DNA of 64,000 nucleotides, from positions 6,262,001 to 6,326,000 of the forward strand of contig NC_087074.1 in NCBI RefSeq assembly GCF_026151205.1. The letters run 5' to 3'. Shown here piece by piece: positions 1 to 64,000 of the stretch (positions within the stretch are counted from its first letter, which is position 1; each line of letters begins with the position of its first letter). The DNA comes from Bolinopsis microptera. Its lineage: Eukaryota; Ctenophora; Tentaculata; Lobata; Bolinopsidae. The notes beneath the pieces were generated by a model, which was given only the letters and a program-made list of their open reading frames with translations, had not been told where the DNA came from and ran no database searches. The translations under genes were made by a program, and so were the position numbers.

Positions 1-215
1 CGGTCGCTCGCTTTTCCCATTTAATAAGCTTTATTACAATTCGTAAGCCGTGAATGAATGGGAAAAGCGAGCGACCGATTTCATTCTCGGTATCAATTTG
101 CATTAGCGGACGGTTCCTCAAATTAATATCATTTCCTTTTGTTTGGAAAAGAGAGACACTGGCAGCGGTACACTCTACCCATGATTATGGGTTTTGGTCA
201 AATTAAGCTATACAT
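1..215. repeat. Dispersed hairpin repeat, copy 1
   Basis: Positions 1-19 and 59-77 are inverted complements (GCTCGCTTTTCCCA type arms), giving a 77-bp hairpin at the window edge. The following 135 bp (78-215) recur almost unchanged after a related hairpin at 49395-49540. That second copy shares the stretch with GAGACACTGGCAGCGGT and GGGTTTTGGTCAAATTAA. This is a dispersed non-coding element; the 78-aa ORF across it is not conserved between the two copies. Confidence 0.75.
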
Positions 216-612
216 AATGAGATCTGTTATGATACGTAATTTCAGTAGAAGTAGGAAGACAAATTATAAAAAGGTATACGGTGGCTACGACCCGCCATCG
301 TTTTCTATTTTAATATTGAATTGGAATTTCATAGCTCAAATTGCCAGCTCACTTTCTTTTTCCTATTTTGTTTGATTTGCTACGCATTTGTTACGTTCTG
401 ATAGCGGGGGTTTTGCCTTACAATGCAGTATCTTATCAATTAAAACGAATGATGTCTCTATGTTAGTGACATTTTCGCATACATTTGATTGCAAGATTTG
501 ATTTAAGTTGTGTTTCGAGTGTCAGGATTTCTATTAAACTATAAATCAATTATTTTACTGATAAAAATAACTATTCTCATAAATAGACACATTAGAGATA
601 ATAGTAGATATT

Positions 613-708
613 ATGGCAATAAGATTATTCAGAAGGCGGAGAAGATTACTTAAAAATTTGGGAATCTTTGGAATTATTTTAGTGATCGTAGCTGTTTACA
701 AAACAACA
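613..708 (+). CDS. MAN2A: MAN2A exon 1: cytosolic tail and membrane anchor
   Basis: 32 codons from ATG to a perfect GTAAGT donor at 709 (phase 0). Residues 6-11 are FRRRRR, followed by a hydrophobic run at about residues 12-29 ([12 protein letters not shown]), the expected type II signal anchor. A paralogous exon 1 of 31 codons with the same phase lies on the minus strand at 32329-32421. Confidence 0.85.
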
Positions 709-3700
709 GTAAGTGTTCTGCAGTAATCTCTACAGTCTCCGAAACTTTTCCTTATTCCTTATTCCTTATTCCTTATTCCTTATTCCTTATTCCTTATTCC
801 TTATTCCTTATTCCTTATTCCTTATTCCTTATTCCTTATTCCTTATTCCTTATTCCTTATTCCTTATTCCTTATTCCTTATTCCTTATTCCTTATTCCTT
901 ATTCCTTATTCCTTATTCCTTATTCCTTATTCCTTATTCCTTATTCCTTATTCCTTATTCCTTATTCCTTATTCCTTATTCCTTATTCCTCATTCCTTAT
1001 TCCTTATTCCTTATTCCTTATTTCTTATTCCTTATTCCTTATTCCTTATTCCTTACTCTCATCTTTAAAGAATTATTTGTTAATTCTGCTTATTAATATT
1101 GTGAATTAGTTATAAAAAGAAGCATGACTAAACAAGTACTTTGACAATTTGACATTTCATAAGTGAACTAAAGATAGCGATTGTGTTTTTTAGTGCAATT
1201 ATTGGCTGTAATTCGGGATAAAATAACTAGTGAGTAGTGACCGGCTATGATATAAATCTGCAGCATAATATTGATTACCATTCAATCTAATTTCAGAAGG
1301 ATAAGTCGTTAATTCAGAAAAGGAACACACTAAATCATAATCAAGATGCCAACTTATCTGAAGAAGTAATTAAGAGAAGAGTAGAGAGCGTTAAAAGAAG
1401 ATGTTCCCCTAGCAAGGATATACATCATAATGGTGCAGATTTGCAGGTTAATTAAAAGTCATTATAAATAATATTATTCAAGTTATAAAACCTGATCCGC
1501 CCTTCATCTATTCATTTAACATGTCAATAATGATATGCAGTTGTTGGGGCATATACTCTAGATGAGATGTAAATAAACTTTATTTTTATACAATAAGTCG
1601 ATAAAAAGTGTTGCCAAGAAATAGATGTGGACTGATCTTCTCCTTCCACATTTCAGGTTTCAGATTTAGTTGAAAGCCTGGAATTCAAGCTTGAGGAAAA
1701 TGGTTTGTATATTGATTTCGTTACTAGTCTGTAAAGAGCTGCTGTGTTGTAGGGCATGGTCTTTAATTAATTAATACAGGGTGGGCCAAAAGTCAGTGTG
1801 CAAACGTTGGCCTTAATAGCTCAGTCACTGAGTGCCCAATTGAAATACTTCCTTCTGGTATGACTTAGTACCACCACTGGTTCGAGGAATTTGTCAACTC
1901 GAAAAATATTCGCGTTCATTTTTTTCAAATGGAGGTTCATTTTCACATTTATTTGATAGTTTGGATAGTCGGATCAAGCTAAATGTTATTGAATTGTGTT
2001 CGGCCATTCGAATTACGTTTGTCCTGAAAGAATTAGAACTGTAGCTTCTCAGATGACCGAGATATGAAGCATAACGAGTTTATTCATTACGTGTGATCAG
2101 GTGATTGGTTTACCTAATCACGTGATAAGGTAACCCCGTTAACTACCCCGTTAAACATTATGGGAATTGTTAAGGGTGCCCAATTAAGGTGTCGTGTCAC
2201 GGTGTCACAAATTCACCCAGTCAATTTTGTTAACGAGATACACAAAATGCTTGATAACTTCGTCATTTCTAATCCGTTTTGCCTCATGTTTTCAGATCAT
2301 ATGCAACATTTGATAATCTACCGTCTCTGAAAAAAATTAGGCGTTCAGCATGTTCAGAGAAAACAATATAGGTGTTTTAATATTGAATGGGCGTGGTCTA
2401 AAATATTCGAATTTTCAAATTTTGACGACGGAATCCTCGAACCAGTAAGTACAATATGCCATCTGCAAAGCAACAGCTCTCAAATATAAAACACGGCGGA
2501 GGTATAAGACCCAACGTTTGCACACTGACTTTTGGCCCACCCTGTAGTTTATCCAATTTTTATAAAATATTTAAAATGGTTATTCGTTATATATTTTTGT
2601 TGACGATAAATCGTGTGGGAAGAGATAACATAATTATAAAATCAGTTATAAAAACAGCGGGACTTAATAGAGCAAAAAGCAATCGCTACAGAGACTTTTA
2701 TTTTTTTGATGTAAAGCTTTCAATGCAAGCTTTGGGAAGGGGGTCAAGCTTTTAATAATCTTCGGATTCCGCAGCAATAAGGTTGCATCCAGCACAAACT
2801 TTTATGTGGGGTAGGTCAATTGGGATTGAAACTAAACTTATTTTCAGTCAAAATCAATGTTGCACCGTTACCTTTCACTAATGAATTGACGGTATATTTG
2901 GTAGCCCATTCCCACTGCGACCCAGGCAAGTTTATTATTTCATTTTATTTTGTTATTTGATAATGTTAAATACATCTTTTTTTGCCATTATTTTTATTTT
3001 TTAAATAAAAACACTATTTGATTATTTTATATCTGTATTATATTAATTTTAGTATTCGTTTAATTTTATTTCAAATTTTTTACAACTTTCGATGGGCTGA
3101 CAAAAATTGTTTTTGAAAACCTTATTCTTTCGATTTTGATAAATTAACTCACCAAAACAGGATGGCTGGAGACATACACTAAGTATTACAAAACTGAAGT
3201 AAAACCGCTACTTACAAACCTATATCAGTGGGCAATGGACCACCAAGACTTCAAGTACATTTATGCTGAGGTTTTTAACCCAAACAGTTCAGTAATGTTC
3301 AATAATGGTTGTACTACATTGATCCATTTTGTTGACAGATCAAAATTTGACTACCGTACATCACTGACCAACTTAGTTTGTAGCCGTTTATACTAACTTA
3401 TTCTATTTGCAGGTCTCTTTTTTCAAATTGTGGTGGGAAGATCAAACTAAAAAAGTTAGGGATGACATGGGGAGACTTGCTCGTGAAGGAAGATTTGAGT
3501 TTGTCCAGGGAGGTTGGGTTCAAGCAGATGAGGCAAACAGCCACTACTTTGCACTTTTAAACCAGATGCTGGATGGCCACGAATGGCTGAAGAAGAACTT
3601 ACCTGATGCTAGACCCAGAACTGGGTGGGCCATTGATCCGTTCGGCTTGTCCCCCGTTATGGCACAAGTCAACAAAATGTTTGGCTTAGACGCAATGCAC

Positions 3701-6700
3701 ATTCAGGTATGAACATTTCGTTGCACCCGCCTTTTTATTAAATATAACGAGCCAGAGAGTGTGGATGTTCAGCCGAAGCTGTGCCAATTGGCAGCTTGTT
3801 GAGTCACTGAACAATGTATCTACCGGATACATAAAATAGGAATTTGAAAGTGCTGTTATGATCATGAGTGTTTCAGAGAGTACATTATACGCTGAAGAAA
3901 CATTTAGCTGAGAACAGGAAGCTAGAATTCAGATGGCGTCAATCATGGGGTAAATATTTGGTAATTAAACTAAACATTTTCAAAAAACGATATGGTTGAG
4001 CTAAAACCAAGCGTTTTCGTTTTTAAATTATTACAGCAACTCGGAATTTCGAAATTAACATCATCATTGACATTTTTCAGATTCCGATGAAGATACAGAC
4101 ATTTTGACCCATATGGGCCCCTTTAATGGTTATTGCGATTCCGATACTTGTGGTCCGGATACTAATGTTAGAATTTTCAAATTTGATCAGTTTTAACTGG
4201 TGCTCTGTTTCTTTTTGTAGAAACCATTTTACAGCCTATCACAGTTTTAACTGTTGCTCCGTTTCTTTTTGTAATAATCATTTTACAGCCTATATTTCAC
4301 AGTGTCCACCCGGTTAATAGTCTCGATAAAGACTATTGTGCAATGTACATTCATCATTATAAATTGTTTGTATTTACACAGGTTTGCGTACAGTATGATT
4401 ATTCTAAAATGGATTTTCTCACCGAACGACCACCGATTGTCTTTATAACCCCTGAAAATGTTAAAGAAAGATCATTGTTGATATTAGATCAGTGGCGTAA
4501 GAAGGCAGCTTTACATGCTTCTAACGCAGTGTTCATCGAGCTCGGATGTGATTTCTCCTACCGTTTCATAAACCACTTGGAAACTGTCTACAGCAACTAT
4601 ACGGTACTAAAATATAAATGTCCTCATCGCTTTACTTATAGCTAGATATTTACTATGCGTTACTTCAAACATACTGCAGGCTGTTCATTTGAGCCATGCA
4701 CAATGAGCATGTCATAAACACGAATTCCATAATTGAGTTGAAACGTTGATTGATTGGATTGTTAAAATATGGATAGTAAACTTTTAATTAGTATTTCTTA
4801 ATCGAATCCTTTGAGAATGAAATTAAACTTATGGACAACAATACTTGCAGATGATACGGGAATACATAAATAACAATCCAGAGCTCAATACTCAAGTGAA
4901 ATGGGGTACTCTCAGTGACTACTTTGACCACATAAAGAAATCAAATGTCAAATTCCCCAGTCTCAGCGGTGACTTCTTCACATACGCCGACAGATCGGAC
5001 CAGTACTGGAGTGGTTACTATACTTCTCGGCCATTCTACAAGAACCTAGACAGAGTTCTGGAGTCGTCCCTGCGGCGAACTGAGATCTTATTCTCTTTTT
5101 ACAGAGCAAAGGAAGGTGTTAAGGAACTTACCGATGTTAGGAATACCCTGTCTCTTTTTCAACATCATGACGCTATCACCGGAACTGCCAAGAAGAATGT
5201 TGTTCTTGACTATGGCCAGATGTAAGTAGTTGTACAGGTAACGTTTTGACTAATCCATAATGTTTACTATAAAGTTAGAAGATTGTTTCAAATATGGATC
5301 TTTATGTACCTTTAACCCAGGTATATATTGCCCAGGTTAAGCAAAGCCGTGAGCAAATGTGACGAGCTATCTATAACAGCAATACGACAAATTATGTACA
5401 ACTTGGGTATTGACGGCAAAGATTTTCATTCTACTCGATCGATAGGTGGCCTTACACGTTATTCGAAATACCGAATCCTAATCGATCCAGCGGATATTGT
5501 GATTGCCAACACGATTGCCAGGAAAACGTCTGCTGCTCAAGTCATAGCAGTTCAATCGAATCTTAATTTCACGGCAAGTCAAAAATGGATTCCTATGTTC
5601 TCAAACGTACAGTTTAGTGTATGCAGTGGTCGCATTTTACCAGTCCAGTCAGTAAATGATGTTTTATCTATAATTTATGATTAAATTGTGTTACTCACAG
5701 GTTGTAAGCAGTGGAGGTGAGATTGTCCCTCAGCAGTTTGAACCATCTATTGAATATGGTAGAATAGTCCGCAACTCAGAGTTCATCGTGTTTTGGACTG
5801 AGCTACCATCAGTTTATATCAGTATCAATAAGTGAGTGGTTACTAATTCAATCGGTGTATAGCTAATGTTTTTAAATACTAGAACGAGCCGATCATAATT
5901 GCTGATCGCTAAATGCATCTGACATTGATAAAACATTGAAAATTAACCTTTTCTAAATTGAAAACGGAAAACAAGAAGATATTTCAGGCCCAATTATATA
6001 GTTATATAAAACACACTTCCTATTAGCATTAACAGTAAATTATACGTTATAAATCATTATTCAACATGTTACAACTTATTATTTTGGATTTGACTCGAAA
6101 GTTTTAACTAGAAACTGCTTTATCTATCATGCAGTGAAAGGTATGTGTTGATGCTTATGCTTTTAACTTTTCAAGGTTCAAATTGATACATTCCGAAGAA
6201 TCAGCCAAGAAGCAGGAAAGGAGAACGGAGGTAACACTTTATAATACTGATACTCTATACGGCAAGACACTAATGTCCCTACAACTTGCTTTCGAGGTAA
6301 CAATGAAGATACAGAGGGATGAGTGTGAGGACATTGATATTGGAGGAGATAAGCTCGTAATAACCTTAGACTGTCTAACAGGTAATACTTTTAGACATGC
6401 AGATAAACCTTATTCGTTATCTGCAATAAAATACTTAGATTATCGGCCTTTACTTTTCCGGGCCACAAGCTTTCCGGCCCTTAATTTTTCGTTGTGGACT
6501 TCCCAAGAAATAGTTGAATTCAAACAACGCTAAGTTCAAAAATATGCGAATCTTAAGTAATGGAATTCAGTCAGCGCGTTTCAGGTCGATTGAAGAATAT
6601 ACAGAAAGAAGGAATAAATGTGGCTATAGAGCAAGAAGTGTTACTGTACAAATCCGATAGAAGTGGAGCTTACCTGTTTTTACCTAGTGGTGATCCCTCT

Positions 6701-8500
6701 CAAATATGTTAGTCTGAATTTAAAATATATTAACAAAGTTATTGTATACAATCGAGATTTGAGTCTACATTTTAATTTAAAGATAAGCATTTCTGTTCAG
6801 TTGTATAACTGTAAGTGTGCATGAAACTTACATAAATTAACTGTATGTTCAAAAATTATTTAAATTTTCTTTAATCTTAGTTATTCAACAGTATTAGAAT
6901 CATCAAGACCGGAGTTTATCGTTATAAAGGGACCTATACGAGATAAAGCAGTTGTTACCCTCAAATTTCTTAGCGGGAGCACACTGGTACTTACTTACAT
7001 AGTGTATCATCACCCGGGTGAGACAAAACTCTTTTTGTGCTACTCTCATTCTCTGCAGTATCCTATACTTTTGTTTGTGTTTTATTTGGACTTAAGTATT
7101 CAGTGAACTTCAGTGAAATCTTTAAATTTTATGTTTTCGATTTGACTTATTTTACTGTAAGGGTTGGAGGGCCAGTTTGTGGAGCTGAAGATGATGTCAG
7201 ATTTAAAGGATTATGGTGATTTGGCTATCAGATTCAAAACTGACATCAAGAGTGGAGATAGTATCTTCACAGATCTTAACGGTCACACGATTCAGCAGCA
7301 CAAGTTTAAAAGGAAACTTCTAACACAAGGCAACTTTTTCCCGATGCCCTCAACAGCTTTCATCCAGGACTCCTCAACTCGTTTCTCACTTCTGGGATCT
7401 GAACCTCATGGGGTGGCTTCTCTTGCTGAGGGTGAGTAATCTTATTTGCCTTATTGCATCAGAAACTATTTGTTCATAGATAGACACTATTTGTAAAGTT
7501 GTAAGTACATGAATTAGATACATGTTGTATAATACATATGTGCGTGATGACTTTGACTTCGTTAGCGCTGTGTACATAATATTTGGCAGTAACAGTCAAA
7601 TTATTTTAAGGTTGGATCGAGGTTGTATTAGACAGAAGAACATTACAAGATGACCACAAAGGCATGGGGGAAAAAGTAGATGACAACGTACCCACCCCTG
7701 CTAATCTCCGTATATTGGTGGAAGCGAGATCAGAGACCCCGACTCAATCAGAGCTTTATATGGTGGAGTATCCATCTCTAGTCAGTCACATGACTCTTCA
7801 GTCCTTACTACATCCTCCTTTTTTACTGTCAGCAACTCTTGCTGAGAATTCTTCTCCCCACCAGCACCAAGTATTCAGCTAATGTAAGCTATTCTATATC
7901 ACTTTATTTGGAGGTTTCTGAAATTGTCTAAGAGTATTATAATCAGATTTATTGTCATAAAAACAGACACAATCATCATATTTCATTGCACTTGATACAG
8001 ATAACAAATAGCTTTACAATTTCTTTTAATTATCAGGAGATCTTTACCTTGTGACGAGGAGTTGGTAAATTTACGATACATTGGAAAACAAACTTCCCAA
8101 CTGATAAGAAGGAAGCTGGGATTTTCTTGCAATATTGACATGCCGGTCAGCTGTGATAACACCGATCTGGTACGTTTCTACTTTTTATTTCAATATTTTA
8201 ATCCTGAATCCAGTATTGAAATAGAAATACGGGTGTTTTGAAATTTCAGTATTGTAAATGTAACTTTGATATCATTATTAAGATTGATTAATTTATCAGC
8301 TTATACACAGAATGAACTTATCAAGCGTTAATTTTCAGAGTCTGAGTGAGATTTTCTTTGAAGATGTGACTATAGAAGACCACCCATTTTCAGCATTTCA
8401 TCAAAAATCCTATCCTGATAAAAGGAATTTAAAAGCAATGGAATTTTCATCAGAACACGTTACGTTTAATAATGGAGATTGGATTTGGAGTTGGACATAG
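613..8500 (+). CDS. MAN2A: Golgi alpha-mannosidase II (GH38), 19-exon gene
   Basis: Type II Golgi membrane glycosidase that trims mannoses from hybrid N-glycans after GlcNAc addition. I assembled 19 exons whose phases agree at every junction: 613-708, 1297-1446, 1657-1702, 2848-2925, 3161-3270, 3413-3706, 3877-3949, 4081-4166, 4382-4603, 4851-5221, 5336-5618, 5701-5831, 6176-6381, 6585-6707, 6892-7017, 7162-7431, 7611-7883, 8037-8169, 8339-8500. The coding total is 3,233 nt, one base short of a multiple of three because of a frameshift near 7850. Allowing for it the protein is about 1,077 aa, close to the 1.1 kb-residue animal enzymes. Zinc and catalytic motifs of family GH38 are present: HSHCDPGW (exons 4/5), WAIDPFG with the nucleophile Asp (exon 6), CDF at the acid/base site (exon 9) and [12 protein letters not shown] (exon 10). 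The ATG at 613 starts a short basic tail and a signal anchor. A Golgi rather than lysosomal enzyme is inferred from this anchor. Exon 15's acceptor is the least certain boundary. Confidence 0.93.
749..1055. repeat. (CCTTATT)n microsatellite in intron 1
   Basis: About 44 nearly perfect copies of a 7-bp unit, with two or three point differences near the 3' end. It lies 40 bp after the exon 1 donor. Because 7 is not a multiple of 3, the array cycles through three frames and yields the artefactual SLFLIPY-repeat ORF. Confidence 0.95.
1297..1446 (+). CDS. MAN2A: MAN2A exon 2: lumenal stem
   Basis: 50 codons, acceptor TTTCAG, donor GTTAAT, phase 0 at both ends. It is charged and poorly conserved, as expected of the stem. 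The C-terminal part [15 protein letters not shown] is matched by [15 protein letters not shown] of the minus-strand copy at about 31.8 kb, which is what identifies that copy. Confidence 0.85.
1657..1702 (+). CDS. MAN2A: MAN2A exon 3
   Basis: 46-nt exon encoding [15 protein letters not shown] plus one base (phase 1), acceptor TTTCAG, donor GTTTGT. The minus-strand paralogue has an exon of exactly the same length and phase at 30723-30768. Confidence 0.8.
1777..2544. mobile_element. Non-autonomous Tc1/mariner-like MITE in intron 3
   Basis: Terminal inverted repeats begin CAGGGTGGGCCAAAAGTCAG and end with its complement CTGACTTTTGGCCCACCCTG. Each end is flanked by TA (1775-1776 and 2545-2546), the usual target duplication of the IS630-Tc1-mariner superfamily. 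Imperfect inversion extends at least 150 bp inwards (both sides carry CTGGTTCGAGGA or its complement). No transposase ORF, so non-autonomous. Confidence 0.8.
2848..2925 (+). CDS. MAN2A: MAN2A exon 4: first zinc ligands
   Basis: Encodes [11 protein letters not shown]; the third and fifth residues of HSHCD correspond to the zinc-binding His and Asp (His90/Asp92 of Drosophila Golgi mannosidase II). The donor is GCAAGT, so the following intron is GC-AG; the frame requires this split, since G joins GA of the next exon to make the glycine of DPGW. Confidence 0.88.
3161..3270 (+). CDS. MAN2A: MAN2A exon 5
   Basis: Continues DPG with [13 protein letters not shown] and ends in the family motif KYIYAE. 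Acceptor AAACAG, donor GTTTTT; phase 1 in, phase 0 out. Confidence 0.87.
3413..3706 (+). CDS. MAN2A: MAN2A exon 6: catalytic nucleophile
   Basis: 98 codons: [27 protein letters not shown] and [13 protein letters not shown]. The Asp of IDPFG is the GH38 nucleophile and a zinc ligand (Asp204 in Drosophila). Most family members read DPFGHSP; here the His is Leu. Acceptor TTGCAG, donor GTATGA. Confidence 0.92.
3877..3949 (+). CDS. MAN2A: MAN2A exon 7
   Basis: Encodes [12 protein letters not shown] followed by LEFRWRQSW, matching the family pattern R-H-Y-x(n)-LEFLWRQ. Phase 0 in, phase 1 out; acceptor TTTCAG, donor GTAAAT. Confidence 0.88.
4081..4166 (+). CDS. MAN2A: MAN2A exon 8
   Basis: Encodes [13 protein letters not shown] and DTCGPDTN, corresponding to the family stretch LFTHMMPFYSYD...TCGPDP. 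Acceptor TTTCAG, donor GTTAGA; phase 1 in, phase 0 out. Confidence 0.88.
4382..4603 (+). CDS. MAN2A: MAN2A exon 9: acid/base region
   Basis: 74 codons: [20 protein letters not shown], then [12 protein letters not shown]. The family sequence here is LGDDFR; the second Asp, the proposed acid/base catalyst (Asp341 in Drosophila), is kept, but the first Asp is Cys. Acceptor CACAG, donor GTACTA. Confidence 0.9.
4851..5221 (+). CDS. MAN2A: MAN2A exon 10: active-site core and second zinc His
   Basis: 123 codons plus two bases. It contains [34 protein letters not shown] and [16 protein letters not shown]; the second His of QHHD is the fourth zinc ligand (His471 in Drosophila). Donor GTAAGT, phase 2. 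The best-conserved exon of the gene. Confidence 0.94.
5336..5618 (+). CDS. MAN2A: MAN2A exon 11
   Basis: Starts one base before a Leu codon to complete the split Met. It encodes the end of the helical domain and the start of the beta domain ([24 protein letters not shown]). The donor GTATGC is inferred from the join to [12 protein letters not shown]; an upstream GTACAG donor (cut after MFSN) is a possible alternative. Confidence 0.8.
5701..5831 (+). CDS. MAN2A: MAN2A exon 12
   Basis: Encodes [16 protein letters not shown] and [15 protein letters not shown], a beta-domain strand pattern of GH38 enzymes. Acceptor CACAG, perfect GTGAGT donor, phase 2. Confidence 0.85.
6176..6381 (+). CDS. MAN2A: MAN2A exon 13
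   Basis: Encodes [20 protein letters not shown] to [10 protein letters not shown] (last Gly split). Phase 2 in, phase 1 out; donor GTAATA. Confidence 0.82.
6585..6707 (+). CDS. MAN2A: MAN2A exon 14
   Basis: Encodes [10 protein letters not shown] and [17 protein letters not shown]; the [11 protein letters not shown] motif is diagnostic of the alpha-mannosidase II beta domain. Phase 1 at both ends; donor GTTAGT. Confidence 0.9.
6892..7017 (+). CDS. MAN2A: MAN2A exon 15
   Basis: The obvious acceptor CTTAG at 6880 would put TAG in frame after five codons. The next AG (6890-6891, AACAG) restores the frame and gives [16 protein letters not shown] through YIVYHHPG. Donor GTGAGA at 7018, phase 1. 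The acceptor choice is inferred from reading frame only. Confidence 0.72.
7162..7431 (+). CDS. MAN2A: MAN2A exon 16
   Basis: Encodes [59 protein letters not shown] and GVASLAEG; the FTDLNG, N-x-P-MP and LA-GE motifs match the GH38 C-terminal domain. Donor GTGAGT, phase 1. Confidence 0.93.
7611..7883 (+). CDS. MAN2A: MAN2A exon 17, with an apparent 1-bp frameshift
   Basis: Encodes [20 protein letters not shown], then a C-terminal domain segment up to LLSATLAEN. In this frame a TAA follows at 7879-7881, two bases before a good GTAAGC donor. The expected phase at that donor (2, needed by exon 18) is met only by the neighbouring frame from about 7850, which reads [11 protein letters not shown] before the join to RSLPCDEEL. 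The two frames connect if one base is missing in the AATTCTT run (7847-7853). It could be an assembly error or a real lesion. Confidence 0.8.
8037..8169 (+). CDS. MAN2A: MAN2A exon 18
   Basis: Encodes [30 protein letters not shown] and CDNTDL. The SLPCD-x(2)-L-NLR pattern is characteristic of the C-terminal end of alpha-mannosidase II. Phase 2 in, phase 0 out; donor GTACGT. Confidence 0.88.
8339..8500 (+). CDS. MAN2A: MAN2A exon 19: C-terminus and stop
   Basis: 53 codons ending in TAG. It begins [14 protein letters not shown] after a TTTCAG acceptor, the expected final beta-sheet segment of the enzyme. No clear AATAAA signal was found in the next few hundred bases. Confidence 0.85.
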   Translation, partial: SLSEIFFEDVTIEDHPFSAFHQKSYPDKRNLKAMEFSSEHVTFNNGDWIWSWT

Positions 8501-9279
8501 CAACCTTTTAGGTGCACCTTTTAACGCACATTTCCGTATAATTGACATTTCCTATAAAGTTTCGTATTTTTTATAACTTGTTAACACTTTAACAATTTCG
8601 TGTGTTCATTCGACAAATTGAAAATTAATTTAGGACCGTCGTGAGACCGTCGATGATTTGGGATAGAAATATTGGCAATTCGCCAATGAGTCGGTGGACA
8701 CTCAAGGGACACTCAAGGGACACTCAAGGGGCACTTAAGAGTTAAGACATGGATAACACACGTCGATTCCGCGCCTGCCTAGATTTTTTATTTGAAATTG
8801 GAGACAAAAAACACCGCACTTAAGCTACACAATTCGCCAAGTTTGCAGCCTTTAGGCACTCCCAGGTTAAATTATTAAACAGTACTGCGTAGTAAATAAT
8901 ATTAATAACGTTGACTTACACAATTACGCGATCATGTTGAGTTTAACAAAACAGATAACTTACAAGTTACACGGTATATGTCTTACACTGAGTTCCTGGA
9001 CAATTCAAAATGTGTGAATCTAGAATAACCGTTAAAGAAGTTTTTGTGATTAGGTGGGCAGGATAACTGGGGCTAGTTGAGCTGGTCATGAGTATAATCG
9101 ATGCAGAGTATTCAATAAATTGTAACTTTACAACAATCAACATTAGATTGTGTGTATAAGCTATAATAGTAAGTAGTTCTTCTTCCTGATGTTACGTCAT
9201 GAAAAACATTGGACCCTAACCATAGTTGTGGGCATGTCAATCTCAGGGTCCGGACTCTACGACTTGTAGGTTTGGCTGT
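8501..9279. other. 3' flank with dispersed-repeat fragment, no gene
   Basis: AT-rich non-coding DNA. GGACACTCAAGG is tandemly repeated at 8697-8730. A stretch at about 8805-8880 (ACACCGC, then ACAATTCGCCAA, then an AGGTTA end) recurs in diverged form at 45070-45140, so it is part of an interspersed repeat. Confidence 0.5.
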
Positions 9280-10639
9280 AGGACTATTGAGCGGAGGACT
9301 GTTGAGCGTAGGACTGTAGGTCGGTGAAGGTCGGCAGTAGGACTGTAGAGCGGTGTCAAATCGACAGGGTAGGACTCTAGAGCGGCCGCCCTTATAGATC
9401 TCACAACATGAGGACTTTAGAGGGGTACGATCCTAAAATAGAGCGGTGGACTGTTGAGCGGTGGACTGTAGGCCGGTGAAGGTCGGAAGTAGGACTGTAG
9501 AGCGGCCCTCCCTTATAGATCCCATAACATGAGGACTCTAGAGCGGTACCCTCCTATAACATGAGGACTCTATAGCGGTTGAAAATTTGAAGATTGAACA
9601 CTCAACGAAGCTAAGTTGTAAGTTATACATTGTAACTCGTGATTGATTATGGTCATGACATTCTAGGATGATAACTTTATTAAAGAGTCATGGAGTTAAT
9701 GAACATTTTCATTTACTTATTATAAATATTTCATTACTAATAATATTATTATAGTGTAACTTAATTTAAGATTATTGGTCGGTCTCAACGTCTTCCAAAT
9801 GATTGAAATATTCCCCATGCTACTTGAAAATGTAAAACGTGTCTTCGGTATTTTAGTGAACTGTTCGTATCAATGTGATTTCGCTAAGCAGAGTACCGAT
9901 CAAGTTCGTACAGATCATTTAGGAATGAGGATCGCATCGCGTGTCGCTTTAGCGCCTACTAAGGATATCTGATGTTCATCAATCTGGTGACGGAACTGAT
10001 TCAGATCAGATCCCATCGCAGTGCGATATCTTGTTAGGATTTCAAAGGTTCACTAAAATACCGAAGACACGTTATACATTTTCGAGTAGCAGGCCCAGGG
10101 GAATATTTCAATCATTTGGAAGACGTTGAGACCGACCAATAATCTTAAATTAAGTTACACTATAATATTAGTAATGAAATATTTATAATAAGTAAATGAA
10201 AATGTTCATTAACTCCATGACTCTTTAATAAAGTTATCATCCTAGAATGTCATGACCATAATCAATCACGAGTTACAATGTATAACTTACAACTTAGCTT
10301 CGTTGAGTGTTCAATCTTCAAATTTTCAACCGCTATAGAGTCCTCATGTTATAGGAGGGTACCGCTCTAGAGTCCTCATGTTATGGGATCTATAAGGGAG
10401 GGCCGCTCTACAGTCCTACTTCCGATTTTCACCGGCCTACAGTCCACCGCTCAACAGTCCACCGCTCTACAGTCCTCATTTTAGGATCGTATCGCTCTAA
10501 AGTCCTCATGTTGTGAGATCTATAAGGGTGGCCGCTCTAGAGTCCTACCCTGGCAATTTGACACCGCTCTACAGTCCTACTTCCGACCTTCACCGACCTA
10601 CAGTCCTACGCTCAACAGTCCACCGCTCAATAGTCCTGT
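9280..10639. mobile_element. Foldback element with ~585-bp inverted arms
   Basis: Left arm 9280-9861 and right arm 10048-10639 are near-exact inverted complements with a 186-bp spacer. The outer part of each arm is made of short repeats of the type AGGACTGTAGAGCGG / AGCGGTGGACTGTTG; the inner part is unique AT-rich sequence. No transposase. Structure resembles a foldback transposon. Confidence 0.8.
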
Positions 10640-10657
10640 TCCCGTAGGTTTACAAAC

Positions 10658-11757
10658 CGGCGCCGTACAAACCAGGACTCTACGGCGGTCGGCGTGTGAA
10701 AAACAGGACTCTACCGCATATAGTAAGATGATATTTGCCGCCGTAACGGTATACCGTTACGGTGGCAAATATCATTTTACTATTTTTGATCAAAATAGAT
10801 CTAATTCCATATTAGAATTTTTTTAAATTAGGATGCCAGTGGTCACAGCCCGTCACAGGGAGTCTTCTATGAAAGTCAGTTTTTATCACATCAAGAAATA
10901 TTTATCTTGACCTACAAATATTTATTCTGACCGACAGCCGATGAAATGTAACGCTGACTGAACACAACGTAATAATATGATGATTTTTTAGTGTGAAAAT
11001 GACGACTCGCGCGATCGACGAGAGCAAAAAAGGGTGTGGTCACATAACTCAACTGCAACAACCTGATGTCTGGTAACTTTAAAATTATGCTCCACCCCAT
11101 AAATGTGATGATTCTGAACAACTTTGAAGCCAATTTGAGCTTCTAATTCCAATTAGATGCGGGTTTATTTTGATTTTAAAGTCGCGAAAACACCAAAAAA
11201 GGGCGTGGTCAATTGTGCAAAACTGCACCATAGCCAAAACTTCTACCCAAGCCAAATCTGTTTCTGATGGGTCCCTTGAGCTATTCCAAGTCTCAAACCC
11301 CGGGGCGGAAGTTATATAGACGGGAATGTCTTCAGATCCATATTCCATGAGTATCTGTATAACTATAACTATAAGCAGATTAAACTTATTTCAAAACGAT
11401 ACCGTACACTATATAGATATTACCGGGTCGGTAATATCATAAAATTTAATTTCAAATGGAAACAATACTGATAGCTAGTGTCTTAAAGTTGAAGTAATCG
11501 GAATCGAATGAAAATGAATTAATATTGGAATTGATCTTTCAATTTAAATGAATCGCTAGAGCGCTTCCCACCTCTAGGACACTCGCTATCAGTATTTTTC
11601 CATTCGAAAGTTTATATGATATTAACGACCCGGTAATATCTGTACTGCAGTATCGTTTTGAAATAAGTTTAATCCGCTATGTGTTCAGTCAGTGTTCCTT
11701 ACTGATTTTTCACACCCCACGCCGTAGAGTCCCAGTTTGTACGGCGTCGCCGTAGAG
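10658..11757. mobile_element. Nested inverted-repeat element
   Basis: Outer imperfect inverted ends 10658-10705 and 11695-11757 share GCCGTACAAAC, GACTCTACGGCG and GTGTGAAAAA. Inside are a near-perfect palindrome at 10722-10782 (centre GGTATACC) and a second arm pair, 11380-11485 and 11580-11680 (TATTACCGGGTCGGTAATAT against GACCCGGTAATAT). No transposase. The end words resemble those of the adjacent foldback, suggesting one family. Confidence 0.55.
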
Positions 11758-12455
11758 TCTTACGCCCTAGGGTCCCGGTCCCGTCAATCTTATCTCATTG
11801 TACATGATGGTACCAAGTACATAAATCTATTAGAACAAATAGCGACTGATGATGCAAAAAGGTGCGGTATAACTATAAGGTCAATAGTGCGATTCCGCAT
11901 CCACCGCACTTACATTTTGTCTCTGAGGGCAGAGGCGAATCGTACGGTGTGCCGCCCCCGCTTCATGTTTGCCCCCCCCCCCCCTCACCACCCCACTCAA
12001 ATTTTTCTAATGTTCTAAAAAATAAAATAAATTCAGGCCTTATTTTTGCCACCTAGTCTTACAGCTTTTTGCCAGCCCAGTTACAGGAGCATTTTTGCAC
12101 CCCAAAGTTTTGTTCGTGTCGTACAAACATTTTTAGGTTCCAAGAGGTTAGATTTAGGTCTTTTTCGGCCCCCCTAAAAAACTTTAGTCAAATGCAAAGT
12201 CTACATTAAAATATAAGATAATAAAAATAAATGATAAATATCACACAAAAGAATGTTCCTAACAAAAATTATTTTACATCTCTAATTATTGAGCAAAAAA
12301 TCTAATTTAATACGCCATCTAACACATAACATTTAACACATAACAATTCACTGAAGCACTAAGTTCATTTAAAACATATATTTATCATTTTCCTCATGTT
12401 AGCTAACCATAAAAAATTTGTTAAAATATTTTATTTCATTTACAATTTATTATAA
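11758..12455. other. AT-rich spacer, no gene seen
   Basis: Contains a poly-C run near 11971-11983 and short low-complexity stretches. The overlapping small ORFs are not supported by any motif. Confidence 0.4.
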
Positions 12456-13285
12456 GGACACGTTCATTGAAGTTTGAGGATATTGGTAAATATTAGTGAC
12501 CTTACTAAATGGCACGATGATGTAAAATGTGTCACACTATAAAATTATTTAAACCCTCAATGGTTAGGATAATCGTTTCATCCTCTAGATAAACTTTGTC
12601 GCATAACGATTTCTTTATCAGACGATAAGATATCGCTTAAATGCGGCCGGCAGTGAGTTGTAAACTTTGTCACACTATAAAAATGTGACGGAGTTTATAT
12701 GGACCCCTTGTTGCCGTGTTTGACCAAATTTTCGAATTTCCAATTCATAGAATAGCTGTATATGACTATTATCTACATATTTAGCGACTTTTTTCGTTAA
12801 ATGGTAGCACCGTGTAAACTCCGTCACACATTTAAGAAATTTATATGAGGGATGTTTATGACATCCTGACAAGAAATGCCGAATAGTCTAGCATTATTTT
12901 GTGAGCTGAATGTGTTTGGAATTGTTCACATATTTCATTGTTATAGGCAAATACAAATACAGAAGGCAGAAATAGGTAAATTTAGTCACATAAATTTGTA
13001 TGATATCTCAACATGTGTGAAATTGAGTAAATATTAGTATACCAACTTAAACACCCTATATTACGTACTATGGATCAATTAACAATATTTCAACCATACG
13101 CCGGTCATATAAATTATTATATGGCAGTGATATGTTAACATTGGATAAATTTCAACACCTGAACAGGGTAAAAATTTGTAAATTTCGTCACAAAAAAAAT
13201 ATTATAACTTTATTTGCTCCGTGTTGGCAAAATAACTAGTTTATCGACATAGGTATGGTGATAAAGTAAAATTATATCCTATTCG

Positions 13286-13950
13286 AGGTATGATTCTTCA
13301 AAATAGGGGGCAAGAAATGTAAATTTCGTCACATCAGCCCTTGCATTAGTTAGTAGATAGATTTTCTTTCATATCAACAGTCCTTATTATAGTTAGAATG
13401 GATTTACACAGGAAATATAGAAACCCATGCCAATTTTTTATCACACTGAAATTATACTGTTGGGGCAGGAAAAGTAAATTTCGTCACATTTCAGTAACTT
13501 AGTAAAATTAAACTCAGCATTGTTAAACTTGAGTTCTAATTTGCAGAACAATAACCAACCAATAATTCCTGGAAGAAAATTGAATTTTAACTGAGGTATG
13601 GTTCTTTAAAATAGGGGCAAGAAATGTAAATTTCGTCACATACGTAATTTTAAAATTTAGATAGATTTTCTTTCATACCGATAGTCCTTATTATAATCGG
13701 AATGGATTAATACAAGAAATGTAGAAACCCATGCCAATTTTTCATCACATTGAAATTATACTGTTGGGGCAGGAAAAGTAAATTTCGTCACATTTCAGTA
13801 ACATAGTAAAATTAAACTCAGCATTGTTAAACTTGAGTTCTAATTTGATAAATAATAACCAACCAACAATTCCTGGAAGAACATTGAATTCTAACCGAGG
13901 TATGGTTCTTCAAAATAGGGGCAAGAAATGTGAATTTCGTCACATAAATT
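13286..13950. repeat. ~305-bp tandem units inside the TIR element
   Basis: Two complete units and the start of a third. Each begins GAGGTATGGTTCTTCAAAAT, carries GGGGCAAGAAATGT, TAGATAGATTTTCTTTCATA and CTGTTGGGGCAGGAAAAG, and contains two copies of the 15-bp motif. Confidence 0.85.
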
Positions 13951-13960
13951 TAACCTCTTT

Positions 13961-14280
13961 ATGATGTCTTATCATTTTGTGACGATGTTTACATCAACTG
14001 CCCTATACTTGAATCAACTGTATCCGTGTATCGTCCTTATATAGAGGTTTCCCGCAAAATTTAACTTATTCACGATGTCGTATCATTTTGTGACGATGTT
14101 TACATCAACTGCCCTATACTTGAATCAACTGTATCCGTGTATCGTCCTTATATAGATTTTCCCCGCAAAATGTAACCTATAAATACGATGTCGTATCATT
14201 TTGTGACGATGTTTACATCAACTGCCCTATACTTATATCAACTGTATCCGTGTATCGTCCTTATATAGAGTTTTCCCGCC
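13961..14280. repeat. ~112-bp tandem units, three copies
   Basis: Each unit carries ATGATGTCGTATCATTTTG, TGTGACGATGTTTAC, ATCAACTGCCCTATACTT and TGTATCCGTGTATCGTCC. The motif starts at 13978, 14089 and 14202 (spacing 111 and 113 bp). Confidence 0.9.
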
Positions 14281-14904
14281 TTCCAAACCAAAATCAGATA
14301 TAAATGATTTCGGAAATTCACCCAGAATTTCAAATTCCATATAATGTGACAGAATTTACATCATTTCCCAATAACCAAGTGCATGTATTTGCTAACTTTT
14401 CAAAACAACATATTTTAGGGCTATGATTGGCAGAAGAACCATCAAATAATGAGTTGAAAAGGTTTTGATGACACCTCACAGTAGAAAAGAGGTATCGTAT
14501 TCTGAGTGTGACAAAGTTTACGAAATATTGCCTTAAAGCCGTTCGATCCGTGCCCTTTAACCAATGTTGTATCATAATTGTTAGATTGACCTAATCTACT
14601 ATATATCAGACCAAGGAATGATAATTGGGCAGCTATGGTAAACAATGTCACAAAAATGTGACATTTTTTACATTATAGTGCCTAAAAGCAATACATTTTA
14701 TTTCTGAGCAGTGCATATGGGAGTATGGGTCATGTGGCTAATGTTCAGAACTTATGAACACGCTAGATTAATAGATGCTAAAATTAAGCCACTATCGTCG
14801 AAAACGCTATTTTAGAAATTTACCAATATCCTCAAACTTCAATGAACGTGTCCATAAAATTATCATCAATCACAAAAGTATACTCTCTTTGAACGTAACA
14901 TATT

Positions 14905-17900
14905 TGGATCCCCCCTGTCCCCCCCGCCTGTCCACCCGTATCCCTCCCCCCCACCGTCCGTCCGTCCCCCTCCTCGTACCGTCGTCCCCCACCGGTCCCC
15001 CGTCCTCCCGTCCCCCCCCGTGTCCGTCGCTGCCACCGTATCCGCCGTCGCGTCCCCGCCGTTCGTCCCGCCGACTCGCCGCACGTACCCGCCATCCCCG
15101 CCCCGTCCCGTCCCCCCCGACGTCACAGGTCCCGTACCCACGTAGCCACGGTACTGTCCGCCCGCGGCGTCCCGTCCCAGTGCCGTATACCCGCGATCCA
15201 CCCGTGCACGTTCCCCCCCCCCACCGCCCCCCCGGCCCCCACCCCGTAAGGTCGTCCCCAGCGTCACCACCAAAGTTCCCACAACCGCCCCCCCGACCGT
15301 CGTTCCGCGGAGTCGTACCCATCCCCCACGGCGTATCGTCCCGTCCGCCCCCGTCAGCCGGCACCACACCAACGTCCGTCCCCGTCCGCGGTCCCCATCC
15401 GCCCCCCGCCGACCTCTCCGTATCGTACAGCCCACCTCCCCCCCCCCCGCCTTCCGTCCTGTCGCCCCCCCGTCAACGTCGCCCGCGTCGTCGCTCTGCC
15501 CGGGTCCCGCCCTCCCCCCGTCCGATCCTGTACCGTCTCCCCCTGTCACCCTCCCACACCCCCGTCGAGTCCCGTTCCCGGACTGTCGTCCCCCCCGTCC
15601 CCGCGTCGCCGCGCCCCCGTCCCCCCCGTCACCCCCCTCGTCCACGTTACCCCCCAGCCCCGTCGTCGGCCCGTCTCCGTCCGCCCCGCCGCCCTCCCCC
15701 TCGTCCACGCACTCACCCCCCGTCGCCCCGTCCACCGTCGGCGTCCCGTCCCGTATCGCGGCTACCCCGCGTCCCCCCACCCAACCGTCCCCCCACGGTC
15801 CGCCCGTCGCCCGTCGCCCCCAGTCACGTACCCCCCCCCCCCCGTCACCCTGTCCGCCCCGTCGCGTTAGCGTCTCCCCACCCCCCCCCGTCCCACCTAG
15901 TCCGCCCCCCCGCCCGCTATCCCCGGTCGCACCGTCCGTGTAGTCCGTCACCCCCGTCGTAACGTCCGCCCTGCGCGTCACCGTCCCCGTCTCCCCGGCA
16001 GTACCACGTCCCCCGTCCCCGCGCCCCCGTCCCCCCCCTGTATCGCCCCCCGTCCTCGCCCCCCGTCCCCCCCGCACGTACGCCCGTCCCCCCGTCCGTT
16101 TCCCGGTCCGTCGTCGTCCGTACCTGCCCGCCCCTCCCCCACTCTCGCCCCTCCCGACCGTCGCCCCCGTTCCCCCCGTCGTATCCCCTCCCCCGTGGCT
16201 CCGTCACACCCGTCTCCGTATATCCCGAGTTCCCCGTCCAAGTCGTCGGTTCCCCTCCCCCTGCACCCGTACCGTCCCCCGTGTCGTCCACCGCCTCACG
16301 CCTCAACCCGCCCACGTCCACCGTCCCCCCCCCATCCCCCACCGTACGTTCCGTACCCGTCACACCCGCCGGCCGCCCCGTCCGCTATCTGCGCCGTCCC
16401 GTATCGATCCTCCGCCCAACAGTCAAGTCCCCGTACGCGCCGGGTCTCGCCACCCCGACCCAGTTCGCCGCGCACCGCCGGCCCCCCCGTCCCGCCACCG
16501 TATCTGGTACCTACGTCCGTCCGCACGCTGTCCCGTCCACCCCCGGCCCCCCCGTGGCCGTCGTACCCCCGTCCGCGTCCAACCAGTCCCCGCCCCCGTC
16601 CCGCCCATCGTCCGTCCGCCCCCGCCGTATACGGTATTCCGTCCGTCGCCCCACCACAGCCCACCCGAGCGTCGTACCCCTAGGCGCCCAGGTCGTCGCC
16701 GTCCCATCGTCCGTCCCCCGCCCGTCCCAGCCCCGCGCCCCCCCACTGTCCCCCCAAGACACCTGCACGCCGTTGCGCGGAGCACGTCGCCCGTCACTGG
16801 CCAACGTCCGCGTCTCAGCCCCGCGTCGTCCGCCCCCCCGTACACACGCGTCCGTCGCCACGCCCGAGTATCGTCCCCGTCCGCCACGGTCCTCCGTCCG
16901 CTAAGCCGCCAGTCCCCAGCGTCACCCACGCACGTATCCACGCACGCCCGTGCGTTAGCGTCGTCCTCCCGTCCCCCGTCGCCCCCCCCCCCCCGTCGCC
17001 CATCCGTCGTCCGTCCCGGCGTCCTAGTCCCCCCGCCGTCCCCCGTGTCGCCGCGTCAGTAGCCACCCCCCCCGGACCCGCCCCACCCCGTCCCCCCCGT
17101 CCCATCGCGTCCGCGTCTCGTCGTCCCGCCCGCGCCGTCGTGTGTCCCCCACCAGTCCTGTCCCGTCCTCCCCCGTCCCTGGCGTCACCTCGCCCGTCCG
17201 GCGCGTATTCCGTATACGTTCCCCGTCCCACGTCCACTCGCCCCCGCGCAACCGACGCGTACGTTAGCACCCCGCGTCTCGTATCCGTCCCCCCGTATCC
17301 CGTCAGTACCGTCCCCCGTCTCTGAGCCAATCGCCCCGTTCCCGGCCGTATACCCGTCCCCGCCCCAGTCCGGCTGTTGATTCCCCCCCCCGAGTTCGCA
17401 CCGTCACGCCGCGCTTCGTCCCCGTCCCGTCACGCACCACGCTGCGCCGCGTTCCCTACCCCCCCATCGTAAACATAACCGCCCACCCCCGTCTCCGTCA
17501 GTCCCACGCGTCCCTCCCGCCCCCGTACCGTCCCCCACGCCGCTGCACCCCGTCTCACCCCCGTTCACGCAGCGTCACGCGCCACCCGTCACCAAGTATC
17601 CCCGTTCGGTCCCGTCCGTTACCCCGCGCCTCGTCGTCCGTCGCCCCGCCAAACCGCCGTAGACTGTCCCTCGCCCCGTCCCCGTCCCGTCGTCCCGTCC
17701 GTCCGTCCCCGTATGTCCCCGCCCGTAGCCGTCGTATTTCTCCCCACCCGTCCCCCCTCCGTATCTCGTCGAGCGTCTCCGTCGTCGTCGTCCCCCCCGT
17801 CGTCCCCCCCCGTCCCCGGTCCGTCCACCCCCCGGACGTCCGCCCGTCGTCAGTCGTCCGTACCCGCCGTATCCCGTCCGGTACTAGTCGTCCCCCCCTC

Positions 17901-20900
17901 TCGTCCCCCGCACGTCCCCCGCCGTCAGGTCGTCCGACCCCGTCGTCACCCCCAGGTCGTACCCGTCGTCCCCCAAGCCCGTCGTACCCCGCCCGTCCCT
18001 TCGCCCCCGACGTCCGTGTCCGTGTCGTCGTCGTAGTCGCCCCCTCCCTGCCCGCCCCCCCCTGTGTGTGGTTGTGTCACTCGTCCACGTCCGTGTACCG
18101 TACGGTATCGCACGGCCGTCGTTTCCCGTCAGTACCGTCGCGGTATCCCCTGTCCACCCTCCCCCCGCGCCCTCTCCCACGTCGTATTCCGCCCCCCCCC
18201 CCCCCCAGTCCGTCCCGTCCCCTCCCCGGGCCCCCGTGCGCGTCGCGCCCGCCACCCCCCCCACCCCGGCCCCCGCAGTCAAGCGTCAGGTATCCGCTCC
18301 GTATCTCCCTGCCGCCCCGCACCCGCGTCCCGTCCGCATTCGCCGTCCCCCTGCCCCGTCCGCCGCCCCCGTCCCCCCGGCACCCCCGGGCGCCCCCGTC
18401 GACGCCCCAGTCACGGTCCCCCCAGCGCCGGTCCTGTCCGTCCCCCCACCACCCGTCCCCGTCCGTCCCCCCCTAGTCACCGTCTCGTACGTCCCGTATC
18501 CCCGCGGTACACGGTCCCCCGCGTCCCGTCGGTCCACCGCTCCGCCGTATCATCCCCCCGTACGAGCGTCCGTCGTCGTTCGCGCCCCCTGTCCCACCTG
18601 TCCCGTAACAGTCGTCCGTCCGCCCAGGCGCAGTGTGTATCGCCCTCCAGCGTCGCCCCCCGTCCGTATTCCCCACGTAAAGTCCGAGCGCCCCCGGTCC
18701 TGCCACGTGTACCCCGTACCCCGCGCTCGTTAAGTATACCCACCCCACGTCCGACCAGCTACCCCACCGCCCCCGTATCACGCGCACCCCCGGCGTATCC
18801 CCAAGCACCCCGTATACCGACCCACCCCGTAAGTCCGCCCCGTCCGTAATACCCACGCCGTACCCCGTATCGCCCGTCCCGCCCCGTCGCCAGCTCCCCG
18901 CGCCCCTGTGCGCCGTACTACCGCACCGTCCGGTGTCCCTTGTCCCCCCGCGTCCCGTCGCCCCCCAGTATCGCTTACCCGCACACGTCCCCCCCCCAGT
19001 CCGCCGTACTCGTCGGCCGGAGTCCGTTCCACGTCTTGCCCCCACCCGTGTACGCCGTCCCACCCCGTCCCCCACGCCAGTCGTCCACCCCCGCGTCGTT
19101 CGTCCTCGTGTTACCACCCGCGTACCCGTATAGTCTGCTCCCCGTATATACCCCCGCCGTAACCTCGGACCACCCCCCCCAGCGGCCCCCCCCCCCACAC
19201 CCCAGTACCGTCCCCCCCCTCCCCCGCAGTCCCCCCCCACAACCCTCCTCCGTCGTATCCTCCCCCCGTCACGCCCCTGTATCGGTCGCCCGTCCACTAG
19301 TCTCCGTACCCGTCGCGTCCCGTCGTGCGCCCCACGCGAGAACCGTAGCCCCCGGTCGGTCTGGCCCCACCGGCGTCCGGTCGTCACGTCCATCCGCACG
19401 CGCCCGTGCCGACCCCCCCCCCCCGCCCCCCCCCCCGTCCCCACCGCCGCCGCGTCCGTATCGTCCGCACTGCGCGTCCACCGTCCCCCTGCCCCCCCGC
19501 CCCCCCCCCGTCGCCCCCCGCGCCCCACCCCCCCCACCGTGTGTCGCCGCCCCCCGTACACGTCGTCCCCGCCGACTCACGTATAGCCCCGTATCCCCCA
19601 GTCGTATCGCCCCCGGATCCGTCCTCCCGCGTATCCCCCCTGGTATCCCCGTCCGCCGTTCCCGCCGCGCCCCGTCCCGTCCAGTCGTCATTCCGCCCCC
19701 GTCCGTCCCCCCCGCCACCGCCCCCCCGTGTCCTGTCCCCGTCGTCGTAAGGCGTCCCGTGCACCCGCCCGCTCCGCACAGTCGTCCCGTTATCAGCCGT
19801 TCGTCAGGCCGACCGTATCCAACCACCGTCCAGTTATGCGTCCCCGGTCCGTCCACGCCACCCGCCGTACCCCGAGTCCGCGTATCGACCGCGCCCCCCC
19901 CACCCGTCCGTTACCCGCGCCCCCCAGTAAAACCCCCCACCCAGCACGTCGCCGTCACTGTCCCCCTGTCCGACCCAGTTACACCAACACCGCCGGTTAT
20001 ACACGTCGGTAACCAACAACCGCATACGGTCGCCACACGTCCCCCCGTCCCCAGTCCCACAGTACCCCCGAGCCACGTACGTCCCACCCAGTCCCGTTCG
20101 TCCCCCCACCCCGTACCCCCACCCTTCCGAAGCACGTCCGTCGTATACGGACCGTCAGTCCCGTCGTCCCACCCGCCCCCCCGCCGTCCCCGCGTATCGT
20201 CCGTCTACGTGCGCGTCCAGCCGTCCACGTTATACTAAGCGTCCCCCGCCGCACCCGGTCCGTCCCGGCAGTCCCCCCAGTAGCGCCGTCCGTCCCCCCC
20301 CGCCGTCCCCCCGTTCCCCGTCGCGGCGTGCCCTCCGTCCCGTACGGTACCCGCCGTCGCGCGTCGCAGCCCCGCCGTGTATTTCGTACGTCCCCCCACC
20401 GTCCCCCCCACGTACCCCACCTCCCCCGTATACCCCGTTCGCCACCGTCCCCGTCGCCGTCCGCCCCCCCGTCGGTCCACCCGCAGCGTCCCGACGCCCC
20501 CCCCCGTACCGTCCCCCCGTATGTAACCCCCCGCCGACCCCCCAACGTCGTCCGCCCGTTCATGTCCGTCCGTCGTCCGTCGTCCACGCGTCGTCCCACC
20601 CGTTTCCGTATCCGTCCCCGCCCCCCCCACCGCGTCCGTCCCACTGCCCCCCCCGTACCCCCCCCGCGTCTGCCGTTTCGTCGTCCCGCCGTACCCCCCC
20701 CAGTCGTACCCGCACGTCCGTCCGCCGCACCCGCCCGTCCCCGCACCCGCCGTCACGTATCCCCCCCCCGCCCGTCCCCGCTTCCCCGCCCGCACGTCCC
20801 CACCCCGTCCCCCCGCGCGTCCCCCCCGTCAGTCGCGACCCACTGACCTGCATCGTACCACCCGTGGATCCCCCCCGCACCCACGCCGCCCCCCCTGTCG

Positions 20901-23900
20901 ACCCCCCGTATCGTCCAAGTCCACCGGTCGTCCCCGTCGCGTCAACCCGACCGTTTCAGTCCCCCCACCGACCGTCGTACCCCAGGACCCCTCCCCCACC
21001 CCCTCCACGCCAAACGCCCAGTAACCAGCGTCTCCCCCCCGAATGTCGTCCCCGGCTTATCCCAAACGCCCCGCGCCCCCCTCGTCCAGATTTTTATACC
21101 GTACGTCCCCCCGCCCGTTGCCGTCCCCGGCCCCTCCCCCGTCCGCGCACCGCCACCACACTCCCGTTACCGTATATCCTCCGTACCCCTCCAGCCCGAA
21201 GTCCGCCCCTCCGTCCGTCCCCCCGCCCCCCTGCGCGGCCCCCCCAGTCCCCGCCGCCCAGTCCGCACGTCCACCGCCTCCCGTCCGTATCCCCCCCCAC
21301 CCGCCCACCCCCACAGTATGAACCGTGCGCCCCGTCGGCCCGCCGCCCGTACACCCCCGCCTCGTCCCCGTCCCCCCGCGCGTCCCAGTCGTCCCCCCGT
21401 CCCGTATCACCCCGGCCCCCCCGTGCACGCCGCCCATCGCACCCCCGTCCCCCGCCCGCGTACGGTCGCCCCCCCCACGTCACCCCTACCGGTCACCCCC
21501 CCCCAGCCCCCGTATCAGTCCGTCGTATCCCCGCCCGTCATTCCCCCCCCCGCGCCCCCGCCCCGGTCGTCGCCGCCGTCTATTGCCGGGACCCGTGCCC
21601 CGTCACCGTATCCCGTCCCGCAACCCCGCCCCGCCGTCCTCCCAACCGTCCGTTCCCGTCCGTCCGTCGTCCGTGTCCCGTTACGTCGCGACGTATACGT
21701 CCCCCGACACAGCGCCACGTCCGCGTCACCGTCCGTCACCCCCCCCGTCCCCGCACGGTACGCCGTCGCCCATCCCCCCGTCCCCTCCTCCGTCCGTATA
21801 TCCGTCAACACCAGCGTCCTACCGTACGCGCCGCCGTCGCCCCCCGACACCGGTCCCCGCGTCCGCCCCCCCCGCGGAAGTCCCCCCCATCCCCCCATCG
21901 GCCCGTCCCACGTCCGTCCGCCACGCGCCCCCCGCCCCCCCCCCCCCGCCCCGTCCGTCGTCCGCGTCCCCCAGTCCCGTCTGCGCCCCCCGCCCACGTA
22001 TCACCCGCCGCCGTCGCCCGTCTGCGCCCCCCGGTCGACCGCCGCTCCCGTCCGTAGTCGTCCCTCCCGTCTCGCCCCCCCGTTACCCGTCAGCCCCCCC
22101 CCCCGCCGCCTCCGTCCCCCCCCGCGTCGGTCTCCCACCCCCCCTGTACCCGTCCACACCCCCCACGTCCCCGTCCGTATCCCCGTCGCCCTGTCTTCGC
22201 GTATCGTCCCCCCCCCCCCCGACGCCCGCCCGACGTCTCGCCCCGCCCCTAAGTATCCGCCCCCGTTCTCCTTTCCCCACCCAGGGGCATGACCGTCCGC
22301 GTATGTACGCACGTATTCGCCCCCCCCCAGTATCCGCCCGCGGGTATCCCCCCGTCGCGTCCACGCCCCCCCGCTCCGAGTCACGGAGCCCGTCGTCCCG
22401 CCCTCGTCGCCAGCCCGCAACCGCAGGCCCCTGTCAGTCAGTCCCGTCCCGCGCATGACGTACCCCGGGCCGCCGTATCGTCCCGTATCGGACGCGTAAG
22501 CCCGTAGTCAAGTCCCCGGCGTCGTGCGCACCCGTCCAGTCGCCCTCCGTACGTCCACCACTATCACTCCCCCCACAGTGGTCGGCAAGTCCGTCACCCA
22601 AAGTATCCCCCACCGCGTTCACGTCGTCCCCCCCGTACACACGGTCTATCCGGCGTACCCCGTCCCCTCCCCCGTATGTCGCCCAGTCGTAGCCACTCGT
22701 TAGTCCACGTATCCCAGTCGTCCCGTCCGCGTCCCCCCCCGTCGGCCCGCCGTATCACGTCCGAGCGTATCGTCAGTCCGTCCGCCCCCACGTATCTACA
22801 GTCCCTGATACGTCCGTCCGTCGTCGGCCCCCGCCCGCCTCCGCGTCCCCCCCGCGATCCCAGGTCCCCTCCGCGACTCCCACCGGCCGTACAGGCGCCT
22901 GTCCGTTCCCGTCCTCGTCCGCGTCCGCGTCCCCCACGTCGTGTTCTGCGCCTGCCGGCCCGCCGGTCCCGTACCCGCCCCAAACGCCGTACCCCACTAG
23001 TCCCACGTCGTCCCCTCGGCGTCCGCTGGTCCCGCCGCGCGTCCCTTCCCCCCACCCCGCTCCCGCGCCCCGCCGACCGCGCCGTCAGTCCGCCCGCCGG
23101 CCTCCCCCCCCCGCCGCCCCCGGTACGTTCGTCCCGTTCGCCCCCACGCCCTGGAGTTCTCCGTAGCGTCGTCCGTAGTCGTAATCCCTCCCGTCCCTCC
23201 CCGTCCCCCCCACCCGTATCGCCCCGCGTCACCCCAGTCACCGTCCGTCCCTACCCGTACACGCGTCACGGCCGTCCTCCGTACGTCCCCCGTTCGCCGT
23301 CCGAAGTCCCCTGCGAGCCGTCGCGTCCCGCTGTCCCCGCCCCGTATGCCCCGTCCCTCGTCGTCCGTCTAACCCCCGTCCCGCCCGCACGCCGTCCCCC
23401 CCCCGGTCGCCGTCCCACCCGTACACCCACCCCCCCGCCCCACACCCCGTCCCCGCCCCCGTCCGTCCTGTCCCCGTCCCCCCGCCACCGCGTCCCCCCC
23501 GGTATCCCCGTACCCCCCCCCCGTCCGCCGTTCCCCACCGGTCTGCCCCGTCGTCCCCCCGCCCCGTCGCCCGTCCTGCGGTCGCGGCCCGTACGGTCAC
23601 CCACGTCCCCGTCCCCCCCCTCGTCCCCGTACCCCCCGCCGTCCCGTCCCCGTCGTTCCGTCGCGCAGTATCCCCGTCCCCCCACCGTTGACGCCTCCCC
23701 CGCGCTCTCCGAGCACGACGTCCCGTTCGCCCACGTCCCCCCCCCCGTCCTCGTCACCCCCGTCCCCCCCCCCCGCACCCCCGCCCGTGCCCATACCACC
23801 GTAGGCGACGTCATCACCTCCGCACCGGCCGCCCACAAGCCTCCCCGCCCAGCCCCCGTCTCGCGTCGGCGGTCCGCCACGGTCCCCCACGTCCTCCGTA

Positions 23901-26900
23901 TAGGCAGCCCGTCTGTCCCCAGTCGTCCAAGCCCGATAGCCCACCTGACGCTCGTCGGCCGGTATCCACACGTATCCCCCCCCCCCAGTCGTCGACGTCG
24001 CTGCTACCGTTTTCCGTTCGTCCGCGTCGCCGTCCGCGTCGTCTCCCCCCCCCCTCTCGCACCCTCGCAGACCCGTCTCCCCGTATCCCTCCCCCCGCCA
24101 CCGTATCGGCCCCGTCAGTCCCCGTCCCCCTCCGTCGCGCCCGTATCCACCGTTTCCCTGTCCCACCCGTCCACCGTCACCGCACCCCTCCCCACGTCCG
24201 TCCCCACGCCCCGATGTCGTCCCCGACGAAGTCCCCCCCCGCTACCCACGACCGTCGCGTGTCGTACCAGTCCCCCGCCCGGGCCCGACGTTCCCGACTC
24301 CCCCTCCCACCACCCGTCCCCCGTATCGTCCGTCCGCTTTCGTCCCCGTCGCGTACCCGTCCGTAGCGTCGCCCCCCGTCCGCCCCGCCTCGTACCCCGC
24401 TCCGCTCCCCCCCCGTCCCCCGTCGTCCAACGCGTGGCGTATCCGGGGCCACCTCTCACACGAGTACCCCTCCGTATCGTACCCCACGTCCCGTATCTGC
24501 CGCCACCCCCACCGCCCGCTGCCCCCGTCGTCCAGTCGACGGTAAAGTCCCCCCCGCCCGCCCCGAACCTCCGTCCCGTCCCAGTACCGCCGCGTCGTAT
24601 ACCCGTCGCCCCAGTCCACGTAAACGGTACCGTATACACGTCCTAGTCCGTCAGCCCAGTCCCACACGCGCGTCCGGAGTTTTACCCCCGTCCACCAGCG
24701 CCGTCCAGTCGTCCATCCGTGGTCCCCCCCCTCCCGCCGTACTCCGCGGAAGTACGGTACGTTTACCACCCCCTCCTGCCCCCGTGTCGCCAGCAGCCCG
24801 TCCGTCCCGCCGCGCCTCCCCCCGCACCCGTCCAGAGTATCCCGTAGCCGTCAAATCCCCCCCCGTATCGCCCGTTCCCGCCGTCCGACGGGTCTCGTCC
24901 CCGCCCCTCGCGGCCCGGTACCCCCGTCCGGTCCCCCCGTCGTCCCCCCCCCTCGTCGTCGGCCCGTCCGCGTACCTTCCCCGCACCGGTTCGTACCCTC
25001 GTCCGACGTACGCCAGCCCCCGTACCCCAGTCGTACCCCCCGCCCCCAGCCCCCGTTTTCCACCGCGCCCCCCAGGTCCCGTCCGTTGGTCCGGCTGGTC
25101 CCACGTCTCCCGGCCCCACACGAAGCGCCGTAGTCCCGTCCCCAGTCGGTCGTAACCCCCGGCGCCACCAGTTATCCGTCGACCCCCGCGACGCGTCCGC
25201 GTCCCCGACCGGTCCCGTACGTCCCCCCTGTCCTCGTCCCCGCCGCGCGTAGGAACGTCCCCAACCCCCGCAATGCCCCCAGTGTATCCCCGTCCATCCA
25301 GTATCCCCACCCGCCCCCGCGTCCCCCCGCCCCCCGTCCCGCCCCCCCCCCGTCGTCACCAACTTCCCGTCCCCCCGTCCCGTCCCGCCGAGGCCCCCCA
25401 CCCCCGGTACCTCCCCCCCACGTAAAACGCGTACCCGTCTAGGTCGTTCCCCACACCAGTACGTCCCCGAGCCCCCCCCCGTCCCGCCCCCCTCCCCCCC
25501 CGCGCGTTCGCGTCAGGCTCCGTACCCCCCGCCCCCCCCGTCGTACCCCCCCCCGTCGCCACCCCGTCCACACCCCGTGTTCCCTGGTCACACTCTACCG
25601 CCGCGTCGTCCCCCCCGTCCCCGTTAGCGTTGCGGCCCCCCACCCCGTCGTCCCACCCCCGCGGTCCCCGTCAGTCATGCGTCACGACGCCGTTCCCGTA
25701 TAAGGCCGCCTCCCCCCCGCGTCCCGTTGTCCAGTACCCGCGTCGGTCAACCGTCCCCGCGCCCCACTAGGTCCCGTATCCCGTACCAGCCGACGTACCG
25801 AGTCAACACCCCCCCACGCTCCCCCCCCCACGCGGCCCCCCACCATACCGCGAGTCCGTTCGTTACCGCAACCGCCAGCCCGTCACCGTCCGGTTCCCGT
25901 CCGGTATTATCCCCGTCCGCCGTCCCCGTCCCCCCGTTACCAACCGACGTCACGTCGCGTCCCGCCGCCGGTCCGCCGGTCACCTTCCGCAGTTTCAGTA
26001 CCCCCCTAGCGTACCCCCCCCGCCACGACGCCCACGTCACCGTATCCGTAGCGGCTGCCCGCCCGTACCCGTAGCGTCGGCCACGCCCGTCCGTAACGGC
26101 CAGTGTGTTCCATCCCACGCCCGAACGTCGTCTCCCCCCCCCTCCCCGACGTACGCGTCCCGAATCGACGTCCCCGCCCCCCGCCGGGCGTACGCCCCCC
26201 CCCCCACCGTCGCCGTCCACGTCCTGCCGCCCGCCCCGTCCCCGCCCCCTGCCCCGTCCTCGTCGTATATCCGCGTCGGTCCGTCTCTAACGTCCCGCTG
26301 GTCCCAGTACCCCCACGTCGTCCGTCCCGTCCGTCCCCCCCCCCGCCGTCCGTCCGTCACCCAGCGCGCGTCCAGATTCCCGCCCCGCTCCGCCCGCCGC
26401 CCCCCCCCAGTACGCGCCCCCCGCCCGTACGGTACGTAATCCCCCCCACCCCACCCGCTACGTCCGTACGTCCGCCCTGACACCCCCACCCCCGTCGTCG
26501 TTCCCCCCTACTACTCCCCGTCGTCCGTCCGAGCACCCCGTATTCGCCCGTCCTCGCCCCCCGCGTTCCCGTCCCGCGTTGCCCCCCCCCGCGTCCTCAC
26601 GTCCCGGCCCCCGCCCCCCGCGGCCGCCCACCCCCCGTCGTCCCCGCGCCACGTCGCCGGTCCGCCCCCCGCCCGTATCGCCCCTGACTCGTGCCCCCCG
26701 ACCGTCACCCGTCCCCCGCCCCCCGAACCGCCACCGCGTCAGCCCACCCGCCCCAGTCCCCCCGAAGTAGTCGTTCCCCGCCGCCCCCCCCCGTCCGTCG
26801 CAGGTATCGTGCCGCGAGTCCCCTCGTCCTACCACACGGTCGTCCACGTGTCGCGCCGCAGCCCCGTCGGCCACCGTTACGCCGCGTATACCCCACCAGT

Positions 26901-29900
26901 AGTATCTGGAGTATCCCAGTATCCTCCCCCCTCCGAGCCCCCCGTACCGTCCGTCACGTCCCGTTTCACCCCCCCGTCGCACGTCAGTCGTCCCCGTACG
27001 CCCGGGCCCCAGCCGCCCCCGTCGTTCCACGTACACCCCGGTCGTCGTCGTCGCCGTCCGTAGTCCCCCCGTCCTCGTCGTCCCCCCGTCCGTCTCGCAC
27101 CCCCCTGTCCGCGTCCCCCCGTCCACGTATCCCCACCCGTCCCCCCCACCCACCCGTCAGTACGTTTAGTATTCCCCCACCCGTCCCGACCACCCGCGAC
27201 CCCAGTCGCCCGCCCCCCCCCCCCCCCCACACCCCGTCCCCCCCCCCGTATCCGTCCCCACCACACCGTCCCCCGTCCCGTATCCCGTCCTCCCCCACGC
27301 CCCCAAAACGTACCTGCGCCGCCGTATAACTCCGTCCCGGCCGACCCAGTCGTCCGGGTACCCCCCCGGCGTCGGAGTCCGTCAGGTCGTGTGTCGTGTC
27401 CAAGTCCCCGGTCCGTTCTCCCGCCCGCCCGCGCACCCGTATTCCCCCCCCACTGTACCACGTCGCGCTCGTCCCTCTCGTCCCACCCCCGGTCGCGGTC
27501 CCCTGCTCCGTCTGTCCCCCCCCCCGCCCCCCCCGCCCCCTCGTCCCCCCCCCCCCACCCCACCCGTGTCCCCGTCCCCGTCCCGCCTCCCCGTCCCCTC
27601 GTACCGTCCCGCCCCCCACGAACCCGCGTCACGTTCCGTTCGGTCGTATATCTCGGCCCCGTATCCAGCCCGGCCCCCGCGCCCCCCCCAGCCCCAGACC
27701 CCACCTTCGTCCGCTCCGTCGTCGGTCCCCCCCGCGTCCCCCCCCCCGTATCGTCGGCAACGTCGCCCCACCCGCCCGTATCCAGTCGCCGTACCGTACG
27801 CCCCGTACCGTCCCGCCCGTCGGCGCGTCCCCCGTCACCCCCCGCGTCGTCCCCCACGCCACACCCGGGGTCGTCCCGTCGTCCCGCGCCGCCTACCGCC
27901 TCCTAGTCGTACTGACGGTATCGTCCACGGTCCACCACCCACCCCGTCCTCCGTCCACCCCGCCCCGTACCCCCCCCCGTCGCGTACCGGTCCGTCCCCC
28001 GCCCCGTACCGTCGTCTCCCCACCGTACCCTCCTGGCCCCGGATGTCACCAGCGTCCCGTCCTCCCGTCTCCCGTCCCCCCCTGCAGCCCCGCACGTCCC
28101 GGTCCCGCGCCCCGTACCCCTCGTCCCCGCGTCCCGTCCCCCGTTCTCGTCCCCCACCGTACCACCCGTCCCATCGTCCCCAGTACCCCGGCGTCCTAAT
28201 TCCGCCACCCCGCACGCCAGCCGTAGCCGCGCGTTCCCCCTCGCCACGTCCGTCACCCCTCCCACCCGCCCGTCCGCTGCCGCGTGGCCGTCGCTCCCGC
28301 ACCTGCCCCCGTCGTCCCTCCCCCCCCACCCCGCCCGCCCCGCGCCCACCCCCCTGGCCCCGTTGACGTATCCCCCGTTCGCGTCCGCACGCCCCGTCCC
28401 CTTCCGCGTCCCCGTACCGTCCGTATTACCCCACGTCCCCCGTACCCGCCCTCGTCCGCCCCCCCCCCCTCGCCCCCGCCCCGTCCCCCCTGTCCCGGCG
28501 GAGTCACCCCGTCTCGTACTGCCTATGCCGCACGTCCCCGTATACGTCCCCCCGTCCCCCGCCGCCGTTCCGTCCGTATCGACCCGTATCGTCACCCGTC
28601 CCCCCCCCCCGCGTACGTCCGCGTCGTCCGCGCGCCTCCCCCGCATGTATCCCCGTCGGCGTTACATCGGTCGCCACGTATCCCCCCGCCCAACCGTCGT
28701 CACCGTCCCCCCCCGCGCGTATATCCGCGTCGGCGCGTCCCCCCGCGTCCCCGTCCCCCCGCGCCCGTCCGTCCCATGAGTCCCGTACCCCCCCCCCGTC
28801 CGTCGTCCCTGTGGTCCGTATCCCGGATCCACGTCCCCCCGTAACCCCGTCGTATCCCCCGGCCGGTTCCCCCCGTACGTCGGTATCGGTCGTCCCGTCC
28901 GCGTCGTCCCCCCCCCCCACGTCGTATCCCCTGTATCCCCGCGTATCCGTCTGTCCCCCCCCGCGTCGTATCGTCGTCCGGTACGTATCCCCGAAAGTTT
29001 CGTCACCCCCCGTTATCGTCGTCAACCGCCGTTCGCTGTCGTCCCCCCGTCCGTCCCCGTATCACCTCCCCTCGCCGTATCCGTATGGCCGTCCCGTACC
29101 CCGTCCCCGTATAACGCCCCGTCCCCCCCCCCCCCCCACCACCCCCACGCGTCTCCACCCCGTCCAGTCCGCCCGTCGCCGCTCCGCGCCGTCGTCCGAA
29201 CGTCGCCCAGTCCCTCGCGCCCGCCACTCGCGTCAGTACCCGGCCACGCGCGCCGGTGTCCACGGCGATCGCCTGGCCGACGTGTCCCCTGTCGCAGCGT
29301 CGTCGTCCCCGTCCGGTCTCCGACCTGTCGTCGTATCCGTCCCCCGTACCGGGCCCAGCCCACCGTTCCGCGTCACCGGTCCGTTCGTCCGCGCTGTCCG
29401 CGCTGCCGCCCGCGTACCCTCCCCCCCCCCCCCGCCCGTACCGTACGTCCCCGCGTCCCCCCGTACCGTCCCCCGTCCGCCCCCACGTCCACCCGTATCC
29501 GCCACCCTCGGCTCCCCGTCGTCACGTAGTATCCGCGTCCCCGTGTACCCGTATCCGTCCCCCGTCGCGGCCGAGTCCCGTGCCCGTCAGTCGTCCCCGG
29601 TCCCGTATCCGCGTCCGTCCAACCCCCGTATACGTCCCCGTACCCGCGCGTCCTCCACCCCCGTCCCGTCGTCCGTATCACCCCGTACCGTATCGTCGCC
29701 TCGTCCCGTCCCCCCGCGCGTCGTCCGTCCGTCGAACCCGTCCCCGTCACATGCGAGCGTATACGTCCAACGTCGGTCGTACCTTATCCCCCCGAGTCCC
29801 CCCCCTCCCTCGTCGTCGTCCCCCCCCGTCGTCGCGGATAGTCCCGTCCGCCCCCGCCAGTCGTACCCGTATCCCCCCGTCCCCCGTTCTCACCCACCAC

Positions 29901-30340
29901 CCTGTCCGCCCGTCGACGCCGTCCCCCTCCGTATCCCCCGCGTATCCGCCACCCACCTGGATCGCAAGTCCGGCTATCGTCCGCCCGCTCAGCCACGTGC
30001 CGCGCAGTCGTTCCGTCCCCCCCCCCGTCCCGGTCCCGCCCGTCTCCCGTATCGTCACGTCCCGCGTCCGTCCCCCCCCCCCCGCCCCGCCCCCCCACGG
30101 CCGCACGTCGCGCCCGTCGTCGTCCCCCGTTCCCCCCGTCCCCACCTCCCCGTGTACCGTCCCCCGTCCCCACCCCCGCCACCGTCCCCCTTCGTCCCCC
30201 CGCGTCGCACCCCCGTCCCGCGTCCGTCCTCCGCCCCCGCCCGCCGTCCGCGGCCGCAGGTCCAGTTATAACCGTTGCCAGTCCCGTCGTCCTCCCCCCG
30301 CCCCGTATAGTCCGTCCCCCACCCCGCCCCCGTCTGTACC
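14905..30340. repeat. 15.4-kb C-rich low-complexity block
   Basis: The plus strand is dominated by C. In 14941-15000 I count 38 C, 11 T, 8 G and 3 A, and in 25501-25560 36 C, 13 G, 8 T, 3 A. Most G lies in CG, usually followed by T; the recurrent words are CGTCC, CCCCGT and CGTAT, without a fixed tandem period I can see. Borders with AT-rich DNA are abrupt at both ends. The long Pro/Arg/Ser (plus) and Gly/Arg/Thr (minus) ORFs exist because stop codons are rare in this composition; they lack domains, introns and starts worth annotating. A diverged satellite or an assembly/base-calling artefact are both possible. Confidence 0.85.
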
Positions 30341-30722
30341 CTATTTGATCATTTTGAGCCAATAAAATTTTTTTAGAATTTTGCTAATTAGTTAATTGAT
30401 AATTATCCAATTAACTTATTATCTGACGTAAAAATTGTTTGAATAAAAGTTTTTCTTCCTGATAATATGAACACACTCGATTGATCCGCAACCTTTTACG
30501 ATGTTCACAACTAAAGATATTCGACAAACAAGAAAGGTGGTAAAAAGTGGTAAAGTGGCAAAAAGTGGCCTTACGACACGTGGAAAAGTTTGGAAAAGTT
30601 GGTCAGCCATAAAGGACATCTATTAGGACTCAAAAACGTCAAAAGTCCTTTGTAAGCTTTGCGTGTCAGCAGATCGATTTTTTCAGACGGATCTGTCTGT
30701 ACTATTAGTGCAACAAATTAAC

Positions 30723-30768
30723 CTAATGTTCCTTGCTCGAATGGGAGATTTTCCACCAAATCCGATAC
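30723..30768 (-). CDS. Second mannosidase copy, exon 3
   Basis: 46 nt, VSDLVENLPFEQGTL plus one base, acceptor TTTCAG, donor GTTAAT, phase 1; the same length and phase as the intact gene's exon 3. Confidence 0.72.
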
Positions 30769-30860
30769 CTGAAATGAATTTATGAGCCGTAGAAATATTT
30801 ATTGACCATAATTGACTTTCACGATCAGAAGCAACAAAGTATAACTTCTTTTCCACTAAC

Positions 30861-31834
30861 CTGCAGATCCGCCCCATTGTGATGTACCTACACTTAGTAA
30901 CTTACCTGCAGATCCGCCCCATTGTGATGTATACACTTAGCAACTAACCTGCAGATCCGCCCCATTGTGATGTATACCCTTAGTAACTAACCTGCAGATC
31001 AGCCCCATTGTGATGTGTACCCTTAGTAACTAACCTGCAGATCCGCCCCATTGTGATGTATACCCTTAGTAACTAACCTGCAGATCCGCCCCATTGTGAT
31101 GTATACCCTGGCCTTAGTTACTAACCTGCAGATCCGCAGTCCGCACCATTGTGATATATATATCCTTAGTAACTAACCTGCAGATCCGCCCCATTGTGAT
31201 GTATACCCTTAGTAACTAACCTAAAGATCCGCCCCATTGTGATGTATACACTTAGTAACTAACCTAAAGATCCGCCCCATTGTGATGTATACACTTAGTA
31301 ACTAACCTGCAGATCCGCCCCATTGTGATGTATAGTGTATACCCTTAGTAACTAACCTGCAGATCCGCACCATTGTGATGTATACCCTGGCCTTAGTTAC
31401 TAACCTGCAGATCCGCCCCATTGTGATGTATACCCTTAGTAACTAACCTGCAGATCCGCCCCATTGTGATGTATACCCTTAGTAACTAACCTGCAGATCC
31501 GCCCCATTGTGATGTATACCCTTAGTAACTAACCTAAAGATCCGCCCCATTGTGATGTATACCCTTAGTAACTAACCTGCAGATCCGCACCATTGTGATG
31601 TATACCCTTAGTAACTAACCTGCAGATCCGCCCCATTGTGATGTATACCCTTAGTAACTAACCTGCAGATCCGCCCCATTTTGATGTATACCCTTAGTAA
31701 CTAACCTGCAGATCCGCACCATTGTGATGTATACCCTTAGTAACTAACCTGCAGATCCGCCCCATTGTGATGTATGCCCTTAGTAACTAACCTGCAGATC
31801 CGCCCCATTGTGATGTATACCCTTAGTAGGGGAA
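30861..31834 (-). repeat. 43-bp tandem array made from an exon/intron junction, 22 units
   Basis: Units start (plus strand) at 30861, 30906, 30949, 30992, 31035, 31078, 31126, 31179, 31221, 31264, 31307, 31357, 31405, 31448, 31491, 31534, 31577, 31620, 31663, 31706, 31749 and 31792. On the minus strand each unit holds the last ~30 bp of exon 2 (TATACATCACAATGGGG, GCGGATCTGCAG) plus a GTTAGT donor and a few intron bases. Unit 22 abuts the unique exon and unit 1 abuts the unique intron, so the array arose by duplicating the splice junction. Three units (31221, 31264, 31534) have CTAAAG for CTGCAG. Confidence 0.92.
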
Positions 31835-31971
31835 CATCTATTTTGGACGCTTTCAGCTCTTCCTTCCATTGTGCAGTGTCCGGATGAGAAGATGGTTTGA
31901 GATGTGATAACAGGGGAAGACTCACTCGTAGTCAAGGATGCCAAGGTAGGGGTTGAACACTGTCCATAAAG
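31792..31971 (-). CDS. Second mannosidase copy, exon 2
   Basis: 60 codons, acceptor TTTCAG, donor GTTAGT, phase 0 both sides. It starts LYGQCSTPTLASLTTSESSP and ends [21 protein letters not shown]. Only the first donor (after 31792) keeps the frame open; reading into the next 43-bp unit gives VSY and a TAA. Confidence 0.7.
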
Positions 31972-32328
31972 CTGAAACTAAAACATTTTGCTGTATTTGT
32001 GCCCTGTTTGGATTATATAAATACGAGTGTCATAAGTATAAGTCTTGTGCATATTACAACTTACAAGTGTTATAAGTTTTGTCAGTTTGCCTGAAAGCTT
32101 CTAATTCAAATTTTAATTAGGATGTTCTAGGGAGAAAAGGAATGAGAACTAAAATGTTTTTAGCAATTTGCGGGCAGAAGGATATTGAATACTAAATTCA
32201 ATGAATTTGGTGAGTATTCCCGTGATCACCTGAAATCAGCTCAAAAGGTTAATTACCGGTTTTAATTTGTTGGTCAACTTTTATCTTGAAATGAACTAAC
32301 ACGTCCTAAACTATGAAAAATCACTTAC

Positions 32329-32421
32329 CGTGTCATTTAAACTGTGTATGGCGAAGATGGATAAAATACCAAGAATACCCAACAGTCCTATCTTCCTTAA
32401 TGTACAAATCCTCATACTCAT
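32329..32421 (-). CDS. Second mannosidase copy, exon 1
   Basis: 31 codons from ATG: MSMRICTLRKIGLLGILGIL then SIFAIHSLNDT, a short basic tail and signal anchor, with a GTAAGT donor (phase 0). A four-codon upstream ORF (ATG at 32433, ending in TAA) precedes it. Confidence 0.7.
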
Positions 32422-33219
32422 TACTCAATACTCATGTGACACCAGTGACCCTAAATGAAAATTTGGAACAGTCAGTTTCAATTAATTCAATGCTGATAAC
32501 TCAGAATTATACGAAACGAAACGAAACACTTTATTTACTACCCCGCTACTATGCGACAAAGATATTGTATAATATATAGCTAAATAATTAAATAATTACA
32601 AAATAAAAGCAGTAAGAAACGAGCATGCAATGCTCGTTGTATTCTACCATTCTAGTGATCTTGAAATGGTTCTCATTATAACGCAGGACCCTTAAAAGGA
32701 ATTTACTAATTTTATCTCAAAGTCAACAGTGAATTGGTATTTAAGGAAGGAGTTAATTTCACCAGCTCCATAAGTATCCTTAATTTTGGTTTCGTTATTT
32801 TCTTTATCATTTCAGTGCCTTCCTTTCTCCTTTTTTAATAAGCAGTCCTGTATAACATATATAATATAACTACGTCTGTTTGAAGCTGATGATTGTTTTG
32901 ACATTATGTTTCTACTCGCTAATAATTGATAATCGATGCCGCACACAAAAATCATGGCATTGATTAACTCCAAGTGTGCTACTAAACGCACACTCAACAT
33001 GTTTCAATACCTCCCTCCAGGCACACTTTACAATTAAAATTACTGCTGGAACGAAGGAACATGGACTGCAACCCAGGAATCAACTACCTACTAAGCTGCC
33101 ATGAACGCTTAACATTGATAATTGGTTTGGTATCGGAGTTACAATTTTCTCATTTCCAACCTTTGAGCTAATGAATAACCTTACGTCATTATTTTTTATT
33201 TTTACAAAACTTGAGGACA
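32422..33219. other. Probable 5' region of the truncated mannosidase copy
   Basis: AT-rich, no other coding signal. The promoter of the minus-strand copy would lie here, but I cannot point to a specific site. Confidence 0.3.
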
Positions 33220-33440
33220 ATTTATAATTTTGAAGCATGTAGGACACACAGCGGTCGGGCGCCAAAAAACTGTAGGGGGGCCAAAATACCTTTAAACCTT
33301 TAACGTTATACCACCATATTGCGGGTAAAACCTATATTTACAGTTATGCACTCAAAGCTGAGTCGGATTTCCAGGGGACGAGATAGGGGACGGGACACAA
33401 ACGCAAATGTAAAAACAAAATATCCCTAACAACACGTACA
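33220..33440. repeat. Diverged dispersed repeat, copy A
   Basis: Shares ATGTAGGACACACAGC, CACTCAAAGC(T/C)GAGT and AATGTAAAAACA with 34165-34385 in the same order and orientation. Two old copies of one element about 945 bp apart. Confidence 0.6.
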
Positions 33441-34164
33441 ACATGACGTAGGATGAGTTAGTCTTTATTATGATATGATCGGCAATACTGCAGTACCTAA
33501 TAAAGCAATGAAAGGCATTAGTTTGGTCAAATCAAACGGAACATATGCTATCAGACTTTTAACTGACTAAGGCAGGGTTAAGACAATCTCGACGCTAGCA
33601 ACGATCCCCTTTTACATAGTTCCACTAAAATGATAATTTAAGATTAAATATGTATAGTAATAGGTAAATAAAGTAAAAATGTAATAAAACGGTAGGGATA
33701 AAGTATATTGAAACGTAGTCAACACGTCATAAAACGAACTGGCCCAATAATTAAACTAATAGATCTCCCGCGTAATCTCCCGCGCAATTCTAAGACTCCG
33801 ATTTGCGCCGTTGCAAAGTTATTATAAAACTAAATTCAACACGTGCAACAAATATATCGCAACAATAGAAATAGATGCCATTAGGTCAAGCTATGGCATT
33901 ATAGAGTTACAGGATGGTTCAAAGTTGCAAATACGATTAAGTTAATCGTCACTGATCATGGTTGCTCGATCCGATCACTGTGGGAGTACCCCGGATCTCA
34001 GGGGCCTTACACTTTAGCAATTAGTGAACAACTGCAGTGGCATAACAAAGGATCGGCCGCTATTCGGCCGCTATTCGGGGGGGGGGGGGGGGGGCATCAG
34101 AGGGGGTCTCTTTTTTCTCGAAGTGTAGGTCTGTTTGTAAAATTGTGCACAAATTTGGGATAAA

Positions 34165-34385
34165 TTTAAAATTTCGAAGTATGTAGGACACACAGCAGCC
34201 GATATCAGAAGAGTGAAAAAATATATTTCAACTAAATGGGACAGACATTTATATTGTCTCACGAATTATCACACGAATCTCGAATTTACACTCAAAGCCG
34301 AGTTGGATAATTTCCCGATACGGGATTGGGGAGGCAACACAAACACGAATGTAAAAACACAGTAACACTAACAACACAAATATTG
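34165..34385. repeat. Diverged dispersed repeat, copy B
   Basis: Partner of 33220-33440. Preceded at about 34078-34094 by an uninterrupted run of 17 G. Confidence 0.6.
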
Positions 34386-35020
34386 AGGGGTTGTGTGTAC
34401 ACCTTCGTATATCAGGATAAGTGCGGTAATTGTACTCCAGTAACGCTAATAGAATTACAGTATAAGGGCCAACTCCAACGTTACAAATACCATCACTTAA
34501 AATTCAATAAAAGTGTAGATCAGAACATTCCTGCATCCGGGGTAGTACGGGGCATTTCAACTTCCTTTTACAACTATCTTATCTCACGTTACTTGAGCGG
34601 AGATTGCGTGAATAGACATAGTTCTGATTGATCATCGAAGGAGTTTCAAAGACCTTAAAAATCCGTAGATTTTCATTTTTGGCGATCGTTTTCGAATGAA
34701 CGAGGAAGCCGAAGAAAGTGTTGCCATAATGAGATTTTATTTTAGCCACAACTTGTTACTTATTTAACATTTTTATAGTAGCTTGTTTCTTTTGATCCGA
34801 TGATATTATTATATTCTGATAATAGGTTTGTAGTAGAATTTGGAGAAAAATATGAACGGTAAGGTTTTCAGCGTCCAGACAAGAGACAAAATGGAAATGT
34901 TTCTCTTTGAAGACAAAGAAATAAGATATAAAACAAACAAGAAATGGAATATCATTATCAAAATATCATTATTAAATGGAATATTAACTTAACACAAAGT
35001 ATTTTAGCGTGCACAAGACA

Positions 35021-35096
35021 CACATTGCTACACGTTGTATACCTAATCTCTCGTGCAAGCGAAGCGTGCACTCCGGCGTGCACTCCGGCCAGCAGG
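35021..35096. repeat. Dispersed hairpin repeat also at 48883-48945
   Basis: Both copies contain GCTACACGTTGTATACCT, CTCTCGTGCA and AGCGTGCACT(C/G)CGGCC; the GTGCA/TGCAC words can form a short hairpin. Confidence 0.65.
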
Positions 35097-35186
35097 TTTC
35101 AACGTGTGTTAAGACAAACATAGAATTAGATCGTGTACCCCCGGTAAAGTTCACGCTTACAATAGTCACAGTTACAATAGTAACAG

Positions 35187-35261
35187 TTACCTGGGGACCT
35201 CAGGGTATTATGTTCATAAATAGAGATTCGGCGGAATGACAGGCTGAGCGCGGCCCAGTAA
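35187..35261. mobile_element. ~79-bp TTACCTGGG-type MITE, copy 1
   Basis: Starts TTACCTGGGGACC and ends GGCCCAGTAA; it contains ATTCGGCGGAATGACAGGCT. Inverted relative to the copies at 39005-39083 and 39494-39572. Confidence 0.7.
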
Positions 35262-35289
35262 TTATATAATAGTAACAGTTATAAGATAT

Positions 35290-36528
35290 TCAATAAATCA
35301 ATGAACCGCGTGACACGCGGTTCATTGATTTATTGATTTATTGATTTATTGATTTATTGATTTATTGATTTATTGATTTATTGATTTATTGATTTATTGA
35401 TTTATTGATTTATTGATTTATTGATTTATTGATTTATTGATTTATTGATTTATTGATTTATTGATTTATTGATTTATTGATTTATTGATTTATTGATTTA
35501 TTGATTTATTGATTTATTGATTTATTGATTTATTGATTTATTGATTTATTGATTTATTGATTTATTGATTTATTGATTTATTGATTTATTGATTTATTGA
35601 TTTATTGATTTATTGATTTATTGATTTATTGATTTATTGATTTATTGATTTATTGATTTATTGATTTATTGATTTATTGATTTATTGATTTATTGATTTA
35701 TTGATTTATTGATTTATTGATTTATTGATTTATTGATTTATTGATTTATTGATTTATTGATTTATTGATTTATTGATTTATTGATTTATTGATTTATTGA
35801 TTTATTGATTTATTGATTTATTGATTTATTGATTTATTGATTTATTGATTTATTGATTTATTGATTTATTGATTTATTGATTTATTGATTTATTGATTTA
35901 TTGATTTATTGATTTATTGATTTATTGATTTATTGATTTATTGATTTATTGATTTATTGATTTATTGATTTATTGATTTATTGATTTATTGATTTATTGA
36001 TTTATTGATTTATTGATTTATTGATTTATTGATTTATTGATTTATTGATTTATTGATTTATTGATTTATTGATTTATTGATTTATTGATTTATTGATTTA
36101 TTGATTTATTGATTTATTGATTTATTGATTTATTGATTTATTGATTTATTGATTTATTGATTTATTGATTTATTGATTTATTGATTTATTGATTTATTGA
36201 TTTATTGATTTATTGATTTATTGATTTATTGATTTATTGATTTATTGATTTATTGATTTATTGATTTATTGATTTATTGATTTATTGATTTATTGATTTA
36301 TTGATTTATTGATTTATTGATTTATTGATTTATTGATTTATTGATTTATTGATTTATTGATTTATTGATTTATTGATTTATTGATTTATTGATTTATTGA
36401 TTTATTGATTTATTGATTTATTGATTTATTGATTTATTGATTTATTGATTTATTGATTTATTGATTTATTGATTTATTGATTTATTGATTTATTGATTTA
36501 TTGATTTATTGATTTATTGATTTATTGA
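35290..36528. repeat. (TTTATTGA)n, about 150 copies
   Basis: A perfectly regular 8-bp array of about 1.2 kb with no interruption that I can see. It begins in a palindrome (AATCAATGAACCGCG, TGACA spacer, CGCGGTTCATTGATT) and ends at TTATTGAATAATATATTG. Confidence 0.97.
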
Positions 36529-37236
36529 ATAATATATTGTCATATATTGCTTTGTTTATTTTTTGGTGATGTGAAGATGTCAGGCGAAACAAATATTTAA
36601 TAGATGACAAAACATTTTAGGGGTCTAATTGGGTATTTCGTCATCAGTCATGCGTTAAGATATAAAGTTAAAGCTTATGACGATCCTGTAAAAATGATTT
36701 CAAAATATTTGATATTTTAGAAGTTTTTGCATTTTAATGACTGGAATTCGATTCCTAAGCTAGTATTGAACAATAAGGAACAAAGGAAACAGGTGAATCG
36801 TAGAATAAATCTCGAAAGTAAAAGATTACTCAATAATCCGTTAGCTTATTCTTGAGTAGCGGTTAACTTTTAACACATCACCAAAGTTGCTACTCAAAGA
36901 ACTGCTTGGTAATATAAAATATGCATTTATAAACCTTGCTATAGTGAAAATTAATTTACTCGAAATTGTGATCTACGTCCAGCTGGCAGTGGAAAATAAC
37001 AATGACAATGATTATAAAAGAGCGCCGCGCTGTATTGTAATTCTTGTTAATGTTAATTAGGCATCAAACGTTGTCTTTTTAATAATATTCTAACTTGTAC
37101 ACGTTTATAACTTGAATCCCATGACTCTCGTAATTTCAATCATGGTTCTATACTTCTATAGGCTTCTCTCCAAGAAAATAACAATAGCATTATACATTTT
37201 CTAATCGAATTACTACAAAACAGCGCACTAAAAGTT
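36529..37236. other. AT-rich spacer, no gene seen
   Basis: Non-repetitive AT-rich DNA between the 8-bp array and the nested palindrome; no conserved ORF. Confidence 0.35.
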
Positions 37237-38201
37237 TTACCTGGGGACCCCATGCGGCAAGTTTCCATAACTAATTTTTTGTGATCAGCGGTAATAACCG
37301 CTTTTTTTACGCTAAAAAAGCGCTTATTGATAAAACCCACCGTTATTTGGCGATTATAAAGCGATTATAAACGGTCCCGTTAATAAACGATTAAAAACGA
37401 TTATAATCGCTTTTTCCATAAATTTTTTTTGCAAAAGCGATTATTAGCGCTTTAAAAGCGATAATAAATCACGAATTAAAATTATTAGTGATAAAAAAAC
37501 GCTTTTATTTTAGGGTTGTCGATTATTATCGCTCCGTAAGCGCTTTTCAAAAAAACGCTTATAAACCGTTTTTTGGACCGTTTTTAAAACGTTTTTAATC
37601 GACTATAAGCGATTATATTCACTAGGGAAAGTTCCAAATTAAAAAGCGCCTACTAATCGTTAAAAAACCGCTTTTTTATTTTAAGTTAATAAGCGGTTTA
37701 AATCGATTATAAAACGATTATAAGCGACAATAAGCGATTTTTTGAAATCTGCTAAAAAGCGATATTTTCACTATGATCAGCGCTTATAACCGCTTTTCTT
37801 GAAATTTTCCTACTGAAAAGCGTTTATAAGCGCTTATTTATTTGCTGTCTATAAGCGATTATAAACGATTATAAGCGCTTTTTTACGTATTTGAAACGAG
37901 GAAAAAATTGTCAGGTACGAGATATTATAAGCGATTATAAGTGATTATAAAGTATCGTAAATGTTATTGTCTTCAATTGTCGCTTATAAGCGATTATAAA
38001 CGATGAAAAGCGCTTTTTGACGCATTTTAAAACTACGATCAAAATATGTTTTGATTTGATTTATTTGGGGTATATAAGCGATTATGTAAGCGGGGTATAT
38101 AAGCGATTATAAACGATTATAAGCGCTTAATTCTTTACGTATTTGGAACGAGGACACAATTAACAACAAAATTACGCGATAGCCGGATGTCCCCAGGTAA
38201 C
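37237..38201. mobile_element. AAGCG/TTATAA element, left arm of the outer palindrome
   Basis: The ends are TTACCTGGGGAC and its complement GTCCCCAGGTAA, the same terminal word as the 79-bp MITEs. The interior is filled with variants of AAGCGATTATAA and GCGCTT. Positions 37258-38180 are the inverted complement of 44008-44923. Confidence 0.7.
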
Positions 38202-38310
38202 GTCTCCGTGTCCGTCTCCGTGTCCGTCTCCGTCTCCGTCTCCGTCTCCGTCTCCGTCTCCGTCTCCGTCTCCGTCTCCGTCTCCGTCTCCGTCTCCTTC
38301 TCCTTCTCCT
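38202..38310. repeat. (CCGTCT)n array
   Basis: 6-bp CGTCTC repeats passing into CTTCTC; the counterpart on the right arm is the (GGAGAC)n array at 39762-40072. Confidence 0.9.
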
Positions 38311-38423
38311 TTTCCTTTTTGAATTCGATTGTTTAGGGCTAGGGCTCGGGTAAGGGTTGTGGTAAGGGTATCGGATAGCTTCGGGGTTATATATTATAAT
38401 TATGGTCGTTAGGGTTGGGATTA

Positions 38424-38649
38424 CGCAGGAGGAGCAAAGTGCAAAGAAACTGCCACAAACTGCTACAAACTGCTACTAAAGTAACTGCCACAAACTGCTA
38501 CAAACTGCTACTAAAGTAACTGCCACAAACTGCTACAAACTGCTACTAAAGTAACTGCCACAAACTGGCACTGACTGCTACAAACGGGCACTGACTGCTA
38601 CAAACGGGCACTAACTGCTGCAATCGCGCCCACGCATTGCTCCTCCTGT
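38424..38649. mobile_element. 226-bp TIR insertion with GATTA target duplication
   Basis: Ends GCAGGAGGAGCAA and TTGCTCCTCCTGT are inverted and flanked by GATTA on both sides (38419-38423, 38650-38654). The right palindrome arm near 39645 has a single GATTA complement and no insert, giving an empty site. The interior has about 3.5 copies of a 35-bp repeat (AACTGCCACAAACTGCTAC type). Confidence 0.85.
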
Positions 38650-39004
38650 GATTAGGGTTTATGTAAAACCGTTTTTTACGGCTGCAAAACTATAAAAACC
38701 TTGTACCCCCATCGTTGTTTCATTATACCCCTGTAGAGTTTCTACGATACAGGGGGAGCTGCGCAATTGTGCGCGCGGCGGCGGGTCATACAACGTATGA
38801 CAATAAAAACCAAAGTCACATGAAATTTTTGGGCGAGCAAAATAGTAAAAGCCAGCTCGGCATTTTGCCGCAATCTACGTGGTTGCGAAAAGGATTATTT
38901 GATGCGCGGCGCAGCCCAGTATGCAGTAGTGACTAGTGCATCGCTCTACAAGTACAAAGTAATTGTTCTACTTTATTATTTCCCAGAGTGGTATTTGACG
39001 CACG

Positions 39005-39083
39005 TTACTGGGCGGCGCTCAGCCTGTCATTCCGCCGAACCTCTATTATGAACATAATAGCCTGAGGTCCCCAGGTACGGTAA
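39005..39083. mobile_element. 79-bp MITE, copy 2, at the palindrome centre
   Basis: TTACTGGGCGGCG to CCCCAGGTACGGTAA, flanked by GACGCACG at 38997-39004 and 39084-39091 (8-bp target duplication). Confidence 0.8.
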
Positions 39084-39493
39084 GACGCACGTTATAATTG
39101 TTTATATTAGGCGTGCAGAATTTTAACAAGAATTTCAACAAAAATTTTGCCGCGGTTAAACCACGCACGATCAATTTTTCTAATTGCCAAACACCACTCT
39201 GGGATATACATTTACAATAAAGTAGAACAATTACTTGTAGAGCGATGCACTACTAGACTGGACTGTGCCGCGCATCAAATAATTCTTCTCGCAACCACGT
39301 AGATCGCAGCAAAATGCACTATTGGGCCTTGCCAAACTGGCTTTTACTAATTCGCTGATTTGCTCGCCAAAAATTTCATGTGACTTTAGTTTTTATTGTC
39401 ATACGTTGTATGACCCGCCGCGCACAGGTGCGCGGCTCCCCTGTATCGTAGAAACTCTACAAGTACAGGGGTATAGTGAAACGGCGATGGGGG

Positions 39494-39572
39494 TTACTGG
39501 GCGGCGCTCAGCCTGTCATTCCGCCGAATCTTTATTCTTTATGAAACATAATAGCTTGGGGTCCCCAGGTAA
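39494..39572. mobile_element. 79-bp MITE, copy 3, with 9-bp duplication
   Basis: TTACTGGGCGGCG to GTCCCCAGGTAA, flanked by CGATGGGGG on both sides (39485-39493 and 39573-39581). The left arm at about 38709 carries the sequence once, uninterrupted. Confidence 0.85.
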
Positions 39573-39761
39573 CGATGGGGGTCACGACTTGATACAAGGT
39601 TTTTATAGTTTTGCAGCCGTACAAAACGGTTTTACATAAACCCTAATCCCAACCCTAACAACCATAATATATAATCCCGAAGCTATCCGATACCCTTACC
39701 ACAACCCTAACCCGAGCCCTAGCCCTAAACAATCGAATTCAAAAAAGGAAAAGGAGAAGGA

Positions 39762-40072
39762 GGAGGAGACGGAGACGGAGACGGGGGCGGAGACGGAGAC
39801 GGAGACGGAGACGGAGACGGAGACGGGGGCGGAGACGGAGACGGAGACGGAGACGGAGACGGAGACGGAGACGGAGACGGAGACGGGGGCGGAGACGGAG
39901 ACGGAGACGGAGACGGAGACGGAGACGGAGACGGAGACGGAGACGGAGACGGAGACGGAGACGGAGACGGAGACGGGGGCGGAGACGGAGACGGAGACGG
40001 AGACGGAGACGGAGACGGAGACGGAGACGGAGACGGAGACGGAGACGGAGACGGAGACGGAGACGGAGACGG
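39762..40072. repeat. (GGAGAC)n microsatellite
   Basis: About 50 copies of a 6-bp unit, with GGGGGC variants recurring at intervals. It encodes only artefactual RL-repeat ORFs. Confidence 0.95.
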
Positions 40073-40319
40073 ATTATCAAATTGTTGTTATTCTCTAGCC
40101 GACGGCTTGCTAGTTAAATAAATCGTACGCGTAATCAGTTTCAATCCCGGCCTCACGGAAAATCCCGAAACACGCGGTATCATAAACGTATTCGTAAACG
40201 GATGAAAGGCGACCATGTTACTAGTTCTATATAGATTATAGCTATAAGTATTAGTAGAAGTGTTACTGAGTGATTTGCACTTTGTGTTCATGTGTCGGCA
40301 AGAGAATAACCTCATTTGA

Positions 40320-41400
40320 TCTCCTTTTCCTTCTCCTTGTGTTCTTGTGTTCTTGTCTCCTTGTCTCCTTGTCTCCTTGTCTCCTTGTCTCCTTGTCTCC
40401 TTGTCTCCTTGTCTCCTTGTGTCCTTGTCTCCTTGTGTCCTTGTGTCCATGTCTCCTTGTGTCCTTGTCTCCTTGTCTCCGTGTCTCCTTGTCTCATTGT
40501 ATCCTTGTGTCCTTGTGTCCTTGTGTCCTTGTGTCCTTGTGTCCTTGTGTCCTTGTGTCCTTGTGTCCTTGTGTCCTTGTCTCCTTGTGTCCTTGCCCTT
40601 GTCTATTTGTCCTTTTCTCCTTGTCCTTGTCACCTTGTCTCCTTGTCATTGTCCTTGTTTCATTGTCTCCATGTCTCCTTGTCCTTGTCCTTGTCCTTGT
40701 CCTTGTCCTTGTCTCCTTGTCCTTGTCTGCTTGTCCTTGTCTCCTTGTCCTTGTCTCCTTTTCCTTGTCTCCTTGTCCTTGTCTCCTTGTCCTTGTCTCC
40801 TTGTCCTTGTCCTTGTCCTTGTCCTTGTCTCCTTGTCCTTGTCTCCTTTTCCTTGTCTCCTTGTTCTTGTCTCCTTTTCCTTGTCTCCTTGTCCTTGTCT
40901 CCTTGTCCTTGTCCTTGTCGCCTTGTCCTTGTCTCCTTGTCATTGTCTCCTTCTCCTTGTCCTTGTCTCCTTGTCCTTGTCTCCTTGTCCTTGTCTCCTT
41001 GTCCTTGGCCTTGTCCTTGGCCTTGTCTCCTTGTCCTTGTCCTTGTCTCCTTGTCTTTGTTCTTGTCCTTCTCCTTGTCTTTCTCCTTGTCCTTGTCCTT
41101 GTCCTTCTCCTTGTCCTTCTCCTTCTCCTTCTCCTTCTCCTTCTCCTTCTCCTTCTCCTTCTCCTTCTCCTTCTCCTTCTCCTTCTCCTTCTCCTTCTCC
41201 TTCTCCTTCTCCTTCTCCTTCTCCTTCTCCTTCTCCTTCTCCTTCTCCTTCTCCTTCTCCTTCTCCTTCTCCTTCTCCTTCTCCTTCTCCTTCTCCTTCT
41301 CCTTCTCCTTTTCCTTATTACCAACATCTTATCATCGTTGTACAATTTTTGTGGTTGCAAACTTTCAGTTCTCTGGCAACAAGGATTAAGATAGATCGCT
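40320..41400. repeat. CCTTGT / CTCCTT polypyrimidine array, copy 1
   Basis: Degenerate CCTTGTCT repeats pass into a pure (CTCCTT)n run, then a unique tail (TTACCAACATCTTATCATCG ... AGATAGATCGCTAAA). The 300-aa ORFs on both strands are products of the 6-bp period, not genes. Confidence 0.95.
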
Positions 41401-42315
41401 AAAGATCGTGTCCATGTCTCCTTGTGTCCTTGTCTCCTTGTCTCCGTGTCTCCTTGTCTCATTGTATCCTTGTGTCCTTGTGTCCTTGTGTCCTTGTGTC
41501 CTTGTGTCCTTGTGTCCTTGTGTCCTTGTGTCCTTGTGTCCTTGTCTCCTTGTGTCCTTGCCCTTGTCTATTTGTCCTTTTCTCCTTGTCCTTGTCACCT
41601 TGTCTCCTTGTCATTGTCCTTGTTTCATTGTCTCCATGTCTCCTTGTCCTTGTCCTTGTCCTTGTCCTTGTCCTTGTCTCCTTGTCCTTGTCTGCTTGTC
41701 CTTGTCTCCTTGTCCTTGTCTCCTTTTCCTTGTCTCCTTGTCCTTGTCTCCTTGTCCTTGTCTCCTTGTCCTTGTCCTTGTCCTTGTCCTTGTCTCCTTG
41801 TCCTTGTCTCCTTTTCCTTGTCTCCTTGTTCTTGTCTCCTTTTCCTTGTCTCCTTGTCCTTGTCTCCTTGTCCTTGTCCTTGTCGCCTTGTCCTTGTCTC
41901 CTTGTCATTGTCTCCTTCTCCTTGTCCTTGTCTCCTTGTCCTTGTCTCCTTGTCCTTGTCTCCTTGTCCTTGGCCTTGTCCTTGGCCTTGTCTCCTTGTC
42001 CTTGTCCTTGTCTCCTTGTCTTTGTTCTTGTCCTTCTCCTTGTCTTTCTCCTTGTCCTTGTCCTTGTCCTTCTCCTTGTCCTTCTCCTTCTCCTTGTCCT
42101 TCTCCTTGTCCTTCTCCTTCTCCTTCTCCTTCTCCTTCTCCTTCTCCTTCTCCTTCTCCTTCTCCTTCTCCTTCTCCTTCTCCTTCTCCTTCTCCTTCTC
42201 CTTCTCCTTCTCCTTCTCCTTTTCCTTATTACCAACATCTTATCATCGTTGTACAATTTTTGTGGTTGCAAACTTTCAGTTCTCTGGCAACAAGGATTAA
42301 GATAGATCGCTAAAT
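41401..42315. repeat. CCTTGT / CTCCTT array, tandem copy 2
   Basis: A repeat of copy 1 offset by about 967 bp (GTGTCCATGTCTCCTTGTGT at 40438 and 41408), with the same sequence of variants and the same unique tail. The main difference is a shorter (CTCCTT)n run. Confidence 0.95.
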
Positions 42316-42779
42316 ATTATGTCAATGTGTACAGTGTAACCATATATTTTCATATAACATATTATATAGTGAAACAAATGTAATTAACTCAAGATTAAGA
42401 AGCGGTTGTAATTTATCAAAACGCAAATTATTAAAAATCAAAACGCAAATTATCGTCATGACGGCAAAAGATATATCTTTTATTTCCAATTTGCTGCGAA
42501 AATATTGGCAGATGTGCAAAAATCCCAAGCTTCCCTAGAATTCATGTTTTACTAGCCTGTCACGTGACCAAAACGGTTTTTTTGCTTATAACTCTCCAGG
42601 GAAGCATTTTTACCCTACGTCATGGGGGGTGATTCGGAATTAGCGTCCAAAAATACATCGATTCAGATCAATTTCATACCCAAAGGGCCTTTTCACAAGA
42701 ATTTTCTTAAAATTTGGGCGAGCGATTTAGTATGAGCGCGCCGAGCTATGTCATTTATAATACCTTATAATCGCTTATA

Positions 42780-43998
42780 GTCCAGTCATTTATGGAAATG
42801 AACCTGCAAATTTTCAGATACTCACGAAACTTTGCACAGACCTTCCCAAAGGTATGAATAAACGATTTTCGGTTGGAGACATTTTTTTACCATGGGGAAA
42901 ACCCAGGACGGCCACGCACATATTGACCCAATAACGTAACCAACCCATTGCTTCTGAAGGTCGTAGAGACTTCAAAATAGGCTTAAACGAAGCCGCATAT
43001 GCATGTTTATATACCTAGAAGTTATTGATCAACACATGGCCTAAAATCCTTAATTTTCGAGAAATTCGCCAAAAACCATTTTGGACGAGGCGCTGAGCCA
43101 ATTTGCTAACTTTTGATATAATCGTGATAGAGTCTTCGGACAAAGTGCAAAAGAACCGCAATTGGCATATTTATTTATGACTTATGAAGAAACATATGCC
43201 TTAAAGTGCTTACTTTTTCAGTTATTGGCGAAAAACTGATTTTCGGTTCCAGAAATCATGCAAAAATATGGGTATCTGGTAAATTGGGCTATGAAGGCCC
43301 TAGAGATTTTTGAATGAGTGCAAATTGTGCAGAATGGCCATGTTTATATACAACTTATGTTCTATGTTAATAACTCGAAAAGTGAGCATTTTAGGGTACA
43401 TATTGCTTCATAAGTTGTATATAAACATGACCATTTTGCACAATTTGCACCCATTCAAAAATCTCTAGGGCCTTCATAGCCCAATTTACCAGATACCCAT
43501 ATTTTTGCATGATTTCTGGAACCGAAAATCAGTTTCCGCCAATAACTGAAAAAGTAAGCACTTTAAGGCATATGTTTCTTCATAAGTCATATATAAATAT
43601 GCCAATTGCGGTTCTTTTGCACTCTATCCGAAGACTCTATCACGATCATATCAAAAGTTAGTAAAATGGGCTCAGCGCCACGCCCAAAATGGTTTTTGGC
43701 GAATTTCTCGAAAAGTAAGGATTTTAGGCCATGTGTTGATCAATAACTTCTATATAAACATGGATATGCGGCTTCGTTTAAGCCTATTTTGAAGTCTCTA
43801 CGACTTTCAGAAGCAAAGGTTCAGTTACATTATTGGATCAATATGGGCGTGGCCGTCCTGGGTTTTCCCCATGGTAAAAAAAATGTCTCCAACCGAAAAT
43901 CGTTTATTCATACCTTTTGGAAGGTCTGTGCAAAGTTTCGTGAGTATCTGAAAATTTGCAGGTTCATTTCCATAAATGTCCATTAATAACTGGACTAT
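42780..43998. repeat. Third palindrome, built of ~170-bp monomers
   Basis: Arms 42780-43359 and 43409-43998 are inverted complements around a 49-bp loop. Within the left arm related segments start with TAGAG words at 42965, 43131 and 43302 (spacing 166 and 171 bp) and share a gCAT-TTTATnTA / GCCTTAAA / TTTTCGG pattern. Confidence 0.8.
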
Positions 43999-44007
43999 TA
44001 TTATAAT

Positions 44008-44923
44008 ATCGCGTAATTTTGTTGTTAATTGTGTCCTCGTTCCAAATACGTAAAGAATTAAGCGCTTATAATCGCTTATATACCCCGCTTACATAATCGC
44101 TTATATACCCCAAATAAATCAAATCAAAACATATTTTGATCGTAGTTTTAAAATGCGTCAAAAAGCGCTTTTCATCGTTTATAATCGCTTATAAGCGACA
44201 ATTGAAGACAATAACATTTACGATACTTTATAATCACTTATAATCGCTTATAATATCTCGTACCTGACAATTTTTTCCTCGTTTCAAATACGTAAAAAAG
44301 CGCTTATAATCGTTTATAATCGCTTATAGACAGCAAATAAATAAGCGCTTATAAACGCTTTTCAGTAGGAAAATTTCAAGAAAAGCGGTTATAAGCGCTG
44401 ATCATAGTGAAAATATCGCTTTTTAGCAGATTTCAAAAAATCGCTTATTGTCGCTTATAATCGTTTTATAATCGATTTAAACCGCTTATTAACTTAAAAT
44501 AAAAAAGCGGTTTTTTAACGATTAGTAGGCGCTTTTTAATTTGGAACTTTCCCTAGTGAATATAATCGCTTATAGTCGATTAAAAGCGTTTTTAAAACGG
44601 TCCAAAAAACGGTTTATAAGCGTTTTTTTGAAAAGCGCTTACGGAGCGATAATAATCGACAACCCTAAAATAAAAGCGTTTTTTTATCACTAATAATTTT
44701 AATTCGCGATTTATTATCGCTTTTAAAGCGCTAATAATCGCTTTTGCAAAAAAAAGTTTATGGAAAAAGCGATTATAATCGTTTTTAATCGTTTATTAAC
44801 GGGACCGTTTATAATCGCTTTATAATCGCCAAATAACGGTGGGTTTTATCAATAAGCGCTTTTTTAGCGTAAAAAAAGCGGTTATTACCGCTGATCACAA
44901 AAAATTAGTTATGGAAACTTGCC
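44008..44923. repeat. AAGCG/TTATAA element, right arm of the outer palindrome
   Basis: Inverted complement of 37258-38180 with scattered differences. Its outer end runs into a fragment of the 79-bp MITE family at 44945-44985 (ATTATGTTCATAAACAT, ATTCAGCGGAATGAC). Confidence 0.85.
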
Positions 44924-44999
44924 CCCCATGCTATTAGTATAAATATTATGTTCATAAACATAAAGATTCAGCGGAATGACCTAGGTAGGTACGCGATAA

Positions 45000-47900
45000 C
45001 ATTTTGAAAATAGTGTAATTCTGCACCTGTTTAAACTAAAACACTAAAACGTGTGGCAATTTGGAGAAAATATAACACCGCAATATTAATCTGAACAATT
45101 CGCCAAATTTGAGGCCTTATTTAGTTACTCTCAGGTTAGATTAATGATTAAATGATATCAGGAACCCGTCTAACCCTAAAGTGGTGTCAACAGACTAAAA
45201 TAATAATTTCTTATTTAATTCGCGTTTTTGACACCACTTGGGGGTCCAAATTTTGGGCACTTAAATTCTTATTCCTTGGCCAATTTTTTATTTTTTCATG
45301 ATGATTTGTAGGCCATTAAAGCTTTAAAGCATTTGAACCAGTCAAAAACGTTTAAGTTGCATATCTTTTACGGTTTTTGCGGAAAGTGGTGTTAAAGTTG
45401 ATGCCGTGGTGTCAGTAAAATGGTACGGATATATATATATATAAACTAAAATACTATATTTTAAACTTGACGAAATCCCCCCGGCAACGGCAAACGGGGA
45501 CATAAAAGAAAAAACACTGAAATCGACCTAAAAATTACCCTCTGGTGTCACCAATTTCAGCTCGCAAATGAAGTTGAAACCTCGCCATTTCTAGCAGGGT
45601 TGTAAAAAAGGATAGGAATAGGCTATAGCATTCTTAGAATTTTGATTGATTGATTACAGAGTCCTCCTGTTTCCTCAGTCTTTGAATTGGTTTGTGTTCT
45701 AATTGTTCAGTTCTGTCCATATTTCCTCGTGTCATGATCAAAGTTTTGGAGTGTCATGTTGTCACCAAACCGTGACCAGATCAACTCTGTCTAGTGAAGT
45801 AGATAAAGTTTTGCAATATCTTCCTTATATGCTGATGAAATGTTGTCTCCATCCCAGAAATAAATATGGACGATGACCAGTGCAAAAGTGCAAAACAACG
45901 GCCGAAATACTGATTACTATAAAAGTTTAAAATGTGACAGAGTTCAAACACAAGGCCAGGAAAAATAATAGCATAAAGGTTAAATCGATAGATCTCCAAA
46001 CGGATTTTTCTTAGAGGGTGAGAGACTCTTTAGTAAACACGAAATCTAGGAAAAAGCTGTGAATCAAATAAACAGAATGGCACCCGTGCAATGTGCATGA
46101 TGTGTTAAAATATATACCGTTTCTTAGAGGATGAGAGTTTCTTTAGTTAGACCGACTGATTAAATGAGGCTTTAAAATGAACGGAAAGCTAGCATGGAGA
46201 GTGGGAAAATTAAAAGCGGAATAAAATTAAAATTCTAAGTTAACGATAAACTCGTACAGAAATCTAGAGTCCGAACACAGAGTCTAGGAAAAAGCTGTGA
46301 ATCAAATAAACAGAATGGCACCCGTGCATGATGTGTTAAAATATATACCGTTCTAGGATTCCTCCGCAAACGTTTTCTCCTTTGTAATTGCACATGCTAG
46401 TACTGTAGATAAAGTTATGTATTTGATCAGACTTTTTCACTATTGTCGTATATATATATATCGTCTCGCTTTATATATAGTAAGATGAGTAAAACTAACG
46501 GTCAAATACTAGTGCTAGTTGAGACATCAAAACAACACCTCAACGCCTGGAAAGAAAAAGCAAGAATGCCAAGGTTAGTTTAAAACATGAGGAAAGAAAA
46601 TGGGAAAGGGTTGCAAGGAAATTGTGGTTGTTGAAATGGAATGCGAATTATGTCCACTTTAACTGAACTAGTTAAGTTTACACTCAACATTTAAAAAGAT
46701 CAGATAGTACGCTGTAGCAAAACAATTAATAAATGAACAACCTTTTGTTTAACATTCATAACAAACAGATCAATCTTAGTATTGGTTCCCAAACAAGGAC
46801 CCGTCCTTTTACTCCGCAACTACATTGTATTTGGAACATACTCTACAGTTCACAGCCACCATGGAAAATGGTCCACAACCATGACAGTAGAACATACTTT
46901 ATGGGACGCAATTTGAACGGACATTGCGTGAACGGATGTAATATGAACGCTTTTCAAAAACCTTCAAAGCTCCGAAATTGTCTCACTATTTTGGAGATTT
47001 GAAAAAAGTTTGGCGAATGATTTTTCAATCGATTTTGATAACTTTTTTTATGGTGCAGAGCAAAAAGCAACAGACCGAGACAAGGTACATTGGAGAGGTC
47101 TCATACATCGGAAAAAGGAGTTACTGTGTGGTAACTGTGGTTACTATGTGGTTACTGTGGTTACTGTGTGGTAACTGTGGTTACTGTGTGGTTACTGTGT
47201 GGTTACTGTGTGGTTACTGTGGTTACTGTGTGGTGCAGGCCACTCCAATGACTAGGAGGAGACATTTTCAAGTACAAGTAAGTAATTGTTTCTATGGAAG
47301 TCATATCCTGGTACACAAATCTGATAGAACGAATATCAATAACGGCCAATGGTGCAAAAAGGGCGGTATTATAGTTATACCACACGTGTATGTTGCCTCT
47401 GCCGATAAGTTACTCCACAACTACAGTGGAATATGTATGTTTCCTATTTATCCCAATAAAATAACAACAAAAGTGATAAAAAGGTAACCAAATACATCAT
47501 GGCTCAGCAAGGAACAGCAAATAACAGCATTGTTGGTTACATTTAAGAAAATGAATCTTGTGAGATGGCTGATTGTGTCCGAGAATGGCATTGTTCGAGC
47601 GTCACAACATTTCAAAGTTACCTGGCCCGCTTACTACAGGCATCAATAGTTCAAGTTGCTATTTTTATGCCCAGTTTTTAGCGCAAATACAGTTACAAGA
47701 TATACCTTAAATGCATTTTTTTGTGAGCCGTCCAAAAAAGTGGCCTCTTAGTTATTGGTGTGACGCTCTAGGATGATTGTTGAGGAAACTGTGTCAAATA
47801 TATTATGTTGGTGGGCAACAATTGTATCAATGTTATCGGTATCCATTATTAAAATGCTTATTCCAAAAACGATTTATTTTTATCTAGACTATAAATTTGA

Positions 47901-48500
47901 AAGAACTAAAAGCTAACCCTACAATTCAACAAGTTCGATGAGTTCCGCGAGCTTTGAATAAGATAGGGTAAGAAGTGCTTAATTGTGGTGATATGTGACA
48001 CTTTCTATACCCCGACAACTAAGTCGCTTAATTGCGAATGTAAACTAAGATATAACAGTAAAACCTTGGTTAAACTTAACGAGATATAAGAAGTGGGAAC
48101 ACAACACATGCAACATGAACATGGAAGTTTACAAAAAGTGAGCAGAACGGCTATAATAGTGTTTTCTATCATGTATCAATGTTTAATAAAACAATTTCAT
48201 GTTAAAAGTAAAACATGAAAACGGACATGGTTATTAAATCTACAGTTACACCACCAAATCGTGAAAGTTAACAAAACGGCTCGGTATTTAGTTTCAAGTG
48301 TTCCCCTGTGCTGTAACCTCGGTAGCTAGAACTGGGTCAGGTGCTAAACTGAATCATTTCTTTTGTCCTTTTTAAAAGGCATCCATATGGCGTCTTGTGA
48401 GATCTAGTATCTTGATCAGCCCAATAAGGATACAATCATGAGGCTTCCTTATGTACAATTTACATTACCGATATGTGCGCTAAATGGATGTATGGGTTCA
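45000..48500. other. Gene-poor stretch with minor repeats
   Basis: 45070-45140 is a diverged copy of the repeat at 8805-8880. A direct repeat of about 70 bp (CTAGGAAAAAGCTGTGAATC to ATGTGTTAAAATATATACCG) lies at 46048-46123 and 46285-46353. 47127-47235 is a (GTGGTTACT)n microsatellite. The ORFs here have no recognisable domain. Confidence 0.5.
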
Positions 48501-48507
48501 TCTCAGC

Positions 48508-48690
48508 CATAGTTGGTTCGTGCGCACTTAACGTACTTTTAAAACATAACGCACTTAACGTACGAAAAAACGTAAAACGGTGAATTCAACGGTAAATGTA
48601 CTTAAACGCACATTTAACGCACGAAATAATTCAAACGCACTTTACGTACTTTTCCCGAAAAATTGACGCACGAACCAACTATGATCTCAG
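48508..48690. mobile_element. Short inverted-repeat element
   Basis: Ends CATAGTTGGTTCGTGCG and CGCACGAACCAACTATG are perfect inverted complements; the interior repeats AACGCACTTAACGTAC variants. About 180 bp, no coding capacity: a MITE-like unit. Confidence 0.75.
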
Positions 48691-48882
48691 CTACACAGCT
48701 ACACAAAGTGTAAAATCTTGTGCTAAAATTCTTTAACTATACAACAATCGCAATATGATGAACGAAAAATATTGCGCTATACGTTATCATATCCAATATC
48801 ATGTCATAGTGCTGGCAAACACGACCGTTGCCATTATACAGATACTCGATATACTATTTACCTCCTATACTATAAGTATACT

Positions 48883-48945
48883 TGCTACACGTTGTATACC
48901 TCTCTCGTGCACGCAAAGCGTGCACTGCGGCCGGAGGCCGTCGGT
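48883..48945. repeat. Dispersed hairpin repeat, second copy
   Basis: Partner of 35021-35096 in the same orientation. Confidence 0.6.
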
Positions 48946-49126
48946 GCCCAGGTCAATACCATGACATATTTCGCATATATATATATATATATATTTCATG
49001 GCTGGACTTCTACACAATAAAAGAAAGCGGTTGTGATTAGATCTTCGAAAGTCTTTGCATCGTTTATTTACATCAATTCTCAATAAATGTAATAGATTTG
49101 TAGTGTTGTAATTAGTTTATATATAA

Positions 49127-49545
49127 AGCTCGCTTTTCCCATTCATTTACAATTACAATTGTAATAGATTAAGAAGAACTACCTGAAGGCAGAGATGTAC
49201 TCGGCAATAAAGATTCAATAATGAATAAACATCAGCTAATTAGACACTAACTATACCGCCATTATCCCGAAGTACTAGGTATCGACCCAAAATCAACCCA
49301 AAGAGATTTTTACAGCATGTGATTGTCATTGATGCATAATTAATCGAAACCTTTTAATACAATTCGTAAGCCGTGAATGAATGGGAAAAGCGAGCGACCG
49401 ATTTCATTCTCGGTATCATTTTTCATTTGCAGACGGTCATTCCAATTAATATCATTTACTTTTGTTTGGGAAAGAGAGACACTGGCAGCGGTCCACTCTA
49501 CCCAATTATGGGTTTTGGTCAAATTAATATCAAGAGGCATGGTGA
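49127..49545. repeat. Dispersed hairpin repeat, copy 2 of the window-start element
   Basis: Inverted ends GCTCGCTTTTCCCATTCAT (49128-49146) and complement (49376-49394), followed by about 150 bp shared with 78-215. The spacer is much longer than in the copy at position 1. Confidence 0.7.
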
Positions 49546-50214
49546 AACTGAAACTAGCGGGCTGCGATGAATGGGGCCGGGGACTTACCATTTCAATTTG
49601 CCAATCCGTATAAGTTATTGTGAGCCAAAGCCAAAGGTTGAACAAAATGATAGCAGCGCAATTAAATTGCTATTTTCACCCAGGGTTTTTGTTATTGACA
49701 AATTCCACCTTACATTGAGATAGGAAATGGACACTGAAACAGTTCCGTAATTTATAAGTGGATAATACAGTGCAACCCCATTTATATTATTTATTAGTTA
49801 TTAATTTATTATCATTTTTATTATTAGTTTTACTGCGCCGATTCACCGCAATGCCCAATTTACAACAGCCATTTCCTTCCCCCAAATAGGGCTAAACATA
49901 TTTATTACATGATCAGTGTTCATTTCGAAATCCTTTCTTTTTTGTTTGATTACTGAGAGTGAAAATGAGTTCGTTTGAATAATTTTCTTTCAAAACACAT
50001 ATTAATTTGTAAAGATCTTTATAATTTTTAATTTATTTCTAATTTCTAATTTCTTCACAATGGAAACAATGAACAATCAATATTCCGATTTACCGCAAAC
50101 TCCGATTTACCGCCGTTTTTTCCTTCCTCCCAAACTCCGTCAGAGTCCGTGGTAAATCGGGATATTACTGTACAAAATTACTTATTTAAGTAAAGTAATC
50201 ATAGATACTCGTTT
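49546..50214. other. AT-rich spacer, no gene seen
   Basis: No conserved coding signal; a few short AT-rich direct repeats such as TTTATTATTAGTT. Confidence 0.35.
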
Positions 50215-50350
50215 CATTTTCCTTTTTCGCATTTCCCTTTTCGAATTACCCTTTTTGAATTCGAATTACCCTTTTCGCATATCCTTTTTCGCATATCCTT
50301 TTTCGCATTTCGCATTTCGTACTTCCCTTTTCGCATTTCCCTTTTCGCGC
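50215..50350. repeat. Degenerate CCTTTTCGCATTT repeats
   Basis: About ten imperfect 11-15 bp units such as CCCTTTTCGCATTT and CCTTTTTCGCATAT. Confidence 0.8.
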
Positions 50351-51039
50351 GCACGAAAGGGATGTGCATCGTGTGTAGACTCACTCACTGTAGCAAAGTG
50401 ATCAGCAGAGTTTTAAAATGTTCCCACTTATTAATTGCTGCAAGGTGGTTATAAAAGCTAAAAATAGCAATAGTGAATGGTTAAAAATGGCGAGAAAGAA
50501 AATGTTTGAGTTGAGAGACGAGAGTGGGGTATGTACTTGATTTTTCCGTCACAGTTTGTTTTAGATAGCAACAAACTATACTCAATCGCTAAACGGAAAT
50601 CGCGGCACGTGTGGAATCGCGATTTTTTCCCATTTCCCGCGACAAATCGCGATTTTTGACGTTTGCCGCAACAAATCGCTCATAATGATTATGATCAGGG
50701 TAGCTTGAAACATGTATGAACATGTAATGAACAAAAGGCAAAGCAGTTTCCTGAAAAATCTTGAAAAAATTTCGGTCCGAGTAATTCTCGATACGTTCCT
50801 TTGTTGACAGAGTTCCCGCCTGCATTCCTAGATCGCATTACAAAATCGTATATCGAGAAGTAGGTACTATTACTAGTTACGGACTTCAGTTATAAAGTGA
50901 ACCGAAAACAATATGTTATATGTTAGGCTCATAATGACCAGGGTAGCATGAACCGTGGAAAACAATTGGTTTCCAGGAATCCACTTTCACAAGCATTTCT
51001 TAACCCATTCGTCTGCTGACGTAACATTGTTAGCCAAAA

Positions 51040-51155
51040 ACGTCCATGAAACTTGACCACTAGGCATAAAATTGACCACTAGACATAAAGTTGTCCACTA
51101 GACAAATAAAACTTGACCACTAGACATAAAGTTGACCACTAGACACCCCAATCAA
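51040..51155. repeat. CTTGACCACTAGACATAAA repeats
   Basis: Five imperfect units of about 19-23 bp. The same word recurs at 51870-51935, so the repeat is locally dispersed. Confidence 0.8.
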
Positions 51156-52164
51156 TGTCTGGAAAACTCCAAACATTCACATGACGATGACTTACCCCAT
51201 TTAAGGAATTGTACGAAGATGAACAAAGGCAAAGATGAGGAGATATAATAATATGTAACAATTATTGTAATAAGGTTAGTTAGGAGTTATAATTACAATT
51301 AATGTATATTATAACTTTATAACAAACCTTAGCGAACTCAATACGGATAACAGCGGTAAACTTAAAGGAAAACTTATACAAAAGATACCACAATGCTGGC
51401 AATATGCCGCAGCCTCTAAGTCGCCCACAAAACGCCACTGAACTGACAAATTTTGCCACTATAATCGATAGATCTAAAGATGTAAAGTGATATAAACCTC
51501 ATTCTGTCCGATAACCATAATATGTCATAGGACCACTTAAGTTCCAAAACCACGTGCCTAAGAACAACTTGTTCACTTGAAGAACCATGGAAATTTCTGG
51601 AATCTACGAAAAAATACCCATTGTACACACGAATAGCATAAAATGTAGAATGTTTTAAAATAACCGTGTATGAACGGAATTATGATATGGGGCAAGCCAG
51701 AAACACGCATACTTACTTTACCGCTGATCTATCTAGCACCAGAAGAAGTTTAGAAGTAAAACTCCAGAGAAAAGTATTAAAGAGACGGGTGTGATGGTTC
51801 TATTTGATGGATCTCTCTATATACAATGTTCCAAAGTAGTAAGTTGTTTTTAGCAGAAACTTCATAAAGTTGACTAGATCACTAGACATATAAAACTTGA
51901 CCACTAGACATAGACTTGACTACTAGACATACAATGGATTATGAAATAGTGCAGTAGGTGAAATCAATGTTATTATTGATTGTCACTTGTCAGATACTTA
52001 TCACAAACGTCGTCGGATCTATAGTTATTGATTTGTGTTTTGCTTGTATTGAACTATCAGTATTGAACAATGGACCGCTTTCTAAAACGTCCTGCGGACA
52101 AATCGCCGGGACCTTCGTAGTTTGTATAGTAAACAGTCGGCTGTTTCAAAACAGGTCAATGTGA

Positions 52165-54779
52165 CTGCTTCCGTTAGATCTAACTGGCTGAATTTGGGAA
52201 AGCGACGTTCTACAGAGATAATGGAAAGTGTAGATATAGAATTGCTGATTGTTGGCAAAATTTGAGATTACTTCATATCTTGTTATTATGGACCCCCATC
52301 AGCCTGTGTCGGATAATATAATTTGAGATCACATCATCATGGGACATGAGCCGATAAAATTGAATAGTTAACGAATATATGAAAATATTATCTTTCGCCG
52401 CGTTTTTCGAGATTTCCCCCGCGATTTTACCTACTTGTCGCGGCGCCGCGATTGTTGGCCTAAATTATCGCGATTGTCTTTTGTCCTTGAATTACGTGTA
52501 GAATATTAATCTCCTGTTGATAGGGTGCAAATCTATTATGTTCGACTCTTGTCCGACAACACTATTTTCTTGTATTTGAAGTGATATCTTAAATTAAAGC
52601 CCAAACTTGCACGGATTATCCGTTTCATACTTATATTATTATAGCCATTTTACTAACTGGAAAGTTTCAAGAAAATCTTACAGTATGATCTCGAGATATA
52701 CCTGCCTTGGTACCATTTAAAAGCACCGATTTGGAGATATTTTCTTGTTTTTGAAGTGATATCTCAAATGTTTTCCCCTTAGCATTGATAACCAGCCACA
52801 AATAGATATTTTAAAAACTATTCGTAACTTATAACTATTTGCAAGAACTGTAGGAACTTACTCCATACTCATTTCTTGTCATTTTCCCCACCACTAGGTG
52901 CTGAGCAAAGATTACTTTTTTAAATTTGGTTGCTTGATATAACAAAGTTAAGTGAAACAGCTGGCGTTATTCCCATGTAAACCGTAATTTACCGAAAGCA
53001 AAAGTAAAATGTGAGTTGTGTAAATGTCGATTTTACGGCATTGTGTAGATAAAATGGTGACCTGAGGCACAACGTATACCATATGGTCTATATACGTATT
53101 ACTGTAAGTTGAACTTAAAGTATATTGCATTTTGAACTACTAGTACTACAAGTATGAATGTTTGTCTTTGCTATTCGCTACCTTAAATCCTGTTCATATA
53201 ACTTTAATTGTTGACTTTTTAGCAGGAGCACGTTTTCTGCAAAGTGATTGATAAGATACCATGTGATCATCACACTACACGTATTCATATCTTCATATAG
53301 TTCTCGAATCTCATCATTTGACTTTGTGACCACAATAGATATTTGGCATGTTGCCTTGATATGTGCGCGATTACTTTTAGCTTTCGATTGTCTCAGTCTC
53401 AGTCTCGCGTCTCGAAACCAATTTTTTATGAATTTTTGTATGAACCGTGGGGCAAGCTTTGTGGGGCAAGCTTTCGAGAACTGCTCTGAGCTCTGGGTCC
53501 CGAGTCTTGCCCCTAAAGACCCGGTCTAGTATGTAACTCGAGTAGTGGGTACTTTGGTAGCCGATATCACATTTTGCACCTGTTAGGTAAGTACCGCTAT
53601 TGTTTACTACAAGGACCACTTTTAGTCGCACCAAATATTTGTACGTGTTATGTCTATAACACGTACATATAAGAGAAAATTTACAAAATTTCAGAAATTT
53701 AGATTATTTGTTTACCTAACTTTTAACCATTGCTCGAAATTCTTGAAATAAACCTTACTTGATATAAGTTCGGTTCCGGCAAATTTCTGACTTGTCACCA
53801 AACCTAACCGGTAACCGGGCGGAGTTTTGACGAGCTGCTATTAGGAATGTGCGTCTATTCCAGCCCGAGTCACGCAATCCTGTAACTTGGCACCTAACTC
53901 CTCAGACTTCACTACCCACACACTTCACCTCCTTACCACTCGGTCTTGCAGATAACATGCGCGCGCAACCGGCCTTGGAGACCTTATAGTTTATGTTAGT
54001 GTTACGCTGACATCACCTCTCCAGCACGCCTTTCTATAACACCGCTGAATTAGTTTAGAGCCAGATTTGATCAAGTAGTGATGGAGCTGAATAATTATGA
54101 GTCATAGTTGCGTCACACCCTCCAAGCCTTATTAGGTCAAATATTGTATTATTTGATCGAAGGCGGGAGGTATTTAGAATCGGTTCCTTATCCGTGTGAA
54201 TATCCAATGTTCGCATCATAATCAGATAAAGCACTTAGTGATGATTTCAGTACGGTTAATACAGGACACTTTTGTGTATTGAGTTTCTTGTTTCATTGTT
54301 CATTTGAGTGCTTGCTTATGCTTAATTTTATGTTGAATATTCTTCTCAGTACTTGATTTCATTGTGCTTTGACATATCTTTGTGCTTGAGGTTTGTAGGC
54401 TGCGAATCTTCAATTAATTGCAACTATTGTGCATGATCTGTATGAGGATCTGCATGCTTATTCAAGATTGACAAACGCCATTAAAATGTGCACATGAATA
54501 TGCCAGACTAGACTGGGTTCACGACTGGGGAATTATAATTTGTTTTTTGAATGGTGTTGACAGGTGTGGGTAGCCGGTGAGATTGTACAAAAACTCGTAA
54601 CCCGGGACAACCACGTCGACATTTCAGTTCATCCTTACAACAATGTCTGACATGATTGCTGACCGGAACTGAACCTTAACGCATACAAATATAGTCAGCT
54701 ATTTTTATTTTTCATGTTTTTAGCGACTCTGATATTTAGCAGGTATAGTTGCTTAGTTTTGCGTTATATCGTTTTTATC
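52165..54779. other. Gene-poor stretch
   Basis: No supported gene. A perfect 11-bp-arm hairpin (GTACGTGTTAT, GTCT loop, ATAACACGTAC) lies at 53641-53666. G/C-rich CGCGATT words recur near 52400-52470 and 50600-50680. Confidence 0.4.
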
Positions 54780-54935
54780 ACCTAGTGATCGTATTTAACA
54801 CGTTTATAGGTGATTACCTATAAGTGACCGTATTTAACGCGTTACTATGTGATAACCTAGTAACCGTATTTAACACGTTACTAGGTGATCACCTAGTAAC
54901 CACGTTTAGTTACACGTAGGTAACGACTAGTAATT
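54780..54935. repeat. Degenerate palindromic tandem repeat (~48 bp)
   Basis: Three to four units carrying CGTATTTAACACGTT and CACCTAGTAAC, with local palindromes such as TACTAGGTGATCACCTAGTA. Confidence 0.75.
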
Positions 54936-55569
54936 AACATATAATGCGGAAACATTACCCCTATAATTGTAGAACCACTAAGATCATCACCTAATGAGTT
55001 GAGGAAAAATAACATAATTTAGATTCCTAAAGCTTGTGCCTCAATTCCCAAAGTGCTTCCTACCGTGATTGGCAGGTAAACAAATGATCAAACACACTCA
55101 CTCACATATAATACCTTAATATCCTAGGAATGTTCCTGCTTGACGATCATCTAGGCTTGCTACATTTGCGGAATGTTCTGTGTGTGCTGTTGAGTGTACA
55201 TGACTGCATTTACAATCCCGGTTATCAGCTCTCCATGTGGCGAATCTATCAGTTGTTGTAGACTTAATTACATCGTCAACAGTATACACATTACACACGC
55301 TCTTATATGCTGTATTATGTCATACGTATATTTTTCATTAACATGTGTTATTTGATGAGAAGCTGAAATTTCTCGACAGCAATTTTATCATTGATAGTAA
55401 AAGGTGATCAAAATATTTTGTTCTATATCTTTTGTTTGTTGGTCACCATACGTTAGTCGCAGTCTTTTGTTTGTTTCTGTTTGTGAAGCCATTTACACAC
55501 AATGCTGAGTCTGGCAGCTGCTAACAAAAGACACATTTATACCGTGGTACTACCTGAGAGTCTGAGACC

Positions 55570-55990
55570 CTGATTCTAGACTGGTAATAGTATGGGTTAC
55601 CAGTCTGGTTATTACCAGGGTGGTAATAGGCTGCTCCATTTCGTTCTAAACTCATAATACTATGGTATTATTTTATTTATTACCAAGCTGATTATCGACA
55701 TATGGCCATGGTAATGGGCTGGTTTTGTTTTCTTTCAAGACTAGTAATACATATGATTACCAACCTGCTGCTACCACCCCACGTTATAAGCACGTGCAAG
55801 AAACCAGGGATGTTAAAATTACTTCCTACGTATCACTCTTACTTGACTGCATGTCACGTGATAACGAAGCAAGGTATTACCCGACTAGTAATACCCTGTT
55901 GTAACTAGGGTGATATGCCCAGGTAGCCCGATTTTTCCTTTCTAGACTAGTAACAGTCTAGGTTGCTACTGCCAGGGTGGTGACGCTTTT
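55570..55990. repeat. Degenerate GGTAATA / TATTACC-rich stretch
   Basis: Words such as GACTGGTAATAGTATGG, TTACCAG and GGTGGTAATAGGCTG recur irregularly on both strands; an old, diverged simple repeat. Confidence 0.5.
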
Positions 55991-56123
55991 GATTACCGGT
56001 TTAGAATGAGTCTTATCAGTTGCTATTGATCGTGCTATCACATACCCCAAAATACAATAAATAATATTCTGCATCTTTTATTCTAAATAAACACGTATAG
56101 GGTCAATAGTATAGATTACCCCT

Positions 56124-56968
56124 GGTTCTAATCCTCAAACCCCTTGTTCTAATCCTCAAACCCTTGGTTTGCGTCCTCCAACCCCTGGTTCAAGTCCTCA
56201 AACCCCTGGTTCAAGTCCTCAAACCCCTGGTTCAAGTCCTCCAACCCCTGGTTCAAGTCCTCCGACCCCTGGTTCAAGTCCTCCAACCCCTGGTTCAAGT
56301 CCTCAAACCCCTGGTTCAAGTCCTCCAACCCCTGGTTCAAGTCCTCCAACCCCTGGTTCAAGTCCTCAAACCCCTTGTTCAAGTCCTCAAACCCCTTGTT
56401 CTAATCCTCCAACCCTTGGTTTGCGTCCTCAAACCCCTGATTCCAGTTCTCAAACCCCTGATTCCAGTTCTCAAACCCCTGGTTCCAGTCCTCAAACCCC
56501 TGGTTCAAGTCCTTAAACCCATGGTTCAAGTCCTCCAACCCCTGGTTCAAGTCCTTAAACACATGGTTCAAGTCCTCCAACCCCTGGTTCAAGTCCTCCA
56601 ACCCCTGGGGTTCAAGTCCTCCAACCCCTGGTTCAAGTCCTCCAACCCCTGGTTCAAGTCCTCCAATCCCTGGTTCAAGTCCTCCAACCCCTGGTTCAAG
56701 TCCTCCAACCCCTGGTTCAAGTCCTCCAACCCCTGGTTCAAGTCCTCCAACCCCTGGTTCAAGTCCTCCAACCCCTGGTTCAAGTCCTCCAACCCCTGGT
56801 TCAAGTCCTCCAACCCCTGGTTCAAGTCCTCCAACCCCTGGTTCAAGTCCTCCAACCCCTGGTTCAAGTCCTCCAACCCCTGGTTCAAGTCCTCCAACCC
56901 CTGGTTCAAGTCCTCCAACCCCTGGTTCAAGTCCTTAAACCCCTGGTTCAAGTCCTCCAACCCCTGGT
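56124..56968. repeat. 21-bp minisatellite, about 40 units
   Basis: Unit CAAGTCCTCCAACCCCTGGTT. Because 21 is a multiple of 3 the array is open in several frames, giving a seven-residue repeat (NQGLEDL) on the minus strand. A two-base insertion at about 56607 breaks that frame, and no flanking exon or splice signal supports coding. Confidence 0.92.
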
Positions 56969-57072
56969 TGTTTTTCAAAAAATGTTATGTAGTTCCTAGA
57001 AACAACAAGAAAAATGTAATAATACAATGCGGAGAAGTTTGGCTTCGAAGTTTGTGCCATCCTCTATTCTAA

Positions 57073-58790
57073 CTTTCTAACCATTTAAAAACCATACTCA
57101 ACATTAACATACCTGAGATTTTATGATATCTTGAATTGCTACAAAGCTACAATAACTGAGCTTCTGAATTTTATACTTTGTACACAGTCATCAGTACGCG
57201 ATAATTGATAATTGGGCGGGGTTTTTTTTTTCGAAAACCGCCCGAATTTTTCAAAAGATTTATTTTGCATTGCTACATTCTCTTATGAACTAAGATATAA
57301 TAATGAATAAAATGATTCCTCATAAAATTACCTAATGAAGTAGGCTATGTTCATTGTCTAGCTTTTTGAAAAGTGTAAATTTAGGGTATCTTCATACAAA
57401 CCTTATCCCACATTGTTTCAATTTCGGCAATTACCCCAAACTCTTGCACGAGAAATGATCCTGCACACGAAATGATCATGCAAACACAAAAGTGTCATTA
57501 AAAGTAGAATTGAGAGCATTGTATAGCGGTAATTCTTAGTCGAATCTTGGTGGGAACGACCACTATTCTCACAATAAACCCGCCCTATTCTTTACCTTTC
57601 ATAGTATAGACATCAGAATGTTTTGTCTAATTTCTCTAGCACATATTGTACTTTTCAACCGCTCCTCTCCTTCATTTTTAATTCACCAGCTGCTGAAATA
57701 ATGTTATTGAAATGGATCATCAAACCCAGAGTTGATAGGCCAGCCGCTATGACCGCTTTACTTCCACATATCTGATAATATTGGGTTTCAAGTGATACAT
57801 CTGCATACATGCGATTATTTCCCCAATTTGATTACTTAAATTAATTTCTCTGTAAACGGTGCTTACCTCAGCAAGTCACAGATTTTCTTTGTTATCGTTC
57901 CGTAAAATTACAAGAATTTGGTGCCAAATTCTTGTTAAGGGTTGTCAATTTTCACCCGCCACCAGTAGTGGGAACATGTCTACGCATTTGCCACTTTGCA
58001 GTACCTTGTGGGAAATAATATACAATTATAGAGGGAGCCCTGCTAAGAGCTGGATCAGTTGTAAATAATAAGATTAGATTGCAGAGTCTATGTAGCGAAG
58101 ATATTTGGTATAAAACCCATATTCTATTACCTCTCACGTTTCTCTGGTTTTCTCTGTGTTCTGGACAACTTGGCACCGTCACCGTTGCTCTTAGGAACAA
58201 CTTGACCCTGTCCCCGTCGCTTTTGGTGATATGACTTGTCACTGTCACTCTTAGGGATTATCGCCTGCTTGACCTGATTTTATAGCGACTCATAATCAGT
58301 AGCGTAACGGCGACAATTTCCCGAATTTTAGGCATTTTTAAAAAGAAAAACGTTTCATGTTTTGTATTATCCCATCCACTTGAACCTTAGGTCGACGCGA
58401 AAAAAATATTTAGTGTACAAAATAATTGTATACCTGACCTTTTTTTTCTTCTTTATTTTAGGACATTATAAAAATGTAAGGGTCGGAAACATTTTTAGTC
58501 CGAGAGGGGGGGGGGGGGCACATTTGTACGTTTCGTCACTGCTCATACTTAGAGGTAGAATAATTAAACAAATTAGGTAGAATAATTAAGCAAATCCTTT
58601 ATCAGCTATAATTCGTATTCATAGCCTCGAAACTTTTATTGCATATTTTTACATTATTTACAACCACCGATAGCCCTATCTTAAACCGAAGCATGTCCAA
58701 TTACAGCGTTCACTTCAATAATAATGAATTAGAGGTATCTAAATAAAGGACCCTGATAACAAGGTCCCCCTAAATTAGATTAAAACTGCT
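57073..58790. other. AT-rich spacer upstream of the LDLa gene
   Basis: No supported coding exon. A run of 13 G lies at about 58505-58518. The promoter of the downstream gene may be at its right end. Confidence 0.35.
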
Positions 58791-58837
58791 AAATGTTGCA
58801 TTACTGGCCAGTAAACACCTCCCCACCTGTAGGAAGA

Positions 58838-58987
58838 ATGTTGCACTGCAGTACCCTGTTGCTCCACGTGTTGCTGACCTGGTACTCTGTGGCTGTGGTT
58901 GCGGACCCCTTCTACTGTGACACTGACATCATACCTGGTATTGAACCCCTGACGAGCTATTTCTACCATTGTGATGGTGTTAACCAG
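58838..58987 (+). CDS. LDLa protein exon 1: signal peptide and half LDLa
   Basis: 50 codons ending HCDGVNQ before a GTCAGT donor (phase 0). Confidence 0.72.
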
Positions 58988-60481
58988 GTCAGTTCTTACT
59001 TCAGTAGTAGTGTTTATATTCGCGTGAAAGAGGCGAGATTGTCACCAGTTCTTACTTCAGTACTGGGTTTTATATTCACCAGCGTACTGTAGTAATGATT
59101 ATATTCCAGTGAAAGAGGCGAGATTTTTACCAGCTCTATATCAACGTACGACCTTAGTTTTGTGACAATTTTACAATCAAGTGTTTGACCACTTAGACAA
59201 CATGGTTTTTACTGTTAGTGTTAAACACAGCAATGTAGTTAAGATCTATAATGTGTACACTACGTATACTGGACACAGAGTGACCACTAACCTTCTTTGT
59301 CACAGCTCACGGAGTATTCTTCAATGTCGTGTCTGTGCCAACTGTCGTTACATCAAATAACGGATGGTCAACACTGTTCTTCATAATCATATTTATGGGT
59401 AGCATTTCAGTTTGTGTTAGTTTTAATAATCTGTAAAAAAATTAACAATTAACCTTAACGAAAGTATGGTTATCAGCTCAGTCAGTATTATTGGCACATC
59501 TCCAACTCAGTCAGTATTATTGGCACATCTCCAACTCAGTCGAGACACAAAAATCAGATCATTTGAAAAACAGCCGTGGCTCTCCAGTTTGATCAGTTTA
59601 AGATATTCCAATGTTATGTTTAGCACAGGAAAATACCAGGTCTTGATAAAACTCAGCTCTGTAATAATTCTCACGACACATCAAAGAAAAAGACTTGTAA
59701 GTCTTCGTTGACTCTGTGACATGATATAATTCCATGTTTCAAGGCCGCGTTTAAATTGTCCAATTATAGTTTTTATATATTCCACGCTCTGAGGGTATAT
59801 TAGGACAAATGTTATCAGATGTTGGGAGTGAAATTAAATGTAAGAATGAAATTTAGAACTCCTTTTCTATGCCAGTTAGCCAGTTAGAGCAGATTTGGAT
59901 CAGGTTCATTTTAGACCTGTAACAAATCATCTGCTTGTTTCAGTGTATAGACAGAAGAGATGAGGCGGGGTGTACCGATTGCCCCTCAGGGAAGCTGCTA
60001 CTAGTAGGAGTCGCCCCAAACAGTGCTATCTTCCAATACGAGACTGTGTACGAGCTACAGGATTACAAACTCCGGGTAAGCATTATTTTTAGGCGACCGA
60101 TCATCTTGCTCTTGATAAGTGTCAACACTACAATCCCCAGGTAATAACACTACTATACCTTTATTTTCTGAGAGACCTGGACTTATTCTGAGAATATAAT
60201 CCACTATCGTTTGCTCTTACACTAAGTTAAATTAACGTAAGTTTCTCATCTAACTACCACGCCTTGCTGGGTTCAGAGATAATCACTGTAACTAACACAT
60301 TGTACTTCAGAACAAACCAGTTTACAAGACGACAGAGGACTCGTTACAGCAGGGCTATGTGGCGTACAATGATCTAGACAGGAGGTGGGAGGTATCCAAG
60401 TATGCTGATCAAGGAACTGTACTTGTTTCTAGTCCTACTATTACTACACAACCCTTTTTAACAGAGGTTACCTGGAAGTAA
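58838..60481 (+). CDS. Secreted LDLa-type protein, three exons
   Basis: Exons 58838-58987, 59944-60075 and 60311-60481, all joined in phase 0, encode about 150 residues. The ATG at 58838 is chosen over the in-frame one at 58793 because it starts directly at a signal peptide (CSTLLLHVLLTWYSVAVVA). Exons 1/2 form an LDL-receptor class A-like module with the calcium-binding signature CDGVNQCIDRRDEAGC; exon 2 adds a CTDCPSGKLLL segment. Exon 3 (KPVYKTTEDS ... YVAYNDLDRRWEVS ... VTWK) resembles a small beta-rich unit seen next to Cys-rich modules in secreted invertebrate proteins; I cannot name it. The last codon AAG is followed by TAA, and a GTAAGT donor overlaps it. Function unknown. Confidence 0.75.
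59944..60075 (+). CDS. LDLa protein exon 2
   Basis: 44 codons from CIDRRDEAGC to QDYKLR; acceptor TTTCAG, donor GTAAGC. Confidence 0.75.
60311..60481 (+). CDS. LDLa protein exon 3 and stop
   Basis: 56 codons plus TAA; acceptor CTTCAG. If the overlapping GTAAGT at 60478 is used and joined to the TTCAG acceptor at about 61134, the next bases are GTAA, which again give AAG TAA, so the protein is the same either way. Confidence 0.7.
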   Translation, partial: NKPVYKTTEDSLQQGYVAYNDLDRRWEVSKYADQGTVLVSSPTITTQPFLTEVTWK

Positions 60482-60485
60482 GTCG

Positions 60486-61101
60486 GGTTGTAAACCTTGT
60501 TGTAAACCTTGTTGTAAACCTTGTTGTAAACCTTGTTGTAAACCTTGTTGTAAACCTTGTTGTAAACCTTGTTGTAAACCTTGTTGTAAACCTTGTTGTA
60601 AACCTTGTTGTAAACCTTGTTGTAAACCTTGTTGTAAACCTTGTTGTAAACCTTGTCGTAAACCTTGTTGTAAACCTTGTTGTTAACCTTGTTGTAAACC
60701 TTGTCGTAAACCTTGTTGTAAACCTTGTTGTTAACCTTGTTGTAAACCTTGTTGTAAACCTTGTTGTAAACCTTGTTGTAAACCTTGTTGTAAACCTTGT
60801 TGTAAACCTTGTTGTAAACCTTGTTGTAAACCTTGTTGTAAACCTTGTTGTAAACTTTGTTGTAAACCTTGTTGTAAACCTTGTTGTAAACCTTGTTGTA
60901 AACCTTGTTGTAAACCTTGTTGTAAACCTTGTTGTAAACCTTGTTGTAAACCTTGTTGTAAACCTTGTTGTAAACCTTGTTGTAAACCTTGTTGTAAACC
61001 TTGTTGTAAACCTTGTTGTAAACCTTGTTGTAACCTTGTTGTAAACCTTGTTGTAAACCTTGTTGTAAACCTTGTTGTAAACCTTGTTGTAAACCTTGTG
61101 A
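60486..61101. repeat. (TTGTAAACCTTG)n, about 51 copies
   Basis: A 12-bp array with a few single-base variants and one 1-bp deletion near 61032. It begins five bases after the LDLa gene's stop codon. The NKVY and TRFT repeat ORFs on the minus strand are artefacts of the 12-bp period. Confidence 0.96.
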
Positions 61102-61199
61102 TAAAATGCTCTTTTCCTTACAATTTGGTTCAGGTAACAAGGAGAACAGGGAAGTACTACAAATTGAATAAAACGGTTAAGTTTGTAAATTACAATGTT

Positions 61200-64000
61200 C
61201 AATGTTCTTCAATATTTAATATCTCAATAATTAAAATATCCTAGGTCTTTATTGTATGCTTTATCTGTAAACTTTTGCTGTCTTCAATCCCATAAAAAGG
61301 GTATCCTCCTTCAAAGTCCCAACTCTAAGTTTCCCAGAAGTTTAAACAATCTCCTTTAATCTCCCTAGCAATTTATAAACAAATCCTAAGACCTAAAACT
61401 ATCCTCCTAGTAACCAAAAAACAGAGGTGGTTAAACTGAACTCTATGTTTATCAAAACAGAGATGTTAAATAAAACTCTTATGTTCCTATAACTCTCTGC
61501 TCTAAACAATTCGCCTAATCTATCATCCTAAATATCCTCTATAGCCAAACAGAGGTGTAAATGAACTCGCTGATAATCAAAAAACAGAGAGGTTAAATGA
61601 ACTCTCTTGCTCCCCAAAAACTCTCTGCTCCCCAAAAACTCTCTGAATTCTAAACAGTATCAAGTCTATTTGCCATTTAAGGCTCCACTTCTCGCGATCT
61701 CCTCTGCGCACATCCCTCGGCTTCCATTCGTATTCTTCCTTCTCCCACGTCCTTCTTCACGGTCTTTCTTTTACAGTCGGGTCTTATCTTTATTATGTCC
61801 ACCGATTCATTGTAGTAATAAAAGAATTAAGTGTTAGACTATGACAAAATTTTTATTTTGGCAGATCGCCAAAATGACCCTACAACATATCCTCCCACAA
61901 ATTAGTGAGGATGTTCTCCGCTGCATATACAGGAGGATACTTCACTAAAATTATGAATCAGAGATATCATTTGATATGCAATAAATAAGATCTGTATCCT
62001 CAATTGTACAATTCCTCAAATGGTAATATAAACGCATACAATTGCAAGTGAGTTATCAGAGTTGGTACATCGAGAGTATTAAAAACCACAATCTCATCAT
62101 CAGTTCACTCAACTCTTTCTCTACCTGTCATCCGTTTTCTTCTTTCTTCATCTTCCCTTAAATCCTTTACTATCCTGTAAAGTCTACTTCCCCGGGAGAA
62201 TTCCCCCGTCTATTTTAATATGAATTCTATTCATCTTCTTCTCTCCTTTCTGGTGTTATTCCTACTATTCAATGCACCGGCTGCTCTCTTTATTCTCCCG
62301 TTATTCCGTAGCACACATCCTTAGCCGTTAAACCACTCCCTTAGTGCCCGTCATATTTAAGACTCGGAGGGAAAATCCTCTTTGTTCTGAATAAACACGC
62401 CCAAATTCGTCAATAATGTACTACTAGACTTGCAAAGTGCTCGGCTGCACGACGAATGGCACCATTTTTATCCACAACCTACCATGGGTTACGTATATTC
62501 ACAAAGAACATAGTCTAGAATCACTCAAAAACCAAACTCATACAGCTCAAATTAAACAATCTGAAATCAGGGACTACTTTTCAAACCCCACCTGCCATTC
62601 TAACAGACATTCCTTAGTTCACTGCCACATGCGCATATCTACACAGACAACTGATAAACACTATTGCGGTGAGGCAGCATAATAAAGTTAACGTTACTAT
62701 TATCAATATGTTTGCAGATCAGGGCAGTCGACTCGGACCATAAATTTTAATGAATAGTTTTATTAGATACATCACAATTTAATCTGCGTGCCCCTCGGGG
62801 ATGAATATTTAACTTATTCGATTTTTTATTAATTTGAGTAAACATTGGCTGGTACTACGGTCCTGTCCCCCAATCAATCAATCATCTCCGAGATTGTTGC
62901 TTGCTTAGAGGGAATTCTCCTCGGGATGGTTTTGCCGCATCGAAGTCCATCTCTGCTTCCCTCGATCTTCGCCTCTTTCAGCATCCCCATAATACTGGGC
63001 TCCGGTCATAATCGTGCTACTGCTCCTATCTGTTTGGACCAATTATCTTTTATTTCGGCATAACCCCCTTTCTCCATTTTTGCTTGGGAGATTTTTAGAT
63101 ATTTGGAGCCTGATGTTTTCTTTCTGCCTTTCGCTGCATCTTTCTTCAGTTTTCCTTCAGCATGACTTCCGCTGTTCCTCATTATTTCATAATCTTTGTT
63201 CTTCCCTCCTACATGTGCTTCCCTTCTTTGATCACTCTTCATTTCTTTCTGCGCTTCTCTACTCTTCTTTGTAATTACATTCTTTTCTTTCACCTTCCCT
63301 CTGTTCGTCATGCTGCGTGTCTGTCCTCTTCTTCTACCGTCTTCTCTGGACCATCTCGCTCTTCTGCCGGCTTCTCAATCTCTGTCTCTCCGCTGCTTCT
63401 TCTCTTTCTTGTGGCATATCTTTATCTGTATTCTTCTTCTTGTCCAGTGGAATATTTTTTGTTGTCGGAATCCTCGTTTTTCTTTTTCCCGGTTCTCTTT
63501 GTTCTCTTTCGCTGCACATCCTTGTTCTTCATTCTTTTCTTTTTTCCGGAATCTTCCTCTCCATGCATGCGCTTCTTGATTTGCTGACAAAGGGCATTCC
63601 CTTTATCAACAGGTCTCTTTCACGCTTTCCTATCTCATTTTCGTCAGACCATAATATCTTCAGTTGATCCTATATTTCTACATGCAAATCGTGTGTCATC
63701 CATTTTCTAGTTTATACGATATTAAGCAAATACGAGCGTCAAATCAAAATTATGATGAAACCACGTATCAATACCCTTTATAGTGCCCTCACACAATTGC
63801 GTGAGGACCCCCAGCAGTGACATTTCGCTGTTTTAAAGAGATTGTAAAGTTATTAACTTTCAATCCTCTCGGGTTCCGAGACTCAGGAGTTGCACATAGT
63901 AGCTCAATATTTTGATTTCCTTCGCAATCTCCGATAATACCATGAAGCACATGATACCCAACACCGCCAAAGTGTTAAAACTATTGCGACCAGAATGCCC
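61200..64000. other. Pyrimidine-rich region, no supported gene
   Basis: 61405-61640 has irregular AAACAGAG / AACTCTCT repeats. 61855-61876 is a hairpin (ATTTTGGC, AGATC, GCCAAAAT). 63000-63590 is T/C-rich; the minus-strand Lys/Glu/Arg ORFs (63006-63311 and 63375-63590) reflect that bias and lack a domain. A decayed retroelement gag is possible but not supported. Confidence 0.4.

Follow-up and report, generated by a model that had tools for sequence, protein, structure and literature searches.

Tandem arrays of exon-intron junctions recur in the Bolinopsis microptera genome: a 22-unit array in a mannosidase-family copy and its counterparts at other exons

The array-bearing mannosidase copy

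The window analysed here (64,000 nucleotides of Bolinopsis microptera DNA) contains an array-free copy of a mannosidase-family gene on the plus strand and, on the minus strand, a copy whose second exon ends in a tandem array (Table 1). Exons 1-3 of the array copy are open with intact splice sites, and its exons 2 and 3 match other GH38 copies, so that homology extends over the N-terminal region. An earlier sequence-only reading had placed the array at exon 2 of a mannosidase gene on the minus strand. The exon assignment agrees with an exon end and intron start common to five other GH38-family copies; the gene itself stands as far as exons 1-3, beyond which a 15.6-kb C-rich block is found instead of convincing exons 4-16. 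A search of the minus strand below 30.3 kb with exons 4-16 of the plus-strand copy gave no match better than E 0.39, and a GH38N search found no orphan catalytic part beside the array copy. Because the copy is known as exons 1-3 only, followed by the C-rich block, its transcript is not assured. The block (C 54%, G 20%, T 16%, A 10%) has a sharp right edge and skewed dinucleotides (GT 3.3 times, TA 2.0 times and CT 0.3 times expectation), a 1-kb probe from it matches itself only, and it is possibly an assembly or base-calling artefact. Since it intervenes below exon 3, an assembly fault could account for the absent exons; the array copy may be a 5′ fragment, or a gene with its remainder hidden by faulty assembly.

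Table 1. Features of the window (positions within the window unless a contig is given) and junction arrays at exons elsewhere in the genome
Feature	Position	Strand	Unit length or donors	Remarks
Array-free GH38 copy	613..7852	+		exons 1-3 at 613-708, 1297-1446 and 1657-1701; more exons to at least 7852
C-rich block	14800..30360	.		starts 363 bp after exon 3 of the array copy
Array copy, exon 3	30723..30768	-		46 nt, VSDLVENLPFEQGTL; acceptor TTTCAG, donor AG/GTTAAT
Tandem array of exon end and donor	30855..31828	-	22 units	small insertions in five units
Donor 22	30855..30860	-		GTTAGT, followed by non-repeated intron sequence
Donor 21	30900..30905	-		the one GTAAGT of the array
Donor 1	31786..31791	-		GTTAGT, sole frame-keeping donor
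Array copy, exon 2	31792..31971	-		its final 37 bp form the first array unit; start inferred from TTTCAG just upstream and the open frame
Array copy, exon 1	32329..32415	-		MRICTLRKIGLLGILGILSIFAIHSLNDT, then GTAAGT; weak similarity to exon 1 of C5 copies (E 0.008-0.05)
Five copies sharing the exon-2 end	window plus-strand copy; C5 2.646 Mb; C2 21.236 Mb; two at C5 6.52 Mb
Two sushi-like exon arrays			34 and 54 bp	Pfam E 0.024 and 0.0026, under cut-offs
Amino-acid permease-like exon array			about 55 bp	AA_permease E 0.0034, under cut-off
Axonemal dynein heavy chain exon array			57 bp, 5 donors	PDB E 3e-7; AAA_9 E 6e-4, under cut-off
C2H2 zinc-finger exon array			31 bp	sole host exon above Pfam cut-off
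Img2-like exon array			44 bp	PF05046 E 1e-7, just under cut-off
ADAM-like exon array			44 bp	Reprolysin E 6e-4, under cut-off
SMC2-like exon array			61 bp, about 44 donors by position	PDB SMC2 E 6e-24
Membrane-protein-like exon array, two places			32 bp	sense donor GTACTT; searched motif antisense

TRF reports 22.0 copies with a period of 43 and 90% matches, and when the array was cut at its donors, AG/GTTAGT or AG/GTAAGT (the slash marks the exon-intron junction) was kept at all 22 junctions, in agreement with the 22-copy, 43-bp junction array described earlier. Sixteen of the 21 donor-to-donor spacings are exactly 43 nt, and the other five are 45, 48, 48, 50 and 52 nt. Each unit consists of 37 bp of exonic sequence, more than the 30 bp or so previously estimated, and 6 bp of intronic sequence, with no microhomology at the duplication joint. 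Every unit does carry a donor as the sequence-only reading stated, but the donors are not all identical: GTTAGT is found at 21 of the 22, and donor 21 (+1 at position 30905) is GTAAGT. The three altered -6 to -1 contexts that had been noted are those of units 7, 13 and 14, which end in CTTTAG where the rest end in CTGCAG. An in-frame TAA 12 nt past donor 1 (read-through adds V-S-Y-stop) is taken in by all of donors 2-22; thus only donor 1 keeps the frame, as had been claimed, and the proposed birth of this satellite from an exon/intron boundary is supported, exon 2 having its 3′ end in the first unit. Across the assembly (264.65 Mb), all seven matches to a 215-bp array probe and 21 of 23 matches to a 22-mer (at most three mismatches) lie inside the array, the other two having three mismatches; the unit is confined to one locus. 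The structure is not due to chance, and its head-to-tail units, within the 10-100 bp range of minisatellites, run across an exon-intron junction.

The window also contains an inverted repeat with arms at 37256-38181 and 44007-44923 (927 bp, 98.5% identity) that enclose CGTCTC/GGAGAC and TCCTTG arrays, another at 9280-9861 and 10048-10637 (596 bp, 94.6% identity, about 190 bp apart), 150 copies of ATTGATTT with 100% matches at 35324-36528, and 40 copies of a 21-bp unit at 56118-56969.

Sister copies and a second array in the family

In the plus-strand copy, intron 2 begins after the same codon as in the array copy. A PDB search with its joined exons 2-6 found alpha-mannosidase 2 (E 6e-35), the match beginning at exon 4. 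Among its exons, the one at 3413-3706 gave the GH38 N-terminal domain (E 4e-27), the one at 7161-7433 gave the GH38 C-terminal domain just under the cut-off, and the one at 5337-5618 had no family match. On the catalytic exons of this intact copy, the family is identified as Golgi alpha-mannosidase II (GH38). Endo-alpha-mannosidase (GH99), considered as another host family, gave no match, which is uninformative as the controls were blank too; GH38 fits. The end of exon 2 (...HHNGADLQ or near) and exon 3 (VSDLVE...) recur in five array-free copies (Table 1), in all of which the intron directly follows the Q codon and in none of which is there an array at that place. The intron is therefore older than the window array.

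Several irregularities were observed among the sister copies. The plus-strand copy has 44 copies of TTCCTTA (748-1055) starting 40 bp into intron 1, and its exon 4 (2880-3160) seems by eye to end in GACCCAG/GCAAGT, a GC donor, at which the C5 and C2 copies have GT. At C5:6518500-6528400, two near-identical partial mannosidase copies are separated by 4.9 kb; by eye, the sequence ahead of each looks mobile-element-like, and in one of them exon 4 is continued by its own end in inverted orientation and a C run.

In the C2 copy, homologues of exons 2-6 and of exons 8-16 follow one another in order (the queries did not include an exon 7), and this copy possesses an array of its own. The end of its exon 4 (...VPHSHCDPG) together with the donor GTAAGT is repeated with a 66-bp period, giving 11 donors (L038 3361-4091), and this array is independent of the window array. 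As 66 is a multiple of three, read-through is open across all 11 units, and use of the later donors would repeat HSHCDPG, taken here to be a putative metal-binding motif, up to 11 times in the protein.

Junction arrays elsewhere in the genome

To treat the window array as one curiosity, as the sequence-only reading did, is too narrow, for the genome contains many such arrays. The donor-like motif AGGTNAGT occurs three in a row with a period of 30-60 at 7,695 places (3,963 + 3,732) compared with 421 (194 + 227) for the reversed motif, these being counts of motif places rather than arrays, in which arrays of shorter period may match at a multiple. Single occurrences number 41,920 (20,637 + 21,283) and 37,635 (18,935 + 18,700), respectively, so that a three-in-a-row array is started by 18% of donor-like motifs and 1.1% of control motifs. 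When array counts are set against single-motif counts in this way, the donor motif is approximately 16-fold above the reversed motif, per motif. For AGGTAAGT with a period of 61-91, the 1,700 places compared with 9 reversed overstate donor use, due to an antisense coincidence in two membrane-protein-like arrays. The AGGTNAGT matches listed (at least 100 places) fall into five arrays, all plus-strand and all at C1 0.40-0.94 Mb; a minus-strand array at C1:36.6k, which is among the AGGTAAGT matches and should match AGGTNAGT too, is nevertheless absent among those for AGGTNAGT. By rough extrapolation from the matches listed, there are perhaps a few hundred arrays at donors in the whole genome.

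Exon-donor junctions were found in ten of the 14 arrays among the matches listed (all five for AGGTNAGT and five of nine for AGGTAAGT), or 12 arrays with those of the window and the C2 copy. The host exons are diverse (Table 1). The Img2-like protein had no PDB match, a Pfam search with the SMC2-like exon returned nothing useful, and the membrane-protein-like exon, which had no Pfam match, is called from an open frame common to two loci. For the permease-like, Img2-like and ADAM-like arrays, joining the exons across the array gives a continuous protein as read from the sequence: the partner exon of the permease-like array continues it as MLGA/GIFVITPS, and the next exon of the ADAM-like host is ECIASDPCCEPIGCKLKPGAK, presumably disintegrin-like. 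A stop is reached 4-48 nt past donor 1 in ten of the 12 exon-donor arrays; the two without an early stop are the array of the C2 copy and one sushi array, which is open across the 317 nt read. Of the remaining AGGTAAGT arrays, those at C2:2667k and C1:3114k, read opposite to the strand of the searched motif, are non-exon arrays that start by eye at +1 and about +11 of an intron, and two more had no evident exon. The dynein exon beside its donor array (C1:884500-885700) also holds an internal coding tandem duplication.

Acceptor-like motifs were counted in the same way. TTTNCAGG occurs three in a row at 1,549 places compared with 209 reversed; single occurrences, counted in 121 kb of DNA and not genome-wide, are 38 compared with 10. 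In the same 121 kb, single motifs number 21 and 15 for AGGTNAGT, 7 and 2 for AGGTAAGT, and 12 and 26 for GGTAAGT. Among the matches listed there are at least 13 acceptor-motif arrays, five of which were looked at. One is a real acceptor array (C2:7804851-7806288), in which 45-bp units contain a 3′ splice site and exon start, and beyond the last copy lies an open exon (QLSQNLWWLLENGGPPAPIEVPVTQPPDPYFEGVVLKAMTSLIQ); the other four could not be shown to be acceptor arrays.

Origin, persistence and relation to known systems

The window array is probably a minisatellite that arose when 43 bp spanning a pre-existing exon/intron junction were duplicated in tandem and then expanded, and one of many recurrent junction minisatellites in this genome. 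It would have started as a tandem duplication of this segment with little microhomology and grown by slippage or unequal exchange. It could persist if the spliceosome takes the donor nearest the exon body, the remaining array leaving with the intron; use of the exon-proximal donor would explain why the array is tolerated. The reading frames are consistent with first-donor use, and the SMC2-like and dynein exons, in which later donors add stops, suggest sufficiently frequent use of the exon-proximal donor.

The breakpoints bear on how the arrays arise. The unit reaches +3 to +24 on the intron side in the eight of the 12 arrays that were measured (all but the permease-like, dynein, zinc-finger and ADAM-like arrays). 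The intron-side breakpoint is 3, 3, 6, 6, 8, 16 and 24 in seven arrays, which rules out a breakpoint fixed at +6; a single difference at +3 truncates the value for the Img2-like array to 2, and a negative value for one sushi array arises because its consensus exceeds the common unit by two bases. Microhomology is 0-8 bp in the six arrays free of upset by sequence differences. Low microhomology and variable breakpoints fit ordinary tandem duplication followed by expansion. They are also what would be expected if arrays arise anywhere, with no donor-specific process, and those that span donors survive because splicing hides them. This explanation is a serious one, though its chance is somewhat below even. 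Tandem repeats are abundant in the window (105 TRF rows, overlapping, many of them in the C-rich block), and the acceptor array on C2 and the excess of acceptor-like motifs in arrays indicate that donors are not the only splice sites involved. Against it, reversed motifs are 16 times rarer in arrays per motif, and the intronic starts of the two antisense-motif arrays (+1 and about +11) hint at a site preference. The opposite proposal, that in this genome the 5′ ends of introns are mutational hot spots of tandem duplication, perhaps via transcription or donor recognition, with hundreds of genes carrying arrays of up to tens of donors and the exon-proximal donor reliably used, is tentative; if it is true, the genome is a large natural experiment on donor choice. 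The over-representation of donors may reflect either simple tolerance or a hot spot.

The array copy might instead be a dead 5′ fragment, the donors of which never meet a spliceosome. This is possible, if doubtful: only exons 1-3 were found, with neither exons 4-16 nor an orphan catalytic part nearby, but the C-rich block may conceal the rest of the gene, and the open exons and intact splice sites are accompanied by pN of 0.07-0.13 and pS of 0.63-0.77 in comparisons with three other copies (26 codons of exons 2-3). This pattern indicates a protein that was constrained for most of its history. Moreover, SMC2-like and dynein exons carry arrays too.

Selection for the arrays, either as spare donors or as a source of unproductive splicing that lowers expression, is unlikely. 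In 127 ungapped units of ten of the 12 arrays (all but the permease-like and dynein arrays, exon copies not being counted as units), no GT was changed, whereas the rate in the rest of the unit predicts 2.5 changes, and a single change was seen in the last two bases of the exon; in the window, all 22 donors are intact. However, changes are more frequent at the remaining donor positions (+3 to +6 and -3; 22 of 635, most of them at +3 of one array) than elsewhere in the unit (49 of 4,906); the arrays are also young, with about 1% differences, and intact motifs were used to find them. As the units of an array share ancestry and are not independent, neither variability figure proves selection.

Recursive splicing, in which zero-length exons have juxtaposed AG/GT, would make each unit a mini-intron or ratchet point and remove the array stepwise. 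All 21 intervals have the form GT...AG (43-52 nt), TACTAA is present in most, the unit of the zinc-finger array has a pyrimidine-rich stretch before CAG, and stepwise removal would yield the same mRNA. The GT...AG form is automatic, however, once an AG/GT junction is duplicated, and the window unit shares the juxtaposed AG/GT but has ACAATGGGGCGGATCTGC before the AG, not an acceptor-like pyrimidine tract, so that this explanation is very unlikely. Gain of the intron by tandem duplication is rejected by the intron at the same place in five array-free copies, and insertion of an introner by the confinement of the window unit to its locus, where near-identical dispersed units would be expected.

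Studies of how duplicated donors compete have mostly used constructs of a few sites. In the present genome, the number of donors in cis at exons of conserved proteins ranges from 5 (dynein) to about 44 (SMC2-like), mostly with an early stop, and RNA-seq of this species would show how strict the choice of the exon-proximal donor is and what effects rank, distance and a GTAAGT among GTTAGT donors have. The excess of donors in arrays raises the question of what makes splice junctions prone to duplication. Introners likewise place many similar splice sites in one genome; unlike them, the arrays examined differ in sequence, save for one unit common to two loci.

Two known systems are closer. In human genes of segmental duplications, internal tandem repeats occur at exon-intron boundaries (De Grassi and Ciccarelli 2009, PMC2812944); the units there are reported to be 30 bp on average and repeated 4 times, with 27 intron modifications in recent paralogues. 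Those repeats resemble the present arrays as exon-intron minisatellites that alter gene structure and splicing; the present arrays differ in having up to about 44 donors and in hosts that include SMC2-like and dynein exons. In the Rogers model, tandem duplication of an AGGT-containing exon sequence leads to intron gain, as in a potato case (PMC4974935, which cites 24-bp repeats of fission yeast in the same context), and tandem duplication of an AG/GT segment is described in Drosophila as a route to new introns (PMC2891723). The window array is similar in that an AG/GT segment is duplicated in tandem to give GT...AG units, and dissimilar in that its intron predates the array and the acceptor lies outside it. 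No report of donor arrays across a genome was found in the literature searched, most subscription journals being outside it. The present arrays differ from these systems in how many units they have, in an intron that was there before the array, in recurring across one genome and in the nature of the host exons.
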